From the NCBI GenBank assembly GCA_017526745.1, contig JAFXQX010000020.1, positions 1-64,000 of the forward strand: DNA of 64,000 nt. Reading direction: 5' to 3'. This DNA comes from Lachnospiraceae bacterium (GTDB lineage Bacteria; Bacillota; Clostridia; Lachnospirales; Lachnospiraceae). The notes below the pieces were generated by a model. It was not told where the DNA came from. It searched no databases and saw only the letters and a program-made list of their open reading frames with translations. Both the position numbers and the translations under genes were made by a program. Below are positions 1-64,000 of the stretch, piece by piece. The number at the start of each line of letters is the position of its first letter. The stretch's first letter is position 1.

Positions 1-544
1 ATGCTTCAAGCGAAGTAGCTGCCTCCGCTGAGCTCATGAAGTATTTCCCGCCCGCGTTATATGAACCAAAATCAATCCCAGTGTTGTATTGGCTCTTACT
101 GAGGTTATCCATACCCGAAGTGATCTTCTCCAAGAGTCCCTCAAATTCCCGAACCTGTTCGTCACTCATATTGTCGTAGAAACCTGCGTCGTCAAGTGCC
201 TTGCTGAATGTCAGCCACTGGTCGCCCGTGTTATCCCAAAACTTATCTGATGGATCTTTTCCTTCCGCTATCTTTTGCTGTTGCCTTATATTTGCTACAT
301 ATAAATCCTCGGCATCCTTCTTCATCCTTGCAAAGCCATCCTCGCTGCAAAGAAAATCCATATCCTCTTTTGATACCGAAACACTTACATTTCCGTTGGA
401 TGCTGCAATCGAACCAAATGCGTTCTCAATGCTCTTATTAAGATTATCTGCCTGTTCGGAGGATAATCTCATGTCCGATCCATGTGCCTGTTCCTGCCTT
501 CTTGCATAGGCACCGGTGTATATCTCGTTTCCATTGATCTTCAT
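1..544 (-). CDS. Unknown protein, C-terminus cut by window edge
   Basis: The frame is open from the ATG at 544 to the window edge, giving about 181 residues with no stop. It begins MKINGNEIYTGAYARRQEQ and is hydrophilic and rich in acidic residues, with no signal peptide or membrane segment. The ATG lies 2 bp after the stop of the upstream gene, and a GGAGGTAAAAT-type site overlaps the end of that gene, so the two are surely co-transcribed. I do not recognise a family with certainty. The start resembles small hypothetical proteins found beside DUF6033-type proteins in Lachnospiraceae, and the shared promoter looks SigD-like, so a link to motility is possible but is an inference. Confidence 0.75.
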   Translation of the reverse strand, partial: MKINGNEIYTGAYARRQEQAHGSDMRLSSEQADNLNKSIENAFGSIAASNGNVSVSVSKEDMDFLCSEDGFARMKKDAEDLYVANIRQQQKIAEGKDPSDKFWDNTGDQWLTFSKALDDAGFYDNMSDEQVREFEGLLEKITSGMDNLSKSQYNTGIDFGSYNAGGKYFMSSAEAATSLEA

Positions 545-545
545 A

Positions 546-1487
546 CTATTTTACCTCCGTGATCGCTTTTATAAGCTCATCCATTGTTGATGCGCTGTAT
601 GTTTTGTCTTCGCCTTGTGCGAAGAAGTTCAGAAGATTGCTACCTTCGATGTTGACTCCAACCATGAACCGGTTGAGAAGATCTTTGTCTGATGCACCGC
701 TTACAGCATCCGATATCTTCTTAAGAGAATCTTCTATAAGGCTGTATAGTTTGTTCTTCTCCTCTTCCGATCCATGCTTGAGGATATTCATCTCATCGGT
801 CGAAAGGATTACTGAAAACTCCTTCTCCTTCGATGAATTGTCCTTTCCGTCGCTTACAGAGAATACCGCATTTGAGAACCTGCTTGATAAATCATCAATG
901 ATATTTGAATCCGCTTTTGGGGAACTCTGAGTCTTGCCATTTTCATATTGGTTCATCCATCTTGCTAAAAATAGTCCATGATTCTCGCCTGTTTCAAACA
1001 TTTTTTGATATTGTTTATATGCTTCAGGATCAACACTTTTCATTATTGAAGCAGAATCATTATGACGAACTCCCATGCTGGCAAGATATTTTTGTCTTGC
1101 CTCCCCTTCTTCTTTAGATTTTTGTCTTGAAATCTCCAATTCCCTCTCCCGAGCTTCTTTTTCTGCAATTTCCTCCTCTGTGAATACATGTTCCTTCAAT
1201 ATTCGCGCTTCATCAATACCCTTTTTTTCAACACTCTCTGCAAGAGCCGCAAGACCATCTCCTGAAAAAGATACAATTACATTATCTCCATATTGCGCAG
1301 TGATAGAATTCATCGCCTGTATGGTTTCTTCCCTTGACATCTTGTCCATAACCTTGTTCCCGTTCTCATCGGTCGTATTAAACTCATAACGGACAAGCGT
1401 ATCCTTCTGTTCGACTCCAGACCCGTATGTTTGAAGTTGCTGCGTTCCTTTGTAAAACCTGCTGTAATCTGTTGTAATACCTGACAT
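546..1487 (-). CDS. Unknown protein, DUF6033-like, first gene of a pair
   Basis: 313 residues starting MSGITTDYSRFYKG. An in-frame ATG lies upstream, but AAGGAGG sits 8 bases before this ATG, so I chose it. The protein is soluble and charged: a Lys/Glu-rich probable coiled coil at about residues 120-150 (EEIAEKEARERELE), then a region with SRFSNAVFSVSDGK, and no signal peptide. The short MSGITTDYS beginning is one I associate with DUF6033-type hypothetical proteins of Lachnospiraceae; that assignment is from memory and unverified. It is directly followed by the truncated gene at 544. A SigD-like promoter motif lies about 85 bases upstream. Function unknown. Confidence 0.75.
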   Translation of the reverse strand: MSGITTDYSRFYKGTQQLQTYGSGVEQKDTLVRYEFNTTDENGNKVMDKMSREETIQAMNSITAQYGDNVIVSFSGDGLAALAESVEKKGIDEARILKEHVFTEEEIAEKEARERELEISRQKSKEEGEARQKYLASMGVRHNDSASIMKSVDPEAYKQYQKMFETGENHGLFLARWMNQYENGKTQSSPKADSNIIDDLSSRFSNAVFSVSDGKDNSSKEKEFSVILSTDEMNILKHGSEEEKNKLYSLIEDSLKKISDAVSGASDKDLLNRFMVGVNIEGSNLLNFFAQGEDKTYSASTMDELIKAITEVK

Positions 1488-1572
1488 AATCATTACCTCC
1501 TTGTTATTGTCGTTTGAAATCCGTTTCATTTTTTAGCATATAATTCCTATAAAAAATGTGCTCCTATATTGC

Positions 1573-1599
1573 ATATCGGACGTAATTAGATCATATTAA
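1573..1599 (-). promoter_or_regulatory. Possible sigma-28 (SigD) type promoter
   Basis: On the minus strand the region reads TTAA, 15 bases, then TCCGATAT. The sigma-28 consensus is TAAA-N15-GCCGATAA, so 3 of 4 and 6 of 8 positions match with exact spacing. It lies about 85 bases upstream of the ATG at 1487. A similar arrangement occurs at 50189-50215. AT-rich DNA can give such matches by chance. Confidence 0.35.
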
Positions 1600-1661
1600 C
1601 CGAAATGGAGAAAACGACCGCATACAGGGAGAAATCTGCTTTGTCATCTTAAAAACAACAG

Positions 1662-1690
1662 TTAAAATACTCACACATCAGGTATATACT
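1662..1690 (+). promoter_or_regulatory. Candidate promoter for the LytTR/GHKL pair
   Basis: TTAAAA (1662-1667), 17 bases, then TATACT (1685-1690), 34 bases before the ATG at 1724. The -10 box is good and the -35 box weak. An AgrA-type promoter would be expected to have a poor -35 box and upstream direct repeats, but I found no convincing repeat pair here. Confidence 0.35.
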
Positions 1691-1723
1691 ATAAACAACC
1701 GAGGAAGGGTACCACAAAGAACT

Positions 1724-2443
1724 ATGACTTATCATGTGTTAATCTGTGATGACGAACCAAATATCTGTAAGCAAATAGGAACAGCTCTTTCAGTTTACTC
1801 AGATACGAATGGAACTGATATTCAAACAACTGTGTTTTATGATGGGGAGTCCTTATACTCCTTTATTGCATCCGGCAACGCTACCGATCTTGTTTTCCTA
1901 GATATTGAACTTCCCGGAATAAGTGGTGCCGAAATCGGCAATAAACTCCGTAATGAGCTCAAAAAGAACGATATACAGATCATCTATATATCATCAAAAA
2001 CAGACTATGCCCTTCAACTGTTCGAGGCGCGACCGTTTGATTTCCTTGTCAAGCCGATTCAATCGGAGCGCTTAACGACCGTTTTTTCGAAGTACTTACA
2101 GATTTATGGAAAGTCTGATAGATTCTATGAGTTTCAGTTCAACAAAAACGCGAACAGAATCCCGTTGTCACGGATTCTCTATATAAACAGCAACAACAAG
2201 ATGATAAATATCGTTACCGAGAACGAGGTGTATTCCCACTACGGCAGCATCAAGAATATCCACGGAAAATATGACAGTAACGGGTTTTGGACCGTTCATA
2301 ATTCATATATAGTAAACATTAAATACGCGGAGAGGATCGGAGACGACGAGATTGTGATGTGTAACGGCGATAAAATTCCTGTAAGCAGAAAGTTCAGACC
2401 TGAAATCCGCAAGAAACTTCTGACGCTGAACGAGGTAGTGTGA
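1724..2443 (+). CDS. LytTR-family response regulator (AgrA-like)
   Basis: 239 residues. The N-terminal receiver (about 1-120) has the acidic pair in LICDDEPN, the phospho-acceptor Asp in LVFLDIELPG (about residue 58), and the conserved Lys in DFLVKPI. The C-terminal LytTR DNA-binding domain (about 140-236) contains the typical YINSNNKMINI and the FWTVHNSYIVN segment. By family it binds direct repeats upstream of target promoters after phosphorylation by its kinase. Its TGA overlaps the ATG of the kinase gene by one base, so the two are translationally coupled. No AgrB/AgrD-like peptide genes are visible nearby, so its signal is unknown. Confidence 0.93.
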   Translation: MTYHVLICDDEPNICKQIGTALSVYSDTNGTDIQTTVFYDGESLYSFIASGNATDLVFLDIELPGISGAEIGNKLRNELKKNDIQIIYISSKTDYALQLFEARPFDFLVKPIQSERLTTVFSKYLQIYGKSDRFYEFQFNKNANRIPLSRILYINSNNKMINIVTENEVYSHYGSIKNIHGKYDSNGFWTVHNSYIVNIKYAERIGDDEIVMCNGDKIPVSRKFRPEIRKKLLTLNEVV

Positions 2444-3684
2444 TGGAACTTGATGCCATAATCTATCTGATCGTAAATGCCATTCGCGTAGGCTTGGCCA
2501 TATACCTTTTGTCTATTTTCTTAGAACGCAGATTCTCCTCATGGATCCTTGCTTTTCTTGGTGCGATAGTGTGGGCAGCAAACAGTGCGGCATATATTCT
2601 ATTAAACAACAACTGGCTGAATCTTCTCACAAACCTTGTTGGATTGTCTGTTGCAGCTTTCATATTTTATAAAGGCAGTATCATAAACCGCCTCCTAACC
2701 TTAATACTCGATATAGCGTTAGGCATAGCTGTTGAAAACGTAGCCCTTGTTATGTTTAGAGATTATGATCCGGAAATCCAAATATTCACCAACATTTTTT
2801 CGGCATTCATTTTTCTGATCGTGGTCATAATTATCGACAGAACAATTAAGTTTCACAGAAACCCCGGAATATCTATTTCCTCGAGCATATTGATGATTGT
2901 CATATCGATAGGTCTATTCTTTGTAGGATATGTCATAACATACGACACAAGTCTGACATATATTGAACTATCTCTTTGCATCATAATGCTTATAAACCTG
3001 TCCATATTATACCTGTATAACAGAATAAGCACGGGTTATGCTGCAAAGCGCGACTCCGATCTATATAAGCTCCAATCAGAAATGTACAAGCGACAGCTTG
3101 ACGTAATAAGCAAAACCTCTGAAACAACTCGAATCTTGCAGCATGATATGAAACATCATATCCACATGCTACAGGAATACTGTTCTGCCGGAGAAACCGA
3201 AAGATTAAAAGACTATCTCAATACGATCTCGTCTTCTTTTGACGCCCCCTCATCATATAAAAATACCGGAAACGAAGTTGTTAACAGTATCCTGAACTAT
3301 TATTCATCCTGTATTAAGAACATCGGCGGCATTATAGACTGTGATGTCATACTACATGATCATATGGAAATTGATGACTTTGACTTAAACACATTGTTGT
3401 CAAACCTTCTCTCAAATGCATACGAAGCACTTGAAAAGACCGAAAATCCGTATGTTAAGGTCAATATTCGGTATAACAGGGGAATACTAAATATTGAAAT
3501 AACTAACAGTTACAACGGTATCGTAAAAAAGGAACGAGGAAAGTATCTGACAACAAAGCCCAACATGGCTGATCATGGCGTAGGCCTCATCAGCATTAAT
3601 AGAATAGTAGAAAAATACAACGGATACATGGAATTATCACCGGAATCCGATATGTTCGCAGTCCGTATTGCAATTCATGCATAA
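2443..3684 (+). CDS. Sensor histidine kinase, GHKL type (AgrC-like)
   Basis: 413 residues. I chose the ATG overlapping the upstream TGA (TGATG), with GAGGT 6 bases before; a GTG three bases earlier is less likely. Residues 1 to about 195 form six or so hydrophobic segments, the membrane sensor region. The phospho-acceptor His lies in LQHDMKHHIHML near residue 235, the N box is LLSNLLSNAYEAL (about 319), and the nucleotide-binding Gly box is DHGVGLISI (about 377). This is the HATPase_c_5/GHKL arrangement of peptide-sensing kinases such as AgrC and ComD. It phosphorylates the adjacent LytTR regulator. The ligand cannot be read from sequence. Confidence 0.92.
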   Translation: MELDAIIYLIVNAIRVGLAIYLLSIFLERRFSSWILAFLGAIVWAANSAAYILLNNNWLNLLTNLVGLSVAAFIFYKGSIINRLLTLILDIALGIAVENVALVMFRDYDPEIQIFTNIFSAFIFLIVVIIIDRTIKFHRNPGISISSSILMIVISIGLFFVGYVITYDTSLTYIELSLCIIMLINLSILYLYNRISTGYAAKRDSDLYKLQSEMYKRQLDVISKTSETTRILQHDMKHHIHMLQEYCSAGETERLKDYLNTISSSFDAPSSYKNTGNEVVNSILNYYSSCIKNIGGIIDCDVILHDHMEIDDFDLNTLLSNLLSNAYEALEKTENPYVKVNIRYNRGILNIEITNSYNGIVKKERGKYLTTKPNMADHGVGLISINRIVEKYNGYMELSPESDMFAVRIAIHA

Positions 3685-3763
3685 GAACCTCATCCCTTTC
3701 GAGCAAACCAGTGCCCAGAGAATTGGAGAAAGGCGCTAATCCCAAACATGTGATGTCCCAGTA

Positions 3764-4609
3764 CTAGAACTTCATAGATGTGTTTTCCTGTAAATACTTC
3801 ATACAATTTTCATCAATCAGATCAACGTTTTTCTTGAAAAAATCAGTTACAAACGGTGCAACCCAGTACTGCGATCCTTCTGGCGGAGTCATGTTGCAAT
3901 CAAGATAATCCACATAGTCTGTTGACATGATGCATAGCGGCGAACAAAGGGTAAGCAAGAACAAAAACGTTGTTGTAATAAAACTCATGTCCTTTAGTAG
4001 CGACTCTAATTGTCTTTGCAAGGCATCCTCCTGAAATGAGTTAACATTTCTGTTATAGAAATCTACTCCATTACTGTGAACATAGTTGTTAAGCTTTTCC
4101 CCCAGTGTTTTGAAATATGACTTCAAATTGTATTTTTGCACAGCATCCTTTGTTCTTTGATATTGCCCTATATCCTTGAGAACAGCTCCAATTTGCAAAT
4201 CGTTGAGATTGTTAGCGATCCATTTTTCGATGTTTTCTTCCATTTTTAATACGGTTTGAGTTTTTTTCTCGAATTTATCGTATGAATCATAAACCACAAT
4301 ATACAAATAGAAGAACAAATCATCTCGATATTTTCGCAGCAACGAATAGGCATCCGCCATACAACCCGATTCGCAGCAAGAAATTATGCTTCCTACTGTG
4401 AGCTCAAACGATGTAGAAATCATCTGTAAAGAAAATACTTGTCTTCCACAAAGGACAAAATCGCGGCCAAAAGACAGAAATCCAAAATCATTCAGAAATC
4501 TTTCAATAATACGCATTTCGGATATCGCCTTTTTGCATCCCTCGTTTTGTGCTATCATATTCTGATTCAGTTGACGAATTGAACTTTCAGATAATTTGTG
4601 GAAATCCAT
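3764..4609 (-). CDS. Unknown protein, mostly helical
   Basis: 281 residues beginning MDFHKLSESSIRQLNQ. There is no signal peptide. A hydrophobic stretch at about residues 205-225 (FITTTFLFLLTLCSPLCIM) may be one membrane segment. The motif YVHSNGVDFYNRN near residue 180 recalls the conserved His segment of abortive-infection or HEPN-like hypothetical proteins, but I cannot establish the family. The ribosome binding site is weak. Base composition is more AT-rich than the signalling genes, as in the next gene, consistent with an accessory patch. It is on the same strand as the ATPase gene at 5926, 63 bases downstream of it, so the two could be co-transcribed. Confidence 0.6.
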   Translation of the reverse strand: MDFHKLSESSIRQLNQNMIAQNEGCKKAISEMRIIERFLNDFGFLSFGRDFVLCGRQVFSLQMISTSFELTVGSIISCCESGCMADAYSLLRKYRDDLFFYLYIVVYDSYDKFEKKTQTVLKMEENIEKWIANNLNDLQIGAVLKDIGQYQRTKDAVQKYNLKSYFKTLGEKLNNYVHSNGVDFYNRNVNSFQEDALQRQLESLLKDMSFITTTFLFLLTLCSPLCIMSTDYVDYLDCNMTPPEGSQYWVAPFVTDFFKKNVDLIDENCMKYLQENTSMKF

Positions 4610-4672
4610 AAATTATAACCCCATCTTTTTTCCTCGATTAATACAATCTTACCAAGGGCGAAAATATTACAT

Positions 4673-5926
4673 CTACAGGTTCAAGCTATTCTCGTCTAAA
4701 AGAAAATTGAGAATTCCAATCGTTATAATTCCCATATCGTTCCTGCGAACTTTGATATTATCCCTCACTACAATGATTTTCTTGAAGGAATCGCCAATAG
4801 CATTTAGGGAGCGCTCCTCTTGTTCCCGTTTGCCCTGAGTGTCCATAGCAAAAGCAGACTGAATATAGTACTTCTCGCTACCACGCGTCACAACGAAATC
4901 AACTTCTAACTGTTTTTTTGTTGTCTTGTTGTCGCTATTCTTACCAAATTGTTCAACCAGTCCTACGTCCACATGATAGCCACGTATGCGCAACTCATTA
5001 TAGATGATGTTCTCCATGATGTGGTTTTCTTCCATCTGCCTGAAGTTCAACCTTGCATTGCGCAGTCCCATGTCCTCAAAGTAAAACTTGGCCGGGGAAC
5101 CAATATACTTTCGCCCTTTGATATCGTATCGGACTGCCTTGCTCACCAGGAAGGCGTCCAACAGATAATCAATATATTTTTTCAGCGTTTTGTCGCTGAT
5201 GGTCTTTTTTTTGACGGTTTTGAAGGTGTTCGCAAGCTTTAATGGATTGGTCAACGAACCTACAGCGGAAGCGAGAATATCCACCAATTCATCCAGTTCT
5301 TCGCGATTGCGCACATTATGTCGGTCAACGATATCACTAAGATACACCTTCTGGAACAGTGACATGAGATATTCCGCCTTTTCCTCCGGTGTTTCGCGAG
5401 AAAGAATCAGCGGCAGCCCCCCATAGGTGAAATAATCATCCCACGCTTCATCAACACTGCCTTCGTAGACCGAGTAATATTCACGAAAGGAAAGCGGATA
5501 GATACGGATCTCATCTCCGCGCCCACGAAACTCCGTTACTAAATCAGATGACAGAAATTTGGAATTGCTGCCTGTCACATAAACATCTGCATTACGGATA
5601 TGCAACAAACTATTAAGTACGTCCTCGAACTCAGCGAGCAGCTGCACTTCGTCCAAAATAACATAGTAGGTATTCCTGTCACTGATCTGTTCTTTTACAT
5701 ATTTCAACATATTGTCGGGGTCTCGCAATTCTTTGTTACTGCGATCGTCCAGAGCAACTTCGATGATATGATCTTCTTGAACTCCCTTATCCAGAAGATA
5801 GTTATGGAACAGGTTGAACAAAAGATATGACTTCCCACAACGTCGAACCCCCGTTACAACCTTGATCAATCCGTTCTTTTCCCGTCGGATTAACCGATTT
5901 AAATATAAATCCCTCCTAATTTCCAT
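4673..5926 (-). CDS. AAA ATPase with DUF4143 (archaeal-type ATPase family)
   Basis: 417 residues. Walker A is VTGVRRCGKSYLLF (about 25-38) and Walker B is YVILDEVQLL (about 92-101), followed by the sensor segment VYVTGSNSKFLSSD. The DUF4143 region (about 200-340) contains NPLKLANTFKT, KTLKKYIDYL and KFYFEDMGLRNARL. This family of P-loop proteins is common as one or many accessory copies in anaerobes, and the cellular role is unknown. The start ATG has CGGAGTAGG upstream. A consensus-like promoter at 5976-6004 inside a long palindrome drives it. Local composition is AT-rich. Confidence 0.88.
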   Translation of the reverse strand: MEIRRDLYLNRLIRREKNGLIKVVTGVRRCGKSYLLFNLFHNYLLDKGVQEDHIIEVALDDRSNKELRDPDNMLKYVKEQISDRNTYYVILDEVQLLAEFEDVLNSLLHIRNADVYVTGSNSKFLSSDLVTEFRGRGDEIRIYPLSFREYYSVYEGSVDEAWDDYFTYGGLPLILSRETPEEKAEYLMSLFQKVYLSDIVDRHNVRNREELDELVDILASAVGSLTNPLKLANTFKTVKKKTISDKTLKKYIDYLLDAFLVSKAVRYDIKGRKYIGSPAKFYFEDMGLRNARLNFRQMEENHIMENIIYNELRIRGYHVDVGLVEQFGKNSDNKTTKKQLEVDFVVTRGSEKYYIQSAFAMDTQGKREQEERSLNAIGDSFKKIIVVRDNIKVRRNDMGIITIGILNFLLDENSLNL

Positions 5927-5975
5927 GGCCTACTCCGTTTCCAAATTAATTGTATGCACACCTTTTTTCGTAATA

Positions 5976-6017
5976 ATAATATAGGATACTACCTGGCTAG
6001 TCAAGTAGTACCCTATA
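5976..6017 (-). promoter_or_regulatory. Promoter inside a 38-bp palindrome upstream of the AAA ATPase
   Basis: On the minus strand, TTGACT (6004-5999), 17 bases, then TATTAT (5981-5976). The promoter overlaps a near-perfect inverted repeat at 5980-6017: two 18-base arms, TATAGGATACTACCTGGC and the complement of the right half, with three mismatches around a central TA. Such a layout fits an operator where a dimeric protein would block transcription of the ATPase gene. Which protein binds is unknown. Confidence 0.55.
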
Positions 6018-6118
6018 TTCAGACGGTGTGTTCCTTATCCTTTCCTAGATTTTGTAGTACATCTTGTAGTACAATTCATTTTAGAACTTGCAAAGCCATT
6101 AAATACGGCATTGGGGAT

Positions 6119-6141
6119 AGTTCGATTCCCGTACCCTGCTT
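6119..6141 (+). repeat. Direct repeat copy 1, resembles a tRNA 3' end
   Basis: A 23-base sequence, identical at 6760-6782, containing TTCGATTCCCGTACCCTGC. TTCGATT fits a T-loop, CCCGT the 3' side of a T-stem, and ACCCTGC a 3' acceptor strand, but the 5' sides are absent. This is the kind of sequence used as an attachment site by integrative elements. The two copies bracket a broken toxin-antitoxin pair. Confidence 0.6.
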
Positions 6142-6176
6142 GTTTTATTACAGTAAAATCAAGGGTTTGTAGGGCT

Positions 6177-6260
6177 GACCGAAAGGTCCCGGTCCACCGA
6201 CACGGCGTGGGGATCCCGCGCCACTTGATTAAAGAGCCCTTTGGGCTCTATTTTCGTTTT
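6177..6260 (+). ncRNA. Possible small structured RNA or structured 3' end
   Basis: Three successive hairpins. The first is GACC-GAAA-GGTC (6177-6188), a stem capped by a GNRA tetraloop. The second spans 6204-6222 with an 8-bp stem GGCGTGGG/CCCGCGCC. The third is the terminator hairpin at 6233-6249. No protein-coding frame of credible quality covers the stretch. It could be a remnant of a mobile-element RNA, a regulatory RNA, or the tail of a longer transcript. I do not recognise a known RNA family. Confidence 0.25.
6233..6260 (+). terminator. Rho-independent terminator
   Basis: AGAGCCC (6233-6239), loop TTT, GGGCTCT (6243-6249), then ATTTTCGTTTT. A strong stem with a T-rich tail on the plus strand, although no convincing plus-strand gene precedes it. 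That supports a non-coding transcript from the 6.0-6.2 kb region. Confidence 0.65.
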
Positions 6261-6331
6261 ACCAATATACGCAATATATGCTATTATTATTACGATAAGA
6301 CATACATCGCTTTATTAATCGGAGGTGTATT

Positions 6332-6583
6332 ATGAGTACATATGAATCTACTGTTTCAATGATGAATCAACTCCCGGAAACAGATCTTCTGTTGATTCAT
6401 GAGTTCGTACGTAGATTGGCCTCTAAAACCGAGATAAAAAAGGAAATGTATAATCCATATAAACCGTTAACTCGTGAGGAGATCATCGAACAGCTTTCTA
6501 TTGCCCGAAAACATGCCGATGAAGGACAAGTACTTGATGCTCATCAGGTTTCGGCTAATGTAAGAGAGAAATATGGATTATGA
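6332..6583 (+). CDS. Antitoxin-like protein of a RelB/Phd-type pair
   Basis: 83 residues, with GGAGG 8 bases before the ATG. The N-terminal part (STYESTVSMMNQLPETDLLLIHEFVRRL) resembles antitoxins whose C-terminal tail wraps the toxin; here the tail is YKPLTREEIIEQLSIARKHADEGQVLDAH, a pattern common in antitoxins paired with RelE/ParE toxins. Its TGA overlaps the ATG of the following toxin remnant by 4 bases (ATGA), the classical antitoxin-toxin coupling. The partner is truncated, so this antitoxin may be an orphan. The pair lies between two identical 23-base repeats. Confidence 0.7.
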   Translation: MSTYESTVSMMNQLPETDLLLIHEFVRRLASKTEIKKEMYNPYKPLTREEIIEQLSIARKHADEGQVLDAHQVSANVREKYGL

Positions 6584-6711
6584 AAAAATGGGATGTGATT
6601 GCCACAAATGATGTTCAACAGGACTTGGATAATTTCGTATATTATCTGTTGGTTGAAAAGCTGAATGAACAAGCTGCCAAAGCTGTGCTTGATGATTATG
6701 ATGATGTCTAA
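6580..6711 (+). pseudogene. Truncated RelE/ParE-type toxin
   Basis: 43 codons: MKKWDVIATNDVQQDLDNFV followed by a YYLLVEKLNEQAAKAVLDDY segment, then a stop. This matches the N-terminal strand-helix-helix of RelE/ParE toxins (typically about 90-105 residues), which read roughly YKVxxTxxAxxDLxxIxxYI. The catalytic C-terminal half is missing, and downstream sequence reaches the second direct repeat within 50 bases. The ATG overlaps the antitoxin stop. Most likely a decayed toxin rather than a functional small gene. Confidence 0.65.
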
Positions 6712-6759
6712 CACCCGTTGTTTTTAACCCCGAAACCCCGTAAATTAAGGACATGGGAA

Positions 6760-6782
6760 AGTTCGATTCCCGTACCCTGCTT
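6760..6782 (+). repeat. Direct repeat copy 2, resembles a tRNA 3' end
   Basis: Exact second copy of the 23-base repeat at 6119-6141. Here the flanking GGGAA and TTCCC can form a 5-bp stem around AGTTCGA. The interval between the copies (about 620 bases) carries the structured RNA candidate, the antitoxin and the broken toxin, so it looks like the scar of an integrated element. Confidence 0.6.
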
Positions 6783-6837
6783 CGCTGATTGTGAATGCAC
6801 GTGCGACCTGCGAATAATCATCACATGTCCAGATCAT

Positions 6838-6905
6838 ACCGAATACCCACAATAATCAACCGAATATCGTAAACAGGCTCATTCCCCGTGCCTGTAATAT
6901 ATAAT
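6838..6905 (+). promoter_or_regulatory. LytTR-type direct repeat and activator-dependent promoter
   Basis: ACCGAATA occurs at 6838-6845 and 6859-6866, exactly 21 bases apart (two helical turns), the spacing of LytTR-protein binding sites. The -10 box TATAAT (6900-6905) starts 41 bases after the second repeat, and the -35 position holds a poor GCTCAT, as in activator-dependent promoters. The same elements with identical spacing occur at 7503-7570. It would drive the two-gene operon beginning at 6949. Confidence 0.7.
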
Positions 6906-6948
6906 ATCCATGTATCTTCATTTCTTGAAAAAGCAAGGAGGTATTTGC

Positions 6949-7149
6949 ATGAAGGATGTTAAGACAGGAACGGTCTGTGCCATTATCAGCATGACCTCGG
7001 TAGTGATCATGTTAATATGGGGATTCTTGGCCGGTGATTTTGCTCACAGCTGGCTGGCTGTGGTGGTTGGCGGAGTTGCATCAGCTGCATTCGCAATGGT
7101 CCGCAAGGATCAGGATAAGGCCAAAAAGGATAAGGAGGGATCGGAATGA
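6949..7149 (+). CDS. Small membrane protein linked to a GG-leader peptide
   Basis: 66 residues starting MKDVKTGTVCAI, chosen because AAGGAGG lies 7 bases upstream; a longer in-frame start is not supported. Two hydrophobic segments (about 8-28 and 33-48) are followed by a highly charged tail KDQDKAKKDKEGSE. Its TGA overlaps the ATG of the next gene (ATGA). Size and linkage suggest an immunity-like or membrane-partner role for the downstream peptide, but that is only inference. Likely activated by the LytTR protein at 7609 through the repeats at 6838-6866. Confidence 0.7.
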   Translation: MKDVKTGTVCAIISMTSVVIMLIWGFLAGDFAHSWLAVVVGGVASAAFAMVRKDQDKAKKDKEGSE

Positions 7150-7415
7150 GCGAAATAGACAGCAAAAAACTCTCTGATGATATTCTTGCCAAGGTATCAG
7201 GAGGCCTTGGCGGAGAATATGAGGCAACATGTCCTAAATGCGGAAAGCCCATGCGCAAGGAAGCCAATGCGTACGGATCGGACAGTTGGAAGTGCGACGG
7301 GTGTAAAGAGACCCAGTTCCTCTCTGATGCGGAATATATAATGATGCTCAAAACAGCGGAGCAGCTTGGCCAGACACAGGGCCTGGTATATCCGGTATGG
7401 TGGAATAAAATATAA
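7146..7415 (+). CDS. Double-glycine-leader, cysteine-rich peptide (possible bacteriocin/RiPP precursor)
   Basis: 89 residues. The first 20 read like a double-glycine leader, with LSDDILAKVSGG fitting the pattern LSxxxLxxVSGG of peptides cut and exported by C39-peptidase ABC transporters or used as RiPP leaders. The remainder (about 69 residues) holds two paired-cysteine knuckles, CPKC and CDGC, 21 residues apart, as in a zinc ribbon, and ends VWWNKI. No transporter or modification enzyme occurs in this window, so export machinery would have to be elsewhere. Alternative: a small zinc-ribbon protein with a chance leader. It is translationally coupled to the membrane protein upstream. Confidence 0.7.
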   Translation: MSEIDSKKLSDDILAKVSGGLGGEYEATCPKCGKPMRKEANAYGSDSWKCDGCKETQFLSDAEYIMMLKTAEQLGQTQGLVYPVWWNKI

Positions 7416-7451
7416 TAATACGGTACGTAAAGAACCGGGTAAAGTAATGAT

Positions 7452-7483
7452 GTGGAGAAGGATATCATAGTATCCTTCTCCAC
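7452..7483 (+). terminator. Hairpin ending the peptide operon
   Basis: A perfect 13-bp stem, GTGGAGAAGGATA and its complement, with loop TCATAG. Only a weak T-rich tail follows (ATTACGTTT). It sits between the peptide gene and the repeat-bearing promoter of the LytTR gene, so termination or processing is the likely role. Confidence 0.55.
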
Positions 7484-7502
7484 AATTACGTTTAAGAAAA
7501 AT

Positions 7503-7570
7503 ACCGAATAAACACGAAAATCCACCGAATAAACATGTCGTATACGGAGCCTTAGTTGATATCATATAAT
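7503..7570 (+). promoter_or_regulatory. LytTR-type direct repeat and promoter of the LytTR gene
   Basis: ACCGAATAAACA occurs at 7503-7514 and 7524-7535, 21 bases apart. TATAAT at 7565-7570 begins 41 bases after the start of the second repeat, exactly as at 6859/6900, and the -35 position (ATACGG) is poor. This predicts autoregulation by the LytTR protein encoded at 7609 and shared control with the peptide operon. Confidence 0.7.
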
Positions 7571-7608
7571 TATACTTATTATATTTCCAGCAAACGGACG
7601 GTGAACAG

Positions 7609-8088
7609 ATGAAAGATATGGTAGAGATCGAGGTTGTACTTGATGAGCGGTATACAGATCCGCTTGTAACGATCAGGACAAAATCGAACACGCAGCAGGT
7701 CGAGAATATCATTTGTGCGATCGAGGATGTATCCCACAGCGATTTTCCGCAGATCGCGGCTGTAAAGGATGATTCGGTCGTGTTTGTATCCCAAAGGGAC
7801 ATAGTCAGAGTACATACGGAAGGCCGAAAGCTCGTAATACAGACCGAGAGCGAAGCATACACAGTCAAAAGAACGCTGGCCGGACTTGAGGATGTTCTCA
7901 ACGCTTCAAGATTCCTTCGAATATCCCAGTCGGAGATCATCAATCTGTACAAGGTTAAGAGCTTTGACTTTAACCTTGCGGGAACGATCGGTGTGGAATT
8001 CGACTGCGGTATCAAATCATGGGTATCAAGAAGCCGCGTCAAACAGATCAAGGCACTTCTTAAGCAAAACAGCATAAAGGGGGTTTAG
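7609..8088 (+). CDS. LytTR DNA-binding regulator without receiver domain
   Basis: 159 residues. The N-terminal part (1 to about 55) is not a receiver, and the LytTR domain occupies about 60-155 with FVSQRDIVRVHTEGRKLVIQ and FLRISQSEIINLYKVKSF. Regulators of this shape, followed by a DUF3021-type membrane protein, form LytTR regulatory systems of the HdrRM/BrsRM kind in streptococci, in which the membrane protein restrains the regulator and bacteriocin genes are targets. The gene is preceded by a 21-bp-spaced direct repeat that also precedes the peptide operon. The regulator probably activates both; not phosphorylation-dependent. Confidence 0.9.
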   Translation: MKDMVEIEVVLDERYTDPLVTIRTKSNTQQVENIICAIEDVSHSDFPQIAAVKDDSVVFVSQRDIVRVHTEGRKLVIQTESEAYTVKRTLAGLEDVLNASRFLRISQSEIINLYKVKSFDFNLAGTIGVEFDCGIKSWVSRSRVKQIKALLKQNSIKGV

Positions 8089-8091
8089 AAG

Positions 8092-8514
8092 ATGGAATTA
8101 AAAAGCAGATTCTTAATAAACTCTCTTATAGGCATCATAGCCGGAATGACTGTCGGAATGGTGATGTGGATGATATCTTCTCCTGGCGACCTCGAAGACA
8201 GGAGTTTCGCCCTACATATCATCATGTCGGGGATACACGGACTGATACCGTGCGGTGCGATGACCGTATATGAGATCGAAAGCTGGGGCCTGACTAAGTC
8301 AACGGTTGTACATGCCACGATCACTCTTGCCACGATACTTGCGATCGAGCTTCCGATGAAATGGTTTACGTGGAGCGCGGACTTTGCGATAGCAATGCTT
8401 GTTTACGTTGTCATATATATGTTCATATGGCTCTTTAATTATCTCTATTGGAAACGTACAGTCAATGAGTTGAACGATCATCTCGAGCTAATCCTTAATC
8501 GGCAGAAAGTATAA
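8092..8514 (+). CDS. DUF3021-family membrane protein, likely inhibitor of the LytTR regulator
   Basis: 140 residues with four hydrophobic segments (about 9-29, 42-62, 74-92, 100-122), and charged C-terminal residues on the inside. AAAGGGGG lies upstream of the ATG, 3 bases after the regulator stop. Length, four-helix topology and position right after a LytTR gene match DUF3021 proteins. In characterised LytTR systems the membrane partner holds the regulator inactive; that role here is inferred. The downstream phosphorelay genes start only 12 bases later and may be read from the same promoter. Confidence 0.85.
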   Translation: MELKSRFLINSLIGIIAGMTVGMVMWMISSPGDLEDRSFALHIIMSGIHGLIPCGAMTVYEIESWGLTKSTVVHATITLATILAIELPMKWFTWSADFAIAMLVYVVIYMFIWLFNYLYWKRTVNELNDHLELILNRQKV

Positions 8515-8526
8515 AAAGGGTCAGAT

Positions 8527-9333
8527 ATGCAGTTAAAAGTACTGGTTACAGGGAAGAACCGTAAGGTTGCAAGTGACATATGTGAACATCTTGAGACAGA
8601 CAGAGGATACGTAACGATCAAATGCGATCCGAACAAAACGGCACTGTTCGATCTTATGATATCAGAGCTTCCGAAGGTTGTTATCATATGCCTCGGAGGT
8701 GAATCGTCGGTCACGGTACAGGCATACAATGTGATGAGATCGGCACTCTCTTCGGGAAACATCACGACGATAGTTGTTACTGACAGTGATGACGAGAAAA
8801 TGTTCATGAAATATACCGAGCTTGAAAGGGTATTCTTCCTGTCAAGACCGGTATCATTGTTCGCACTTTATGAAAAGCTGTCCGAGATAGAGAAAACAAT
8901 TGAAGAGACCAAAGACAGCAATCTGTCGGCTTTCAGGGAATATGTCAATGAAAACGACCCGAAAAGTCGAAGAAAACAGATACTGGTCGTTGATGATGAT
9001 ACGGAGCAACTAGTACATATCAAAGAACAGCTCGAAGAATTCTACGATGTCACGTGTGTCAAGTCAGGAGTTGCCGCATTCAAATATCTTGCCAAGAAAA
9101 CTCCGGACATCATATTGCTCGATTATCTGATGCCGATGATGGATGGCCCCGAGGTCCTTCGTAACATTCAGGATACATCGGGTTGGGAGGATATACCGGT
9201 CATATTTCTTACCGGTATGACCGAGAAGAATAAGGTATTAAAGACACTTGCAGAACTGAAACCGCAGGGATATATAGTAAAGCCTGCGAAAAAATCCGAA
9301 CTTGTGGCCAAGATCATAGACATATTGGGGTGA
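8527..9333 (+). CDS. Two-domain response regulator (pseudo-receiver plus receiver)
   Basis: 268 residues. The N-terminal half (1 to about 125) folds like a receiver by pattern (LKVLVTGKNRKVASDICEHL, VVIICLGGE, TTIVVTDSD) but lacks the phospho-acceptor Asp. The C-terminal half (about 150-268) is a full receiver with LVVDDDTEQ, the acceptor Asp in IILLDYLMPMMDG and Lys in YIVKPAKK. There is no output domain, so it is probably a relay or phosphate-sink element working with the Hpt protein and hybrid kinases downstream. The protein at 35563 has the same architecture. Confidence 0.85.
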   Translation: MQLKVLVTGKNRKVASDICEHLETDRGYVTIKCDPNKTALFDLMISELPKVVIICLGGESSVTVQAYNVMRSALSSGNITTIVVTDSDDEKMFMKYTELERVFFLSRPVSLFALYEKLSEIEKTIEETKDSNLSAFREYVNENDPKSRRKQILVVDDDTEQLVHIKEQLEEFYDVTCVKSGVAAFKYLAKKTPDIILLDYLMPMMDGPEVLRNIQDTSGWEDIPVIFLTGMTEKNKVLKTLAELKPQGYIVKPAKKSELVAKIIDILG

Positions 9334-9340
9334 GAAAGAA

Positions 9341-9937
9341 ATGGATATTTCATGGCTTAATGAAACCGGACTTGATACAGAAACGGGGATCTCATATACG
9401 GGCGGACAGGACAAGTACATTTCTGCCCTTTGGCGGTTCTATAAGAACTTTGAGAAGAACAGAACAAAGGTATGCGAGTATCTTGCGGCCAAAGATTATG
9501 AGAGCTATATGATCACGGTCCATGCTCTTAAGAGTAATGCCGGGATGATAGGAGCGCGGGATCTGTCGACGCTGTTTGAGACACTTGAGACAGCTGCGAG
9601 AGATAATGAGATCGGACTGATCGAAGCACAAAATGCAGTTGCATTAAAAGAGTATGACGAACTTATTCAAAAGCTTGCTCCGATAGCAGCTATGGGCGAT
9701 GTCCGTGCTGCCGACGAGATATCTGCTGAAGTAGCGAGGGAAACGGTTGATAAACTTCTTGAGGCGCTTGATGATTTTGACGATGAAGAAGCAAAGAGGC
9801 TGACGAAGGTACTGTCCGGGTATCCTTTCAGGTTGACTCAGGCAGAAAAGCTTAAGGAAGCGGCTGCTTTTATTGAAGATTTTATGTACGAAGAGGCGGC
9901 TGAGATCATCAGACAGATCGCACCGGCTATAGAATAG
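9341..9937 (+). CDS. Hpt-domain phosphotransfer protein
   Basis: 198 residues. The histidine phosphotransfer motif VHALKSNAGMIGA (His at about residue 66) lies in an N-terminal Hpt domain of about 100 residues preceded by YISALWRFYKNFEKN. The C-terminal 80 residues are acidic and helical (LLEALDDFDDEEAKRLTKVL) and resemble the tail following the Hpt domain in the 1302-residue kinase at 36327. It is expected to shuttle phosphate between receiver domains of the three hybrid kinases that follow and the double receiver before it. Spacing to both neighbours is under 12 bases. Confidence 0.88.
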   Translation: MDISWLNETGLDTETGISYTGGQDKYISALWRFYKNFEKNRTKVCEYLAAKDYESYMITVHALKSNAGMIGARDLSTLFETLETAARDNEIGLIEAQNAVALKEYDELIQKLAPIAAMGDVRAADEISAEVARETVDKLLEALDDFDDEEAKRLTKVLSGYPFRLTQAEKLKEAAAFIEDFMYEEAAEIIRQIAPAIE

Positions 9938-9947
9938 GCTGCAGATA

Positions 9948-12440
9948 TTGAAGAAGATACAAACGATCCTTGCGATCATTCTTATAACAGTATTCGGATA
10001 TATATTCGCCGGTGAAATATTCATGCCGGCAAACACCCCGGTAAACGGAGATATCTGCGACACTCTTCCCGGAGATAAATGGGAGAAGGTCTGTCCTGAC
10101 GGAACCAAAGAGCCATTTACCGTCCCCGGAAGGACTGATTCCGATATTGTTCTTGAAACTACTCTCCCGCAACATCTTAACAAAGACTACAACGTATTGT
10201 GCTTTCGCGGAATGGACATGGAGGTCTGTGTTGACGGCAAAGAAAGAGCGGTATACAAAACCGAGAGCTACCGCTTCCTCGGAGATCGTTCCGCCGAATG
10301 CTACGTTATGGCTTCCATATACCCCGAGGATGCCGGAAAAGTGCTTCGCGTACATTACAAATATAATTCCGGCATGGTATATGAAACATATATCGGTACA
10401 AGACTGGGGATACTTGCTCACCTGTTCAGAATGTACGGGCTGGAGCTGTTTGTCGGGATGGCCCTCCTGCTTCTGGGTGCCATATGCCTGATCGCAGCCG
10501 TAACGTACAAGCTCATTCACAAAAAATACCTGGAGATGGAGCACCTTTCCATCGGTGTCATAATAGGTGCCTGCTGGGTTCTGTCCAATTCAATATTCAG
10601 ACAGCTTTATACGAGGAATATTTCGGTCATGTCAGACATACCGTTTCTGATGGTAATGGTCATGCCTCTTCCTTTTTATGTATTCCTTGATTCCCTTCAA
10701 AAAGGGCGTTATGCCAAGCCGCTTGGGTGCGCGGGAATCATCGCGATCACAAATTTTGTCGTATGTGCTGCACTCTTCGTTTCTGGAAAAGTGCCTCTTG
10801 TTAAAAGCTTTACCGGCTCCGCCATATGTGCCCTTATCGGTATCGTCATTATGTTTGTGACGCTTGTACTTGATTTTAGAAAACATCTGTTGTACTCGTA
10901 CAGATTTGTGGCGGTCGGATTTGTTCTACTTGCAATCTCAGCGATCATTCAGATATTTGCATATGCATTTGCCCATAACGGAGTGTTTTCCGGATTGTTC
11001 ATGGCATTTGGTCTGTTCGGGTTTATGATCTGTTCCATTATCCATACGATCAAACAGCTTATCGGGATAAGGCTGGAGGCAAATGAACTGCAGCATATAA
11101 ATAAAGCCAAAGATGACTTTTTGGCAAATATATCCCATGAGATCAAGACACCGCTTAACGGGATACTCGGAATGGATGAGATGATCATAAGAGATACGAA
11201 GGAAAGCAGAATCAGGGACTATGCATTTGAGATCAAAAGCGCAGGCAACACACTGCTATCTATAATCAACGATATTCTTGATCTTTCCAAGATTGAATCC
11301 GGTAATTTCGAGATAGTTCCGGGCGAGTATGATATAGCCTCGGTTCTTAACGATGTTCTGAACATGACAATGCACAGGGCAAAGAAGAAGGGCCTCGCAT
11401 TTAATTACAGTGTCTCCGAATCGATCCCTTCCGTGCTTGAAGGAGATGAGATCAGGATACGGCAGATAATGCTAAATATCATCAACAATGCCGTTAAGTA
11501 CACGCAGGACGGCAGCGTTTCGGTTGAGATATCTTCGGAATCTGTAATGATGGGCAATTACATCAATCTGATCATCCAAGTGACTGATACCGGAATGGGT
11601 ATAAAGGAAGAAGACAAAGACAAACTTTTCAAGAGCTTTCAACGACTTGACGAGAGGAAAAATCACAGCATAGAAGGAACGGGCCTCGGACTTCATATCA
11701 CGAACAGCCTGCTTCAGATGATGGATGGAAGGATCTCATTTGAAAGTGAGTATGGTAAGGGAAGTGTATTTACCGTCACGGTACCCCAGAAGGTAGTCAA
11801 GGCTTCGCCGATAGGAGTATTCTCCAAGGCAGTCAGGGAATATCTCGGAAATATGGAGACAGATGAGGTGGGACTGTATGCTCCGGCGGCCCGCCTGCTT
11901 GTTGTCGATGATAATGAAATGAACCTTGACGTGATGGAAGGGCTTCTTAGGGACACAAAGATCCCCACTGATTATGTGGAGTCGGGAGCAGCATGTATCG
12001 AGAAGGTTCAAAGCACAAAATATGATTGCATACTTCTTGACCAAATGATGCCCGGCATGAGCGGAGAAGAGGCATTAAATGAGATGGTAAGACTTGATAT
12101 CCTGAAGAAAACTCCGGTCATCGCTCTTACGGCGGATGCGATCATAGGTGCCAAGGAAAGCTATCTGGCAAAAGGATTCACGGATTATATATCCAAGCCT
12201 GTAAAATACGAGGTTCTGGAAGCAGTCCTTAAAGAGTATATTCCGAAGGAAAAACAGCTGTCACCAAGCGGTGCGGATGAACTCCCCGTAATGCTCATAT
12301 GGGGCGACGATCCCGAAAAACTGAAGCAGGAGAAAACAAGACTCGATGGCATATATAAATGCGTATGTGTAGTAGGGGAAACTGCAAAGGACAGGTACCT
12401 GAAGACTCATGATACTGTCGCAGTCATGAATGTTGTATAG
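9948..12440 (+). CDS. Membrane hybrid histidine kinase
   Basis: 830 residues starting at TTG; the following MKKIQTILAIILITVFGYIF is a convincing first membrane segment, although no strong ribosome binding site is seen. Order: membrane segment (4-24), extracytoplasmic domain (about 25-160), seven or so hydrophobic helices (163-370), HisKA with ISHEIKTPLNGILG (His near 396), HATPase_c (N box NIINNAVKY, GTGLGLHI), receiver (about 645-765) with the acceptor Asp in [13 protein letters not shown], and a 55-residue tail like half a receiver. The DISM_7TM-like topology is an inference. The ligand is unknown. Part of the phosphorelay operon. Confidence 0.9.
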   Translation: MKKIQTILAIILITVFGYIFAGEIFMPANTPVNGDICDTLPGDKWEKVCPDGTKEPFTVPGRTDSDIVLETTLPQHLNKDYNVLCFRGMDMEVCVDGKERAVYKTESYRFLGDRSAECYVMASIYPEDAGKVLRVHYKYNSGMVYETYIGTRLGILAHLFRMYGLELFVGMALLLLGAICLIAAVTYKLIHKKYLEMEHLSIGVIIGACWVLSNSIFRQLYTRNISVMSDIPFLMVMVMPLPFYVFLDSLQKGRYAKPLGCAGIIAITNFVVCAALFVSGKVPLVKSFTGSAICALIGIVIMFVTLVLDFRKHLLYSYRFVAVGFVLLAISAIIQIFAYAFAHNGVFSGLFMAFGLFGFMICSIIHTIKQLIGIRLEANELQHINKAKDDFLANISHEIKTPLNGILGMDEMIIRDTKESRIRDYAFEIKSAGNTLLSIINDILDLSKIESGNFEIVPGEYDIASVLNDVLNMTMHRAKKKGLAFNYSVSESIPSVLEGDEIRIRQIMLNIINNAVKYTQDGSVSVEISSESVMMGNYINLIIQVTDTGMGIKEEDKDKLFKSFQRLDERKNHSIEGTGLGLHITNSLLQMMDGRISFESEYGKGSVFTVTVPQKVVKASPIGVFSKAVREYLGNMETDEVGLYAPAARLLVVDDNEMNLDVMEGLLRDTKIPTDYVESGAACIEKVQSTKYDCILLDQMMPGMSGEEALNEMVRLDILKKTPVIALTADAIIGAKESYLAKGFTDYISKPVKYEVLEAVLKEYIPKEKQLSPSGADELPVMLIWGDDPEKLKQEKTRLDGIYKCVCVVGETAKDRYLKTHDTVAVMNVV

Positions 12441-12454
12441 AAAGGTTTGTGAAC

Positions 12455-13963
12455 ATGGATAAGGATGTCCGCATAAAAAAGCTTGAAAAAGAGAATCATA
12501 TATTAAGGCGAGAGTACAAGAGATTGCAGCAGGATCTGTCGATGCTTTCCAATCTTAATGATTATGCATCAAGACTGCGCAAGTTCAATGAAGAAAAGGT
12601 TGTAGCGGCCAATAATGCCAAGAGCAATTTCCTTGCCAACATGTCCCACGAGATCAGAACTCCAATGAACGCGATAATCGGAATGGACGAGATAATTCTT
12701 CGTGAAACAACGGATAACAATGTACGAAAGCACGCACTCGATATCAGAAGTGCGGGCAAAACGTTATTGTCGATCATTAATGATATCCTTGATCTTTCCA
12801 AAATAGAATCCGGCAAGATGGAGATCATACCGGTAAAGTATGACAGCTCCGCAATCTTTATGGATATCGTAAACATGACGATGAAGAGGGCGAACGATAA
12901 AGGTCTTGTTTATGAACTGAATGTTGACGGTGATATTCCCACGACTCTTTATGGTGATGAGATCAGGGTCCGTCAGATCATGCTCAATATAATAAACAAC
13001 GCCATTAAATATACCGAGGAAGGAAAGGTATCCGTTGACGCATCATATGACAGGAGTCAGGAAAAGCTCATCATCAGGGTTACCGATTCGGGGATAGGTA
13101 TTCGCGACGAAGATCTGAAAAAGCTGTTTGATTCATTTAGCAGGCTTGAAGAGACAAGAAACAGGAATATAGAGGGGACCGGGCTCGGGCTCAATATCAC
13201 AAAGCAGCTCGTTGACATGATGGAGGGGAAGATCAGTGTCAGCAGCAAATACGGAAGCGGAACGGTCTTTACCGTAAGTATAGTGCAAAAATGTATCGAT
13301 CCGTCTCCTATAGGAGATTTTGGCCGAAGGCTTGAGATGGCGGCGGCAGAGAATTTACCTAAAGGATCGAAGCTTTATGCTCCCGATGCAAGGATACTTA
13401 TTGTTGATGATAATGAGATGAACCATGAGGTGATAACCGGCCTTATTTCGGATACCCGCATACAGGTGACAAATGCCATGTCGGGACCGCAGTGTCTTGA
13501 ATGTCTGCATGAGAACAATTTTGACCTGATATTTCTTGACCAGATGATGCCCGGGATGTCCGGAACTTCCACACTGAAGGTCATAAAAGACGAAAATCTT
13601 GCCGACGGTGTTCCTGTTATAGCGCTTACCGCGGACGCAATAGTAGGAGCAAGGGATATGTATCTTAGGGAAGGATTTACCGATTATCTGTCCAAACCGG
13701 TAATGTACGAGGAACTTGAGGCGGCACTGTTTAAGTATCTTCCGAAAGATAAGATCGATACGGATGCTCATATGGGACAGGATGCTGATTCAGTGCCGGT
13801 TGTCCTTGTCATCAATGATTCTCCGGCAGCACTCTCACAGGTTAGAAGATTTCTTGGAGACGGATGCAGGGGAGTGTTTGTGAGAAATGACGAACAGGCA
13901 AGGAAATACCTTAAGGATCATACGATCGATTATGTGATAAGAGACGGAGGAAGCATGGCGTGA
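12455..13963 (+). CDS. Soluble hybrid histidine kinase
   Basis: 502 residues. AAAGG lies 9 bases before this ATG; a GTG six bases upstream is too close to it. There is no membrane segment. A coiled coil (about 5-55, LEKENHILRREYKRLQQDL) leads into HisKA ([17 protein letters not shown], His near 65), HATPase_c (GTGLGLNI) and a receiver (about 310-430) with the acceptor Asp in [14 protein letters not shown] 55-residue C-terminal tail (VPVVLVINDSPAALSQV) resembles the start of a second receiver. Lacking a sensor domain, it may receive input through the FIST protein encoded next, whose GTG overlaps its stop codon. Confidence 0.92.
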   Translation: MDKDVRIKKLEKENHILRREYKRLQQDLSMLSNLNDYASRLRKFNEEKVVAANNAKSNFLANMSHEIRTPMNAIIGMDEIILRETTDNNVRKHALDIRSAGKTLLSIINDILDLSKIESGKMEIIPVKYDSSAIFMDIVNMTMKRANDKGLVYELNVDGDIPTTLYGDEIRVRQIMLNIINNAIKYTEEGKVSVDASYDRSQEKLIIRVTDSGIGIRDEDLKKLFDSFSRLEETRNRNIEGTGLGLNITKQLVDMMEGKISVSSKYGSGTVFTVSIVQKCIDPSPIGDFGRRLEMAAAENLPKGSKLYAPDARILIVDDNEMNHEVITGLISDTRIQVTNAMSGPQCLECLHENNFDLIFLDQMMPGMSGTSTLKVIKDENLADGVPVIALTADAIVGARDMYLREGFTDYLSKPVMYEELEAALFKYLPKDKIDTDAHMGQDADSVPVVLVINDSPAALSQVRRFLGDGCRGVFVRNDEQARKYLKDHTIDYVIRDGGSMA

Positions 13964-15147
13964 GGTCATTACAGGCATTTACAAAAGAAGTGGATGATAT
14001 TGCCCTGGCGGTTTCACAATTAAGAGAAGGGATCGACACATCACTTCTTATGAGTAATACATGCGGGATCGTCTTCTGCGGATTCGAACCGGATATGGAA
14101 GAACTCGTACAAAAGCTTAAAGAGGTGTTTGATTTTCCCTTTTTCGGGTGTACCGGCATCGGAGTCCTGTCGACGGAAGGTTACTCGCAGAGCAGTATAT
14201 CTTTGCTTGTTCTTACGGCAGATGACGTCAGCTTTTCGATCGGTATGACTCGAGACATCGAGGGGCCTGACGATATATGCGCATTTGCGGATACATACAA
14301 TAAATGCGCAGCGCCGCTTTGTGATAAAGCAAAACTGATATTTACTTATGTTCCATGGCTTACAAATGTCACGTTTGATGATATCGTCAGTCTTCTTGAC
14401 AAAGAATCGGGACATGTCCCTGTTTACGGAGGCATTGCTTCGGACGGATGGACATTTGATTCGACATATGTGTTTACGAATGAAGGGGTTTCGCAAAACC
14501 GTGGAGTGATGATGGTGGTATCCGGAAATGTCAGGCCGATCTTTACGATAGAGCATTCCACTACTCTTACGACAAACCTGCATAAAACCGTAACGAAAGC
14601 TGAAGGTACGGTAGTGTATGAGCTTGATGGCCGCCCGGTCACTGATTTTATCAGGGAGATGGGGCTTATAACCAACAAGACACAGGTGATCCTCGATTTT
14701 CTCGGGACACCGTTTCTGGCTTCCCAGAAAACGAGTGACGGGGATGAGATAGACACACTCCGCTGCCTCGGAGTCATCGATCACGAAAATCATTCGTGCG
14801 GATACATCGGAAGGATCGACGAGGGCTCAGAACTTAATATGGTACTAATATCAAAGGAGGATATCGAGGCATCGGTCAAGATGGCATTTGATGAGATATT
14901 GGAGAAGATATCACAATCCGGGGATTATAAATACAGCAGCATATTCTGCTCATCATGCGCGGCGCGTTACTGTTTGCTCGTGGCAGATAAAAACGCGGAA
15001 GGTCGCGCTTATGAAGGCCGTCTTCCTGATGGATTGAATGTCCAGGGCGTATACATATACGGTGAATTCTGTCCCGCAAAAGGTAAGAAAAACGGAAGAC
15101 TATACAACGTTCTTTCGAATGAGACATTTACGATACTGGCTATCTAG
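13960..15147 (+). CDS. FIST-domain sensory protein
   Basis: 395 residues, GTG start overlapping the upstream TGA, with GGAGG 9 bases before. FIST N (about 25-215) contains [16 protein letters not shown] and [25 protein letters not shown] (about 225-375) contains [17 protein letters not shown]-type sequence and ends [28 protein letters not shown] domains are predicted small-ligand (possibly amino-acid) sensors and commonly accompany kinases and chemotaxis proteins. It is located between two hybrid kinases and coupled to a kinase with no sensor region, so it probably serves as that kinase's cytoplasmic sensory partner. Confidence 0.9.
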
Positions 15148-15158
15148 GAGCATTACAG

Positions 15159-17561
15159 ATGGAGAAGATTATCAATAACAGGATAACTGAACGGATAAAG
15201 ATGCGCTCTCACAGAAAAACAGGAATGATCATACCCATGATCTTTCTGTTCGTATTTATGACCGTTATGGTCATTTATACGTCAATGCTTATGTATAACG
15301 TTGCGGTATCGAATTCGAATGCCGTGATGGAGGACAGGATACTGACGGTTTCGGCAATGATCAATAATCATCTGAACACCGCCGAAAACGTGCTGCATGT
15401 AGCCGGCGACAGTGTTCATCATATGCTGATCAGCGGTACCACATCGGCAAGGATACATGAATTCCTCGTGGATGAAACGAATAATGTTGCCGAACAGTTC
15501 GATGAGAATTATACGGGAATATATGGCTTTATAATGGGCAAATACATAGACGGACTCAACTGGGTACCGCCGGAGGATTACGATCCCAAAGCAAGGGACT
15601 GGTTTGTTGATGCGATGGGCGCGGACGGCAGCGTTATATTTACCATGCCGTATATTGATGCACAGACAGGCAATCTTATTGTATCAGCCTGCAGAATGCT
15701 ACCGGACAGACAGAGCGTTATCGCACTTGATGTTCAGCTTAAGGGCATACAGTCAATGATGAACGAACTGACTCTTAACGGAAAAGGTTACGGGTTCGTC
15801 GTCAGCAATGATGGTATGTATATTGCTCATCGGGATGAATCCAAAAAGGGAACCGATATATGTGATATGGAAGGCGGCAGCAAATTTCTGGATGCCATCA
15901 AGGCGGCCGATTCGGGAAGTTTTCAGTATACATGGGAAGGAGAACCCTGCACGGTCTATGTCAACAGGATAGCGAATTCCTGGAATACGGTGCTTGTCGT
16001 CAGCGACCACGATCTGTATTCGGAAGTAAGAAGCCAGCGCGTGATCATCATAGCGATCTGCGCCCTGATATTCCTGATGATCACCGTGATCTACTATGTC
16101 GGACACCGTAATGAACAGAAATACAACAAAGAGATGGAGGAAATGAAGCTCGAAGAGCAGAAGACCGCATACGAACGTAAGGTGCTCGAACTTGAGAAGG
16201 ATGCCGCGAATGCATCCAACAAGGCAAAGAGTGATTTTCTGGCAAATATGTCCCATGAGATCAGAACTCCCATGAACGCGATCATCGGTATGGATGAGAT
16301 GATCCTTCGTGAGAAGGTATCCGATAAGGTGCGTAAATATGCGCTTGATATACAAAGCGCCGGCAAGACGCTGCTGTCGATAATCAATGACATTCTCGAC
16401 TTCTCCAAGATCGAATCCGGCAAGATGGAACTGATCCCTGTCGACTACGGATTCTCATCGGTAATGAACGATGTTGTAAACATGACAATGAAGAAGGCAA
16501 AGGATAAGGGGCTGGAATATAACCTCAAAGTTTCCAAAGATATTCCTTCAGTACTTCGCGGTGATGAGATAAGGATCCGTCAGGTCATGCTGAATCTTAT
16601 CAACAACGCGATCAAATATACTCACGAAGGAAGTGTTTCCATTGACGTTTCGTTTGATTATGCCACACATATGCTGTGGGTTGTCGTTTCGGATACCGGT
16701 ATAGGGATCAAAAACGAGGATCTCGGGAAACTCTTCGGTTCCTTCCAGCGGCTCGAGGAAGATAAGAACCGGAACATTGAAGGCACGGGGCTTGGCCTTA
16801 ACATCACAATGCGTCTTGTAAAGATGATGGAAGGAACGATAGGTGTCAACAGCAAATACGGTGAGGGTACGACCTTTACAGCCCAGATGAAACAGGAAGT
16901 GGTCGACAGAACCCCCGTGGGAGACTTTGCCGATAATCTGGCAAAAATGCATCAGTCAGGCCAGGAATACAAACCCGCTCTGTTTGCTCCGAAGGCCCGA
17001 ATACTTGTCGTAGATGACAATGATATGAATCTCGAGGTCTTTGCGGCTCTTCTTGAAGATACGAAGATCACGGTTACAACTGTTGAATCTGGTAATGAAT
17101 GTATAGAGATCCTTAGGGAGAATTCATTCGATATGATATTCCTCGACCAGATGATGCCGGGAATGTCGGGGGTACAGACCCTGGAAGTGATACACAGAGA
17201 GAATCTCGCCAAGGATACGGCGATCATAGCGCTTACCGCGGATGCGATAGTCGGAGCGAGGGAGAACTATATAAAGGAGGGCTTCTCGGATTACCTGAGC
17301 AAACCCGTTATGTACGAAGCACTTGAAGAAATGCTCATCAGATACCTGGATCCGTCTCTTATAGAAAAAGAGGCCGTGACCGGTAAAAGTCGCGGGAAAG
17401 ATGAAAATGAGCAGGATGATGATAAGCCGATCATAATAGCCGTCTCTCAATCTCCCGCCAAACTCAGGGCCATTAAGGAAATGCTGGGAGGCAGTTACAA
17501 GGGAGTATTTGTCAAAGATATGGACAGTGCGGCAAAGTTTGTAGAAAAAAACAGGACATAA
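15159..17561 (+). CDS. Cache-domain hybrid histidine kinase
   Basis: 800 residues. One membrane helix (about 22-44), an extracellular double Cache domain (about 45-285, with [21 protein letters not shown] and [13 protein letters not shown]), a second helix (about 292-313), a coiled coil (318-350), HisKA ([19 protein letters not shown], His near 364), HATPase_c (GTGLGLNI), and a receiver (about 610-730, acceptor Asp in [13 protein letters not shown]). The tail after the receiver resembles the tails of the two other kinases. Cache domains bind small extracellular ligands such as amino acids or organic acids. AGGAG precedes the ATG by 8 bases. Confidence 0.93.
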
Positions 17562-17585
17562 ATACCACACATCAAGGAGACTGAT

Positions 17586-18878
17586 ATGAAGAAAAGATCA
17601 TGTATTATCGTGGCAGCTATACTTGCATTTACCATGACAGCATGCGGCGGTTCGGCTGATACGAAAGTTGCGCCGGATACGCCCGAAGAGATACAGGCAC
17701 CCGAAACCAACCCGGAATCAGCACCTGCAGCCGATGATGCATCATCAGATACTGCGGATGATGCGGAGGATTTTCGTATAGGTATCGTTACCGGGTCGTT
17801 CTCACAGTCCGAGGATGACAGACGGGGTGCCGAGGCATTCCAGAAGAAATACGGGGCGGACAAGGTTACTCTTGCAATATATCCCGATAATTTCACGGAT
17901 GAAGCAGAGACCACGATAGGAGTTATGACAGGACTGGCAGATGATCCCAAGATGAAGGCCATCATTGTCAATCAGGCTGTTGAAGGAACGGATGAGGCTT
18001 TTCGAAGGATAAAGGAAGTACGGCCTGATATCTTATGTATTGCGGGAGAGACGTTCGATGTTTTCGAAGAGATGGGGGATCTGGCCGATCTGGTGGTCAA
18101 TAACGACTTTGTCTCACGGGGATATCTGATGATCAGGACTGCACATGAGCTCGGCTGCGATACATTTGTCCATATCTCATTCCCGAGACATCTCTCATAT
18201 GAAACATACGCAAGACGAGTTAATATCATGAAGGCTGCATGTGAAGAGTTCGGGATGAAGTTTGCCATGGAAGAAGCACCCGATCCCACTACCGAGGTCG
18301 GTGTTCCCGGAGCCCAAGAATATATAACAGAGCATGTACCCGAGTGGGTCAAAAAGTACGGACAGAACTCAGCGTATTTTTGTACGAACGATGCTCATAC
18401 CGAGCCGCTTATCAAGGGACTTATCGAAAACGGGGGGTATTTTATCGAGGCAGACCTTCCGTCTCCGCTCATGGGATATCCCGGAGCTCTCGATCTTGAT
18501 CTTACAGGTGCAGGTGGAGATTTCGGCAAGATAACATCCGAAGTGGAAGAAGCGATCGTTGCGGCAGGCGGGGCAGGCAGATTCGGTACATGGACATCCT
18601 CATACGGATTTGCGAATTCCGCGGGGCTTGCAGAACACGCACGAAATGTTCTATTGGGAAGATCGGATCTTACCGACCTTAATGCCATAAGGGAAGCCTA
18701 TAAGATCTATACACCCGAGACCGAATGGAACGGTGCAAAGTATACAAATGCCGAAACCGGAAAAGCATTTGACAATATCTTCCTGGTCTATCAGGACACA
18801 TATATTTTCGGGGATCCGGGGCGTTACATGGGCGTCACAAAGATCAGTGTTCCGGAGGAATACTATACGATCAGATAG
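17586..18878 (+). CDS. DUF3798 lipoprotein, extracellular ligand-binding type
   Basis: 430 residues. The signal peptide ends in a lipobox (MTACGGS, Cys near residue 20), followed by a 40-residue Ala/Pro/Asp-rich linker and the DUF3798 domain from about residue 60 (FRIGIVTGSFSQSEDDRRGAE, FVHISFPRHLSYETYARR, YFCTNDAHTEPLIKG). The pattern is that of periplasmic-binding-like proteins. It is the last gene of the kinase operon, 24 bases after the Cache kinase, so it may present a ligand to one of the sensors or scavenge it. It ends 3 bases from the end of the convergent gene, with no hairpin terminator visible. Confidence 0.88.
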   Translation: MKKRSCIIVAAILAFTMTACGGSADTKVAPDTPEEIQAPETNPESAPAADDASSDTADDAEDFRIGIVTGSFSQSEDDRRGAEAFQKKYGADKVTLAIYPDNFTDEAETTIGVMTGLADDPKMKAIIVNQAVEGTDEAFRRIKEVRPDILCIAGETFDVFEEMGDLADLVVNNDFVSRGYLMIRTAHELGCDTFVHISFPRHLSYETYARRVNIMKAACEEFGMKFAMEEAPDPTTEVGVPGAQEYITEHVPEWVKKYGQNSAYFCTNDAHTEPLIKGLIENGGYFIEADLPSPLMGYPGALDLDLTGAGGDFGKITSEVEEAIVAAGGAGRFGTWTSSYGFANSAGLAEHARNVLLGRSDLTDLNAIREAYKIYTPETEWNGAKYTNAETGKAFDNIFLVYQDTYIFGDPGRYMGVTKISVPEEYYTIR

Positions 18879-18881
18879 GCA

Positions 18882-19859
18882 TCACTCAATGGCCGGTCTG
18901 TTCTTGGCAATATCCATAAGCATAGCAAATGTTCGCCACATTTCCTCGTCCATGCCGACATAATCCTGTATCTTATCATCCCAGCAGTTTCTGGTCAGAA
19001 GATCACGGTAGAAAATATAATTGCCGTTTTCACCTGACCGTGACAGGCATTCATATCCATGTTCGCCTGCAGTATCAGGATTTCCGTCGCAGCCTTTCAC
19101 GATCTCCTCAAAATCCTCAAACGTATGAAGCCATTCATGGATATATACTTCCTCAGGAACAGGGTTGTCTTCCGACCAGGCCGTTAATGACGGTACTTCG
19201 CATGCCGGTATCTGCGACGTCTGCGCCATCGCAAATCCGTAATCCCCGTCAAACAAACTTGTGTATGCCATACCGGCCCAGTCTGATCTGATCCTCGTAT
19301 CTCCATCCGTTGTCTGCAGCCTTATCGTGCTCATCACGGTATTATATTCCGGGAAACTGTCTTTTATATCCGGATAGGAATCCGGACACACGCTGACCCC
19401 ATAATCACCCGTTTCCATATAGTTTACTTCATCATACAGCAGCGGTGTGATCTCCACATTTACAAGTCCGTTCGTATATTCATTTACGGTACTTGCGAAC
19501 ATTTCGGGCATCTCATTTAACAGATACTCCGTTTCCTCATCAGTCATCTCAATATCAAAATGCCTGATATTGCCGTCCGGATCTTCCGCTTTCAGATTGG
19601 TCCTTTTTACAACGATCCACAGCATCGGCCAGTTGACAGGATATTCCCTGTCCATAGCCTCTGTCATAAGTGCCTGGATCTTCTCTTTATCCCTGTCCGA
19701 CAGATAATTCTCGATCCCGTCGGAAAGATCATCCCTGTCCGGAACAGTCTTATTATCAGTGATGATAACATAGGCAAATACAAGGATGACAAACGCCCCG
19801 ATCAGTGCGAACAGTGAGCCTGCTATGATCAGTATGATTATAAGCGTTTTCTTCATCAT
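18882..19859 (-). CDS. Membrane-anchored HExxH protein, putative metallopeptidase-like
   Basis: 325 residues. An N-terminal helix (about 5-30, IIILIIAGSLFALIGAFVILVF) without a lipobox is followed by an extracellular domain. HEWLH near residue 239 in EEVYIHEWLHTFEDFEE is an HExxH zinc-binding motif, and the following Glu residues could complete a site. I do not recognise a named peptidase family, and there is no propeptide. The ATG overlaps the stop of a 25-residue upstream ORF (19933-19856), so translation is probably coupled. It is convergent with the DUF3798 gene. Confidence 0.7.
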   Translation of the reverse strand: MMKKTLIIILIIAGSLFALIGAFVILVFAYVIITDNKTVPDRDDLSDGIENYLSDRDKEKIQALMTEAMDREYPVNWPMLWIVVKRTNLKAEDPDGNIRHFDIEMTDEETEYLLNEMPEMFASTVNEYTNGLVNVEITPLLYDEVNYMETGDYGVSVCPDSYPDIKDSFPEYNTVMSTIRLQTTDGDTRIRSDWAGMAYTSLFDGDYGFAMAQTSQIPACEVPSLTAWSEDNPVPEEVYIHEWLHTFEDFEEIVKGCDGNPDTAGEHGYECLSRSGENGNYIFYRDLLTRNCWDDKIQDYVGMDEEMWRTFAMLMDIAKNRPAIE

Positions 19860-19933
19860 AAACCTAAAACCATCGCGCTTTTTTCACAAGAACATTTCCG
19901 TAAGAATTCTTCCAGTTTATTAAAATCGTCCAT
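19856..19933 (-). CDS. 25-residue upstream ORF coupled to the HExxH gene
   Basis: Reads MDDFNKLEEFLRKCSCEKSA and five more residues, then TGA overlapping the ATG of the HExxH gene. AGAAAGGAG lies 6 bases before the ATG, stronger than any site for the downstream gene. A well-placed start, tight overlap and the CSC motif suggest a translated leader that couples ribosomes to the next gene. A product with its own function is possible, but nothing supports it. Confidence 0.45.
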   Translation of the reverse strand: MDDFNKLEEFLRKCSCEKSAMVLGL

Positions 19934-19989
19934 AAGGCACTCCTTTCTCTGATACATCCCTTGCCGGTCATTGGCAACTGTTTCTGATA

Positions 19990-21114
19990 CTATTTCATTT
20001 TAACATTACCACCCGTGGTCAAGTCAACGCTCCGGATGATGATCTCTGTTGTGATCATCGAGATCAGTGTCAGTATCCATACCGCAGGAGGCTCAAATCC
20101 CATATACGAATGCAAGCCGAATGCCACCAGATATACGGCAAGATGAACGGCATAGTACCCGGTGATATGTCTGCTGTAATAAAGAAACTGCGAACGGATG
20201 ATACCCGGCTCGCGATCACGACCGCATATAAAGATCATACCCGCAAAGAGCATTATATGTGCGAGCGATGCGATAACATGCCACAGATCCGGGCATGAAT
20301 ATGCATAATCCATCATCTGGGAAAATGAAGCAAGATCCGTGATATATCCAAGATCTTCTGTCGGATACCGTAAGCGGACATACACCGATATCCACCATAT
20401 CAGGATCACAAATACGCTTACGGGGATCATGCGCTTATAAAATGCGGTCTTGTCGGTGATCTTCCGGTATATCCTGCCTGCGGCAACGCCGATCAGTGCA
20501 TATGGCAGAAAGTATAAGGGGGTAAATGAAACAAACGGTGCTTCCCCGATAAGAAGTGTTACCACATATCCGAGGCCCGGAACATCCACCTGTGTTCCGT
20601 ATACTGCCGGTGCGGCAACTGATGTTACGACTCCGGCTATCAGGTAACCGATGAGCGGCAGGCCTATCTTCTTAAGCAGCGCAAGTATCAGATATATCAC
20701 TCCGGTTATGAAGAATATATTGATGAATTGAATGTACACCCACGTCATAACCCGGAAAGTCTCCGTTCCCTCGGCATTTAACGCATTCTTTACAAACGGA
20801 TAAGGGACAAGAAGTGCCAGGACATACAGAATATTTGTAAGATACTGGTATACGATCAGCCTGATGCCCCTGCGGCACAGGACTGCCGGAGAAGAACTGC
20901 TGTCATATGCAGTGCCGAATCCCGCCACGAATATGTATATCGCAGCTCCTGACATCGTTGCGAATATGTATATGACCGACACAAAAGGTCCCTGTTCGGA
21001 TCCCGTGGCCTGATAGGCATGTATCAGAAAGATAAAGGGCATAAACATGCCCTTTAAATAATCATATTCCGTCTGTCTTCCGGTATTAACCTCTTTTGAT
21101 CCTATTATCTTCAC
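19990..21114 (-). CDS. Multi-pass membrane acyltransferase-like protein
   Basis: About 374 residues from the GTG at 21114. A longer frame reaching 21201 would overlap the flagellin remnant and lacks membrane-protein character there, so I shortened it. The N-terminal motif RQTEYDYLKGMFMPFIFLIHAYQ is typical of DUF1624/acyltransferase-3-like proteins, in which a His in the first helix takes part in acyl transfer. About ten hydrophobic helices follow, ending near residue 360. The donor and acceptor are unknown; candidates are cell-wall or surface polysaccharides. The start is uncertain by about 20 residues. Confidence 0.65.
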   Translation of the reverse strand: MKIIGSKEVNTGRQTEYDYLKGMFMPFIFLIHAYQATGSEQGPFVSVIYIFATMSGAAIYIFVAGFGTAYDSSSSPAVLCRRGIRLIVYQYLTNILYVLALLVPYPFVKNALNAEGTETFRVMTWVYIQFINIFFITGVIYLILALLKKIGLPLIGYLIAGVVTSVAAPAVYGTQVDVPGLGYVVTLLIGEAPFVSFTPLYFLPYALIGVAAGRIYRKITDKTAFYKRMIPVSVFVILIWWISVYVRLRYPTEDLGYITDLASFSQMMDYAYSCPDLWHVIASLAHIMLFAGMIFICGRDREPGIIRSQFLYYSRHITGYYAVHLAVYLVAFGLHSYMGFEPPAVWILTLISMITTEIIIRSVDLTTGGNVKMK

Positions 21115-21163
21115 TTGGCGGCAGCTCTTTTCTCGGCAGTATTTCAGACTATACGAACTGTTC

Positions 21164-21759
21164 TTATGACAGAAGTGACAAAATGGACTGAGGCTGTGCA
21201 TTAGCCTGTGACAGCATTGCCATCGCGGCGCTTGTCAGTATCTCATTTCTGGAGTGTCTGACCATTTCCTTTGCCATGTCGGCATCTCTTATGAGCGACT
21301 CGGCAGCCTGGGTATTCTCTTCAGTGTTACGGTTGATCCTGTAGGCGGATTCGAGCCTGTTCTGCATCGCACCGAAACTGCTTCGGACACCGGAGATAAA
21401 ATCAAGCGCTTCGTCAAGCATCCTGATCGATGCCATTGAAGTCTCAACTGAATTAACTTTTGCTCCCGATATCCCCACTATCGAATTGGGCAATGCGGGC
21501 CATTTAAGATATCCTGTCCTGGTCCGTGTTTGTTCCGTTGGCGGACTTGATGGCAAGTTCGGTCATCCTGTGAAGCATGTCGTGGATCTCGTTGAGAGCG
21601 CATTTTTTTCGATATGGTAAGACCTGCCGCATCATCCGCAGCGCGGTTGATACGGTACCCCGAAGAGAGTTTTTCTGTGGTTTTTGCTCTTTGGCCCGTA
21701 ATGACCTTCAGCTCGCGTGAAGTGAACATTGAGGCCATGTTGTGCTGCAGCACCATCAT
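21164..21759 (-). pseudogene. Flagellin pseudogene with internal deletion and frameshifts
   Basis: The N-terminus (MMVLQHNMASMFTSRELKVI, then KLSSGYRINRAADDAAGLTISKKM) is classical flagellin. The reading frame is then lost at a run of A's near 21602-21607. The next stretch in another frame reads ALNEIHDMLHRMTELAIKSA and NGTNTDQDRIS before a stop, so about 22 conserved residues are missing at the join. The C-terminal part, in a third frame, reads MLDEALDFISGVRSSFGAMQ through AAESLIRDADMAKEMV to ILSLLS. The whole locus would code about 195 residues, whereas family members have about 270 or more. It is broken in at least two places and should not yield flagellin. Confidence 0.88.
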
Positions 21760-21802
21760 AGTCAATATACCCCTACGATATTATATCGGTGATATCGGCT
21801 GT

Positions 21803-22792
21803 TTACATTATATCCGTTTGATAATACCGGTACAGTTCAAAGATGGCGTCTACGGCAGCCTTCACCTCCTGAAGGTAGCTTGCCGGTCCGACAGGCGGTG
21901 CGGCCCCTGATATGTCTGTTCCGATGCAGTCTACCTCAAACCCGCCGGCGATAGCCATTTTCATGAACTTCAGATACTGAAACGGCACATATATCGTGCT
22001 TGTGACCAAAAGCAGCCTGCTGCCGGCTCCGATCTTAAAGTGCTTCAGCATATATTCAAAAGTATCATAGGAATCAGCTCTTCTTCCCGGATCGGAGGAA
22101 GGAGCTGCAAGAGAGAATATTTCGGACCCGCCGTATTTCCCGTCGTATTTTCTGACGGCAGAGCACAGGTTTATATTCTCATTTATATCAGTCTTTTCCG
22201 TATATGTATCAAGGCCGAAGACCTTTTCAAGAGCTGCACAGATCGCTTCATACTCTGTTTGCGCCCCTTTGGCATACTCATCGATATATGGTCTTTCTAT
22301 CTCATTTATCGGCCTGGTTCCGGAAAGAGCAACAAGTGTCTTGGGCATACAGCCGTATTCGTCGATCGCCTTTTTGGCCATAAGGCACCTGATGTGATTG
22401 CTGCTTCTGGCTCCGCCGAGCGGGATGATGTGATCAATATCACCTTTGGGAGGCACTGCATCCACAAGTCCGAGCAGCTTTACCTGCTCCATAACGAATC
22501 CGGGATCATCCGTCACTATCCCGTCATCTTCTACTGCCCATCTTTCCCGTCCGTTTCTGTAATCCCACCTGGACGCAAAATCATGAAGCTCTCTGATATA
22601 GTCTGCCCTGCCGCTTTTGCCTCTGCATGACCCGATGCTTGCACCGAACGATCCGACAAGCCTTCTCATCGGCTCGGAATATGCCCAGTCAAAACAGCTT
22701 TCCAGAAGTCCTCGTATCCTGTCCTCCTTCGGAAATCCCGCGCCGGGGCATGTGATCCGTAATATGGTCCCGTTTTGCATATCTGTTTTCAT
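21803..22792 (-). CDS. DUF218-like protein (YdcF/SanA-type fold suspected)
   Basis: 329 residues, no signal peptide. From about residue 118 the order DHIIPLGGARSSNHIRCLMA, TLVALSGTRPINEIE, AQTEYEAICAALEKVFGL, SRLLLVTSTIYVPFQYLKFM and GFEVDCIGTD follows the DUF218 pattern (LGG, SG, an EA-rich helix, VTS followed by a helix), here lacking the usual membrane anchor. DUF218 proteins are linked to envelope or nucleotide chemistry, but the reaction is uncertain. The N-terminal 115 residues are not recognised. Divergent from the CapA-like gene. Confidence 0.65.
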   Translation of the reverse strand: MKTDMQNGTILRITCPGAGFPKEDRIRGLLESCFDWAYSEPMRRLVGSFGASIGSCRGKSGRADYIRELHDFASRWDYRNGRERWAVEDDGIVTDDPGFVMEQVKLLGLVDAVPPKGDIDHIIPLGGARSSNHIRCLMAKKAIDEYGCMPKTLVALSGTRPINEIERPYIDEYAKGAQTEYEAICAALEKVFGLDTYTEKTDINENINLCSAVRKYDGKYGGSEIFSLAAPSSDPGRRADSYDTFEYMLKHFKIGAGSRLLLVTSTIYVPFQYLKFMKMAIAGGFEVDCIGTDISGAAPPVGPASYLQEVKAAVDAIFELYRYYQTDIM

Positions 22793-22872
22793 ACCGGATT
22801 ATTGTAACACTTTTTCGGACACCCTGTTATGATATGGTATACTGATAATCAAAAAGGCAGGCAAAGCGATAT

Positions 22873-24036
22873 ATGAATTCCGAAACGCATCTTACATTTA
22901 CCGGCGACATCGGTTTTGACAAATACATGAAGGGAAGGGAAGGCGATGAGGATCTTCTGTCGGAAGATATCACATCATTTCTCAAAGGCAGCGATCATCT
23001 GATCGTAAATGTTGAAGGCCCCTTGTATGATGGGACCTCTTCGGGCGCCGGATCAGCCGGTTCCGCCCTGCCCCACAGTATGGATCCCGCCGTCAGGTTT
23101 TTCCTTAAGAGGATAAATGCCGACATCTGGAATATTTGCAACAACCACATAATGGACTGCGGATACGACGGGATAAAGAGCACTCTGGAATATGCCAAGC
23201 AGTGTAATGCCATGCCTCTCGGAGCCGGAATGAGCATTTCCGAAGCATCTGCGCCCGTAATTCTTGACGGGGCCGGGGGCATAGGACTGATCGGAGTGGG
23301 ATATCAGCGCGCATGCCGTAAGGCAGATGAGGATACTCCGGGCTGTTTTTCATGGAGCGACCTTGATCTTATCCGCCAAAAGATAGAATCGGTAAAGCGT
23401 ACCTGCCGGTGGTGCATAATCGTTGCCCATGCGGGTGAGGAATTTACCGCTCTTCCATCCCCGTACACGCGCGACAGATACATTTCCTATCTTGAAATGG
23501 GTGCGGATATCGTCGTCGCCCATCATCCTCATGTTGTGAATAATTACGAGATCTTCGGAGATAAAGCCGTATTCTATTCACTCGGAAACTTCATATTCGA
23601 TACCGACTATCAGCGCAGCCAGTTTGGTACTCAGTACGGTATCCTTTTAAAACTATGTCTTAATGAGCAGAGTTTTTCCTTTGAGCCTATGCCACTTATG
23701 GTTGACCGGACAACTGAGAGGATCATCCCCTGTGATCTTCCAAAGATCTTTGCCGACGTTCCCGCAGCCGAATACGAAAAACTGAAAGGCCTTGCGGCTT
23801 CCGTTCTTATCGCGAACACCAAACGGCAGCTTAAATACATGCGGCCCGAGGATTTTAAGAATGCTACCGAGGATGATTTTATACGGAACTTTTTTGAGCC
23901 TCTCAGAAGCGGCCGTGTTCCCGGAGAGACTCTTGATATGCAGATAATCTATCCCCTCTCTCTTACCGCAAAAGATGAACTCTATAAGGAGAGTTCCCTT
24001 ACCGGTGTCGTACAATACATGCTGTCCCAGTTATGA
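22873..24036 (+). CDS. CapA-family metallophosphatase-fold protein
   Basis: 387 residues. LTFTGDIGFDKY at the N-terminus, ICNNHIMDCGYDGIKSTLEY (the family N-H-x-x-D-x-G motif, about residues 95-115), CIIVAHAGEE (His near 180) and VVAHHPHVVNNYEIFGDKAVF followed by YSLGNFIFD (about 215-245) match the poly-gamma-glutamate CapA family, which has a calcineurin-like metal site. No capB/capC or capD genes are present, so it is probably a stand-alone surface-associated enzyme. The absence of a signal peptide or anchor helix is unusual for the family. Confidence 0.85.
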   Translation: MNSETHLTFTGDIGFDKYMKGREGDEDLLSEDITSFLKGSDHLIVNVEGPLYDGTSSGAGSAGSALPHSMDPAVRFFLKRINADIWNICNNHIMDCGYDGIKSTLEYAKQCNAMPLGAGMSISEASAPVILDGAGGIGLIGVGYQRACRKADEDTPGCFSWSDLDLIRQKIESVKRTCRWCIIVAHAGEEFTALPSPYTRDRYISYLEMGADIVVAHHPHVVNNYEIFGDKAVFYSLGNFIFDTDYQRSQFGTQYGILLKLCLNEQSFSFEPMPLMVDRTTERIIPCDLPKIFADVPAAEYEKLKGLAASVLIANTKRQLKYMRPEDFKNATEDDFIRNFFEPLRSGRVPGETLDMQIIYPLSLTAKDELYKESSLTGVVQYMLSQL

Positions 24037-24072
24037 CCGCCAAAGCCCTCTTTCCAAGGCAGGTCCGCCTTC

Positions 24073-24102
24073 TTGACACCCCCCTCCGGATTATGCTATA
24101 AA
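24073..24102 (+). promoter_or_regulatory. SigA-type promoter for the secreted protein gene
   Basis: TTGACA (24073-24078), 18 bases, TATAAA (24097-24102). The -35 box is perfect and the -10 near perfect, with a 5' leader of about 60 bases before the ATG at 24171. Confidence 0.7.
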
Positions 24103-24170
24103 TACAGAGATTGAGCGCATTTTGCGCCAAACAGATCATTTGGTAAATCATATGGAAAGAGGTGTATTTC

Positions 24171-25322
24171 ATGTTAGAAAAAAACAAATGGATGTCCGGT
24201 CTTGTGATCACTCTTATGATGGTCGTATTCTTTGCTCTGCCTGTTATGGCAAAAGAGTATACCGTGGATCTTGATGACCATCCGGAAAGTGCAGTGCCGG
24301 TAGTCCTTAAGGCCGGCGATGTTGTAAAGCTGTCATCAGACAAACACGACGGTCACAAAGCAGTATTAACCATAAGATACTTTAAGGATGCTACAAGCGA
24401 GAGCGACCATCTGATCGACCCGGCTGACGCACTGGAGTATACGATCGAAGAATATAACGGTATCACGGAATGGTACGTTTTTTCCCGTCAGGCATATCGC
24501 AAGAGCGAAGAATATGGCGGGGAAGACGGAATCTGGTTTTATCTTACACCGAATGATTTTGATATAAAATGGAAGAACGAGTGCAAGAAGGGCACGGTCG
24601 GCAATGACTATGACACCGCCTATTGGGTATTCTATGACCTTGATAAGCTTAAGGGCTACAAGTCAACCGCCTGCACGATTGAGAGCTCACGCCATCTTCC
24701 CGAGGGGATATCCGTATCATACGGTGCCGATCCCAGAAATGACAACAGGATGGGCCTGAGATTTAAAGGCACGCCCAAGAAGGCCGGAACATTTAATCCT
24801 GTTGTGAACGGAAAGGTTACATACTCTGACGGAAGCAATGAAGAGGTTCTTGATTTCGAATGGAGGTTTACGATCGAAATTGAAGAGGACAAAAAAGACG
24901 ACGATGACGATGATGACGAGGACACAAGCGACGAGCCTTCATCTTCTTCAAGTTCATCCTCACAGTCAACATGGACTCCTCCGGCACAGACGGAGACACC
25001 CCAGCAGCAGGCAGCCACTCAGGCAGCACAGGCCCAGGCATCGATCGCTTCCTTTGCTTCTCTTCCCGCAGCAAACAAGGCAACATTTGCTGCAACCGGA
25101 ATGCCCCTTGACATGACAAAGGTGAGTACGCTTGATGCCGCTACATCAACGCTTCTTGTGGCCAACAACAGCATTCCCTATAACGTAACGATCATGTTCA
25201 ACGGCCAGCCTTTTGCGGTCAAGATCCCTGCAGGGTTCAACTACAGCAGATATGTTAAGACTGACGGATCCATCAACATACACGAAGTACTCTGGGCTGT
25301 TCTTTCCGGAGCACGCAGATAA
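24171..25322 (+). CDS. Secreted protein with acidic/serine-rich linker
   Basis: 383 residues. AAAGAGG lies 8 bases before the ATG. The signal peptide (about 1-30, ending LPVMAKE) has no lipobox. The first domain (about 35-240) is unrecognised, with GLRFKGTPKKAGTF recalling Ig-like putative cell-wall folds. Then come an Asp run (about 242-252), a Ser run, a Gln/Ala-rich stretch, and a C-terminal segment of about 90 residues (VAANNSIPYNVTIMFNGQPF). Low-complexity linkers of this kind typically separate surface domains. Function unknown. A perfect terminator follows 20 bases after the stop. Confidence 0.75.
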   Translation: MLEKNKWMSGLVITLMMVVFFALPVMAKEYTVDLDDHPESAVPVVLKAGDVVKLSSDKHDGHKAVLTIRYFKDATSESDHLIDPADALEYTIEEYNGITEWYVFSRQAYRKSEEYGGEDGIWFYLTPNDFDIKWKNECKKGTVGNDYDTAYWVFYDLDKLKGYKSTACTIESSRHLPEGISVSYGADPRNDNRMGLRFKGTPKKAGTFNPVVNGKVTYSDGSNEEVLDFEWRFTIEIEEDKKDDDDDDDEDTSDEPSSSSSSSSQSTWTPPAQTETPQQQAATQAAQAQASIASFASLPAANKATFAATGMPLDMTKVSTLDAATSTLLVANNSIPYNVTIMFNGQPFAVKIPAGFNYSRYVKTDGSINIHEVLWAVLSGARR

Positions 25323-25342
25323 GCTTCGACAAGCATCAATCC

Positions 25343-25379
25343 AAAAAGGACAGTTCCCGGTAAAGGAACTGTCCTTTTT
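25343..25379. terminator. Strong bidirectional terminator
   Basis: AAAAAGGACAGTTCC (25343-25357), loop CGGTAAA, GGAACTGTCCTTTTT (25365-25379), then TCTT. A perfect 15-bp stem flanked by A and T runs on both strands, so it can end both the secreted-protein transcript and the convergent rrf2 transcript. Confidence 0.85.
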
Positions 25380-25403
25380 CTTAACAGATCTGTAAGGCGC
25401 CGA

Positions 25404-25844
25404 TCATATGACATACATATCCCATTTGTCGGAAAAGCTGTTACGGCAGCCGTTCGCAAAATCACTCAGTTTCAGATCATCCGCAAATTCATACAGTTTT
25501 TCGTTGATCCTGTTCCAGAAGCATCTGTTGATTATCTCCCGAAGCTGGCCACCCTCGTTTGAATCATCCATTTCGGAAAGGATGTTCTGATCAAGCGCAT
25601 TAAGGACTTCCGCAAGGCTGATGTCTTCGGCCGGGCGGGAAAGAGTGTATCCTCCCCTTAATCCCTTCTGGGCCTTTATGAATCCGGCCTGTCGGAGGAG
25701 AAGCAGGATGTGCTCGAGATATTTGTTTGAAATGTTCTGTCTCTGTGCGATCTCCGGTCCCGACACACTTTTTGAGTCGCCCCCGTGAAGGGCTATATCT
25801 GTCAGCGCTATCAGTCCGTACTCAACTCTTGTTGAAACTTTCAT
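25404..25844 (-). CDS. Rrf2-family transcriptional regulator
   Basis: 146 residues from MKVSTRVEYGLIALTDIALH; GGGAG lies 9 bases before this ATG. The winged helix-turn-helix (1 to about 75) holds SGPEIAQRQNISNKYLEHIL and KGLRGGYTLSR, hallmarks of Rrf2 regulators. The C-terminal part has two cysteines (NRCFWNR and NGCRNSF) rather than the three-Cys cluster motif of IscR, so Fe-S binding is doubtful and a CymR-like metabolite-responsive mode is possible. It lies divergently from nifS-nifU with overlapping palindromic promoter DNA, so it probably represses both directions. Confidence 0.9.
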   Translation of the reverse strand: MKVSTRVEYGLIALTDIALHGGDSKSVSGPEIAQRQNISNKYLEHILLLLRQAGFIKAQKGLRGGYTLSRPAEDISLAEVLNALDQNILSEMDDSNEGGQLREIINRCFWNRINEKLYEFADDLKLSDFANGCRNSFSDKWDMYVI

Positions 25845-25876
25845 AACGATCATCTCCCTGATAAAAGACTAAGAGG

Positions 25877-25911
25877 ATCATACCCTAATTTACCTACTAT
25901 GTCAATAGGTA
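25877..25911 (-). promoter_or_regulatory. rrf2 promoter with overlapping inverted repeat
   Basis: Minus strand TTGACA (25905-25900), 17 bases, TATGAT (25882-25877). The -35 box lies between the arms of an inverted repeat, TACCTA (25891-25896) and TAGGTA (25906-25911). This is a good candidate operator for autoregulation by the Rrf2 protein. Confidence 0.6.
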
Positions 25912-25941
25912 TTTACCCGTGATAAATATGCCGGCAAAGTC

Positions 25942-25970
25942 TTGACATGACAGAAGTGTCTCACTATAAT
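25942..25970 (+). promoter_or_regulatory. Consensus SigA promoter of nifS-nifU
   Basis: TTGACA (25942-25947), 17 bases, TATAAT (25965-25970). Both boxes are perfect, so repression is expected. CTAGCTGTCAGGTAGGTAG just downstream (25973-25991) shares the TAGGTA half-site with the rrf2 operator. Confidence 0.8.
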
Positions 25971-26004
25971 CCTAGCTGTCAGGTAGGTAGAAGGAGGTTC
26001 GGTA

Positions 26005-27186
26005 ATGGACAGTCTTATATATTTGGATAATGCGGCCACCGCAAAGATGAGCCGCGAGGTTTTCGAGGCGATGCAGCCGTATTTTTGCGAAGAGTACTGG
26101 AATCCTTCCAGTGCCTATTCGGTCTCCGGGGCTCTGGCGCAGAAGGTGCAAAGATCGAGGGAAGTCTTTTCCGGTCTTCTCGGATGCGATTCCAAGGAGA
26201 TATATTTTACGGGAGGCGGCAGCGAGTCCGATAACTGGGCGATAAAAGGTGTTGCGGATGCCCTTATTGGATGCGGAAAGCATGTGATCACCTCTGCGAT
26301 CGAGCACCATGCGGTTCTTCATACATGTAAGTTTCTGGAAGATCACGGGTTTGAGGTCACATATCTTCCGGTAGACGAAAACGGTCTTGTGGATACCGCA
26401 CAGCTTGAAGCGGCCATCAGGCCGGATACCGTACTCATCTCGATAATGACGGCTAACAATGAGATCGGAACGATAGAGCCGGTGAAGGAGATCGGGCAGA
26501 TAGCAAAAAAGCATAACGTGTACTTTCATACCGACGCTGTCCAGGCGTTCGGGCACATCCCGATCGATGTTAACGATATGAACATCGATCTTCTGTCGGC
26601 AAGCGCGCACAAGATCGGAGGACCCAAGGGCGTCGGACTGATGTACATCAGAAAAGGAACAAAGATTTCAAACCTTATCCACGGCGGAGCCCAGGAGCGT
26701 GGCATGAGGGCGGGAACTGTAAATGCTGCCGGGATAATCGGTTTTGCCCAAGCGGCCAAGATCGCGTCAGAGAAGATGAAGGAAAATGCAGATCATGAAA
26801 GGGCTCTTCGCGACAGGCTGATAGAAAGAGTATTAGAAGAGATACCATATTCGAGACTTAACGGTGACAGGAAGATGCGTCTTCCGAACAATGCCAACTT
26901 CTGCTTCAGGTATGTCGAGGGTGAGTCTCTTCTGATAATGCTCGATAAGAACGGGATCTGCGCATCATCCGGATCCGCATGCACATCCGGTTCCCTTGAC
27001 CCGTCCCATGTGCTTCTTGCGATAGGACTGCCTCATGAGATCGCGCACGGCTCACTGAGACTGACTCTTTCGCCCGAAACGACCGCCCGCGATATAGACA
27101 GGACGGTTGATACGTTAAAGACTGTTGTTCAAAGGCTGCGGGAGATGTCCCCGCTTTATGAGGATATGAAAGGAGAGACGAAATGA
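26005..27186 (+). CDS. nifS: Cysteine desulfurase
   Basis: 393 residues, GGAGG 8 bases before the ATG. A PLP-dependent class V aminotransferase-fold enzyme that takes sulfur from cysteine to leave alanine. It begins YLDNAATAKMS; the PLP lysine is in SASAHKIGGPKG (about residue 203) and the catalytic Cys is in SSGSACTSGSLDPSHVL (about residue 326). The loop is the short NifS/IscS kind. It supplies sulfur to the NifU-like scaffold encoded next, overlapping by 4 bases. The gene sits opposite an Rrf2 regulator. Confidence 0.95.
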   Translation: MDSLIYLDNAATAKMSREVFEAMQPYFCEEYWNPSSAYSVSGALAQKVQRSREVFSGLLGCDSKEIYFTGGGSESDNWAIKGVADALIGCGKHVITSAIEHHAVLHTCKFLEDHGFEVTYLPVDENGLVDTAQLEAAIRPDTVLISIMTANNEIGTIEPVKEIGQIAKKHNVYFHTDAVQAFGHIPIDVNDMNIDLLSASAHKIGGPKGVGLMYIRKGTKISNLIHGGAQERGMRAGTVNAAGIIGFAQAAKIASEKMKENADHERALRDRLIERVLEEIPYSRLNGDRKMRLPNNANFCFRYVEGESLLIMLDKNGICASSGSACTSGSLDPSHVLLAIGLPHEIAHGSLRLTLSPETTARDIDRTVDTLKTVVQRLREMSPLYEDMKGETK

Positions 27187-27641
27187 GCCAGGTTACCGAA
27201 TACAGCGAAAAGGTCATGGACCATTTTTCGAATCCGAGAAATGTCGGACAGATAGAAGATGCATCCGGAGTCGGGACCGTCGGAAACGCAAAATGCGGAG
27301 ACATAATGAGGATGTATCTTGATATAGATGACGATCAGATAGTACGGGATGCCAAGTTCAAGACTTTCGGATGCGGTGCGGCCATCGCTACAAGCTCGAT
27401 GGCAACGGAACTCGTGAAAGGGAAAAGTGTCACCGAGGCATTAAAGGTCACAAACAAGGCAGTTATGGAAGCGCTTGACGGACTGCCTCCGATAAAGGTT
27501 CACTGTTCTCTTCTTGCGGAACAGGCGATACATGCCGCTTTGTGGGACTGGGCCGAAAAAAACGGGGTCACCATAGAAGGCCTTGACCCGCCGGTAAACG
27601 ATATCGATGAGACCGAAGAGTTTTATAAGACTCCGGGCTGA
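27183..27641 (+). CDS. nifU: Fe-S cluster assembly scaffold, NifU/IscU-like
   Basis: 152 residues. The three cluster-ligand cysteines appear in NAKCGDIM, FGCGAAIATSS and VHCSLLAEQAI, with the Asp after the first Cys that is conserved in IscU. Length matches the N-terminal IscU-type domain only, followed by a short tail (VTIEGLDPPVNDIDETEEFY). It receives sulfur from NifS and passes clusters to target proteins. ATG overlaps the nifS stop. A strong terminator follows immediately. Confidence 0.95.
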   Translation: MSQVTEYSEKVMDHFSNPRNVGQIEDASGVGTVGNAKCGDIMRMYLDIDDDQIVRDAKFKTFGCGAAIATSSMATELVKGKSVTEALKVTNKAVMEALDGLPPIKVHCSLLAEQAIHAALWDWAEKNGVTIEGLDPPVNDIDETEEFYKTPG

Positions 27642-27674
27642 AAAAACAGAGGGATTTTCCCTCTGTTTTTGTTT
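27642..27674 (+). terminator. Terminator after nifU
   Basis: AAAAACAGAGGG (27642-27653), loop ATTTT, CCCTCTGTTTTT (27659-27670), then GTTT. A perfect 12-bp stem with a T tail directly after the nifU stop. Confidence 0.85.
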
Positions 27675-27700
27675 AAAACAGTGACAAATCTTGCTATAAT
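27672..27700 (+). promoter_or_regulatory. Extended -10 promoter of the propeller HD-GYP gene
   Basis: TGCTATAAT (27692-27700), an extended -10 box, with a weak TTTAAA 17 bases upstream. The transcript would start about 25 bases before the ATG at 27733, placing AAGGAG near the 5' end. Confidence 0.6.
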
Positions 27701-27732
27701 TGTCCTGCATGATCTGTAAGGAGAAACAGCGG

Positions 27733-30700
27733 ATGAAAGACTGGAAAACATGGAAGATCGCTTTATTTACAACGATTTGTGTATGCCTGAACGTCGGTGG
27801 AAAGTTCCTGGCTGTGAGCCTGGAGCTGCCGCTATGGGCCGATTCGTTCGGAACCGCTCTTTGCGCATATATTGCAGGCCCGGTGTGCGGTGCAATGGTA
27901 GGGCTTACGGGAAATCTGGCATATTGCGTGATAAACCGGCTGTCTGCTGCATACTCCATCACCAATATCTGTCTGGGCATCATAATAGGGATCGCTGCGC
28001 GCAGAAAATGGTTCGACAGATTCTACGGATTCATGAAAGCCGCTTCTCTTGCCATGCTTACGGCACTGGCAGTATCGGTACCGATAGATCTTCTTCTTGA
28101 CAACGGATATACGGGAAACATATGGGGAGACGGTGTCGTCAACTATCTTCTGGATAACGACTGGCCATTGATCCCGTGTACCATCCTCGGCCAGTTCTCC
28201 ATTGAATTTGCCGACAAAGTCCTGACTGTTGCGGCAGTTTATCTGTTCATCCTGATCGGCAGGTGGACACATAACAGCGATGACGAAACGACGCTTCAGC
28301 ACAAAAGCGGTAAAAGTGCAGCTCTTATCCTGCTCCTGACAGTTTCCGCTGCGCTGGCAGTCTGTACTCCTGCGGATGCGGCCGTCTCTTCTTCCGAAAC
28401 CCCCGATTACAACGATTATGTCCAGACGGTATACAGCAGCAACAACGGCCTTCCGTGCGGCGAAGCCAATGATATCGCCCAGACGAATGACGGTGTGTTA
28501 TGGATCGGAACCTATGCGGGACTGTACAGATATAACGGACGCGAATTCCACTGGGTCGACAATTACGAGTCCGTCAAGAACGTCAACTGTCTGTATGTCG
28601 ACGAGGAAGGACGTATGTGGATCGGCACGAACGACAACGGCCTTGCCATAGTCATACGGGAAAAAGTGGTTAACGTCCTTGATCAGACAAGCGGTCTGCC
28701 TTCCAATTCAGTCCGGTGCATCACCCGGGCATCCGACGGATTCTACTATGTCGGAACTACCGGAAGCATGCAGGTCCTTCAGATGAACAACGGCCTGAAG
28801 GCTTCCAATACCCTTGATGAGATCAATTATGCAGACAGCATTTCCTCAGATGAGAACGGGCACGTTGCCACGATCTCATCCGACGGACACCTGTTCCTGT
28901 TAAAAGGCGGAGATATCATATCCACCCTTACCCTTCCGGATGCAGAGGAACTGTTCAACTGCTGCTCTTTCGCACCGGATGGAGATCTGATGGTAGGTAC
29001 CTCGGCCAATCATATATACAGTTTTGATGTTTCGGGTGATTCTCTTCGGCAGCAGAAGGTCATCACATGCGATGATGTGAACGCCATCAACAACCTGAAC
29101 TACCTAAGCGACGGGACAATGTTCATATCCACCGACAACGGAATATCCTATATGGACGCCGGGGGATACCACAGACTGAACACAAATGATTTTGACAATT
29201 CCATCGACAACATGCTCTACGACTATCAGGGAAACCTGTGGTTCTGCTCCTCAAGGCTGGGGCTTCTGCGTCTTGCCAAATCTCCTTTCAAGGATGTTTA
29301 CGGCTCGGTCGGAATGGAGCGCAAGGTAGTAAATGCGATCGTCGACTGGCAGGACTGCTATTATATCGGGACTGATACCGGGCTTGACATAGTCGACAGA
29401 GCCTGCCGCAGGCAGATCACAAACGATCTTACAAAAGAACTTGAAGGAAAACGTATCCGCTGTATGTATGTCGACAAAGACGACCACCTGTGGGTGTGCA
29501 CATACGGAAACGGCCTTATGGAATATGCTCCTGGCGGAGATGTATGGGCATATAATGCAGAGAACGGAAGTTTCGGAAACCGTGCAAGGATAGTAACGGG
29601 GCTTTCCGACGGGACCATCCTGGCTGCCGGAGACACCGGGATCAGCTATATCAGGGATCACGAGATCAAACGGACGATCAAAAACGAAGATGGTCTGATC
29701 AATTCAATGATACTGACCATTACCGAAAGAAGCGACGGATCCATTCTTGCGGGCACGGACGGTGACGGTATTGCGATACTTAAGGACGGCAAGGTTGACG
29801 ATATCCTGACGCGCGATGACGGGCTCAGCAGCGGAGTCATCCTTCGTACGATAAAGGATCCCAAGTCCGACGGGGTGTTCATCGTCACAAGTAACAGCCT
29901 GTGCTATCTGGAGCCCGAAGGTACGGTCCGAGTTCTCGAAAAATTCCCGTATTTTAACAACTACGACATATGGGTCAAAGATGAGGATACCCTGTTTGTC
30001 ATGTCCAGTGCCGGAATATACGTTGTCGAGCGCGACGAGCTCGTTGCCGGCGGCGAGATCGCATGGGAGCTTCTTGATGCCAGAAGAGGCCTCGGTACTT
30101 CTCTTACGGCCAATTCGTGGAACTGGTACAACGGACACGGCGAACTGTTCCTTCCGTGCGATACCGGTGTATATATCATAGACGTTGAAAAGTACAACAG
30201 CGATGTCAGGTCGTACCGTATGCAGCTTGCCTCGGTATGGCTGGACGGATCGCCCCTGCCGCTGTCCCGCAGGGGAGCCATTGAGATCAGCCAGGGTGTA
30301 AACCGTGTGGAGCTTTGTCCCGAGATACTCAACTACACCATTCAGGAACCGAATGTCGGATATTTCCTTGAAGGCTACGATTCCCAGTGGACGATCGTTC
30401 CGCAGAACAGCCTTAACAACATCATATACGTCAATCTTCCGGCGGGAGACTACACATTCCATTTGGCGATCTTTGACAGTGCCGGTGAAAATGTCCTCGA
30501 AGAAAGAAAGTTCGAACTGATAAAAGAAGGCGAATTCTATGAGCAGAACAGTTTCCAGTTCTATATGCTCACGCTTTTATGCCTTATCGTTATATGGTTC
30601 ACGTGGCTTGTCGTTCAAAGACAGCTCAACAGCCAGCAGATCAAACTGAACATGGCCAACCAGACCATCATGGCGATCGCAAATGCTGTCGATGCCAAGG

Positions 30701-31371
30701 ACGTGCGTACCCATCAGCACTCTCTTCGCGTGGCGGAGTATTCGGTACTGATCGCACGTGAAATGAACTGTTTCAAATGGTGGCAGAGGCGTAAGGCTCT
30801 TTCAAGCCTGCGGGGAGCTGCACAGCTCCACGACATCGGCAAGATAGGTGTTCCCGACAGCGTTCTGAACAAGGTCGGCAGACTCACTGATGAGGAATAC
30901 GCCCAGATGAAATCCCACGTGGACAGGGGTGCCGATATCCTGAAAGATTTCACCCTTGTTGAGCATGTAGAGGACGGAACGAGATACCACCATGAGCGGT
31001 ACGACGGACGCGGGTATCCGGACTGCCTGAAAGGTGAGGAGATCCCTCTGTTCGGCAGGATCATCGGAGTTGCCGATGCGTTTGATGCCATGACATCAAA
31101 CAGGGTATACCGCAATCATATGGATACCGACTACGTTATCAATGAAATGAAACGCGGAAGGGGGACCCAGTTCGACCCCAATGTTCTTGATGCGTTCTTC
31201 CGCCTGATCGATAAGGGAATAATCAACCCTGACGAGATATACGCCCAGAAGAGCGAAGAGATACGTCAGGCGGATCAGGAAGCACATGAAGAACTTGCCC
31301 GCCGTGTGGAAGAGGACAAAAAGATCCAGGCCGCCATGATGCAGGAAGACAATAAAGGAGCCGAAGAATGA
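27733..31371 (+). CDS. Membrane sensor with beta-propeller, Y_Y_Y and HD-GYP domains
   Basis: 1212 residues. AAGGAG lies 8 bases before this ATG. Order: an ECF-S-like multi-helix membrane region (1 to about 180, LPLWADSFGTALCAYIAG, EFADKVLTVAAVYLF), a second signal-like helix (about 195), a two-component-regulator beta-propeller (about 238-800, repeats such as VLWIGTYAGLYRY, MWIGTNDNGLAI, HLWVCTYGNGLMEY), Y_Y_Y (about 875-935), a helix (941-962), and HD-GYP (about 985-1160) with LHDIGKIGVP and HHERYDGRGYP. This predicts an active c-di-GMP phosphodiesterase controlled by an extracellular ligand. A BMP-like binding protein overlaps its stop. Confidence 0.9.
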   Translation: MKDWKTWKIALFTTICVCLNVGGKFLAVSLELPLWADSFGTALCAYIAGPVCGAMVGLTGNLAYCVINRLSAAYSITNICLGIIIGIAARRKWFDRFYGFMKAASLAMLTALAVSVPIDLLLDNGYTGNIWGDGVVNYLLDNDWPLIPCTILGQFSIEFADKVLTVAAVYLFILIGRWTHNSDDETTLQHKSGKSAALILLLTVSAALAVCTPADAAVSSSETPDYNDYVQTVYSSNNGLPCGEANDIAQTNDGVLWIGTYAGLYRYNGREFHWVDNYESVKNVNCLYVDEEGRMWIGTNDNGLAIVIREKVVNVLDQTSGLPSNSVRCITRASDGFYYVGTTGSMQVLQMNNGLKASNTLDEINYADSISSDENGHVATISSDGHLFLLKGGDIISTLTLPDAEELFNCCSFAPDGDLMVGTSANHIYSFDVSGDSLRQQKVITCDDVNAINNLNYLSDGTMFISTDNGISYMDAGGYHRLNTNDFDNSIDNMLYDYQGNLWFCSSRLGLLRLAKSPFKDVYGSVGMERKVVNAIVDWQDCYYIGTDTGLDIVDRACRRQITNDLTKELEGKRIRCMYVDKDDHLWVCTYGNGLMEYAPGGDVWAYNAENGSFGNRARIVTGLSDGTILAAGDTGISYIRDHEIKRTIKNEDGLINSMILTITERSDGSILAGTDGDGIAILKDGKVDDILTRDDGLSSGVILRTIKDPKSDGVFIVTSNSLCYLEPEGTVRVLEKFPYFNNYDIWVKDEDTLFVMSSAGIYVVERDELVAGGEIAWELLDARRGLGTSLTANSWNWYNGHGELFLPCDTGVYIIDVEKYNSDVRSYRMQLASVWLDGSPLPLSRRGAIEISQGVNRVELCPEILNYTIQEPNVGYFLEGYDSQWTIVPQNSLNNIIYVNLPAGDYTFHLAIFDSAGENVLEERKFELIKEGEFYEQNSFQFYMLTLLCLIVIWFTWLVVQRQLNSQQIKLNMANQTIMAIANAVDAKDVRTHQHSLRVAEYSVLIAREMNCFKWWQRRKALSSLRGAAQLHDIGKIGVPDSVLNKVGRLTDEEYAQMKSHVDRGADILKDFTLVEHVEDGTRYHHERYDGRGYPDCLKGEEIPLFGRIIGVADAFDAMTSNRVYRNHMDTDYVINEMKRGRGTQFDPNVLDAFFRLIDKGIINPDEIYAQKSEEIRQADQEAHEELARRVEEDKKIQAAMMQEDNKGAEE

Positions 31372-32561
31372 AAAAAGTATATATTACAACCCTTCTGTCA
31401 TGCGTGGTGATACTGACAGCATTCCTCGCCGCCTTCCGTCTGACGAACGTTACGGGGCAGCGCGACCATCTGACTGTCGGGTTCATTTATGACAATGACG
31501 AGAGCACTCCGTACACATACAATTTCTCTCTGGCCAAAGACGCGGTGGAGAAAAAATACAAAGACCGTGTGGATATATTTACATGCAGCAACGTTCTTGA
31601 TGACGAGATGGAAGAGCCTGTAAGGGAACTTGCGGAAAAGGGATGCGACATAATATTCTTTAACGGATACAGCGAGCTCGTTCCGGATCTGGCAAAAGAC
31701 TACCCCGATATACAGTTCTGTCAGACATCCTACCGCGATATGGCGGGTGTTACGGTTCCCGCGAACTATCACACATTTAAGGGCGAAGCATATCAGGGAC
31801 GATATGTCTCCGGCATAGCGGCGGGAATGAAGATCAGGCAGATGATACTCGAAGGGATCATTTCGGAAGACGAAGCTGTTGTCGGATTTGTTGCTGCTTT
31901 TCCGACACCGGAGGTAATATCCGGATACACGGCATTTCTTATGGGAGTGCGCTCTGTTGTATCCCAGGCCGTCATGCGCGTCCGCTACACCCACACCTGG
32001 AGCAGTTATGCGCAGGAAAAAAGTGCTGCGCAGGCTATGATAGACGAAGGCTGTATCGTCATCTCACAGCATACCGACACTATCGGTCCTGCGATAGCAT
32101 GCGAAGAAGCCTGTGAAACAAGCCCGGTATATTTTGTCGGATATAACCAGAGCATGTCGGAAGTCGCTCCTGCCGCATCGCTTGTCACATCGAGGATCTG
32201 CTGGGAACCCTATGTCCTTTCTGCGATCGATGCAGTCATGTCAAACGAGACAATAGAATCAAAAGTCACGGGCAATATTCACGGAACCGATGTCTGTGCA
32301 GGATTTGAAAAGGGATGGGTAGAGATGGATGACCTGAACCTTCGTGTCGCGGCACAGGGAACGCAGGAAGCCATGAACAAGGCCATCAACAGATTCAAAG
32401 GCGGATCCGTGGACTTTGTTTTCAAAGGCAATTATACCGGCGTTAACCCTAATGACGCGTCAGATACAATAGATCTTCGTAAAGGTTATATAGAAAACGA
32501 GAAAACCTCTTATCCTCTGTTCCGTTATATCCTGACGGATATAATCACGGTTGAGGACTGA
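31368..32561 (+). CDS. BMP-family substrate-binding protein
   Basis: 397 residues, ATG overlapping the upstream TGA. There is an N-terminal hydrophobic segment (about 5-25) without an evident lipobox Cys, so it may stay membrane-anchored by its signal helix. The BMP/PnrA-like binding domain covers about 36-390 (LTVGFIYDNDESTPYTYNFS, VSGIAAGM, PTPEVISGYTAFLMGVRSV, VISQHTDTIGPAIAC, ELYFVGYNQSMSEVAP-like). Family members bind nucleosides. No ABC permease is adjacent, so it probably delivers ligand to the sensor encoded just upstream. Convergent with metY, 7 bases apart. Confidence 0.88.
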   Translation: MKKVYITTLLSCVVILTAFLAAFRLTNVTGQRDHLTVGFIYDNDESTPYTYNFSLAKDAVEKKYKDRVDIFTCSNVLDDEMEEPVRELAEKGCDIIFFNGYSELVPDLAKDYPDIQFCQTSYRDMAGVTVPANYHTFKGEAYQGRYVSGIAAGMKIRQMILEGIISEDEAVVGFVAAFPTPEVISGYTAFLMGVRSVVSQAVMRVRYTHTWSSYAQEKSAAQAMIDEGCIVISQHTDTIGPAIACEEACETSPVYFVGYNQSMSEVAPAASLVTSRICWEPYVLSAIDAVMSNETIESKVTGNIHGTDVCAGFEKGWVEMDDLNLRVAAQGTQEAMNKAINRFKGGSVDFVFKGNYTGVNPNDASDTIDLRKGYIENEKTSYPLFRYILTDIITVED

Positions 32562-32568
32562 TCAAAAA

Positions 32569-33846
32569 CTATACGACCTCAAAAGCCTGTTTAAGGTCTT
32601 CGATAAGATCGTTGGCATTTTCAAGGCCGACCGAATACCTGATAAGATCAGGTGATATTCCCGCTTCTATGAGCTGTTCTTCGGAAAGCTGTCTGTGAGT
32701 GTGGCTCGCGGGATGAAGGAGGCATGTCCTTGCATCCGCAACATGAGTTGCGATCGTGGCAAGTTTCAACTTATCCATAAACTCTATGGACTTTTCTCTT
32801 CCGCCTTTTATCGCAAAGCACAATACCCCGCATGTTCCGTTCGGGAGATACTTTTTTGCCAGCTCGTGATTTTCGTCTTCGGGCAGTCCCGCATAGTGCA
32901 CCCATGCGACCTTCTCATGCTCTGATAAGAACGTTGCGATCTTAAGGGCATTCTCGCAGTGGCGCTGTACCCTTACGTGAAGCGACTCGAGTCCCGTATT
33001 GACATAGAAGGCATTCTGCGGTGACTGGATGCATCCGAAGTCTCTCATGAGCTGTGCGGTCGCTTTGGTGATGTATGCGCCCTTTCCGAACTTTTCGGCA
33101 TATACTATCCCGTGATAGCTCTCGTCCGGAGTGGTAAGTCCGGGGAAAGCTTCCGCATGTGCCATCCAGTCAAAATTCCCGCTGTCAACGATCGCTCCTC
33201 CTACCGACACTGCGTGACCGTCCATGTATTTTGTCGTGGAATGGGTGACGATATCGGCACCCCACTCGATCGGTCTGCAGTTTACGGGTGTTGCAAACGT
33301 ATTGTCGACTATAAGCGGAACACCGTGACGATGAGCCAAACGTGCAAACTTTTCTATGTCAAGGACCGTGCATGTCGGATTCGTTATCGTCTCTCCGAAT
33401 ACGGCCTTTGTATTCGGTCTGAAGTACTTGTCCAGTTCTTCCTCGGAAAGAGTCTGATCGACGAATGTGCATTCTATCCCCATCTTGGCCATAGTGACTG
33501 CAAACAGATTATATGTTCCCCCGTATATGGAAGTAGATGCTATGAAATGGTCGCCCGCTTCGCATATATTAAACACCGCGAAGAAATTGGCCGCCTGGCC
33601 CGAAGACGTCAGCATTCCCGCGTATCCTCCCTCAAGGGCCGCTATCTTGGCAGCAGCCATATCGTTGGTCGGATTCTGCAGTCTCGTGTAGAAATACCCC
33701 TCCGCCTCAAGATCGAACAGTGCACCCATGTCATCGCTCGTGCTGTATTTCCATGTCGTGCTCTGCCAGATCGGAAGCTGTCTGGGTTCGCCGTTTTGCG
33801 GCTCGTATCCTTCGTGAAGGCATTTTGTCTCAATATGTGTGTTCAT
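32569..33846 (-). CDS. metY: O-acetylhomoserine sulfhydrylase / PLP enzyme of Met-Cys metabolism
   Basis: 425 residues, AGGAG 6 bases before the ATG. It makes homocysteine or methionine from O-acetylhomoserine and sulfide or methanethiol. Motifs: HIETKCLHEGYEP, GMLTSSGQAA (cofactor phosphate contact), LIVDNTFATP (Asp for the PLP ring) and VTHSTTKYMDGH (PLP lysine near 208). The length of about 425 matches O-acetylhomoserine aminocarboxypropyltransferase rather than the 380-residue cystathionine enzymes. It sits 23 bases after the lipoprotein gene in a signalling cluster, a strange neighbourhood for a housekeeping enzyme. Confidence 0.92.
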   Translation of the reverse strand: MNTHIETKCLHEGYEPQNGEPRQLPIWQSTTWKYSTSDDMGALFDLEAEGYFYTRLQNPTNDMAAAKIAALEGGYAGMLTSSGQAANFFAVFNICEAGDHFIASTSIYGGTYNLFAVTMAKMGIECTFVDQTLSEEELDKYFRPNTKAVFGETITNPTCTVLDIEKFARLAHRHGVPLIVDNTFATPVNCRPIEWGADIVTHSTTKYMDGHAVSVGGAIVDSGNFDWMAHAEAFPGLTTPDESYHGIVYAEKFGKGAYITKATAQLMRDFGCIQSPQNAFYVNTGLESLHVRVQRHCENALKIATFLSEHEKVAWVHYAGLPEDENHELAKKYLPNGTCGVLCFAIKGGREKSIEFMDKLKLATIATHVADARTCLLHPASHTHRQLSEEQLIEAGISPDLIRYSVGLENANDLIEDLKQAFEVV

Positions 33847-33869
33847 GTTATTCTCCTGCTATCATCTGC

Positions 33870-35552
33870 TTAATCCAATATGCTGTAGAAACTGTCTATA
33901 TTCTCGGCCGGAAGCTTTACCGGATCCCATCCGTAATCCTTGAACGCGGTTATGTCAAGGTTATTGGCCGCAACATAGTTTGCGATTATCTGCGCACGGA
34001 GATTTTCCCTTTCCGTGGTGTCGGCGTTGCTCTTTACCAGAGCATCATAGTGCTCTTTAAAAATCTTCCTGGCGGTGGGTTCATACTGGGCACCGTCCCC
34101 GACAAGATCGAACTTTGTGACCTCATACCCTTCAGCCGTATCTGTCTGGCGAAGGTGCATGCATCCGGGATATGATCCGCCCGAAGTGCACTCCAGCACA
34201 TCGCCGTTTTTGTCATACTTGAGAACCCAGAAGTCGCCCCATACGCATATATCTTCCCTGTTCGATTCATCTTCTGCGATGATGACCGGACACGGGATCG
34301 TAACGTCCGCATCGGGATAATATCCGGCAAATTCATCTATCAGATATTTATAGAGCACGCTGTAAAATGCCTCCGGTCCCGGATACTCATACGCGGGGAG
34401 TGCCGCAGCACCTCCTGCGGGCTGGAAGTTTACAATCTTTCCTTCTTCCATCTCGCCGTACATGGCCCCAAACCTTTTTTCGGCCTCAACCTGATCTGCA
34501 TTTTCAAAATCTTTGTCATCTTCGGCTTCGTAATAATATGCCTCATATCCTTTTTCGTTATACTCTACCGCAGCTCTCTTTACGATCTTAAGCCTTCCGT
34601 CCTCAAGTGCATATGCAACAACCCAGTGATTGCTCGCCGTATACAGGAGTCCGTCCTTTATCGCAAGAGGGTATGCGGTTCCTCCGCAGCAGACCTTTCC
34701 GGCTTCCTTGGGCGCGCCGTTCACATATACGAAAACAGTCGCATCGATGGCTGCCATGTTTCCGTCGAGGTTGTCATATACACCGCTTGATACGAGCAGC
34801 ACGTCTTCATCCCCGATCTTTTCGTTCGCATATCCCATTCCCTTTGAAAGCTTTGTATCTACGATCTGAGTGAACGTGTCACATCCCGTAATGTCTATTG
34901 CGGGAGCCGACTCTTCCGAGATCTCTTTTAAGACTTCATCCGATGCCTCATAAGGTGCCTCTTCGGGAACCAAAGGGGCATCCGCTCCGAACTGTTTTTC
35001 GGGATCATAGATGGACTCGGCAACCTTAACGATATCCACATTCGAAAGATCTTTTCCGACGGTGCCGAGTGAATATGCATATCCGGTCTCGACATCATAC
35101 CATGTGCACAGCTTTGCGCTCTCATCGGATGATGTATACGAAAATGCCATTCCGGTCATCTGTCCTCCGGCCCAGTTGGCAAGCTTTACGTCACTGGTCT
35201 CCTGCCACTCATAATACATGCCCGAGATATCCCTGTAGTTATCACCTACAGCCTGTTCTCTTGCGGTATATTCATTTCCGTCAAGCGTAAAGACCATCTG
35301 TACGAGCGTATCGATCGCTTTCTCGGGATCATCCCTGTCCGGATTCATCAGGCTCCATGCTACATCCGTGGCGCCTTCGGGAGCCGTAAAGCCGTTTGAC
35401 ATGTACTGATCGGCCTCCTCCTCGGTGCAGTCCCACCAGGGATTGGCCATTCCTGTCGAAGGCTCATCACCGTTTTTTACGGTTACGTTACATCCGCAAA
35501 GAAGCGCTGCTGCCATGACCGCCGTCACCATGATCATAATTGTCTTTTTCAT
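33870..35552 (-). CDS. Large lipoprotein of unknown function
   Basis: 560 residues from MKKTIMIMVTAVMAAALLCGCNVTVK; AGGAG lies 7 bases before this ATG. The lipobox LLCGC puts the lipid-modified Cys near residue 21. The mature part is acidic, with two apparent halves (about 40-270 and 270-560), the second with a repeat-like VFVYVNGAPKEAGK and a DFWVLKYDKNGD stretch. No enzyme motif seen. It lies 11 bases downstream of the double receiver gene and probably belongs to the same transcript as the large kinase, so it may be a sensor partner. Confidence 0.78.
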   Translation of the reverse strand: MKKTIMIMVTAVMAAALLCGCNVTVKNGDEPSTGMANPWWDCTEEEADQYMSNGFTAPEGATDVAWSLMNPDRDDPEKAIDTLVQMVFTLDGNEYTAREQAVGDNYRDISGMYYEWQETSDVKLANWAGGQMTGMAFSYTSSDESAKLCTWYDVETGYAYSLGTVGKDLSNVDIVKVAESIYDPEKQFGADAPLVPEEAPYEASDEVLKEISEESAPAIDITGCDTFTQIVDTKLSKGMGYANEKIGDEDVLLVSSGVYDNLDGNMAAIDATVFVYVNGAPKEAGKVCCGGTAYPLAIKDGLLYTASNHWVVAYALEDGRLKIVKRAAVEYNEKGYEAYYYEAEDDKDFENADQVEAEKRFGAMYGEMEEGKIVNFQPAGGAAALPAYEYPGPEAFYSVLYKYLIDEFAGYYPDADVTIPCPVIIAEDESNREDICVWGDFWVLKYDKNGDVLECTSGGSYPGCMHLRQTDTAEGYEVTKFDLVGDGAQYEPTARKIFKEHYDALVKSNADTTERENLRAQIIANYVAANNLDITAFKDYGWDPVKLPAENIDSFYSILD

Positions 35553-35562
35553 GTCATATCTC

Positions 35563-36309
35563 CTATCTCTGTTTTTTGAAAAACTCATCAAGTTTTGCAA
35601 GAAGCGAAGGTTTATCTATAGTCTTGAGCAGATAGTCCGCAGGACTCAATCCCACAACAGACAGTACACTGTCCTTATCCCCGTGTCCCGTAAGGAACAT
35701 CACGGGTATCTGTCCCGTCTCGGTATCCGCCCGGAGCATCTCGAGTACCTGCGGTCCGTTTGCTATCGGCATCTCATAGTCAAGAAGCACCAGATCCGCT
35801 TTGTTTCTGGCAAGATAGCTTATCGCCTGAACGCCGTTTGATGCCATCCCGACGTGGTAGCTTTCCTTCAGCCACTCATACACGGTCCTCATATAGGTGA
35901 TATCGTCATCAACGATCAATACCGTTTTCTTGCGATTTTCACCCGTGTTGTCCTCCATGTACTTGTCGATGCTTTTGATCAGATCATCCATGATGAGAGG
36001 TCTGGCAAACCACTCAAGGACAAGCGTCTCCGGTATGATCGAAAGTGCCTTTCCCTTCTCGCTCTCGTCTCCGATCAGGATGATCTTCCTGTCAAGATCG
36101 GCGGCAACATCTTTTATGTACACGAGCTTTTCGGAATCATCCTCCATCTGAGCACTCATAAACAGGATCACAAGTTCTATACCATCATGTATCTGTTCGA
36201 TCTCTTTTATCGAACCGTGCGACAGGAGAGCCTTATATCCTTCCGTCTCAAGTTTCCCCACGAGGCTGGTTGCCAGAAAGCTGTCCGTTTCGCTTACCAC
36301 CAGTATCAT
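35563..36309 (-). CDS. Two-domain response regulator (pseudo-receiver plus receiver)
   Basis: 248 residues from MILVVSETDSFLATSLV; AAAGGAG lies 6 bases before this ATG. The first half (1 to about 120) is receiver-like (GIELVILFMSAQ, RKIILIGDES, LEWFARPLIM) but has no acceptor Asp. The second half (about 130-248) is a full receiver with VLIVDDDITY, the acceptor Asp in LVLLDYEMPIANG and Lys in YLLKTIDKP. It has the same architecture as the protein at 8527. It is encoded 17 bases after the giant kinase, whose Hpt domain could pass phosphate to it. Confidence 0.85.
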   Translation of the reverse strand: MILVVSETDSFLATSLVGKLETEGYKALLSHGSIKEIEQIHDGIELVILFMSAQMEDDSEKLVYIKDVAADLDRKIILIGDESEKGKALSIIPETLVLEWFARPLIMDDLIKSIDKYMEDNTGENRKKTVLIVDDDITYMRTVYEWLKESYHVGMASNGVQAISYLARNKADLVLLDYEMPIANGPQVLEMLRADTETGQIPVMFLTGHGDKDSVLSVVGLSPADYLLKTIDKPSLLAKLDEFFKKQR

Positions 36310-36326
36310 ATTAGTCTCCTTTAACA

Positions 36327-39300
36327 TCATATCACATCTGCTGCTACTGCTTCTATCGTCTCCCAATCCAGCTTCATCAGGGCATCTTCCATCTGTCTGA
36401 TCCTGTCCCGGTCAGCAGATGAGAGCGCATACCCCGAAAGATCATGAAGGATATTCTCCATCATTGCATAATCCATGCTCTTTGCTATCTCGGAAACAGT
36501 CTGAAATGCCTCTACACGCATCTGCTCCGTAAGCTCCTTCTTTGGTGATGCATCATCATCAAGAGCCGAAAGCTTTTCATCAAGGGCTCTGTATGCATTA
36601 AGAAGAGGCGGCGTGCCGGCACTTATGGCATCAGTGTCGCCGGCCTTTCCTGCCATCTCCAGATCCTTTGCCATGTCGGAGAGCTTTGACGCTCCGATGA
36701 TCCTCGCCGAACTCTTAAGAGCATGTACCTTGATCGTATAGTTTTCGATATCGTTTTGTTCGTACAGCGACCTGATCTCGTCGGCCTTCTGTCCGGCCGT
36801 CTTGTGAAACACCGACAGAACCGACATAAAGCCTGACCGCGAGCCGCAGTTTGCGATACCGCTTCCGACATCGATCTCTTCTATATCGTCAAGCCAGTCC
36901 GGGAGCTCATCATCTCCGGCAGACTCATGCTCGTGCAGATCATGAACATTTTCCGTTATATCATCGGCTCTCCATATCCGCTCATATCCTTTCCAGACAG
37001 CACTGCCCCCGGTCCGCTCGTTCATGATATAGTCTTTGTCTTCATCTATCATGGTCAGCATTATGGCCGCGATATCGGGATCGAACTGCGATCCGGCACA
37101 CCTCTCTATCTCATCTCTTACCTTATCCTGCGGCTTAGGGTTCGAATATGTACGTGTGGATGTCATCGCATCATAGCAGTCGGCAACACAAATGATCCGC
37201 GCCACTTCAGGGATCGCATCCCGCATAAGGCCGTCGGGATAACCCGATCCGTCATATCTTTCGTGGTGTGATCTTGCACCGAGGGAAAGTTCGGGCATAT
37301 CAATTATTCCGCAAAGTATCTCGCATCCGATCTCTGTATGTTCCTTGATATGGGCAAATTCCTCATCCGTCAGTCTTTCGGTCTTGTTTATGATCTCCTC
37401 GGGTATCCCGATCTTTCCTATATCGTGGAGGAGTCCGATCTCATACAGCTGTTTCTGCTCTTCGGCCGTCTTGCCCATACGCCTTCCGATCTCGGCGGCA
37501 TATGCGGCAACTCTTTCGGAGTGGCCTTTTGTATAGTGGTCCTTGGCATCGACCGTATGCGACAGGGCAACCATCATCTCCATGGTCAGTCTTTTTGCCC
37601 TGTTTGACTGCAGCCTTACCTCGCCCTGCAGATCCTTCTGGTAACGGTCAAGAGCGATCGTCCTTCTGCTTCTTTGAAGAAGCACTTCGGGTATAAAGGG
37701 CTTCCTGATAAAATCGATCGCTCCCATCTTAAGTCCGAGCGCTTCCTTGTCCCTGTCCTCGTCAGCCGTTATGAACATGACCGGAATATCTGTTGTATTC
37801 TTTTTGCCCTTTAAGGCATCAAGAACCTCAAAACCGTTCATTCCGACAAGGTTGATGTCAAGAAGGATAAGGTCCGGATGTTCCTTTGCAGCTGCATGCA
37901 GCGCTTCTTCCCCACTCGCGACACCCGAAACGTCAAAATCACGTCCGAGTATCTCTTTGGAAGTCTCCAGTATGACCTCATCGTCATCAACCACAAGGAT
38001 GGCACCTCGTGTGCTTCCGGTGTATACATGCTGATTGCTTCCGGGAGCGGAGACTTTCTGGACCTTTTCCTCGGGAAGATATTTTCTGATCATCTCTTCA
38101 AGACGTCTTCCGTCTACGGGCTTTGATATATAATCGGAAAATCCCGCCTGAAGGTACTTCTGTCTCGCCCCGCTTACCGCATTTGCCGTAAGAGCGATAC
38201 AGACTGTTCTTTCACAGTCCGTCTCCTTTTGAAGGCGCTTTAGAGTCTCTATACCGTCCATTTCGGGCATCATATGATCGATGAAGATGATATCAAAGTG
38301 TTTGTCCTTTGCAAGCGCAAGTGCCGACAGACCTGACGCGGCCGTATCTATATTGATCTTCGTCTGTTTCAGAAGGTTACAGAATACCGACAAATTAACC
38401 TCGGTATCATCGACAACAAGTATGTTTGCATCGGGCGCATGGAACAATTCACGGTAAACATCATTTTCGTCCCCGTCCTTATTAAACCTCTCTGAGATGT
38501 CTCCTATCGGTTCCCATCTGATGACCTTCTGTTCTATCTCAAACGAGAACTTCGATCCTTTGCCGAGTTTACTATCGACTGTAAGACTGCTTCCCATAAG
38601 ATCAAGAAGTTGTCTTACTATGCTCATGCCAAGACCCGTACCCTCAACAGATCGGTTCTTCTTCTCATCGATCCTCGAGAACGGCGAGAACAGTTTGTCC
38701 ATGTCCTCTTCCTTCATTCCGATCCCCGAATCATCTATCTCAAAAGAAAGAATTATGTTCTCGTCGTCCTTTTTGCGGTATCCGACGTTAAGTCCCACAT
38801 GGCCTTCGTTTGTGTACTTGGCGGCATTCGTCAGAAGATTGAGCGCCACCTGTTTGATCCTTATCTCATCACCGTAGAGGATATGCGGAACATTCCGGTC
38901 GACACACAGATCGAACCTGAGCCCCTTCTTTTCGGTACGGGATCTTGTCATGTTGACAAGATCGTTTATGACAGAGGACAGATCGTACTGCGTTGGTATT
39001 ATCTCCATCCGTCCTTCTTCGATCTTGGAAAAATCAAGTATGTCGTTGATCAGCGACAGGAGCGTCCTGCCCGCAGTCTTGATATCCCTTGCATACGAGC
39101 GGATGTTCTTCTCCCCGCTTTCCCGGATTATCATCTCATCCATTCCGAGAACGGCATTTATCGGAGTCCTGATCTCATGGGACATATTGGCCAGGAACAA
39201 AGATTTGGCGCGGTTGGCCTCATCGGCCATCCTCTTTTGTTCCTCGAGCTGTTCCATGTACATATAATGCTGTGTATCATCAACAACCGTGTAGATCCTT

Positions 39301-40235
39301 CCCGCACTGACTCCGCTGTCGGAAAGAGTATTTGCCTCGGGAGTGTATATCCTGTCCCGGATCCTGATCGGTTCATCACTTTCAATTGCCGATCTTATCG
39401 TATCCATCACGGAGTGCGGGTCGCTTATCAGCTTCGGGAACACCGAAACCGCAGGTTCATTCGCATAGCTGATCTCTCCCGTATCATCCACGGCAATGAT
39501 CGCTTCGGACAGTCTGTCGATAACATAGTCCCTTGCAAGGGTAGCCGTATCGAGAAGATTGTATTTAAATATCGCGACAAACATGAACACTGCCGCAATG
39601 GGGAAGCTGAGCATCGTCACGTCATACAGGTAATTATACGAGAGCGGTTTAAGTATACTGATCACGAAAAAGCCGCTCATTGTGGCCATCGCCAGCATTA
39701 CCATCAGATATCTCTTCTCCGCGATCTTATTCTTCTCCCTGCTGTAGTATATGAACAGGATAGCCAGCGCGAAAACGGCATATGATGCATTAACCGCCGA
39801 CCAGACATGGTGGTACCAGCCATCGGTGTGGACAAGGAACGGGAATCTGCCGCGGACCTGAAATCCGGAGATCTTATAATACAGACCGGTCCTGTTCGTG
39901 GTAACGACTATAAGATATGAGATCACGTTAAACAATGCCATGGCAAGCCTTGCCGCGTTCGGTATTTTTATCTTGGCCAGTTCCATGACAAACATGAAAA
40001 GCGAGAATGTGACCCATACCCTGCCGGCATACGAGATCCGAAGAGCGCCCATATAGTTTTCCACGGAATGTGAGCGCAGCTGAAAATAGTATCCGAGGTT
40101 ATTGACAAGAGTTGCGATACATGCAAGAAACAGATATGAATGCTGGATGCCTTTCCAGCTTTTGAATACAACCCAGCACTCCGCAAGTGTGACCGTAATG
40201 CTGACGATCTGGATTATCATAACGATTCGGTACAT
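36327..40235 (-). CDS. Giant hybrid: 7TM sensor, PAS, kinase, two receivers, HD-GYP and Hpt
   Basis: 1302 residues. Order: HisK_7TM-type membrane region (1 to about 225), PAS (about 235-325), HisKA ([17 protein letters not shown], His near 351), HATPase_c (GTGLGMSIV), receiver 1 (about 600-720, acceptor Asp in IIFIDHMMPEMDG), receiver 2 (about 742-860, Asp in LILLDINLVGMNG), HD-GYP (about 885-1060, LLHDIGKIGIP, HHERYDGSGYP), and Hpt (about 1130-1210, VHALKSSARIIG). It joins phosphorelay and c-di-GMP hydrolysis in one chain. The start is divergent from the EAL gene. Next come the double receiver, lipoprotein and metY. Confidence 0.92.
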   Translation of the reverse strand: MYRIVMIIQIVSITVTLAECWVVFKSWKGIQHSYLFLACIATLVNNLGYYFQLRSHSVENYMGALRISYAGRVWVTFSLFMFVMELAKIKIPNAARLAMALFNVISYLIVVTTNRTGLYYKISGFQVRGRFPFLVHTDGWYHHVWSAVNASYAVFALAILFIYYSREKNKIAEKRYLMVMLAMATMSGFFVISILKPLSYNYLYDVTMLSFPIAAVFMFVAIFKYNLLDTATLARDYVIDRLSEAIIAVDDTGEISYANEPAVSVFPKLISDPHSVMDTIRSAIESDEPIRIRDRIYTPEANTLSDSGVSAGRIYTVVDDTQHYMYMEQLEEQKRMADEANRAKSLFLANMSHEIRTPINAVLGMDEMIIRESGEKNIRSYARDIKTAGRTLLSLINDILDFSKIEEGRMEIIPTQYDLSSVINDLVNMTRSRTEKKGLRFDLCVDRNVPHILYGDEIRIKQVALNLLTNAAKYTNEGHVGLNVGYRKKDDENIILSFEIDDSGIGMKEEDMDKLFSPFSRIDEKKNRSVEGTGLGMSIVRQLLDLMGSSLTVDSKLGKGSKFSFEIEQKVIRWEPIGDISERFNKDGDENDVYRELFHAPDANILVVDDTEVNLSVFCNLLKQTKINIDTAASGLSALALAKDKHFDIIFIDHMMPEMDGIETLKRLQKETDCERTVCIALTANAVSGARQKYLQAGFSDYISKPVDGRRLEEMIRKYLPEEKVQKVSAPGSNQHVYTGSTRGAILVVDDDEVILETSKEILGRDFDVSGVASGEEALHAAAKEHPDLILLDINLVGMNGFEVLDALKGKKNTTDIPVMFITADEDRDKEALGLKMGAIDFIRKPFIPEVLLQRSRRTIALDRYQKDLQGEVRLQSNRAKRLTMEMMVALSHTVDAKDHYTKGHSERVAAYAAEIGRRMGKTAEEQKQLYEIGLLHDIGKIGIPEEIINKTERLTDEEFAHIKEHTEIGCEILCGIIDMPELSLGARSHHERYDGSGYPDGLMRDAIPEVARIICVADCYDAMTSTRTYSNPKPQDKVRDEIERCAGSQFDPDIAAIMLTMIDEDKDYIMNERTGGSAVWKGYERIWRADDITENVHDLHEHESAGDDELPDWLDDIEEIDVGSGIANCGSRSGFMSVLSVFHKTAGQKADEIRSLYEQNDIENYTIKVHALKSSARIIGASKLSDMAKDLEMAGKAGDTDAISAGTPPLLNAYRALDEKLSALDDDASPKKELTEQMRVEAFQTVSEIAKSMDYAMMENILHDLSGYALSSADRDRIRQMEDALMKLDWETIEAVAADVI

Positions 40236-40296
40236 CTCATTCTCCCAGAATAAAATCAGTATTTATTATACATCTTTTATCCCCGTCTGTAACGGA

Positions 40297-40323
40297 TAAA
40301 TAACGTTGAACATGGGCCGGATT
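40297..40323 (+). promoter_or_regulatory. Weak sigma-28-like promoter before the EAL gene
   Basis: TAAA (40297-40300), exactly 15 bases, then GCCGGATT (40316-40323). The -35 box is perfect, but only the GCCG half of the -10 box agrees with GCCGATAA. Suggestive only. Confidence 0.25.
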
Positions 40324-40362
40324 TATGATAAAACTGTAGACAAAGTGACAGGAGGATATGCC

Positions 40363-42114
40363 ATGTTCGACAAAGACAATGACAGGATGTTTGATACCAA
40401 AGCTGCCGGACGTATCCCTTTGGGACTTCCGGGGGGATTCTTTATTTACGAAGCCGAAGGTAATGAACGTATCGTATTCGCCGAACCGAACGTAATCAGG
40501 CTGTACGGCTGCGAGACATTTGAAGAATTTCTCGATTTTACGCACGGATCGTTCCAGGGCATGGTCCATCCGGGTGATCTGTACGATATCCAGAATCAGA
40601 TAGAGGCACAGACGCTGTTTGGAGAAAAGCGTCATGATTACGTAAGATACCGCATCAGGACCAAACAGGGTGATGTACGTTATATAGAAGACTTCGGTCA
40701 TCTTCTTCATCAGGAGAACGGACGGAGCTATTTCTATGTTTACATCGTTGACGTTGATCAGAATGAATACTTCAACAAAAACCGCAACTCCTATGCCGAG
40801 GCCGAGATACTCTCCGGCAATCACGAGACAGATGAGCTGACGGGACTGTTAAACATGTCATTCTTCTATCAGAAGATCCAGAGGCTTCTGACATCCACAC
40901 GAAGCTGGAGGCAGCAGATCACATTCATTCATTTCGACATCCCGAACTTCAAACTCTATAATGAACGCCACGGTTTCAAGCTCGGAGATGAGCTTTTACG
41001 CGATCTTGCCAGGATACTTCGCCAGACATTCAGCGATGAGGCGACGATCGCACGTTTTTCCGATGATCATTTTATAGTCTGTGCCACGATTCCGAAGGAT
41101 GAGGTGATCCCCAGAGTCGAATCGGTGCAGCGGCAGGTCCTGATGTCCAAAGATCCCAACAAAAAGGTCAGGATCAAGGCCGGAATATACTATCTTGACG
41201 ACAGGTTTTCCGAAGTGGGGCTTGCGTGCGATCATGCAAGACTTGCATGTAACAGTATCAAGAGCAGGCACGATATAAACTACTGCATATATGACGAGAT
41301 GCTGCGTGATAAGCTCCGCAAGCAGCAGTATGTCGTCGATCATGTCGATGAAGCCATAGAGAATGAATACATCAAGGTATTCTATCAGCCGGTCATTCGT
41401 GTAAAGACCGGAGAGATATGCGGTTATGAAGCACTCGTGCGCTGGGTCGATCCGCAGATGGGGATGCTGTCGCCGGGTGATTTTATCGACACTCTCGAGC
41501 AGTTCCATCTCATTCATCTCGTGGACAGATACGTGATCCGCAAGGTATGCGAAGAATACAAACGGCTGCTTGACGAAAATGAGTGCATCGTTCCCGTAAG
41601 CGTAAACATCTCAAGGCTTGATTTTGAGTTGTGTGACATATTCGGTATCGTCGAAGAAACAAGGAAGGAATTTGACATGCCCAGAAACCTTCTCGACCTT
41701 GAGATCACCGAAAGCGCGTTAAACGATAATGTGGGTTATATCAAGACCGAATGTGACAGGATGAGGAAGCTCGGTTATCACGTATGGCTTGATGATTTCG
41801 GAAGCGGATACTCATCACTCAACACTCTTGCAGAATACTCCTTCGATGTGCTAAAGCTCGATCTGGTCTTCCTTCGAAGCTTCGACCACAATCCGAAGAC
41901 CGGAAAGCTCATGTCATACATAATAAAAGGAGCCCGCGGAATGGGGCTCGAGCCTTTATGTGAAGGGGTTGAGAGCGAAGAGCATTATGAATTCCTGAAA
42001 GAGACCGGCTGTGAACGTGCACAGGGATACTTCTTCGGTAAGCCCATGGAGATGCACGAAAGCAGGAAGTTTACATCCGAAAAGGGACTTAAGTGGGAGA
42101 CTTCGGTGCCCTGA
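40363..42114 (+). CDS. PAS-like, degenerate GGDEF and EAL c-di-GMP phosphodiesterase
   Basis: 583 residues; AGGAGG lies 7 bases before this ATG, the longer frame having none. PAS-like domain about 10-135, GGDEF-type domain about 150-320, EAL domain about 330-575. The GGDEF motif is replaced by SDDHF (RFSDDHFIV near 233), so no cyclase activity is expected. The EAL domain keeps its signature: YEALVRW, NISRLDF, DLEITES, WLDDFGSGYSS, LKLDLVFLR and EGVESEEHY. This predicts an active phosphodiesterase with the degenerate half as a regulatory GTP or product sensor. Its 3' end overlaps the convergent HD-GYP gene by 26 bases. Confidence 0.92.
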   Translation: MFDKDNDRMFDTKAAGRIPLGLPGGFFIYEAEGNERIVFAEPNVIRLYGCETFEEFLDFTHGSFQGMVHPGDLYDIQNQIEAQTLFGEKRHDYVRYRIRTKQGDVRYIEDFGHLLHQENGRSYFYVYIVDVDQNEYFNKNRNSYAEAEILSGNHETDELTGLLNMSFFYQKIQRLLTSTRSWRQQITFIHFDIPNFKLYNERHGFKLGDELLRDLARILRQTFSDEATIARFSDDHFIVCATIPKDEVIPRVESVQRQVLMSKDPNKKVRIKAGIYYLDDRFSEVGLACDHARLACNSIKSRHDINYCIYDEMLRDKLRKQQYVVDHVDEAIENEYIKVFYQPVIRVKTGEICGYEALVRWVDPQMGMLSPGDFIDTLEQFHLIHLVDRYVIRKVCEEYKRLLDENECIVPVSVNISRLDFELCDIFGIVEETRKEFDMPRNLLDLEITESALNDNVGYIKTECDRMRKLGYHVWLDDFGSGYSSLNTLAEYSFDVLKLDLVFLRSFDHNPKTGKLMSYIIKGARGMGLEPLCEGVESEEHYEFLKETGCERAQGYFFGKPMEMHESRKFTSEKGLKWETSVP

Positions 42115-44260
42115 GCTGTTCACCGAGCATGGCTTCGTGAGCTTCGGTCACCTTTCTGACATCTGCTTCGGATTCAATGAACACACGTGCAATTTCGGGG
42201 TCGAACTGAGTTCCGGCCCCTTCTTTTATTATTTCCATCGCTTTTTCGAACGAGAACGGTTCCTTGTAACTGCGCCTAGAAACAAGCGCATCAAACACAT
42301 CCGCAACTGCCATTACCCTTGCCGAAAGAGGTATCTCCTCTTTTGCCTTTCCGGTGGGATATCCTTTTCCGTCCCATCTCTCATGATGGAAGTTTGCCAC
42401 ATTCTTGGCTTCTTCGAGATAACCGCTGTCAGACACAAGTGACATCGCCGATGCTATGACTGCGCTTCCTGCGGTCGTATGGGTCTTCATTATCTCGAAT
42501 TCCTCATCCGTAAGCTTGCCGGGCTTGTTAAGTATCGTATCGGATACCATGATCTTTCCGACATCATGAAGAGGTGCTGCATCGGTCACATCCTGTATGA
42601 ACTTATCCGTCAGCTGATCCTTGTAGACTCCCTCTTCTCTCATCTTCTCCAATATGAGCTTGACATAGGCGGCAGTCTTTCTGACATGATCACCGGTGTT
42701 CTTGTCACGGCTCTCGACCATATCCGCAAGAACATATATCAGACCGGTCTGCATGCGGTTGATCTCTTCTCCCTTTGCCTCTACATCCTCAAGATATCCG
42801 ACGGTCTCCGCGATGGTCTTGCTGAGTGATTCATACAGGTTTTCTATCTCATCCCCTGTTGATATATCCAGATGCTGGAGACGCTCAACGCTTATCTCCC
42901 TTGCCTCTTCACTGTCATATGCAAACTTTCTGGCCGATACCGTCATCGCCGTGATGGGGAAGATGAGATGATAGTCAACGAGCCAGATGCAAAGAGCCAG
43001 AACAAATATATAGAATCCTATGAACAGTGAGAACACCTTGGTCATATAATTCAGAGTCGTGACCTTTATATCCTCTATCTTGATATCCGCAGCAGCATAA
43101 CAAACGCATTTTCCGGCATCATCGTAAACCGGCTCGAACACCGTCAGGAGACGCCCGTATATCGTGTCATCTATAAGGGGCTGTATCTGCTGTCCCGAAA
43201 GCAGATCGTTCTTGTAAGGCATCAGGTATTTCTCCATCGGGATGATGTCGCCGCTCTTCTGGGCAGCAACTTCGGGTGTATCAAGATCGAACAGGACGAC
43301 AACTCCGTTCTGCGTGAATCTGTACACGTATACATACTCTATATCGGGATTTCCGAATCTGATAGCCTCAAGTCCGTGGACCACGCCGGCGTATCCTTCA
43401 GCCGACTCTCCGAGCTTTATATAGTCATCCGTCTTATCCGGATCGATCAGGTCGGCCGCGAGTTTTGCCGCGCAGGTTGCACTGTATGTGTACTGTTTTA
43501 TGGCGAACTGTCTGTAAAGGATATAGCTGATTATCGTTGTTACTACGGCGACGCATACCATTATGACCGATATTATCGTGATTATTTTGCTGCGAAGCGA
43601 GAATGATCTGGTCACGCTCTTTTTTACCGTTTTAAGAGCATCCGTCGAAAGAGGTGCCTGACGCCATCCCGTAAGCCACAGGCCCGGTTTGAGTCTGTCG
43701 GGGATGATCTTTATGATGATAAAGACAAGTACGACCGTTATCGTCTTGTCAACAAGATCGATCGCCACATCCGATGTCATCTGTGCCCAGAAGACGGACA
43801 GTTTCCCTGACTCAAGAAGTGCCTTTGCAAACGGTGCGCTTATGCCCTCGCCCATACCGTATCCGTAAAGAAGATATGTCAGTATCGATCCGAGTGCGCC
43901 TCCTATGAAGGCAAATACCGGGATAGTAAGAAGTGCTTTGCAGAACCTGTCAAAGTATCCTTTTTTCCCGAAATATGCCCCGCTTGCCGCTATCATCGTA
44001 GACAGAACAACATAATAGGCATTTCCGGGATTACCCTGCATATTGATTATATTGTTAAGATACCCGACTAATATCCCCGGAAGATATCCTCCGAGAACCG
44101 ATGCGAGAAGCGTTCCGACATTATCAAGATAGAGAGGGATCCCGTAACGTGAAGCCGTACGCGGAAGTACATAGTTAATCACGATCGTACCGATAAAGAA
44201 CAGTATCTGATACAGCGGATATCTGTTATTCTTCAAAAACTCCGGCTTATTTCTGTTCAC
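42089..44260 (-). CDS. ECF-S-like membrane sensor with Cache-like region and HD-GYP
   Basis: 723 residues from a GTG start with GAGGTGA about 8 bases upstream. Order: six or so membrane helices (about 15-200) with the pattern of an ECF S component (IPLYLDNVGTLLASVLGGYLPG, DLVDKTITVVLVFIII), helix (about 225-250), extracellular region (about 255-395), helix (about 405-428), HAMP-like linker (about 430-490), and HD-GYP (about 515-690; LHDVGKIMVSD, HHERWDGKGYP). It is a likely c-di-GMP phosphodiesterase. Last gene of the five-gene operon starting at 50107. Its membrane region resembles the N-terminus of the protein at 27733. Confidence 0.9.
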   Translation of the reverse strand: MNRNKPEFLKNNRYPLYQILFFIGTIVINYVLPRTASRYGIPLYLDNVGTLLASVLGGYLPGILVGYLNNIINMQGNPGNAYYVVLSTMIAASGAYFGKKGYFDRFCKALLTIPVFAFIGGALGSILTYLLYGYGMGEGISAPFAKALLESGKLSVFWAQMTSDVAIDLVDKTITVVLVFIIIKIIPDRLKPGLWLTGWRQAPLSTDALKTVKKSVTRSFSLRSKIITIISVIMVCVAVVTTIISYILYRQFAIKQYTYSATCAAKLAADLIDPDKTDDYIKLGESAEGYAGVVHGLEAIRFGNPDIEYVYVYRFTQNGVVVLFDLDTPEVAAQKSGDIIPMEKYLMPYKNDLLSGQQIQPLIDDTIYGRLLTVFEPVYDDAGKCVCYAAADIKIEDIKVTTLNYMTKVFSLFIGFYIFVLALCIWLVDYHLIFPITAMTVSARKFAYDSEEAREISVERLQHLDISTGDEIENLYESLSKTIAETVGYLEDVEAKGEEINRMQTGLIYVLADMVESRDKNTGDHVRKTAAYVKLILEKMREEGVYKDQLTDKFIQDVTDAAPLHDVGKIMVSDTILNKPGKLTDEEFEIMKTHTTAGSAVIASAMSLVSDSGYLEEAKNVANFHHERWDGKGYPTGKAKEEIPLSARVMAVADVFDALVSRRSYKEPFSFEKAMEIIKEGAGTQFDPEIARVFIESEADVRKVTEAHEAMLGEQLRAPKSPT

Positions 44261-44286
44261 TTGCCATTCACCTCTTTTTTCCCGTA

Positions 44287-46095
44287 TCAGATGATACTTT
44301 CAAGACGGAGCACCTCGAATTCCGACTTGCCCTTAAGACGCACGGAATTACCCAGAGACGTGCATGTTATCCTGTCCTTTAACGCATCGGCAACAACCCG
44401 GCTGATATAGACCTCACCCGCAGGAGCATTGGCTTCAAGCCTTGCGGATGTATTTACGGTGTCTCCTATGGCCGTATAGTCCATATGCCTTTCCGCTCCC
44501 ATATTTCCGACAACTGCCGGACCGAAGTGAACACCGACACCGACGTTAAGCTCTTCTCCGATCTCCTCGGTCAGCTCTTTGGAAACTGTCGCTGCCCCTT
44601 TTACTATATCGCTTGCGGTAACGACCGCCCTGTATATGGGATCATCGCACGCAAGCGGAGCCCCCCAGAATGCCATCATCGCATCTCCGACGAACTTGTC
44701 GAGCGTTCCCTTGTTCTTCTCCACGCAGTTACTTGCCATTGTCAGATATCTGTTCAGGATATGAACGACCTTCTCCGGGGACAGGCGTTCGGACATGGTC
44801 GTAAATCCCCTGACATCCACGAACAAAACGGCTATGTCGCAAAGCTTTCCGCCAAGGGACAGATTTTCCGGACCGGCTGCAAGTATCTCGCTTACTATCT
44901 CAGGCGCAACATAACGCTCGAATGTTCTTGTCAACTGCTGCTTTTCGATTGCGGAACGTACATACCTGACCGCAATGGATGCCAGATACAGAACTAACAC
45001 ACCTATCGGGATCCACAGGGGGTGGATCACATATCCGGCATTGTAGATCAGATATGCGGCCCCGACGGATAATGCGATAAGAGCCGCAGCAGTAATGCTT
45101 GAGATCTTAAAGTCGGCTTTCCAGAAGAGGAAAAACGAAGCCATGCATATAATGAACAGTATTATAGTCTGAAGAGTATCCGAAACTTCACGTTTATAAT
45201 CATTGTCCAATATCATCTGGGCAACGTTCGCCTGGTACTCCACGCCGTACATCTGCTGTCCGTGATCGATGGCGGTAAAGAACATGTCCTGAAGACCGAC
45301 CGCATAAGGGCCTATAAACACGATCTTTCCGGCAAAAGCATCCGGCGGGATATCCCCTTTTACGAGATCGCAGATGGAGTAGCCGTCATAATATCCCCCG
45401 GGAAGAGCCGAAAACGATACATAATAGCAGCCGCCGTGTACCGGGGGATCGTTTATGGTGATCCCGTTTGCATCCGCATATTTCTTTGCGGCAGTATATG
45501 CCATCGAATATACTTTCTCATTCCCGGGATTCACCGTAAGTACAGCATGCCGAAGTATTCCGTCCTCATCCGTCATTGCGTTTATATGTGCCTGGGTGGT
45601 CACGTTTTTGAGCTGCTCATAGGGAAGCGAATAGTCAATGACCGCATTCCGGTCAAAATACATACTTCCGTTTTCGTCCGTTACTGCCTTGGCCCCGATA
45701 GTTGCAAACGATGCCGTGATGACATTTCCAAGTTTTGAGGCAGCATCGGCAAGGCGCTTATCGGCATCTCCTTCGGTCACTCCGGTGTAGACAGTATCGA
45801 TAGCAACGGCTGCCGGAAGGTTTTGGGGATCCGCTCCGAGATGTTCAAGAGCCGATGCCATAACATTCCTGTCCCACGTGTTATAAGGACCTATCTCTTC
45901 AAGTGCCCTGTCGTCTATCCCAACGACAACGATCTTCCCGTCAAGGGCTTTCGGCTGCTGGTAAAGCGCATCCTCAACCCACCGGTCGGGACGGCGTGCG
46001 ATATCAGCCGCTCCGACAAGGAGTGATACAAGTGCTGCGGATAAAACGGAGATTATCAGCGGACCGTACAATTTATGTTTTAGTATTCTTTTCAT
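44287..46095 (-). CDS. CHASE2-domain adenylate/guanylate cyclase
   Basis: 602 residues. N-terminal helix (about 12-30), extracellular CHASE2 domain (about 35-310; IVVVGIDDRALEEIGPYNTWDR, GKIVFIGPYAVGLQD), three helices (about 315-385), and class III cyclase domain (about 415-600) with metal-binding Asp in VLFVDVRGFT and in KFVGDAMMAFWG. Lys before FVGD and YTAIGD fit adenylate rather than guanylate specificity. It makes cAMP in response to an extracellular signal. ATG overlaps the MATE gene stop by 4 bases. cAMP signalling is uncommon in Clostridia, so the context is notable. Confidence 0.93.
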   Translation of the reverse strand: MKRILKHKLYGPLIISVLSAALVSLLVGAADIARRPDRWVEDALYQQPKALDGKIVVVGIDDRALEEIGPYNTWDRNVMASALEHLGADPQNLPAAVAIDTVYTGVTEGDADKRLADAASKLGNVITASFATIGAKAVTDENGSMYFDRNAVIDYSLPYEQLKNVTTQAHINAMTDEDGILRHAVLTVNPGNEKVYSMAYTAAKKYADANGITINDPPVHGGCYYVSFSALPGGYYDGYSICDLVKGDIPPDAFAGKIVFIGPYAVGLQDMFFTAIDHGQQMYGVEYQANVAQMILDNDYKREVSDTLQTIILFIICMASFFLFWKADFKISSITAAALIALSVGAAYLIYNAGYVIHPLWIPIGVLVLYLASIAVRYVRSAIEKQQLTRTFERYVAPEIVSEILAAGPENLSLGGKLCDIAVLFVDVRGFTTMSERLSPEKVVHILNRYLTMASNCVEKNKGTLDKFVGDAMMAFWGAPLACDDPIYRAVVTASDIVKGAATVSKELTEEIGEELNVGVGVHFGPAVVGNMGAERHMDYTAIGDTVNTSARLEANAPAGEVYISRVVADALKDRITCTSLGNSVRLKGKSEFEVLRLESII

Positions 46096-47879
46096 ATTCG
46101 CACCGTCAGGACATTGAGTCCGAGCATATTCTGATATTCCATATGATCGGCCATTTTATATATCATACGGATACCGATGTTTTTGGCCGGATCGGACGGA
46201 TCTCTCATCTCTTTTCTTACGGAAGGATCAAAAGGCCTGCAGTCATCCTTGATACGAAGGATCACATTATCGTCCTTATGGACAACACGTATGTCTATCG
46301 TGTGATCTATCCCATCCATCGAAAATCCGTGCTCAACGACATTACCGGCCATCTCCTCAAGGAACAGGGATGCCAGATAACTCCTTCTGTCATCAATACC
46401 CCGTCTGTCGCAAAACTCCTTCACCCTCTCCGATACCGTTACAACTTCCTCAAGCCGGTCGATGGTCAGATCGAGACGCTCATCCTCCGATGCACCGAAA
46501 TCGTCGGGTATCACCATAAGCTCTTCCATGTTTCTCGGAATCCGTTTTTTCATTATGACCGCATAGATGAGAATGACTATCGTTGTCGTAACGCCGTTTA
46601 AAACGTTTGCGATATAGACGCTGTTCATCCCGACCGAAGGTATGAGCAATGCGGTATAGGCAGCAACACATATGACGCCGTCCAGTATCGACAGGAGGTG
46701 GACGAGGATCTGTTTATCAGATGACTGGGCATAGCAGATAAAATGCAATGCGATAAGTGAGAGAGGCATACAGATCGGAAGTATCCTGAACCCCCAGACC
46801 GTCATCATATATACAGGGTCCGATGTGTCCCTGAAATACAGTCTTGTAAGTGGCACGGCACATGCGATGATCAATGCATCAACAGCAGCCATGAGAGGGA
46901 AGAATCTCCTGAACATGTTTCGCATGACATCCGTAAGAGTCTGCCTGTCTTCCTCCCCTATGCTGATGCTTATGAGCATCCTCGATACAGCGACCATTCC
47001 CTGAGGGATCGCCCATGCCAGGCGGAGAAGATTGTCGGACGCCGCAAGTGCCGAGATACCGGCATTTCCCACATATGCCGCAAGGAGGGCATTTACGATA
47101 AAACCTCTTGCGGTCTGATAGCCGTATGTGGCGGCCCCGGGAACACCTATCTTAAAGATCTGTCCGATCTCACCGAAATCCGGATGGGATGAGAATAATC
47201 TCAGTTCCGAACTCTTTCCGAGGAAATACCGGGCCTGGACCAGGCAGAACACCCACAGGCCTATGGACGATGACAACGCCAGTCCGAAGGCTCCCATGTG
47301 AAGGGTAGAAACAAAAACATAATTCAGTATGAGATTGACGATGATGTATATAATGCTTGCCAGGGTCGACAGATTTGCCCTGTTTTCTATGGACAGGAAC
47401 GAGGCCAGTACATTCCCGAGAAAGAGCGGGACCAGTCCGATCGCCTGTCCTATGATGTATTCGTTAAACAACGCCCTGACTGCAGCGTCACCCGTCACAA
47501 AGCCTGTCATATCCGCAAGGCCCATAAACAGGTAAACGGCACTTAATGCCAGCCCGACGGCGATGCCCAGGATATTTCCCACCGTAAAGGCGTTCTGGAC
47601 CCTGTCCTGCTCGTTCCTTCCGATATACTTGCCGCACAGTATCGTTGTACCGCCGACAAACATCGTACTCAGACCGAATATGAACATATTGACCGGACTG
47701 TACAGTCCGATGGCGGTCATGGCATCCGTTCCGACAAAATTGGATGCGAACAGTCCCGAGATTATGCAGTTGATACTGCCTACAAGGGCCAGAAATATCT
47801 GCATCGGAAGCAGCCGGAACAGCAGTTTCGAAAGCAGTTTCAGATCCGGTCTTGTATCGATCATATTTTCATTCTTCAT
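46092..47879 (-). CDS. MATE-type transporter fused to an RsbW-like ATPase domain
   Basis: 595 residues. Twelve hydrophobic helices of the MATE family occupy about 15-450 (IVNLILNYVFV, GVPGAATYGYQTARG). A soluble C-terminal domain (about 470-595) has the HATPase_c_2 motifs of anti-sigma kinases: FLEEMAGNVVEHGF (N box), LRIKDDCRPFDP (G1) and NIGIRMIYKMADHMEY (G2). The fusion suggests that ion- or drug-linked transport is coupled to phosphorylation of an STAS/anti-anti-sigma-like partner, but no such gene is adjacent. Overlaps the cyclase gene; 21 bases after the HD-GYP gene at 47901. Confidence 0.92.
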   Translation of the reverse strand: MKNENMIDTRPDLKLLSKLLFRLLPMQIFLALVGSINCIISGLFASNFVGTDAMTAIGLYSPVNMFIFGLSTMFVGGTTILCGKYIGRNEQDRVQNAFTVGNILGIAVGLALSAVYLFMGLADMTGFVTGDAAVRALFNEYIIGQAIGLVPLFLGNVLASFLSIENRANLSTLASIIYIIVNLILNYVFVSTLHMGAFGLALSSSIGLWVFCLVQARYFLGKSSELRLFSSHPDFGEIGQIFKIGVPGAATYGYQTARGFIVNALLAAYVGNAGISALAASDNLLRLAWAIPQGMVAVSRMLISISIGEEDRQTLTDVMRNMFRRFFPLMAAVDALIIACAVPLTRLYFRDTSDPVYMMTVWGFRILPICMPLSLIALHFICYAQSSDKQILVHLLSILDGVICVAAYTALLIPSVGMNSVYIANVLNGVTTTIVILIYAVIMKKRIPRNMEELMVIPDDFGASEDERLDLTIDRLEEVVTVSERVKEFCDRRGIDDRRSYLASLFLEEMAGNVVEHGFSMDGIDHTIDIRVVHKDDNVILRIKDDCRPFDPSVRKEMRDPSDPAKNIGIRMIYKMADHMEYQNMLGLNVLTVRI

Positions 47880-47900
47880 CCCAGCCTGCCTTTTTGACGA

Positions 47901-49331
47901 TCATTCCGTCTTCTTCCAAGCATCACTCTTAATGAACATCTGCAGTATATCCTTATCAACCTTTCCTTCCTCTGCCATGTCCGTAAGAATGGCAAACGCT
48001 TTTTCGGACGGCATCGGAGGTTTGTATGGTCTGTCTTCCGCCGTAAGGGCATCATATATATCGAGTATGGTCAGAAGTCTTGTTTCGTCCGGGATCTCAT
48101 CCTCTGACAGATGATTCGGATATCCCGTTCCGTTTATGAACTCATGATGTGACCCTGCCCAGAACGGCACCTTCTCGTATGAACCGTTGAAGTTCATCCT
48201 CGCAAGCATCCTGGCGGTAAATGACACATGCTCCTCAACCTTATGTCTCTCATCTGCCGTAAGAGTACCCCTCTGAACGGTTATGGCATCAAGTTCGTCT
48301 TTGTTAAGAAGCGGCTCTGTAAGGCCGTATATGGTTGTGCATTGTATTGACGCCATCCCTTTAAGGGATGCGATCGTTTCATCGCTTATATACCCCGCAT
48401 TGTTGGATGCATCGATCAGATCCCAAGCCTTATCAAGTTCCGAAATGAGCTTCTCATCTTTTGTCCTCAGCTTTGTGATCTCTATCTTACTCTTTATCCT
48501 GTCGCGAAGGGGGCCCAGTCTGTCGGGCTTGTCAAGCATCTCAAGCGGAACGACGAGTTTTCCTATATCATGCAGCCAGACGCTCATAAGAAAGGCATCT
48601 TTTTTGTCATCATCAAATTTCCATTCGCTGTCCGTCTCATTAAGCCACCCGATAAAACGATCTGCGTATTTTACCATGCTTCTTGTATGCGTGGCATTGT
48701 ATGAGCTTCTTTCTTCTATTGCATCTACCATGACCGACACGAAAGAATGTAACAGATTGCTCACTTCCAGCGCGAGCTTGTGATTATTGATGCTGACCGC
48801 GGCAAGAGATGCGAGCGCCGATACCACATCCTCATACCCCGGATCGAACGGGATTATCTTCCCGTTTTCGTCAAGGGAATTGATCAGCTGCAGCACGCCT
48901 ATGACGTTGTCTTTTTCATCCACCATCGGGATAACGAGCATCGACTGTGTATGATAGTCGTTGAACGAGTCGTACTTCTGCGCTCCAGCAAAATCATACT
49001 CTTTGGAAGCGTATATATCCGGAATGTTTATCTTCCGGTTGTCGATCGCGGAACATGCACAGACATGCTTTCTCGTAAGCGGTACCGGAGGCATCACGGC
49101 CTCTTTGTCGTTCCTGTTTGTAAGTATCCCTTTTGATTTCGTGCACACGGAGTAAAAATCAAGGTGATCCTTCTCCTTGATATATACAGTTCCCGCATCG
49201 CAGTGACATATTCCCATCGCCTCGGACAATATCTTCTGCATGAGCCTGAAGAAGTCTTTCTCCGCTGAAAGATCGAGAGCAATCTTGATCATGCTGTCGA
49301 GGGAATATACGCTCGTTACCGTTGAAGCCAT
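47901..49331 (-). CDS. GAF-domain HD-GYP protein with insertion
   Basis: 476 residues. GAF domain (about 8-175; MGICHCDAGTVYIKE, MLVIPMVDEKDNVIGVLQLI). HD-GYP-type domain (about 200-465) with WLHDIGKLVVPLEMLDKPDR and, after an insertion of about 80 residues, HHEFINGTGYPNHLSEDEIP and ILDIYDALTAEDRPY. HHEFINGTGYP departs from the canonical HHExxDGxGYP (Asn for Asp), so activity should be tested rather than assumed. The 5' end overlaps the metallo-beta-lactamase-fold gene by 16 bases. Cytoplasmic; the GAF domain may bind a cyclic nucleotide made by the cyclase in the same operon. Confidence 0.88.
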   Translation of the reverse strand: MASTVTSVYSLDSMIKIALDLSAEKDFFRLMQKILSEAMGICHCDAGTVYIKEKDHLDFYSVCTKSKGILTNRNDKEAVMPPVPLTRKHVCACSAIDNRKINIPDIYASKEYDFAGAQKYDSFNDYHTQSMLVIPMVDEKDNVIGVLQLINSLDENGKIIPFDPGYEDVVSALASLAAVSINNHKLALEVSNLLHSFVSVMVDAIEERSSYNATHTRSMVKYADRFIGWLNETDSEWKFDDDKKDAFLMSVWLHDIGKLVVPLEMLDKPDRLGPLRDRIKSKIEITKLRTKDEKLISELDKAWDLIDASNNAGYISDETIASLKGMASIQCTTIYGLTEPLLNKDELDAITVQRGTLTADERHKVEEHVSFTARMLARMNFNGSYEKVPFWAGSHHEFINGTGYPNHLSEDEIPDETRLLTILDIYDALTAEDRPYKPPMPSEKAFAILTDMAEEGKVDKDILQMFIKSDAWKKTE

Positions 49332-50107
49332 ATCGTCTCTCCTTGTCTGGCAAAAGATATGTTGTCGGTTCTAACGGAAGCCTCCATTCGAAGCAGGTCT
49401 TCATCGGAATGGGTCGGGTGATGATGTATTATCCGCATTAACCTTGCGCCGCTGCCTTCCATCACGGACAGCGCATGCTGCGCAGTTGAATGTCCGAATC
49501 CCCTTTTTTCGTCATATTCATCAACTGTATACTGACCGTCATAAAGGAGCAGATCCGTATCCCTGCAAAATCTTACAAGTTCGGCATCCTTTTCATCAGT
49601 ATGTTCATAATCTGTCGCATACACGAAAGAGGCATTGTCATGTTCCAGCCTGAATATGGTAGATCCGCCGGGATGGAACGACTCCATAAGATCCACCTTA
49701 ACACCGCTTATTTCGCATCCGCTTCCTATCGTATGACAAACCACTTCGGCCGGATAATCCGTGATGGTGCACGGCCACAGGGGCCAAGATATGAACCGGT
49801 CTATCTGGCCTTTTGTATCAAGCCCTCCTTTTTCGGTGGCGTATATATCGATGGTAAGATCTCTTTGTTTCAGATAAGGGAAAAAAGGAAGACCGAGGAG
49901 ATGATCGATATGAGGATGCGACAAAAGGATGGAGACTTTCCTGCCGGGCTTATATTCAGGTGCACCAAGGATCCCCGTTCCTGCATCAAGAAATATCACG
50001 GCATCTTCCGTTTCAACCATGATACATGAAGTGGCTCCTCCGAACAGTTCGTTGTTCTGTCTGTCTATGGGGACAGATCCCCTTGCCCCTAGAATGGTAA
50101 GTTTCAT
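49316..50107 (-). CDS. Metallo-beta-lactamase-fold hydrolase
   Basis: 263 residues from MKLTILGARGSVPIDRQ; AAAAGGACCGG lies before the ATG. The zinc motif is SHPHIDHLLGLPFF (HxHxDH), a later His and Asp lie in VYATDYEHTDE, and there is GFGHSTAQHAL. The fold matches RNase Z/PQQB-like and class II cyclic-nucleotide phosphodiesterase proteins. First gene of the five-gene operon with the adenylate cyclase, so a cyclic-nucleotide or RNA phosphodiesterase role is a fair hypothesis but is not shown. Confidence 0.85.
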   Translation of the reverse strand: MKLTILGARGSVPIDRQNNELFGGATSCIMVETEDAVIFLDAGTGILGAPEYKPGRKVSILLSHPHIDHLLGLPFFPYLKQRDLTIDIYATEKGGLDTKGQIDRFISWPLWPCTITDYPAEVVCHTIGSGCEISGVKVDLMESFHPGGSTIFRLEHDNASFVYATDYEHTDEKDAELVRFCRDTDLLLYDGQYTVDEYDEKRGFGHSTAQHALSVMEGSGARLMRIIHHHPTHSDEDLLRMEASVRTDNISFARQGETIWLQR

Positions 50108-50188
50108 TTTCCGGTCCTTTTGAAAAATCACCTGGCGACAAAAACGCATTTACGGCCATAATTATAACACATTATGTATGATTTATGT

Positions 50189-50215
50189 TAACTATTTTGC
50201 CATATATACCGATAT
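50189..50215 (+). promoter_or_regulatory. Possible sigma-28 (SigD) type promoter
   Basis: TAAC (50189-50192), exactly 15 bases, then ACCGATAT (50208-50215), compared with TAAA-N15-GCCGATAA. It lies about 88 bases upstream of the ATG at 50303, the same distance class as the motif at 1573-1599. Confidence 0.4.
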
Positions 50216-50302
50216 AAATAATAGGAATATATGTCGATTTGAAATCATATTGTGTTTTGCCTGAGGGAAAGGATTCCCGGAAGATCACACGGAGGTTTTG
50301 TC

Positions 50303-50563
50303 ATGACAGGATACGGCGCAGACGATTTCAGAAAAATAACAAATATCGGCTCCATCAACAGGACAGGTCCCGATGCGGGCGGCTCCGGAGGAATGTATCA
50401 GCACAGAGGTCGCAAACAAAAAGACGATGAATTTGCGAAGATACTTGATGTCGAGAAAAACACGGGAAAGAGAAACGACATCTCTGTAAAGAACACAACC
50501 TACGGCCCGGGCGGAATGGCCCAAAAGCTCGTCATCCAGATGAAGGATTACACCTTCCAGTGA
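50303..50563 (+). CDS. Small glycine/charged-rich protein, unknown
   Basis: 86 residues, GGAGG 7 bases before the ATG. It starts MTGYGADDFRKITNIGSINR, is rich in Gly, Asp and Lys, and has no membrane segment, signal peptide or cysteines. The N-terminal half is probably disordered, ending in KLVIQMKDYTFQ. I do not recognise a family. A SigD-like motif upstream hints at flagellar-class expression. No hairpin terminator follows before the GGDEF gene at 50659. Confidence 0.65.
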   Translation: MTGYGADDFRKITNIGSINRTGPDAGGSGGMYQHRGRKQKDDEFAKILDVEKNTGKRNDISVKNTTYGPGGMAQKLVIQMKDYTFQ

Positions 50564-50658
50564 CCTGCCGGCTGATGATCTTTTTTATCGTGTGATTTTC
50601 TCCCTACCTTAATGCCTATATGTATGATATTATTTTTGTTAGAAGAGGGTAATATCTG

Positions 50659-52050
50659 ATGAGCGAACCGGATACAAGAGATCTGCTAGACGCACCCGGA
50701 TCAGAGGATCCTGCTGAAACGGCGGATCCTGAAGAGACAACCGAAGAAGAAGAAAAAGAGAAAAAGGGAAAAAAGAAGAAAGATACGGATCTTCACCGAA
50801 ATGAGAGAAAAAGAGCGACCGCATACATGATCGCCGGTCTTTTGGTGTCACTCCTTCTTGTATTCATATTCTCCAACGCGATCACAATGATCACCGCACA
50901 GATGACATATGATGCCACTCTTGCCATAAAAAAGACCATGCTTGAGGAAAATGTCGAGAATATGGTCTCTTATCTTGATGCATGCACAGAGGCCTATACA
51001 GATGAGCACCCTGACGCTTCGGAGGAAGAGATAGAAGATGCGATGTATGCCATCGCTTACAGAAAGATATATTCCGAGGCCCATATGGACGGAACATATA
51101 TGTGGGTCCAGAAAGTGCTTGATTATAATGGTGGTGACGGATATGCCATAAGGCTTATCCACCCGAATCTGCACGATACGGAAGGGGATCTTCTTTCCAC
51201 CAACACGATCAACCAGGACGGAAGCCGGGCATACGAGGAAGAGCTCGAGGGCGTCAAGGCAAACGAGCATGTTTTCCTTGATTATCATTTCAAGAAGCTC
51301 GGATCCGACGAGGTCACCGAAAAGGTCACATATTCAAGGCTGTATGAGCCGCTTGACTGGATAATATGCATGGGGGTCAATATCGACGATCTTGACCACT
51401 ATCAGGAACAGGCCAAAGAAAACATGCGTGTTTCCCAGGCGCTCATCCTTGCCTCCATTTCGATCACGTGGATCGTTCTCTTATATCTTATGTTCCGAGC
51501 TTACCAGAAGACAAGCGGACGAATCCTGACAAAACGTAACAAAGAGCTTTCCGAGAAGCTTAAATGGGATGCGGTGACCGGAGCCAACTCAAGGGTATAC
51601 GGCGAAAAGATGCTTGAAAAAGAGTTCAACCTAAGCCGCGGCGGTGTCGAAGGGACCCTTATCGCAATGCTCGATGTTGACTACTTCAAGCAGTTTAACG
51701 ATAATTACGGTCATGCTCTCGGGGACAGGGTACTCAGGGAATTTGTAAATGCCGTAAGATCCGCCCTGCGCGAAGGCGACTCTGTCATCAGATGGGGCGG
51801 CGACGAGTTTATCGCGATCATTCACAATGTGAGAAATACCGATCTGTCTCCGATCGGCGACAGGATAGTAAGCTCCGTAAGAGCGATAGATCTGCCGGAG
51901 ATAAATGGCAATCATACGATCACGACATCTGTCGGCATGGGATTTATTTCCGGGGAAGACGCGAGCATAGAAGATACTCTGGCAAAGATTGATGAAGCCG
52001 TATACGAGGCCAAGAGTGTCGGAAGGGATAACTGGAAGGCCGTCGGATGA
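50659..52050 (+). CDS. Diguanylate cyclase with extracellular Cache-type sensor
   Basis: 463 residues. Acidic/Lys-rich N-terminal tail (1-50, EETTEEEEKEKKGKKKKD), helix (about 54-78), extracellular Cache domain (about 85-255; AHMDGTYMWVQKVLDY, PLDWIICMGVNIDDL), helix (about 262-282), GGDEF domain (about 300-462) with active RWGGDEFIAI and an intact inhibitory RxxD site (REGD) 5 residues before it. It makes c-di-GMP under product feedback. The only clear active cyclase in a window full of phosphodiesterases. Convergent with the LRR gene, 18 bases apart. Confidence 0.94.
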   Translation: MSEPDTRDLLDAPGSEDPAETADPEETTEEEEKEKKGKKKKDTDLHRNERKRATAYMIAGLLVSLLLVFIFSNAITMITAQMTYDATLAIKKTMLEENVENMVSYLDACTEAYTDEHPDASEEEIEDAMYAIAYRKIYSEAHMDGTYMWVQKVLDYNGGDGYAIRLIHPNLHDTEGDLLSTNTINQDGSRAYEEELEGVKANEHVFLDYHFKKLGSDEVTEKVTYSRLYEPLDWIICMGVNIDDLDHYQEQAKENMRVSQALILASISITWIVLLYLMFRAYQKTSGRILTKRNKELSEKLKWDAVTGANSRVYGEKMLEKEFNLSRGGVEGTLIAMLDVDYFKQFNDNYGHALGDRVLREFVNAVRSALREGDSVIRWGGDEFIAIIHNVRNTDLSPIGDRIVSSVRAIDLPEINGNHTITTSVGMGFISGEDASIEDTLAKIDEAVYEAKSVGRDNWKAVG

Positions 52051-52068
52051 CCGGAAGGCCGTCAGAGA

Positions 52069-52905
52069 CTACAGCATAAGGTCATCGCCCGCAATGCCTC
52101 CGGATCTTTCAACAAGATATGACATGGCATAAACATCTTTGGGGGAAAGCGAATCCATCATCATTCTGATCATCTCTTTATCCGGGCGGACGATATCGAT
52201 ATATCTGTCCAGATACGAAAGATCCGATCCGCCGAGCGAGAAGATCGAGTAAAAACTGCTGCCGGACGCACTCCCCAGCCTGTTCTTTGATATGAGATCC
52301 TCTACGATGCGTCTGGTATCTTCCGAGAGGAACCTGTCGTTTTCCAATCTGATATAACAGAGCATACACTTTTCGTATGCTTTTTTTGTTACATAATCGG
52401 CACTCTCTCCCGGAAGCTCCCCGTCAACAGAACCTATCCCGTCATAGGAGATATCTTCTTCTCCGCAAAGGGCAGCCGCTATAGCATTCTTTTCATCATC
52501 GCTCTTTAAAAGAGACAGAAGGCTTATGTCCCATTTTTCATACCAGCTTTTCTGCCCTATATCGTCTGCACGTACGAGATGATCGGCTTCGAGCCGGTTT
52601 GTGGAAAGGGCCAAAAGGCGCGCTGTGGTATCATCCGTATCCGCAAAGCGGATAAACGACAATTCTTCGCATCCCTTAAATACATTTCTACCGAACAGAT
52701 CTTTCCTGAACTTCCCGTAAAACGATACCGCCTCAAGATTCGAACATTTTGCAAAAGCCCAGTCACCGACATGTTCGATCCCTTCGGGCAGTATAACGGC
52801 CCTAAGATGCTTGATCCCGAGAAACTGTTTATCCTCAACAGCCTTTATGCCGCATTCCGAAAGATCCAGTATTCCGTCTTTTATTTCATATCCGTCTTCT
52901 TTCAT
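52069..52905 (-). CDS. Leucine-rich-repeat protein (LRR_5 type)
   Basis: 278 residues. The N-terminal third has LRR_5/BspA-like repeats: LDLSECGIKAVEDKQFLGIK, LRAVILPEGIEHVGDWAFAK, LEAVSFYGKF, FKGCEELSFIRFAD. The C-terminal 180 residues are helical, without signal peptide or anchor, and have an ankyrin-like feel, but I cannot assign a family. The gene follows the MoxR-like ATPase by 19 bases and probably belongs to that operon, perhaps as a client or adaptor of the ATPase/VWA pair. Confidence 0.78.
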   Translation of the reverse strand: MKEDGYEIKDGILDLSECGIKAVEDKQFLGIKHLRAVILPEGIEHVGDWAFAKCSNLEAVSFYGKFRKDLFGRNVFKGCEELSFIRFADTDDTTARLLALSTNRLEADHLVRADDIGQKSWYEKWDISLLSLLKSDDEKNAIAAALCGEEDISYDGIGSVDGELPGESADYVTKKAYEKCMLCYIRLENDRFLSEDTRRIVEDLISKNRLGSASGSSFYSIFSLGGSDLSYLDRYIDIVRPDKEMIRMMMDSLSPKDVYAMSYLVERSGGIAGDDLML

Positions 52906-52924
52906 TACAGTTAATCAACAGTAA

Positions 52925-54406
52925 CTACAGTTCATCAAGTTCAAGGATCTTTTGGCGAAGCGTCTTTGACCTGTCGTCAACTTTTAAAACAGCGCTGTGC
53001 TTTACGTACGAATCCGACATATGGTTTGACAGAAATTCGGAAGTATCCGGATTGAGCGTGAGCTGCGTTACTGTAACGAGCATCTCATTACTCTCATCCC
53101 CGAATATCTTCCCTATGGATGAGAACATGCAGTCTAGCTCGGCAAGCTGCCTGTCGGTATCGGCTTTTAACTGCATAACGCTTTCGTTGAAGATGTCCTT
53201 AATGTTCTCTCCCTTATCGACCCTCTCCTTCGCACGCGTGTAAAATGCAGCAATATATTTCTTCATCGTCCTGTCCGCGGATGATAAGCTTCCGGCCCTG
53301 TCCTTTCTGGCGCTGTCTGCCTTTACCGCTTCGGAAAGTTCGTAAAGTGCAGCGGATGCCTCATCTTTTTGCATACCGGTAAGAGAAGCTATGTCAGGCC
53401 TGATCGTCCTGAGCTGACGCTCTTTTGACAGCACCTGTCTTATCCTGTATCTGACCGTATCCGAAACAAGGCCTACAAGTGCCAGCCTCTCATCAACAGG
53501 AGCTTCCCGGGCTGCCTTTACGGTTTCATCGTCAAGTTCTCCGGTGAATAAGGCTTCTATGTCATACTGTTTTTTGTATTTGCAGTACAGGTCGTAATAT
53601 GCCGCAAAATCCTTGATGGTCTTCTCATCCGTGATGTATTGACTGATGAGGGTCTCGTTTACGCTCTTTTTGTCTTCCTCGTACAGCTTTATCATATCCG
53701 ACAGGTCTTCCCAGCCTCTGCCGGTCACATATGTCTTACCGCAGGCAGTCGTCTCGACCTTATAGAAACTGTCGCGGCTGCTGTCAAGAAATCCCGTCAC
53801 TGCTCCGTGAACGGCTCTTTCGGATGCATACGCCGCCCACGCAGGGTAATCCGCCTCAACTTTTAACACCTTCATTCTGTCAAGTGTCACTACATCGAAT
53901 TCCCTGACTGCCCTGTTGTATTCGGGAGGGTTTCCCGCCGTCACTATGACCCATCCGGGCGGGACCGCATGCTTCCCGAACACTTTATACTGCAAAAACA
54001 GCAACATGGACGGATAAAGGGTCTCCGACACGCAGTTTATCTCATCAAGGAACAGTATCCCTTCCCTTATGCCCGACTCTTCCATAGTATCATACATCCC
54101 GGCTATGATCTCGCTCATCGTATATTCCGAGACCGAATACTTCCTGCCCTCATAGGTTTTTTCCTGTATGAACGGCAACCCGAGAGCGGACTGTCTCGTA
54201 TGATGAGTCATCGAATAACTCACAAGTGCAATATTGAGTTCATTTGCGATCTGACTCATTATCGCGGTCTTTCCTATTCCGGGCGAGCCGAGAAGGAATA
54301 TCGGTCTCTGCTTTTCCACCGGTATCCTGTAATCGCCGAACTCATCCTTTTTGAGATATGCGCTCACCGTATCTTTTATATAGTTCTTGGCTTCCCTGAT
54401 GTTCAT
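52925..54406 (-). CDS. MoxR-like AAA+ ATPase
   Basis: 493 residues. Walker A FLLGSPGIGKTAIMSQIA (about residues 33-50), Walker B GILFLDEINCVSETLY (about 113-130), sensor region GWVIVTAGNPPEYN. The C-terminal half (about 290-490) is helical. Members of this family usually act with VWA-domain proteins as chaperone-like systems that mature metalloenzymes or remodel complexes. Here the VWA partner gene lies 9 bases upstream. Regulation not evident. Confidence 0.9.
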   Translation of the reverse strand: MNIREAKNYIKDTVSAYLKKDEFGDYRIPVEKQRPIFLLGSPGIGKTAIMSQIANELNIALVSYSMTHHTRQSALGLPFIQEKTYEGRKYSVSEYTMSEIIAGMYDTMEESGIREGILFLDEINCVSETLYPSMLLFLQYKVFGKHAVPPGWVIVTAGNPPEYNRAVREFDVVTLDRMKVLKVEADYPAWAAYASERAVHGAVTGFLDSSRDSFYKVETTACGKTYVTGRGWEDLSDMIKLYEEDKKSVNETLISQYITDEKTIKDFAAYYDLYCKYKKQYDIEALFTGELDDETVKAAREAPVDERLALVGLVSDTVRYRIRQVLSKERQLRTIRPDIASLTGMQKDEASAALYELSEAVKADSARKDRAGSLSSADRTMKKYIAAFYTRAKERVDKGENIKDIFNESVMQLKADTDRQLAELDCMFSSIGKIFGDESNEMLVTVTQLTLNPDTSEFLSNHMSDSYVKHSAVLKVDDRSKTLRQKILELDEL

Positions 54407-54415
54407 CCGTTTTCC

Positions 54416-55690
54416 TCACAGCACTACTTTTATCGCCCACCCGGGTACGGGCGGTCTGAATTCGTCATCGTTGTCAAATACGAACATACAGTCATATCCG
54501 GGAGGATTTTCGGGATATATCCCGTATCCGTCGGTAAAATATATAAGACCCTTCAGATCGGTAAACTCCCTCGATCTGATCATTTCGTCAACATGATCGA
54601 ACACCGGCCGGAAATCCGTTGCTCCGAACCCCCTCACCTTGAGGTTGTCCGCGATCGCCTTAAGATCTTCCCTGGAAGTCACCTTTGTATCCTCGGTTAT
54701 CTCGCTGTCACACTGAATGATGTGGACGTTCATCGTCTCCGCAAACGAGGCGGACTCTGACAGCAGATCATACGTCCTTACAAGAAATCCTTCGACAAGC
54801 CTGCCTCTTACGGATGCCGATGTATCTATCGCGATCACGAATTCTTTTATCTTCTTCTCATCCGTGTATTCGAGAGGCTCGATTATCGGCATGTTCTTAT
54901 AGAGCGACAGACCGTATGTATATGCGATATTGTCGAATTCATCCGGATTGACCTTTATCTGTTCGGACATCACCGCAAAACGTCTTACGATATCGTCATA
55001 ATCGTACTTCCTGCGCACGCCCTCCTTCAGGTTAAGAAGGATCGTCTCACCGCCTTTTACGTCTTTTGAAAATGACCTCAGTTCCGCAGCAACGCGCCTT
55101 GCTATTTGCTCCCAGTCGGCTGCGGCTATCCTTATCTCTTCCCGGTTCTTGTCATCATCTGCTAACGTATCGTGAATATCCATGGCAAAGAGTTTTGCAT
55201 ACTCTTTGGCTGATGACTCCGATATGCCGCCTACCATGAATTCCCTGTACAGCTTTTCCGCGGAAAGCTGCGGTACCCACTTGCCGAGCTTGGCGAGTAT
55301 GATCTGCATCTGTGCGTCGCCCAGCCTTCTGTATTCACCTGCGGCTGCCAGGACGGCATTCTCCGCGGCTATATCACAGGCTATGTTCCAGTATGCCGGA
55401 TTTGCGATATCCTCGCGCATATGATGCATGAATATGTTATGGAATATAACGTGCAGCAGAAGCCTTACCGCATGGTTTTCGTCATCCGCAAAATCCTTAA
55501 GAAGCCTTACCGGATCATACGAAAGCCTTCCGGCTGCGGACCTGTATACACCGCTTTCCGGTACCTCTTCAAGCTTTATTGCCGCGATCGCTCTGTCAAA
55601 GAACCTGAACCTTACGACTATCGTATCTCTCGCAAGAGCCAGAACCTGCTTGGCAAGCTGTGATGTATCTGCGCATTTATCCGAATTCAT
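54416..55690 (-). CDS. DUF2201 metallopeptidase-like / VWA-like protein
   Basis: 424 residues; I use the ATG at 55690, inside the truA stop region. The N-terminal putative metallopeptidase domain (DUF2201) has LLLHVIFHNIFMHHM near residue 80, resembling its H-rich helix. The C-terminal VWA-like domain has FVIAIDTSASVRGR (the DxSxS site, near 291) and YFTDGYGIYPENPP, with a DFRPVFDHVDEM stretch between. It partners with the MoxR-like ATPase downstream. It may act as a metal-dependent scaffold rather than a peptidase. Confidence 0.88.
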   Translation of the reverse strand: MNSDKCADTSQLAKQVLALARDTIVVRFRFFDRAIAAIKLEEVPESGVYRSAAGRLSYDPVRLLKDFADDENHAVRLLLHVIFHNIFMHHMREDIANPAYWNIACDIAAENAVLAAAGEYRRLGDAQMQIILAKLGKWVPQLSAEKLYREFMVGGISESSAKEYAKLFAMDIHDTLADDDKNREEIRIAAADWEQIARRVAAELRSFSKDVKGGETILLNLKEGVRRKYDYDDIVRRFAVMSEQIKVNPDEFDNIAYTYGLSLYKNMPIIEPLEYTDEKKIKEFVIAIDTSASVRGRLVEGFLVRTYDLLSESASFAETMNVHIIQCDSEITEDTKVTSREDLKAIADNLKVRGFGATDFRPVFDHVDEMIRSREFTDLKGLIYFTDGYGIYPENPPGYDCMFVFDNDDEFRPPVPGWAIKVVL

Positions 55691-56447
55691 ATCCAATTAG
55701 CGTTAATCCTTTTGCGGGTGCCGTATCCCCTGCCCTGTCCCTGTCGCAAGAGTCGATAATCCCTGGGATGTCGCCGGATTTTATCCTTCCCTCTCCGGCC
55801 TCTATGAGTGTTCCGGCGATTATCCTTACCATGTTGTACAGGAATCCGGAGCCCGTCACAAATATGTCTATCCTGCCGTAATACGACCGGCCGTCGCTTC
55901 GGCTAAAGGGCGGGCCGTATTCGACCTTCATGTCATATACCCTTCTTACCGTTGACGAAGCATCGGCGTTGGCACTGCAGAACGCCGCAAAATCATGCTC
56001 GCCGGTAAAAAATGCTGCCGCCTCTTTCATCCTGCCGGGATCGAGCGGATAGTGAACCCAGTGCGTATACCTGCTGTTTACAGGCATCGGGAACACATCG
56101 TGCCAGATGCTGTATCGATACGTCTTTTTGCAGTCCACCCGCCTGGGGTGAAAATCACCTGCCACCTCTTCCGACTTCCTGATCACAATATCTTCCGGGA
56201 GGCTTTTATTAAGTGCGTATGAAAACTTATCCGCGGGAATGGAACTTGATGTATCAAAAACAGCGATCGCGCCTTCGGCATGAACACCGGCATCGGTGCG
56301 GGAAGCTCCGATGACATGTATATCTTCTCCAAGGAGCCGGCTCAGTTCCCTGTTAAGGACGCCCTCTATGGTCGGCGCATCCGGCTGGATCTGCCATCCG
56401 TTATATCCGGTCCCGTCATATGCGACTGTTATCATTATCCTTTTCAT
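55677..56447 (-). CDS. truA: tRNA pseudouridine(38-40) synthase
   Basis: 256 residues from MKRIMITVAYDGTGYNGWQ; the longer frame upstream has no homologous start. The catalytic Asp lies in GASRTDAGVHAEGA (about residue 53). FVTGSGFLYNMVRIIAGTLIEAG is a conserved TruA segment. It modifies uridines 38-40 in the anticodon arm. Its position after ecfT is the common Firmicute arrangement. The 3' end overlaps the VWA gene by 14 bases. Confidence 0.95.
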   Translation of the reverse strand: MKRIMITVAYDGTGYNGWQIQPDAPTIEGVLNRELSRLLGEDIHVIGASRTDAGVHAEGAIAVFDTSSSIPADKFSYALNKSLPEDIVIRKSEEVAGDFHPRRVDCKKTYRYSIWHDVFPMPVNSRYTHWVHYPLDPGRMKEAAAFFTGEHDFAAFCSANADASSTVRRVYDMKVEYGPPFSRSDGRSYYGRIDIFVTGSGFLYNMVRIIAGTLIEAGEGRIKSGDIPGIIDSCDRDRAGDTAPAKGLTLIGYEFG

Positions 56448-56480
56448 ACAGCGTTCACCAGGATTGGCATACAGCAAAGC

Positions 56481-57281
56481 CTAGAACAGAATACCTGCTG
56501 TTACAATGGCGGCAAGATAAATAAAGAGAATGGCATAGGAAACTGCGTCCCTTGTTTTATATGCCAGCGGATAGAGTTTTGTCCGTCCGTCGCCTCCGCG
56601 ATAGCACCTTGACTCCATGGCAAGGGCCAGATCGTTGGCACGCCTGAATGCCGAAACAAACAGCGGAACAAGTATCGGAACAAGAGCCTTCATCCTTTTT
56701 ATCAGGTTTCCGGAATCAAAATCCGCTCCTCTTGCCTGCTGCGCCTTTATGATCCGGTCAGTCTCCTCGAGAAGTACCGGAATGAACGTCAGAGCGATGG
56801 ACATCATCATCGCTATCTCGTTGACGGGAACACTGAAAGCCTTGAGCCATCCGAGACTCTTTTCAAGCCCGTCCGTAAGGTCCGAAGGTGTCGTTGTAAG
56901 AGTCAGTATCGATGAGCCGACTATCAGGTATACCAGCCTTATGACCATGAATGCCGCAAGTCTTACGCCTTCGATCGTTATATGAAACTTCCAGAACGAC
57001 ACAAGTTCGCGTCCCGGGGTCAGAAATGCATTAAGTACCGCGGTGAACAAAAGCAGTATCATGATCGCCTTAAGTCCTTTTAACATGAACGACAGCGGAA
57101 CATGCGAGATGATTATGAGCGAAACCAGGAAGACGGTCGCAACTATATACCCCGTAAAGCTCTGGAACAAAAAGAGCGAGATGACATAAACAAGCGTCCC
57201 GCACAGTTTGACTCTCGGGTCAAGCCGGTGCAGCACGGAGTCTGTCGGATAGTATTGTCCAAGCGTGATATCTCTTATCAT
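56481..57281 (-). CDS. ecfT: ECF transporter transmembrane protein
   Basis: 266 residues. DITLGQYYPTDSVLHRLDPRVK at the N-terminus is the family signature. Membrane helices lie at about 25-135 and 240-265, and the coupling-helix motifs are ARGADFDSG and SRCYRGGDGR, which contact the two ATPases. It is the shared scaffold of group II energy-coupling factor transporters for vitamins and metals. ATG overlaps the ecfA2 stop. Confidence 0.95.
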   Translation of the reverse strand: MIRDITLGQYYPTDSVLHRLDPRVKLCGTLVYVISLFLFQSFTGYIVATVFLVSLIIISHVPLSFMLKGLKAIMILLLFTAVLNAFLTPGRELVSFWKFHITIEGVRLAAFMVIRLVYLIVGSSILTLTTTPSDLTDGLEKSLGWLKAFSVPVNEIAMMMSIALTFIPVLLEETDRIIKAQQARGADFDSGNLIKRMKALVPILVPLFVSAFRRANDLALAMESRCYRGGDGRTKLYPLAYKTRDAVSYAILFIYLAAIVTAGILF

Positions 57282-58126
57282 CTGGAAAGTGCCCTTAATA
57301 TCTCCTGCTTTGCTTCTTCCACGGTGATCAGTCCCGTGTCAACATCAAGGCCCATACGGGCAAGATCGGAAAGGATCGCGGATACCTGCGGTACCGTAAG
57401 GCCCATGGATTCAAGTTCCTCTCTCCTCTTAAACACCTCGCGGGAACTGTCGTCCATTGCAAGCTTTCCGTCGTTCATGACCAGCATCCTTTCGACGTGC
57501 TCGGCCAGATCGTCCATCGAATGCGAGATCAGTATTATGGTTATTCCCATGCCGGCATGAAGACTGTCGCAAAGAGACAGTATCTCCTCCCTGCCTCCGG
57601 GATCAAGGCCCGCACACGGCTCATCAAGAACGAGGACTTTGGGTTTCATCGCAAGTACTCCGGCTATCGCCGCACGTCTTTTCTCACCGCCCGAGATATC
57701 AAAAGGAGATACATAAAATCTGTCATCCGGAATACCGACTGCCTTTAAAGCCTCATATGCACGAAGTTCCACCTCCTGACGGGGCAGGCCGAGGTTCTTC
57801 GGTCCGAAGCACACATCGGTAAACACATCCTCTTCGAACAGCTGATGCTCCGGATACTGGAACACGAGTCCGACCTGGGAACGCAGTTTTTTCAGGTCAT
57901 ATCCGTCAGAGGAAATATCGACTCCGTCAAAATATATACCGCCGGCTGTAGGCTTCATAAGGCCGTTTAAATGGAGCGCCAGGGTAGACTTGCCCGATCC
58001 GGTCCTTCCTGCAAGGCCGACATATTCACCGTCCTCGATCGTAAACGAAACGTCATCGATCGCCTTCTTTTCAAAGACGGTCCCGGGATTATATATATGA
58101 TCCATATGGTTTACTATGATCGGCAT
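57278..58126 (-). CDS. ecfA2: ECF transporter ATPase A2
   Basis: 282 residues from MPIIVNHMDHIYNPGT. Walker A AGRTGSGKSTLALHL (about 34-48), Q loop QYPEHQLF, signature ISGGEKRRAAIAGV, Walker B VLVLDEPCAGLD, and switch His in ISHSMDDL. The ATG lies inside the ecfA1 stop region. It forms the nucleotide-binding pair with EcfA1 and powers EcfT with several S components. Confidence 0.95.
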   Translation of the reverse strand: MPIIVNHMDHIYNPGTVFEKKAIDDVSFTIEDGEYVGLAGRTGSGKSTLALHLNGLMKPTAGGIYFDGVDISSDGYDLKKLRSQVGLVFQYPEHQLFEEDVFTDVCFGPKNLGLPRQEVELRAYEALKAVGIPDDRFYVSPFDISGGEKRRAAIAGVLAMKPKVLVLDEPCAGLDPGGREEILSLCDSLHAGMGITIILISHSMDDLAEHVERMLVMNDGKLAMDDSSREVFKRREELESMGLTVPQVSAILSDLARMGLDVDTGLITVEEAKQEILRALSR

Positions 58127-58956
58127 ATGGCTTCGCAAAGCTCCTTTTTATCGAGTATCCCCGAAGGGATGTTAAGTCCCGATCTTTTCAGCTCGTAAGA
58201 AAGCCTCGTGGCGACCGGAACAGTAAGGTTATACTCCTCAAGTTTTTCAACCTGAGAGAACACTTCGCGCGGCGTCCCCTGCATGACGAGCCGTCCCTCG
58301 TTCATAACGAATATCCTGTCGGCATATATGGCTTCTTCCATATAATGTGTTATGAGTATGACGGTAATGTTCTCAACATCGTTAAGTGCCCTGATGGCCC
58401 TTATGACCTCTGTGCGCCCTTCAGGGTCGAGCATTGCGGTCGGCTCATCGAGGACGATGCATTTAGGATGCATGGCAAGGACTCCCGCTATCGCCACTCT
58501 CTGTTTCTGTCCTCCGGAAAGCTTTGAAGGAGATGCTTTCCTGTGGTCTTCCATCTCAACCATTATCAGGCTTTCCTTTACCCTCTCCTCTATCTCTTTC
58601 GTTTTGACCCCCAGGTTTTCCGGGGCGAAAGCGACATCTTCTTCGACGATAGTCCCTATCATCTGATTTTCGGGGTTCTGGAACACCATTCCGACTGACC
58701 TCCTGATATCCCACAGTTTATCGGAGTCGGCCGTATCCATACCGTCGACGGTAACCGTGCCTTCAGTGGGGTATAAGAGGCAGTTCAGATGCTTGGCAAG
58801 GGTAGACTTGCCGGATCCGTTCGATCCGAGTATCACGATAAAATCACCCTGCTTTACCTGCAGGCTGACTTCGTTCACTGCGCGGTAGAAGCCGTCAACT
58901 TCCCCGTCCTTGTCGCGCATCACATATTCAAATGAGACATTATCAATATCTATCAT
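58114..58956 (-). CDS. ecfA1: ECF transporter ATPase A1
   Basis: 280 residues from MIDIDNVSFEYVMRDK; a start 3 codons upstream is equally possible because neither has a clear ribosome binding site, being right after the rplQ terminator hairpin. Walker A LGSNGSGKSTLAKHL, Q loop NPENQMIG, signature LSGGQKQRVAIAG, Walker B CIVLDEPTAMLD, switch His in ITHYMEEA. It partners with EcfA2. The ecfA1-ecfA2-ecfT order after rplQ is typical. Confidence 0.93.
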   Translation of the reverse strand: MIDIDNVSFEYVMRDKDGEVDGFYRAVNEVSLQVKQGDFIVILGSNGSGKSTLAKHLNCLLYPTEGTVTVDGMDTADSDKLWDIRRSVGMVFQNPENQMIGTIVEEDVAFAPENLGVKTKEIEERVKESLIMVEMEDHRKASPSKLSGGQKQRVAIAGVLAMHPKCIVLDEPTAMLDPEGRTEVIRAIRALNDVENITVILITHYMEEAIYADRIFVMNEGRLVMQGTPREVFSQVEKLEEYNLTVPVATRLSYELKRSGLNIPSGILDKKELCEAICRS

Positions 58957-58970
58957 AAGCGCCATGTAGC

Positions 58971-58999
58971 AAAATGGGAGTCGCTTGCGCGGCTCCCAT
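58971..58999 (-). terminator. Terminator after rplQ
   Basis: On the minus strand ATGGGAGCCGC (58999-58989), loop GCAA, and a complement ending in ACTCCCAT with a short TTTT. An 11-bp stem with one G-U pair, between rplQ and ecfA1. It ends the ribosomal operon, perhaps partially, since ecfA1 begins only about 15 bases later. Confidence 0.65.
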
Positions 59000-59024
59000 A
59001 TAACTGCCATTTTATGATTTTGGG

Positions 59025-59561
59025 TCAGACAAGCTCGATAACAACTTCCATTGCTGCATCACCCTTGCGGGGACCGATCTTTACGATCCTTGTATAACCT
59101 CCGTTACGGCTGGCATACTTGGGTGCGATGTCATCAAAGAGCTTAGCGACTAGGTCAACTTCCTTCGTGTTGCGCTTTCTGCCGGCTGCTGATTCCGGAA
59201 CCTCGATCACGGGATAAAGAACTTTGAGGATCTGTCTTCTTGCATGAAGCCTTGAAGGCGAATCCTTCTTGATCGTCTTTGTAACGGTCTCATACTGAGT
59301 GACCTTCTTGCCGTCAACCACTTCCTTGACACGTCTTCCGTCCTTGTCCTTAAGCGGAACCTTGGCATTGACCTCTACTGTCTCATAGTTGTCACGCTCT
59401 TTGACCGCAAGTGCGATCAGATGATCTGCCTCCTTACGGATCTCCTTGGCACGTGCCTCGGTAGTTGTGATCTTTCCGTGATAGATCAGCTGTGTGACCT
59501 GATTTCTGAGTAATGCTTTTCTCTGACTGGATGTCTTTCCCAGCTTCCTGTATTTTGCCAT
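59025..59561 (-). CDS. rplQ: 50S ribosomal protein L17
   Basis: 178 residues, whereas most L17 proteins have about 115-130. MAKYRKLGKTSSQRKALLRN at the start and GGYTRIVKIGPRKGDAAMEV at the end are conserved. An insertion of about 50 residues (about 56-106, VNAKVPLKDKDGRRVKEVVD) accounts for the extra length, as known for Lachnospiraceae L17. It is the last gene of the alpha operon, 1 base after rpoA. Confidence 0.97.
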   Translation of the reverse strand: MAKYRKLGKTSSQRKALLRNQVTQLIYHGKITTTEARAKEIRKEADHLIALAVKERDNYETVEVNAKVPLKDKDGRRVKEVVDGKKVTQYETVTKTIKKDSPSRLHARRQILKVLYPVIEVPESAAGRKRNTKEVDLVAKLFDDIAPKYASRNGGYTRIVKIGPRKGDAAMEVVIELV

Positions 59562-59562
59562 C

Positions 59563-60522
59563 TTAATCCTCTCCTTCGTTAAGCTGAAGACCGAGTTCTT
59601 TCAGTTTCGCAAGTACTTCCTCAAGAGACTTGCGGCCAAGGTTACGTACCTTCATCATCTCATCCGGTGTCTTGTTGATAAGCTCGGCTACAGTGTTGAT
59701 GCCTGCACGCTTTAAGCAGTTGTAAGAACGTACGGATAACTCCAGTTCATCTATGTTCATGTCAAGAGCCTTCTCTTTGCCTTCAGGCTCCTTGTCGATC
59801 ATAACAGATACCTCACGTGCACTCTCAGACAGGTTGATGAACTGAGCAAGGTGCTCGGAAAGAACCTTTGCAGCAAGGCTGACGCCTTCATCGGGTCCGA
59901 GTGTTCCGTTCGTGTATACGTCAAGTGTGAGCTTATCATAGTCCGTCACCTGACCTACACGGGTATTCTGAACAGTCATGTTCACGCGTTCAATGGGAGT
60001 ATAGATACTGTCAACGGCAATAACACCGATCGGAAGCTCCTCATTCTTGTTCTTGTCGGCTCCCACATATCCTCTGCCCTTTGTGATCGTAAGTTCCATG
60101 TAAAGCTTGCTGTTGGAACCGCCGTTAAGCGTAGCGATCTTTGTCTCGGGATTAAGTATCTCTATATCCTGATCCACACGGATATCGGCTGCCGTTACGA
60201 CTCCCTCGCCTTCGAACTCGAGAACTGCCGTCTTGGGCTCGTTGGAAGAGGAATTGTTACGGATCGCAAGGTTCTTGATGTTCATGATGATCTCTGTAAC
60301 ATCTTCCTTGACGCCGGGTATGGATGAGAACTCATGCAGAACACCATCGATCTTTATCTGGGAAACTGCAGCTCCCGGAAGAGATGAAAGCATGATCCTG
60401 CGAAGCGAGTTGCCAAGTGTTGTTCCGTATCCTCTCTCAAGAGGCTCAACAACAAATCTGCCATATCTCTTATCTTCGGATATTTCCGCAATTTCAATTC
60501 TCGGCTTTTCAAAATCGAACAT
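59563..60522 (-). CDS. rpoA: RNA polymerase alpha subunit
   Basis: 319 residues. N-terminal assembly domain ([20 protein letters not shown], about 28-47), linker near 225-245, and C-terminal domain with [20 protein letters not shown] and [14 protein letters not shown], which contacts UP elements and activators. Full length for a Firmicute. Followed within 1 base by rplQ. Confidence 0.98.
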
Positions 60523-60550
60523 AAAGTGTCTCCTCTCTAATTGATACGAA

Positions 60551-61144
60551 TTACTTTGAATACAACTCGACTATAAGCATCTCATCAACGGGGACATCTA
60601 TCTCCTCGCGGGTGGGAAGTGCCTTGACGGTTCCTTTCAAATTCTCCTGGTCGGCATCAAGCCATGCGGGAACGATCCTGCCCCCTGCCGTCTCGATGAT
60701 TTCCTTGTATCTTGTGGAGTCTTTTTTGCTCTCCCTGATCTCGATCACATCTCCTGCCTTAACAAGGTATGAAGGGATGTTAACAACCTTACCGTTTACG
60801 GTAACCTGCTTATGATCAACGATCTGGCGTGCTTCTCTTCTTGTTCTTGCAAAAGCCAGACGGAAGATGACATTATCAAGTCTTGACTCAAGCATGATCA
60901 TAAGGTTCTCACCGGTCATGCCCTTCTGTCTGTCGGCCTTTTCATAATAGTTACGGAAAGGCTTCTCAAGAACACCGTAGATGAACTTTGCCTTCTGCTT
61001 CTCACGGAGCTGCAGGCCGTATTCACTCATCTTCCTGTTTGATCTTGTAAGTGTTCTTCTTGACTTTTTATCGTAACCCAGAACCATCGGCTCAAGACCG
61101 AGGGATCTGCATCTTTTCAGTACAGGTACTCTATTGACTGCCAT
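60551..61144 (-). CDS. rpsD: 30S ribosomal protein S4
   Basis: 197 residues. [20 protein letters not shown], the S4 RNA-binding domain [20 protein letters not shown] and [21 protein letters not shown]4 is also the autoregulator of the alpha operon in many bacteria, so a leader upstream of rpsM (62043-62099) may be its target. No zinc-type Cys cluster, so the C-minus form. Confidence 0.98.
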
Positions 61145-61186
61145 TAGTTAATCCTCCTTAAATCATATCCACTGTGATGAATATCA

Positions 61187-61579
61187 TCACACTCTTCTGC
61201 GCTTGGGCGGGCGACATCCGTTATGGGGAACGGGAGTCACATCCTTGATCGATACAACCTCAAGGCCACCTGCCTGAAGAGCACGGATCGCAGCCTCACG
61301 TCCCGAACCGGGACCCTTTACGAATACATCAACATACTTGAGCCCGTGTACAAGAGCTGCTTTTGTTGCTGTTTCCGCTGCCACCTGTGCCGCATAAGGA
61401 GTAGATTTCCTTGAACCTCTGAAACCCAGGCCGCCGGCACTTGCCCAAGACAACGCATTGCCCTCGGGATCTGTGAGGGTTACGATAGTGTTGTTGAAAG
61501 ATGCCTGAATATGTGCCTGTCCGCGTTCAACGTTTTTCTTGACACGCTTTTTAACTACTTTCTTTGCTGTTTTTGCCAT
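61187..61579 (-). CDS. rpsK: 30S ribosomal protein S11
   Basis: 130 residues with [40 protein letters not shown] and the Arg-rich end [10 protein letters not shown]. It forms part of the 30S platform. Between rpsM and rpsD as usual. Confidence 0.98.
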
Positions 61580-61615
61580 TTAAACTAACCTACTTTCCAA
61601 ATACTGCCAAATCCA

Positions 61616-61984
61616 TTACTTCTTCTTACCTGCTACCGTACGCTTGGGACCCTTACGTGTCCTTGCGTTGTTCTTGGTATTCTGTCCTCTTACGGGAAGT
61701 CCCTTTCTGTGACGGATACCTCTGTAGCAGCCAATTTCCTGAAGTCTCTTGATGTTAAGTGCTACTTCGCGCTTAAGATCACCTTCCACCATGTAATCCG
61801 CGTCGATGATGTCACTGATCTTCTTGACCTCATCGTCCGTAAGATCACGACAACGGGTATCGGGATTAACTTTTGCCTTCTCAAGGATCTTTGTAGCCGT
61901 AGGTCTTCCTATACCGTACACATAAGTAAGTCCGATCTCTACGCGCTTGTCTCTTGGTAAATCCACACCGGAAATACGAGCCAT
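61616..61984 (-). CDS. rpsM: 30S ribosomal protein S13
   Basis: 122 residues: [57 protein letters not shown]. It is located in the head of the small subunit. Preceded by a region with three successive hairpins at 62043-62099 that may be an autoregulatory leader. Confidence 0.98.
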
Positions 61985-62042
61985 TCTTCTTACCTCTCTT
62001 TTCTTACTTCGGGCACTGCCCGGTTACTAATTGAATGGAGTC

Positions 62043-62099
62043 CCCGTAATCTAACGGGATACTCACCCTGCAATAGGGTTTGCCCTGCCTTTTGGCAGG
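62043..62099 (-). promoter_or_regulatory. Three-hairpin leader before rpsM, candidate S4-type autoregulatory element
   Basis: Reading on the minus strand: CCTGCC-AAAA-GGCAGG (62099-62084), ACCCT-ATTGC-AGGGT (62079-62065), CCCGT-TAGATT-ACGGG (62058-62043), about 60 bases upstream of the rpsM ATG. In other bacteria the S13 gene follows an S4-binding leader. Structure is seen; function is inferred. The 175-base rpmJ-rpsM gap is long compared with the others in this operon. Confidence 0.45.
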
Positions 62100-62159
62100 T
62101 TTCAATCGTAGATAGCTCTTCGGGTGGGTTAGTCCAAAAATCTATCTATCATGCGGGCC

Positions 62160-62273
62160 TCAGCCCTGTCTCTGCTTGTGCTTCGGGTTTTCACAGATGA
62201 TCCTGATCTTACCCTTTCTCTTGATAACTTTGCACTTGTCGCAGATCGGTTTTACAGAAGATCTAACTTTCAT
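62160..62273 (-). CDS. rpmJ: 50S ribosomal protein L36
   Basis: 37 residues: [20 protein letters not shown] followed by [17 protein letters not shown]. The zinc ligands C-x2-C, C and H are all present, giving the zinc-binding C-plus form. It lies between infA and rpsM, as in Gram-positive operons. Confidence 0.97.
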
Positions 62274-62369
62274 CTTTCTTCCTCCTTAAATCTGCATAAA
62301 ACATGTCTGCCTTTTGCGCAGACCGCTATATATTTTAACACCGAAGGTGCTAAAATTCAACAAAAATCT

Positions 62370-62588
62370 CTATTTGTCCCTCCAGATGATACGACCTTTT
62401 GACAGATCATACGGGCTCATCTCAAGCGTGACCTTGTCGCCGGGTAAGATACGGATAAAATTCATGCGCAGCTTACCGCTGATGTGTGCTATGACCTCAT
62501 GTTCGTTTTCAAGCTTTACCCTGAACATGGCATTGGGAAGTTTTTCAACTACCGTTCCCTCAAGCTCGATGACATCTGCTTTTGACAT
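62370..62588 (-). CDS. infA: Translation initiation factor IF-1
   Basis: 72 residues, [20 protein letters not shown] through [20 protein letters not shown] to RIIWRDK. An S1/OB-fold protein that binds the A site during initiation. Standard length. Confidence 0.98.
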
Positions 62589-62623
62589 CCAATTCCTCCA
62601 AATGTACTATCGGTGTTAACGAT

Positions 62624-63379
62624 TCAGTGTGACAGTGTAAGTATCTCGGGTTCGCCGTCGGTGATAAGTATCGTGTTCTCATAATGTGCTGACGGAAGTC
62701 CGTCTTCGGCGACGACCGTCCAGTCATCATCGAGCCACTCAACATCATATCTTCCGAGGTTTATCATCGGCTCTATCGCAAGGGTCATTCCGGGAGCCAG
62801 TTTTACACCGCGCCTCTTCTGAGCGAAGTTCGGTATCTGCGGATCCTCATGAAGCGATGTCCCTATGCCGTGTCCCACAAGATCACGGACGATACCGTAT
62901 CCGTAAGGCTTTATGAATGCGTCGATGGCATTTGATATATCATGAAGGTGGTTTCCCGCCTTTGCCATCTTGATGCCCTCAAAGAATGACTGCTTTGTCA
63001 CTTCTATCAGCTGCATCACTTCCGGTGCAACATTTCCGACCGGATATGTCCTTGCCGCATCGGAATGATAACCTTTATATATGAGTCCTGCATCGAGGCT
63101 TACGATATCTCCGTCCTGAAGTATCCTGTCAGCCCTCGGTATTCCGTGCACGACCTCTTCGTTAACCGAAACACATATGCTTGCCGGATATCCGTTATAG
63201 TTAAGGAAATTCGGTATACCGCCTCTTTCCCTTATCAACTGGTCTCCGTACCTGTCTATATCGAGTGTGGAGATCCCCGGCTTTACGAACCTTCCGAGTT
63301 CGTCATGGACTTCTTCGAGAAGCCTGCACGACTGCCTCATCAGATCTATCTCACGTTCAGACTTGATCGTAACAGCCAT
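62624..63379 (-). CDS. map: Methionine aminopeptidase
   Basis: 251 residues. Metal-ligand motifs VSLDAGLIYKGYHSDAARTY (two Asp), LVGHGIGTSLHEDP (His) and MTLAIEPMIN (Glu), as in type I enzymes. It removes the N-terminal Met from new proteins. The short N-terminus has no zinc-finger extension. Follows adk with 1 base between. Confidence 0.97.
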   Translation of the reverse strand: MAVTIKSEREIDLMRQSCRLLEEVHDELGRFVKPGISTLDIDRYGDQLIRERGGIPNFLNYNGYPASICVSVNEEVVHGIPRADRILQDGDIVSLDAGLIYKGYHSDAARTYPVGNVAPEVMQLIEVTKQSFFEGIKMAKAGNHLHDISNAIDAFIKPYGYGIVRDLVGHGIGTSLHEDPQIPNFAQKRRGVKLAPGMTLAIEPMINLGRYDVEWLDDDWTVVAEDGLPSAHYENTILITDGEPEILTLSH

Positions 63380-63380
63380 C

Positions 63381-64000
63381 CTACGCCTCCAGAAGCTTTA
63401 CGATACTGTCAAAAACATCGTTCATGTCTGCCGTGCCGTCCACAGTTCGCAGTATGTTCTGCTTGCTGTAGTGGTCGATGAGCGGCTGTGTCTGCTTGTG
63501 ATATACATCCAGGCGGCTCTTTACCGTCTCGGGTTTGTCGTCATCACGAAGAACGAGTTTTTCACCGCACACATCGCATATGCCTTCCTGCTTCGGCGGG
63601 ATATGCTCAACATGGTATGTGGCTCCGCACTTGGGGCAGGCACGTCTTCCGCCCATTCTGCGGATGATGTTCTCATCGGGTACTTCCACGTCTATCGCAA
63701 AATCGATCCTGTCGCCAAGCTTTGCGACTTCATTGTCAAGCACCTGCGCCTGAGGTATAGTACGGGGGAATCCGTCAAGAACGTATCCGTTCTTACAGTC
63801 ATCCTTCTCCACGCGGTCAAGCAGTATCCTGACCGTCAGTTCGTCGGGAACAAGCTGTCCCTTGTCCATATACTCTTTTGCTTCCTTACCCAGCTCGGTC
63901 CCTTCCTTGATGTTCGCACGGAATATGTCACCCGTGGAGATATGGGGGATACCGAACTTCTCGGAAATGAGTTTCGCCTGGGTGCCTTTTCCGGCACCCG
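63381..64000 (-). CDS. adk: Adenylate kinase (5' end cut by window edge)
   Basis: The frame continues past the window edge with GAGKGTQAKLISEKFGIPHI (P-loop) and STGDIFRAN, so the gene's true start lies beyond 64000. The lid contains a zinc site CPKC and CDVC (about 150 residues in), typical of Gram-positive enzymes, and FPRTIPQA is the AMP-binding segment. It interconverts ATP, ADP and AMP. Positioned before map, as usual. Confidence 0.97.
   Translation of the reverse strand, partial: GAGKGTQAKLISEKFGIPHISTGDIFRANIKEGTELGKEAKEYMDKGQLVPDELTVRILLDRVEKDDCKNGYVLDGFPRTIPQAQVLDNEVAKLGDRIDFAIDVEVPDENIIRRMGGRRACPKCGATYHVEHIPPKQEGICDVCGEKLVLRDDDKPETVKSRLDVYHKQTQPLIDHYSKQNILRTVDGTADMNDVFDSIVKLLEA

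Follow-up and report, generated by a model that had tools for sequence, protein, structure and literature searches.

How are two neighbouring transcription units controlled that begin behind the same short direct repeat, one encoding a small membrane protein and a GG-leader peptide, the other a LytTR regulator and a DUF3021 membrane protein? We followed this question in a window of 64,000 nt, by which we mean the whole stretch analysed on contig JAFXQX010000020.1 of assembly GCA_017526745.1 (2.6 Mb, Lachnospiraceae bacterium). In the explanation that we favour, with a probability of roughly three in four, the LytTR protein (7609–8088), bound at both repeat pairs, would activate its own operon and the peptide operon, with DUF3021 restraining it. 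Judged from sequence comparison, the repeat pair is a real, conserved regulatory element of known type, marked by a distinct half-site core, by an embedded phosphorelay and, in relatives, by a regulon of peptide and exporter genes.

Two promoters with one geometry

Pairs of ACCGAATA lie 21 bases apart at 6838/6859 and 7503/7524, and our sequence check bore out both positions, which an earlier sequence-only reading of this DNA had given. Pair A (ACCGAATA-N13-ACCGAATA, 6838–6866), recognised by sequence and conservation, belongs to the peptide-operon promoter; pair B, recognised by sequence and motif scan, is a 33-bp element before the LytTR operon (7503–7535). The respective −10 boxes, TATAAT at 6900–6905 and at 7565–7570, start exactly 41 bases past the start of the second repeat in both promoters, as had been stated, and all four elements are on the plus strand. 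Also the claim of a poor −35 position held at both promoters, with at most three of six matches to TTGACA in every hexamer 14–19 bases before the −10 box. The genes downstream were confirmed as a membrane protein and a GG-leader peptide behind pair A, and LytTR and DUF3021 behind pair B. Read as 9-bp repeats, the half-sites are 12 bp apart, and a −35/−10 spacer of 16 would put the −35 position 10 bp beyond them. In motif-matrix scans, the LytTR-operon site scored 45.9 and the peptide-operon site 24.8. Three related genomes (G001, G015 and G008) have close versions of pair A with a −10 box at 41 bases, whereas the versions in G028 and G034 are more divergent.

That the two promoters are alike by mere chance is hardly credible. 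Single copies of ACCGAATA are indeed frequent in the window (13 against 2.3 expected), but the mismatch-free pair ACCGAATA-N13-ACCGAATA occurs only twice in the 2.6-Mb assembly, at 6838 and 7503, and its wide conservation, described below, contradicts a coincidence. With up to three mismatches, the window contains four matches to the pair pattern, both known pairs included, versus 0.64 expected. The assembly has a lone single-mismatch pair (contig C22, L003), located where an open frame ends; we took it as a chance match.

The peptide operon

Pair A precedes a gene for a small membrane protein of 66 aa (6949–7149, plus strand; helices judged by eye), for which no Pfam or NCBIfam family exceeded the cut-off. 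We refer to it as family F7 of this work, homologues of which also stand behind other repeat sites. Its 3′ end at 7149 is overlapped by the start of the peptide gene at 7146 (7146–7415, plus strand). The 89-aa peptide, identified from its sequence, has a short leader with spaced hydrophobic residues that ends in GG (...ILAKVSGG), a putative cleavage motif, and a core with a CPKC...CDGC zinc ribbon. It likewise had no Pfam or NCBIfam family over the cut-off, and the NHLP and Nif11 leader models of NCBIfam matched neither this peptide nor eight others scanned. A moderately confident structure model (mean pLDDT 72.7, alignment of four sequences) has a helix ahead of the GG, short strands in the ribbon region and another helix behind the ribbon. 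Export and function of the peptide are presumptive.

Between the two units, folding revealed an inverted repeat (7451–7484, plus strand); the stretch 7440–7500 folds at −27.1 kcal/mol with a z of −9.9. It is a likely terminator or boundary, the terminator role being a presumption because a long T run is absent. Upstream of the peptide operon, the small ORFs 6332–6583 and 6580–6711 are flanked by two 22-bp sequences (6120–6141 and 6761–6782) that are identical to each other and similar to the 3′ end of a tRNA. No tRNA was called at either copy, and an integrated element may therefore have left this arrangement behind.

The LytTR operon and its phosphorelay genes

The gene behind pair B encodes the LytTR regulator (7609–8088), a protein of 159 aa in which PF04397 is the sole family over the cut-off (E 3.3e-19). 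With no receiver ahead of the LytTR domain, it is hence not of the AgrA or ComE type. The gene for the DUF3021 membrane protein, the presumed inhibitor, follows (8092–8514; PF11457, E 5.6e-23), and behind it are those for a tandem receiver (8527–9333) and an Hpt phosphotransfer protein (9341–9937; PF01627, E 5.7e-8). Domain scans identified the remaining products as a hybrid histidine kinase with HisKA, HATPase and receiver domains (9948–12440), a second hybrid histidine kinase with no sensor domain listed (12449–13963), a FIST-domain protein (13960–15147), a hybrid histidine kinase with a dCache sensor (15159–17561) and a DUF3798 protein with a lipoprotein-like signal seen by eye (17586–18878). 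These nine genes from 7609 to 18878 are all on the plus strand, no gap between them exceeds 24 bases, and from the spacing of this 11-kb run we infer one transcript. The seven genes behind DUF3021, like the wider regulon in relatives, go beyond what the sequence-only reading had described. LytTR Regulatory Systems are set apart from kinase signalling; here the LytTR/DUF3021 pair itself is devoid of a kinase domain, but it shares its gene run with three hybrid kinases, the Hpt protein and the tandem receiver. Apart from LytTR, none of the nine proteins has a DNA-binding domain over the cut-off.

Domain scan, alignment and model together describe the tandem receiver as a pseudo-receiver (Cys55) joined to an ordinary receiver (Asp199). 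It was modelled as two receiver folds (mean pLDDT 84.3), and the best Foldseek matches of the model were PleD and CheY-type receivers. Cys55 sits at the end of the third strand, which is the phospho-aspartate place of a receiver; both Cys55 and Asp199 are invariant across 41 aligned tandem-receiver sequences.

Elsewhere in the window, distant from the LytTR operon, a second protein resembles a tandem receiver by eye (35563–36366, minus strand). At 1724–3684, a LytTR response regulator adjoins a membrane protein that by eye resembles an AgrC-type kinase.

Repeat sites accompany LytTR in relatives

We compared 37 genomes of the genus, the own genome included, and counted a LytTR orthologue at 59% identity or more; 24 of them possess one. 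Repeat sites with at most one mismatch were found in 23 of the 24 genomes with LytTR versus 1 of the 13 without it (Fisher p 8.8e-8, which is not an exact probability because the genomes are related, their kinship inflating this test). Altogether, the 37 genomes gave 66 such matches versus 7 for the reversed pattern; 63 of the 66 fall into the 24 LytTR genomes, and the other three are in G008. This genome, 85% complete, has a peptide-type site, and LytTR was not found in it. G030 carries LytTR and no site within one mismatch; a weaker site there scores 36.4, with its best −10 box at 37 bases. The sequence-only reading had named lack of conservation in relatives carrying these genes as the outcome that would speak against it, and what we found there is conservation. 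When the −10 box was included, as that reading had proposed, the longer pattern with up to three mismatches gave more matches than its reverse (65 versus 27 at a distance of 41, 88 versus 30 at 42), but it was weakly specific and also matched in genomes without LytTR.

For the named genomes, the best 80 of 308 LytTR relatives were kept, some of them shared with the genus set. By their titles, these best 80 of 308 are Lachnospiraceae and a few other Clostridia, with stated sources mostly in the ruminant gut. A site scoring over 20 lies within 450 bp upstream of LytTR at 51 of these 80 loci (best 80 of 308), and the other 29 have none directly upstream. At eight of the 29 (L171, L181, L187, L195, L208, L209, L220 and L222), the site precedes a leading DUF3021 gene; for the remaining 21, either the sequence upstream is short or the absence has no explanation. 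No LytTR relative turned up in a scan of viral contigs.

The co-occurrence also bears on the possibility that another regulator binds the repeats and the LytTR gene is one target among others. Such a protein might be unlinked, or it might be the LytTR-domain response regulator encoded some 5 kb away in this window, at 1724–2443. The presence of sites, however, tracks that of LytTR, and in form the repeats agree with those published for regulators of the LytTR-only kind. Relatives of the response regulator occur only in G000 and G029, and G029 lacks a site within one mismatch. We therefore regard a different binder as very improbable. The response regulator itself was set aside as a candidate, since at E 1e-25 it has a relative in only two of the 37 genomes.

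Half-sites vary together at a fixed distance to the −10 box

The sites were summarised in a matrix of 33 positions that reads roughly RCCGAATARACAYGAAAAACGACCGAATARACA. In 1.45 Mb of fetched DNA, on part of which the matrix had been trained, it gave 180 matches at a score of at least 22; the reversed matrix gave 4, and three column permutations gave 0 each. The two half-sites tend to depart from the consensus together: 125 distinct sites had 25 common departures versus 6.2 expected, a value reached in none of 2000 shuffles and, like the genome test above, inflated by kinship. The same held for the 49 sites upstream of LytTR, with 9 common departures versus 1.8 (2 of 2000 shuffles). Inspecting LytTR by eye for residues that might account for the changes in the half-sites gave no clear answer.

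A −10 box is found at 41 or 42 bases in 111 of 142 sites, and 96 of these 111 match TATAAT in at least five of six positions, versus 5.9 in shuffled tails. At the −35 place, no full hexamer is common to the sites; only the first T is shared, by 54% and 73% of sites in the two distance classes.

Genes behind the sites

As the first gene behind a site we took the first start codon with a stretch resembling a ribosome site. For 143 unique sites, this gene encoded LytTR in 52 cases, a GG-leader peptide in 16, a receiver protein in 15, DUF3021 in 11, a small membrane protein in 6, a STAS protein in 4, DUF3798 in 3, an HlyD-like protein in 2 and an ABC protein in 1. The rest comprised 15 other and 13 large other genes, four sites with no gene called and one at a contig edge. 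Predicted GG leaders were enriched among first genes, with the pattern behind 20 of 79 sites versus 7 of 244 TATAAT controls. When loci picked by peptide homology were left out, 17 of 75 sites versus 3 of 219 TATAAT controls had it, and in the named loci, which had been chosen by LytTR, the ratio was 9 of 88 versus 1 of 247. At E 1e-9 or better, the window peptide has relatives in 12 genomes, 11 of which have a matrix site upstream. The peptide homologue of G018 has no matrix site; a degenerate pair with a −10 box at 41 bases was seen there by eye only.

In five genomes (G009, G016, G024, G032 and G035), a TIGR03796 exporter, i.e., an ABC protein with C39 peptidase, lies behind a site. At E 1e-40, matches to TIGR03796 exist in all 37 genus genomes, and in 30 of the 37 they exceed the cut-off. 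The window genome's own exporter, on contig C24, has no site; the best score there was 9.2, on the opposite strand.

Flagellin genes also follow a copy of the repeat in L191 (3757–5829, minus strand), in L188 and, weakly, in L172. The L191 flagellin bears an inserted HEMMH stretch, which we take to be like that of flagellins with a built-in metallopeptidase.

A proposed circuit and what may gate it

Co-occurrence with LytTR, conservation, half-site covariation, the −10 distance and the enrichment of GG leaders are all in line with the previous suggestion that the repeats are LytTR sites, and comparison thus strongly supports predicted LytTR sites before the regulator's own gene and before the peptide operon. 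Direct binding by LytTR, activation and restraint by DUF3021 would follow the example of the published family. In the circuit that we propose, LytTR would bind both half-sites, which are spaced by one period of 21 bp, just before the poor −35. The bound protein would activate its own 11-kb operon from LytTR to DUF3798, forming a positive loop, and would also activate the peptide operon with its small membrane protein gene. In the resting state, DUF3021 would keep LytTR inactive until a signal frees it. In relatives, such sites also stand ahead of other GG-leader peptide genes and, in five of the genomes, of an NHLP-type exporter.

The sites may be those of LytTR and yet be gated differently, with the tandem receiver and the kinases as the real gate and DUF3021 no simple inhibitor. 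A tandem-receiver relative lies in the available flanks of 53 of the 80 LytTR loci (best 80 of 308), a receiver protein comes first behind 15 of the 143 sites, and no DNA-binding output was recognised in the relay itself. DUF3021 is nevertheless the steadier neighbour, with a homologue near LytTR in 78 of the 80 loci (best 80 of 308), this homologue being the next gene downstream on the LytTR strand in 54 and the one directly upstream in 15. At 11 of the 80 (best 80 of 308), all with full 6-kb flanks, there is no receiver relative, and in published systems such membrane proteins are inhibitors. We thus consider a receiver gate rather unlikely and keep DUF3021 as the presumed restraint on LytTR.

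More tentatively, a LytTR Regulatory System might be fused here with a multistep phosphorelay, such that the tandem receiver with its invariant cysteine, itself lacking a DNA-binding domain, would pass its state to the LytTR/DUF3021 pair as DNA output; the targets of that output would include the relay itself and exported zinc-ribbon GG peptides. This whole circuit is possible, and we would not count on it. If it were true, zinc-ribbon GG peptides may serve as a signal or a weapon among rumen bacteria.

The direction of control is unreadable from sequence, and LytTR could act at these sites as a repressor or anti-activator, the activator being another protein. BlpS of Streptococcus gallolyticus offers such a precedent (PMC8545106): in the BlpR/BlpS system, as here, a LytTR-only protein and a shared operator before peptide genes are involved, in that case bacteriocin genes, and BlpS represses them at its activator's operator. 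BlpS acts alongside a kinase and a LytTR response regulator, and the abstract of PMC8545106 mentions no DUF3021 protein. The present sites, however, stand before a −10 box with a poor −35, which is an activator position, and the nearest candidate activator, the response regulator at 1724–2443, has a relative in two of 37 genomes only. Moreover, the membrane-gated LytTR regulators of S. mutans that were tested activate (PMC6193735). Repression by LytTR hence appears improbable to us, and we retain activation as the likely direction.

Relation to known systems

LytTR Regulatory Systems are described in PMC6193735 as a LytTR regulator with a membrane inhibitor, autoregulated through direct repeats. 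These are 9-bp repeats 12 bp apart and about 10 bp before the −35, for example ACCACTTAC-12 bp-ACCACTTAC. PMC6193735, of 2018, gives over 4600 putative operons and names the S. mutans systems as the sole characterised ones. Like HdrRM and BrsRM, the window has a LytTR-only regulator beside a DUF3021 protein (DUF3021 or DUF2154 in PMC6193735), with the regulator gene preceding that of the membrane protein. Its repeats are likewise 12 bp apart, within the range of 11–13, and close before the operon promoter, and sites precede both the own operon and peptide genes (a bacteriocin in PMC6193735).

Unlike in those systems, the gene run extends here into a tandem receiver, an Hpt protein, three hybrid kinases and the FIST and DUF3798 proteins. 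In relatives, the predicted regulon takes in GG-leader peptides and the NHLP-type exporter, and at 15 of the 80 loci (best 80 of 308) the gene of the membrane protein leads, directly before LytTR on the same strand. NHLP/NHLM-type export (TIGR03796) is resembled in the GG cleavage motif of the peptides and in the exporter found behind a site in five genomes, although the window peptide lacks an NHLP or Nif11 leader match and its genome's exporter is siteless and on another contig. For rumen Lachnospiraceae, the comparison yields a predicted motif for binding, covariation of the half-sites and a regulon predicted in concrete terms. It ties the system to a phosphorelay in which no DNA-binding output was recognised and to GG-leader peptides, joined in some genomes by their likely exporter. 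Within the library searched, we found no literature joining LytTR with NHLP, or with phosphorelay and Lachnospiraceae, and recognised no publication on this regulon among the matches listed; the main text of PMC13289728 on Hungate1000 bacteriocins does not contain LytTR or NHLP as terms.

The half-site core is GAATA here (ACCGAATAR), whereas many examples in PMC6193735 read ACCxCTTAx, with the core xCTTA. As the geometry matches LytTR Regulatory Systems and the core differs, we regard the element as a variant of that kind. The published form itself stands upstream of two distant LytTR relatives in other families of the order, namely ACCACTTAT-12 bp-ACCATCTAT in L034 and ACCACTTAC-12 bp-ACCGCTTAT in L035. 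Separately, L135 encodes a paralogous LytTR protein (9024–9500, minus strand; 41% identity to that of the window) with a repeat of its own, in which the changed core ACCGATCA occurs twice.
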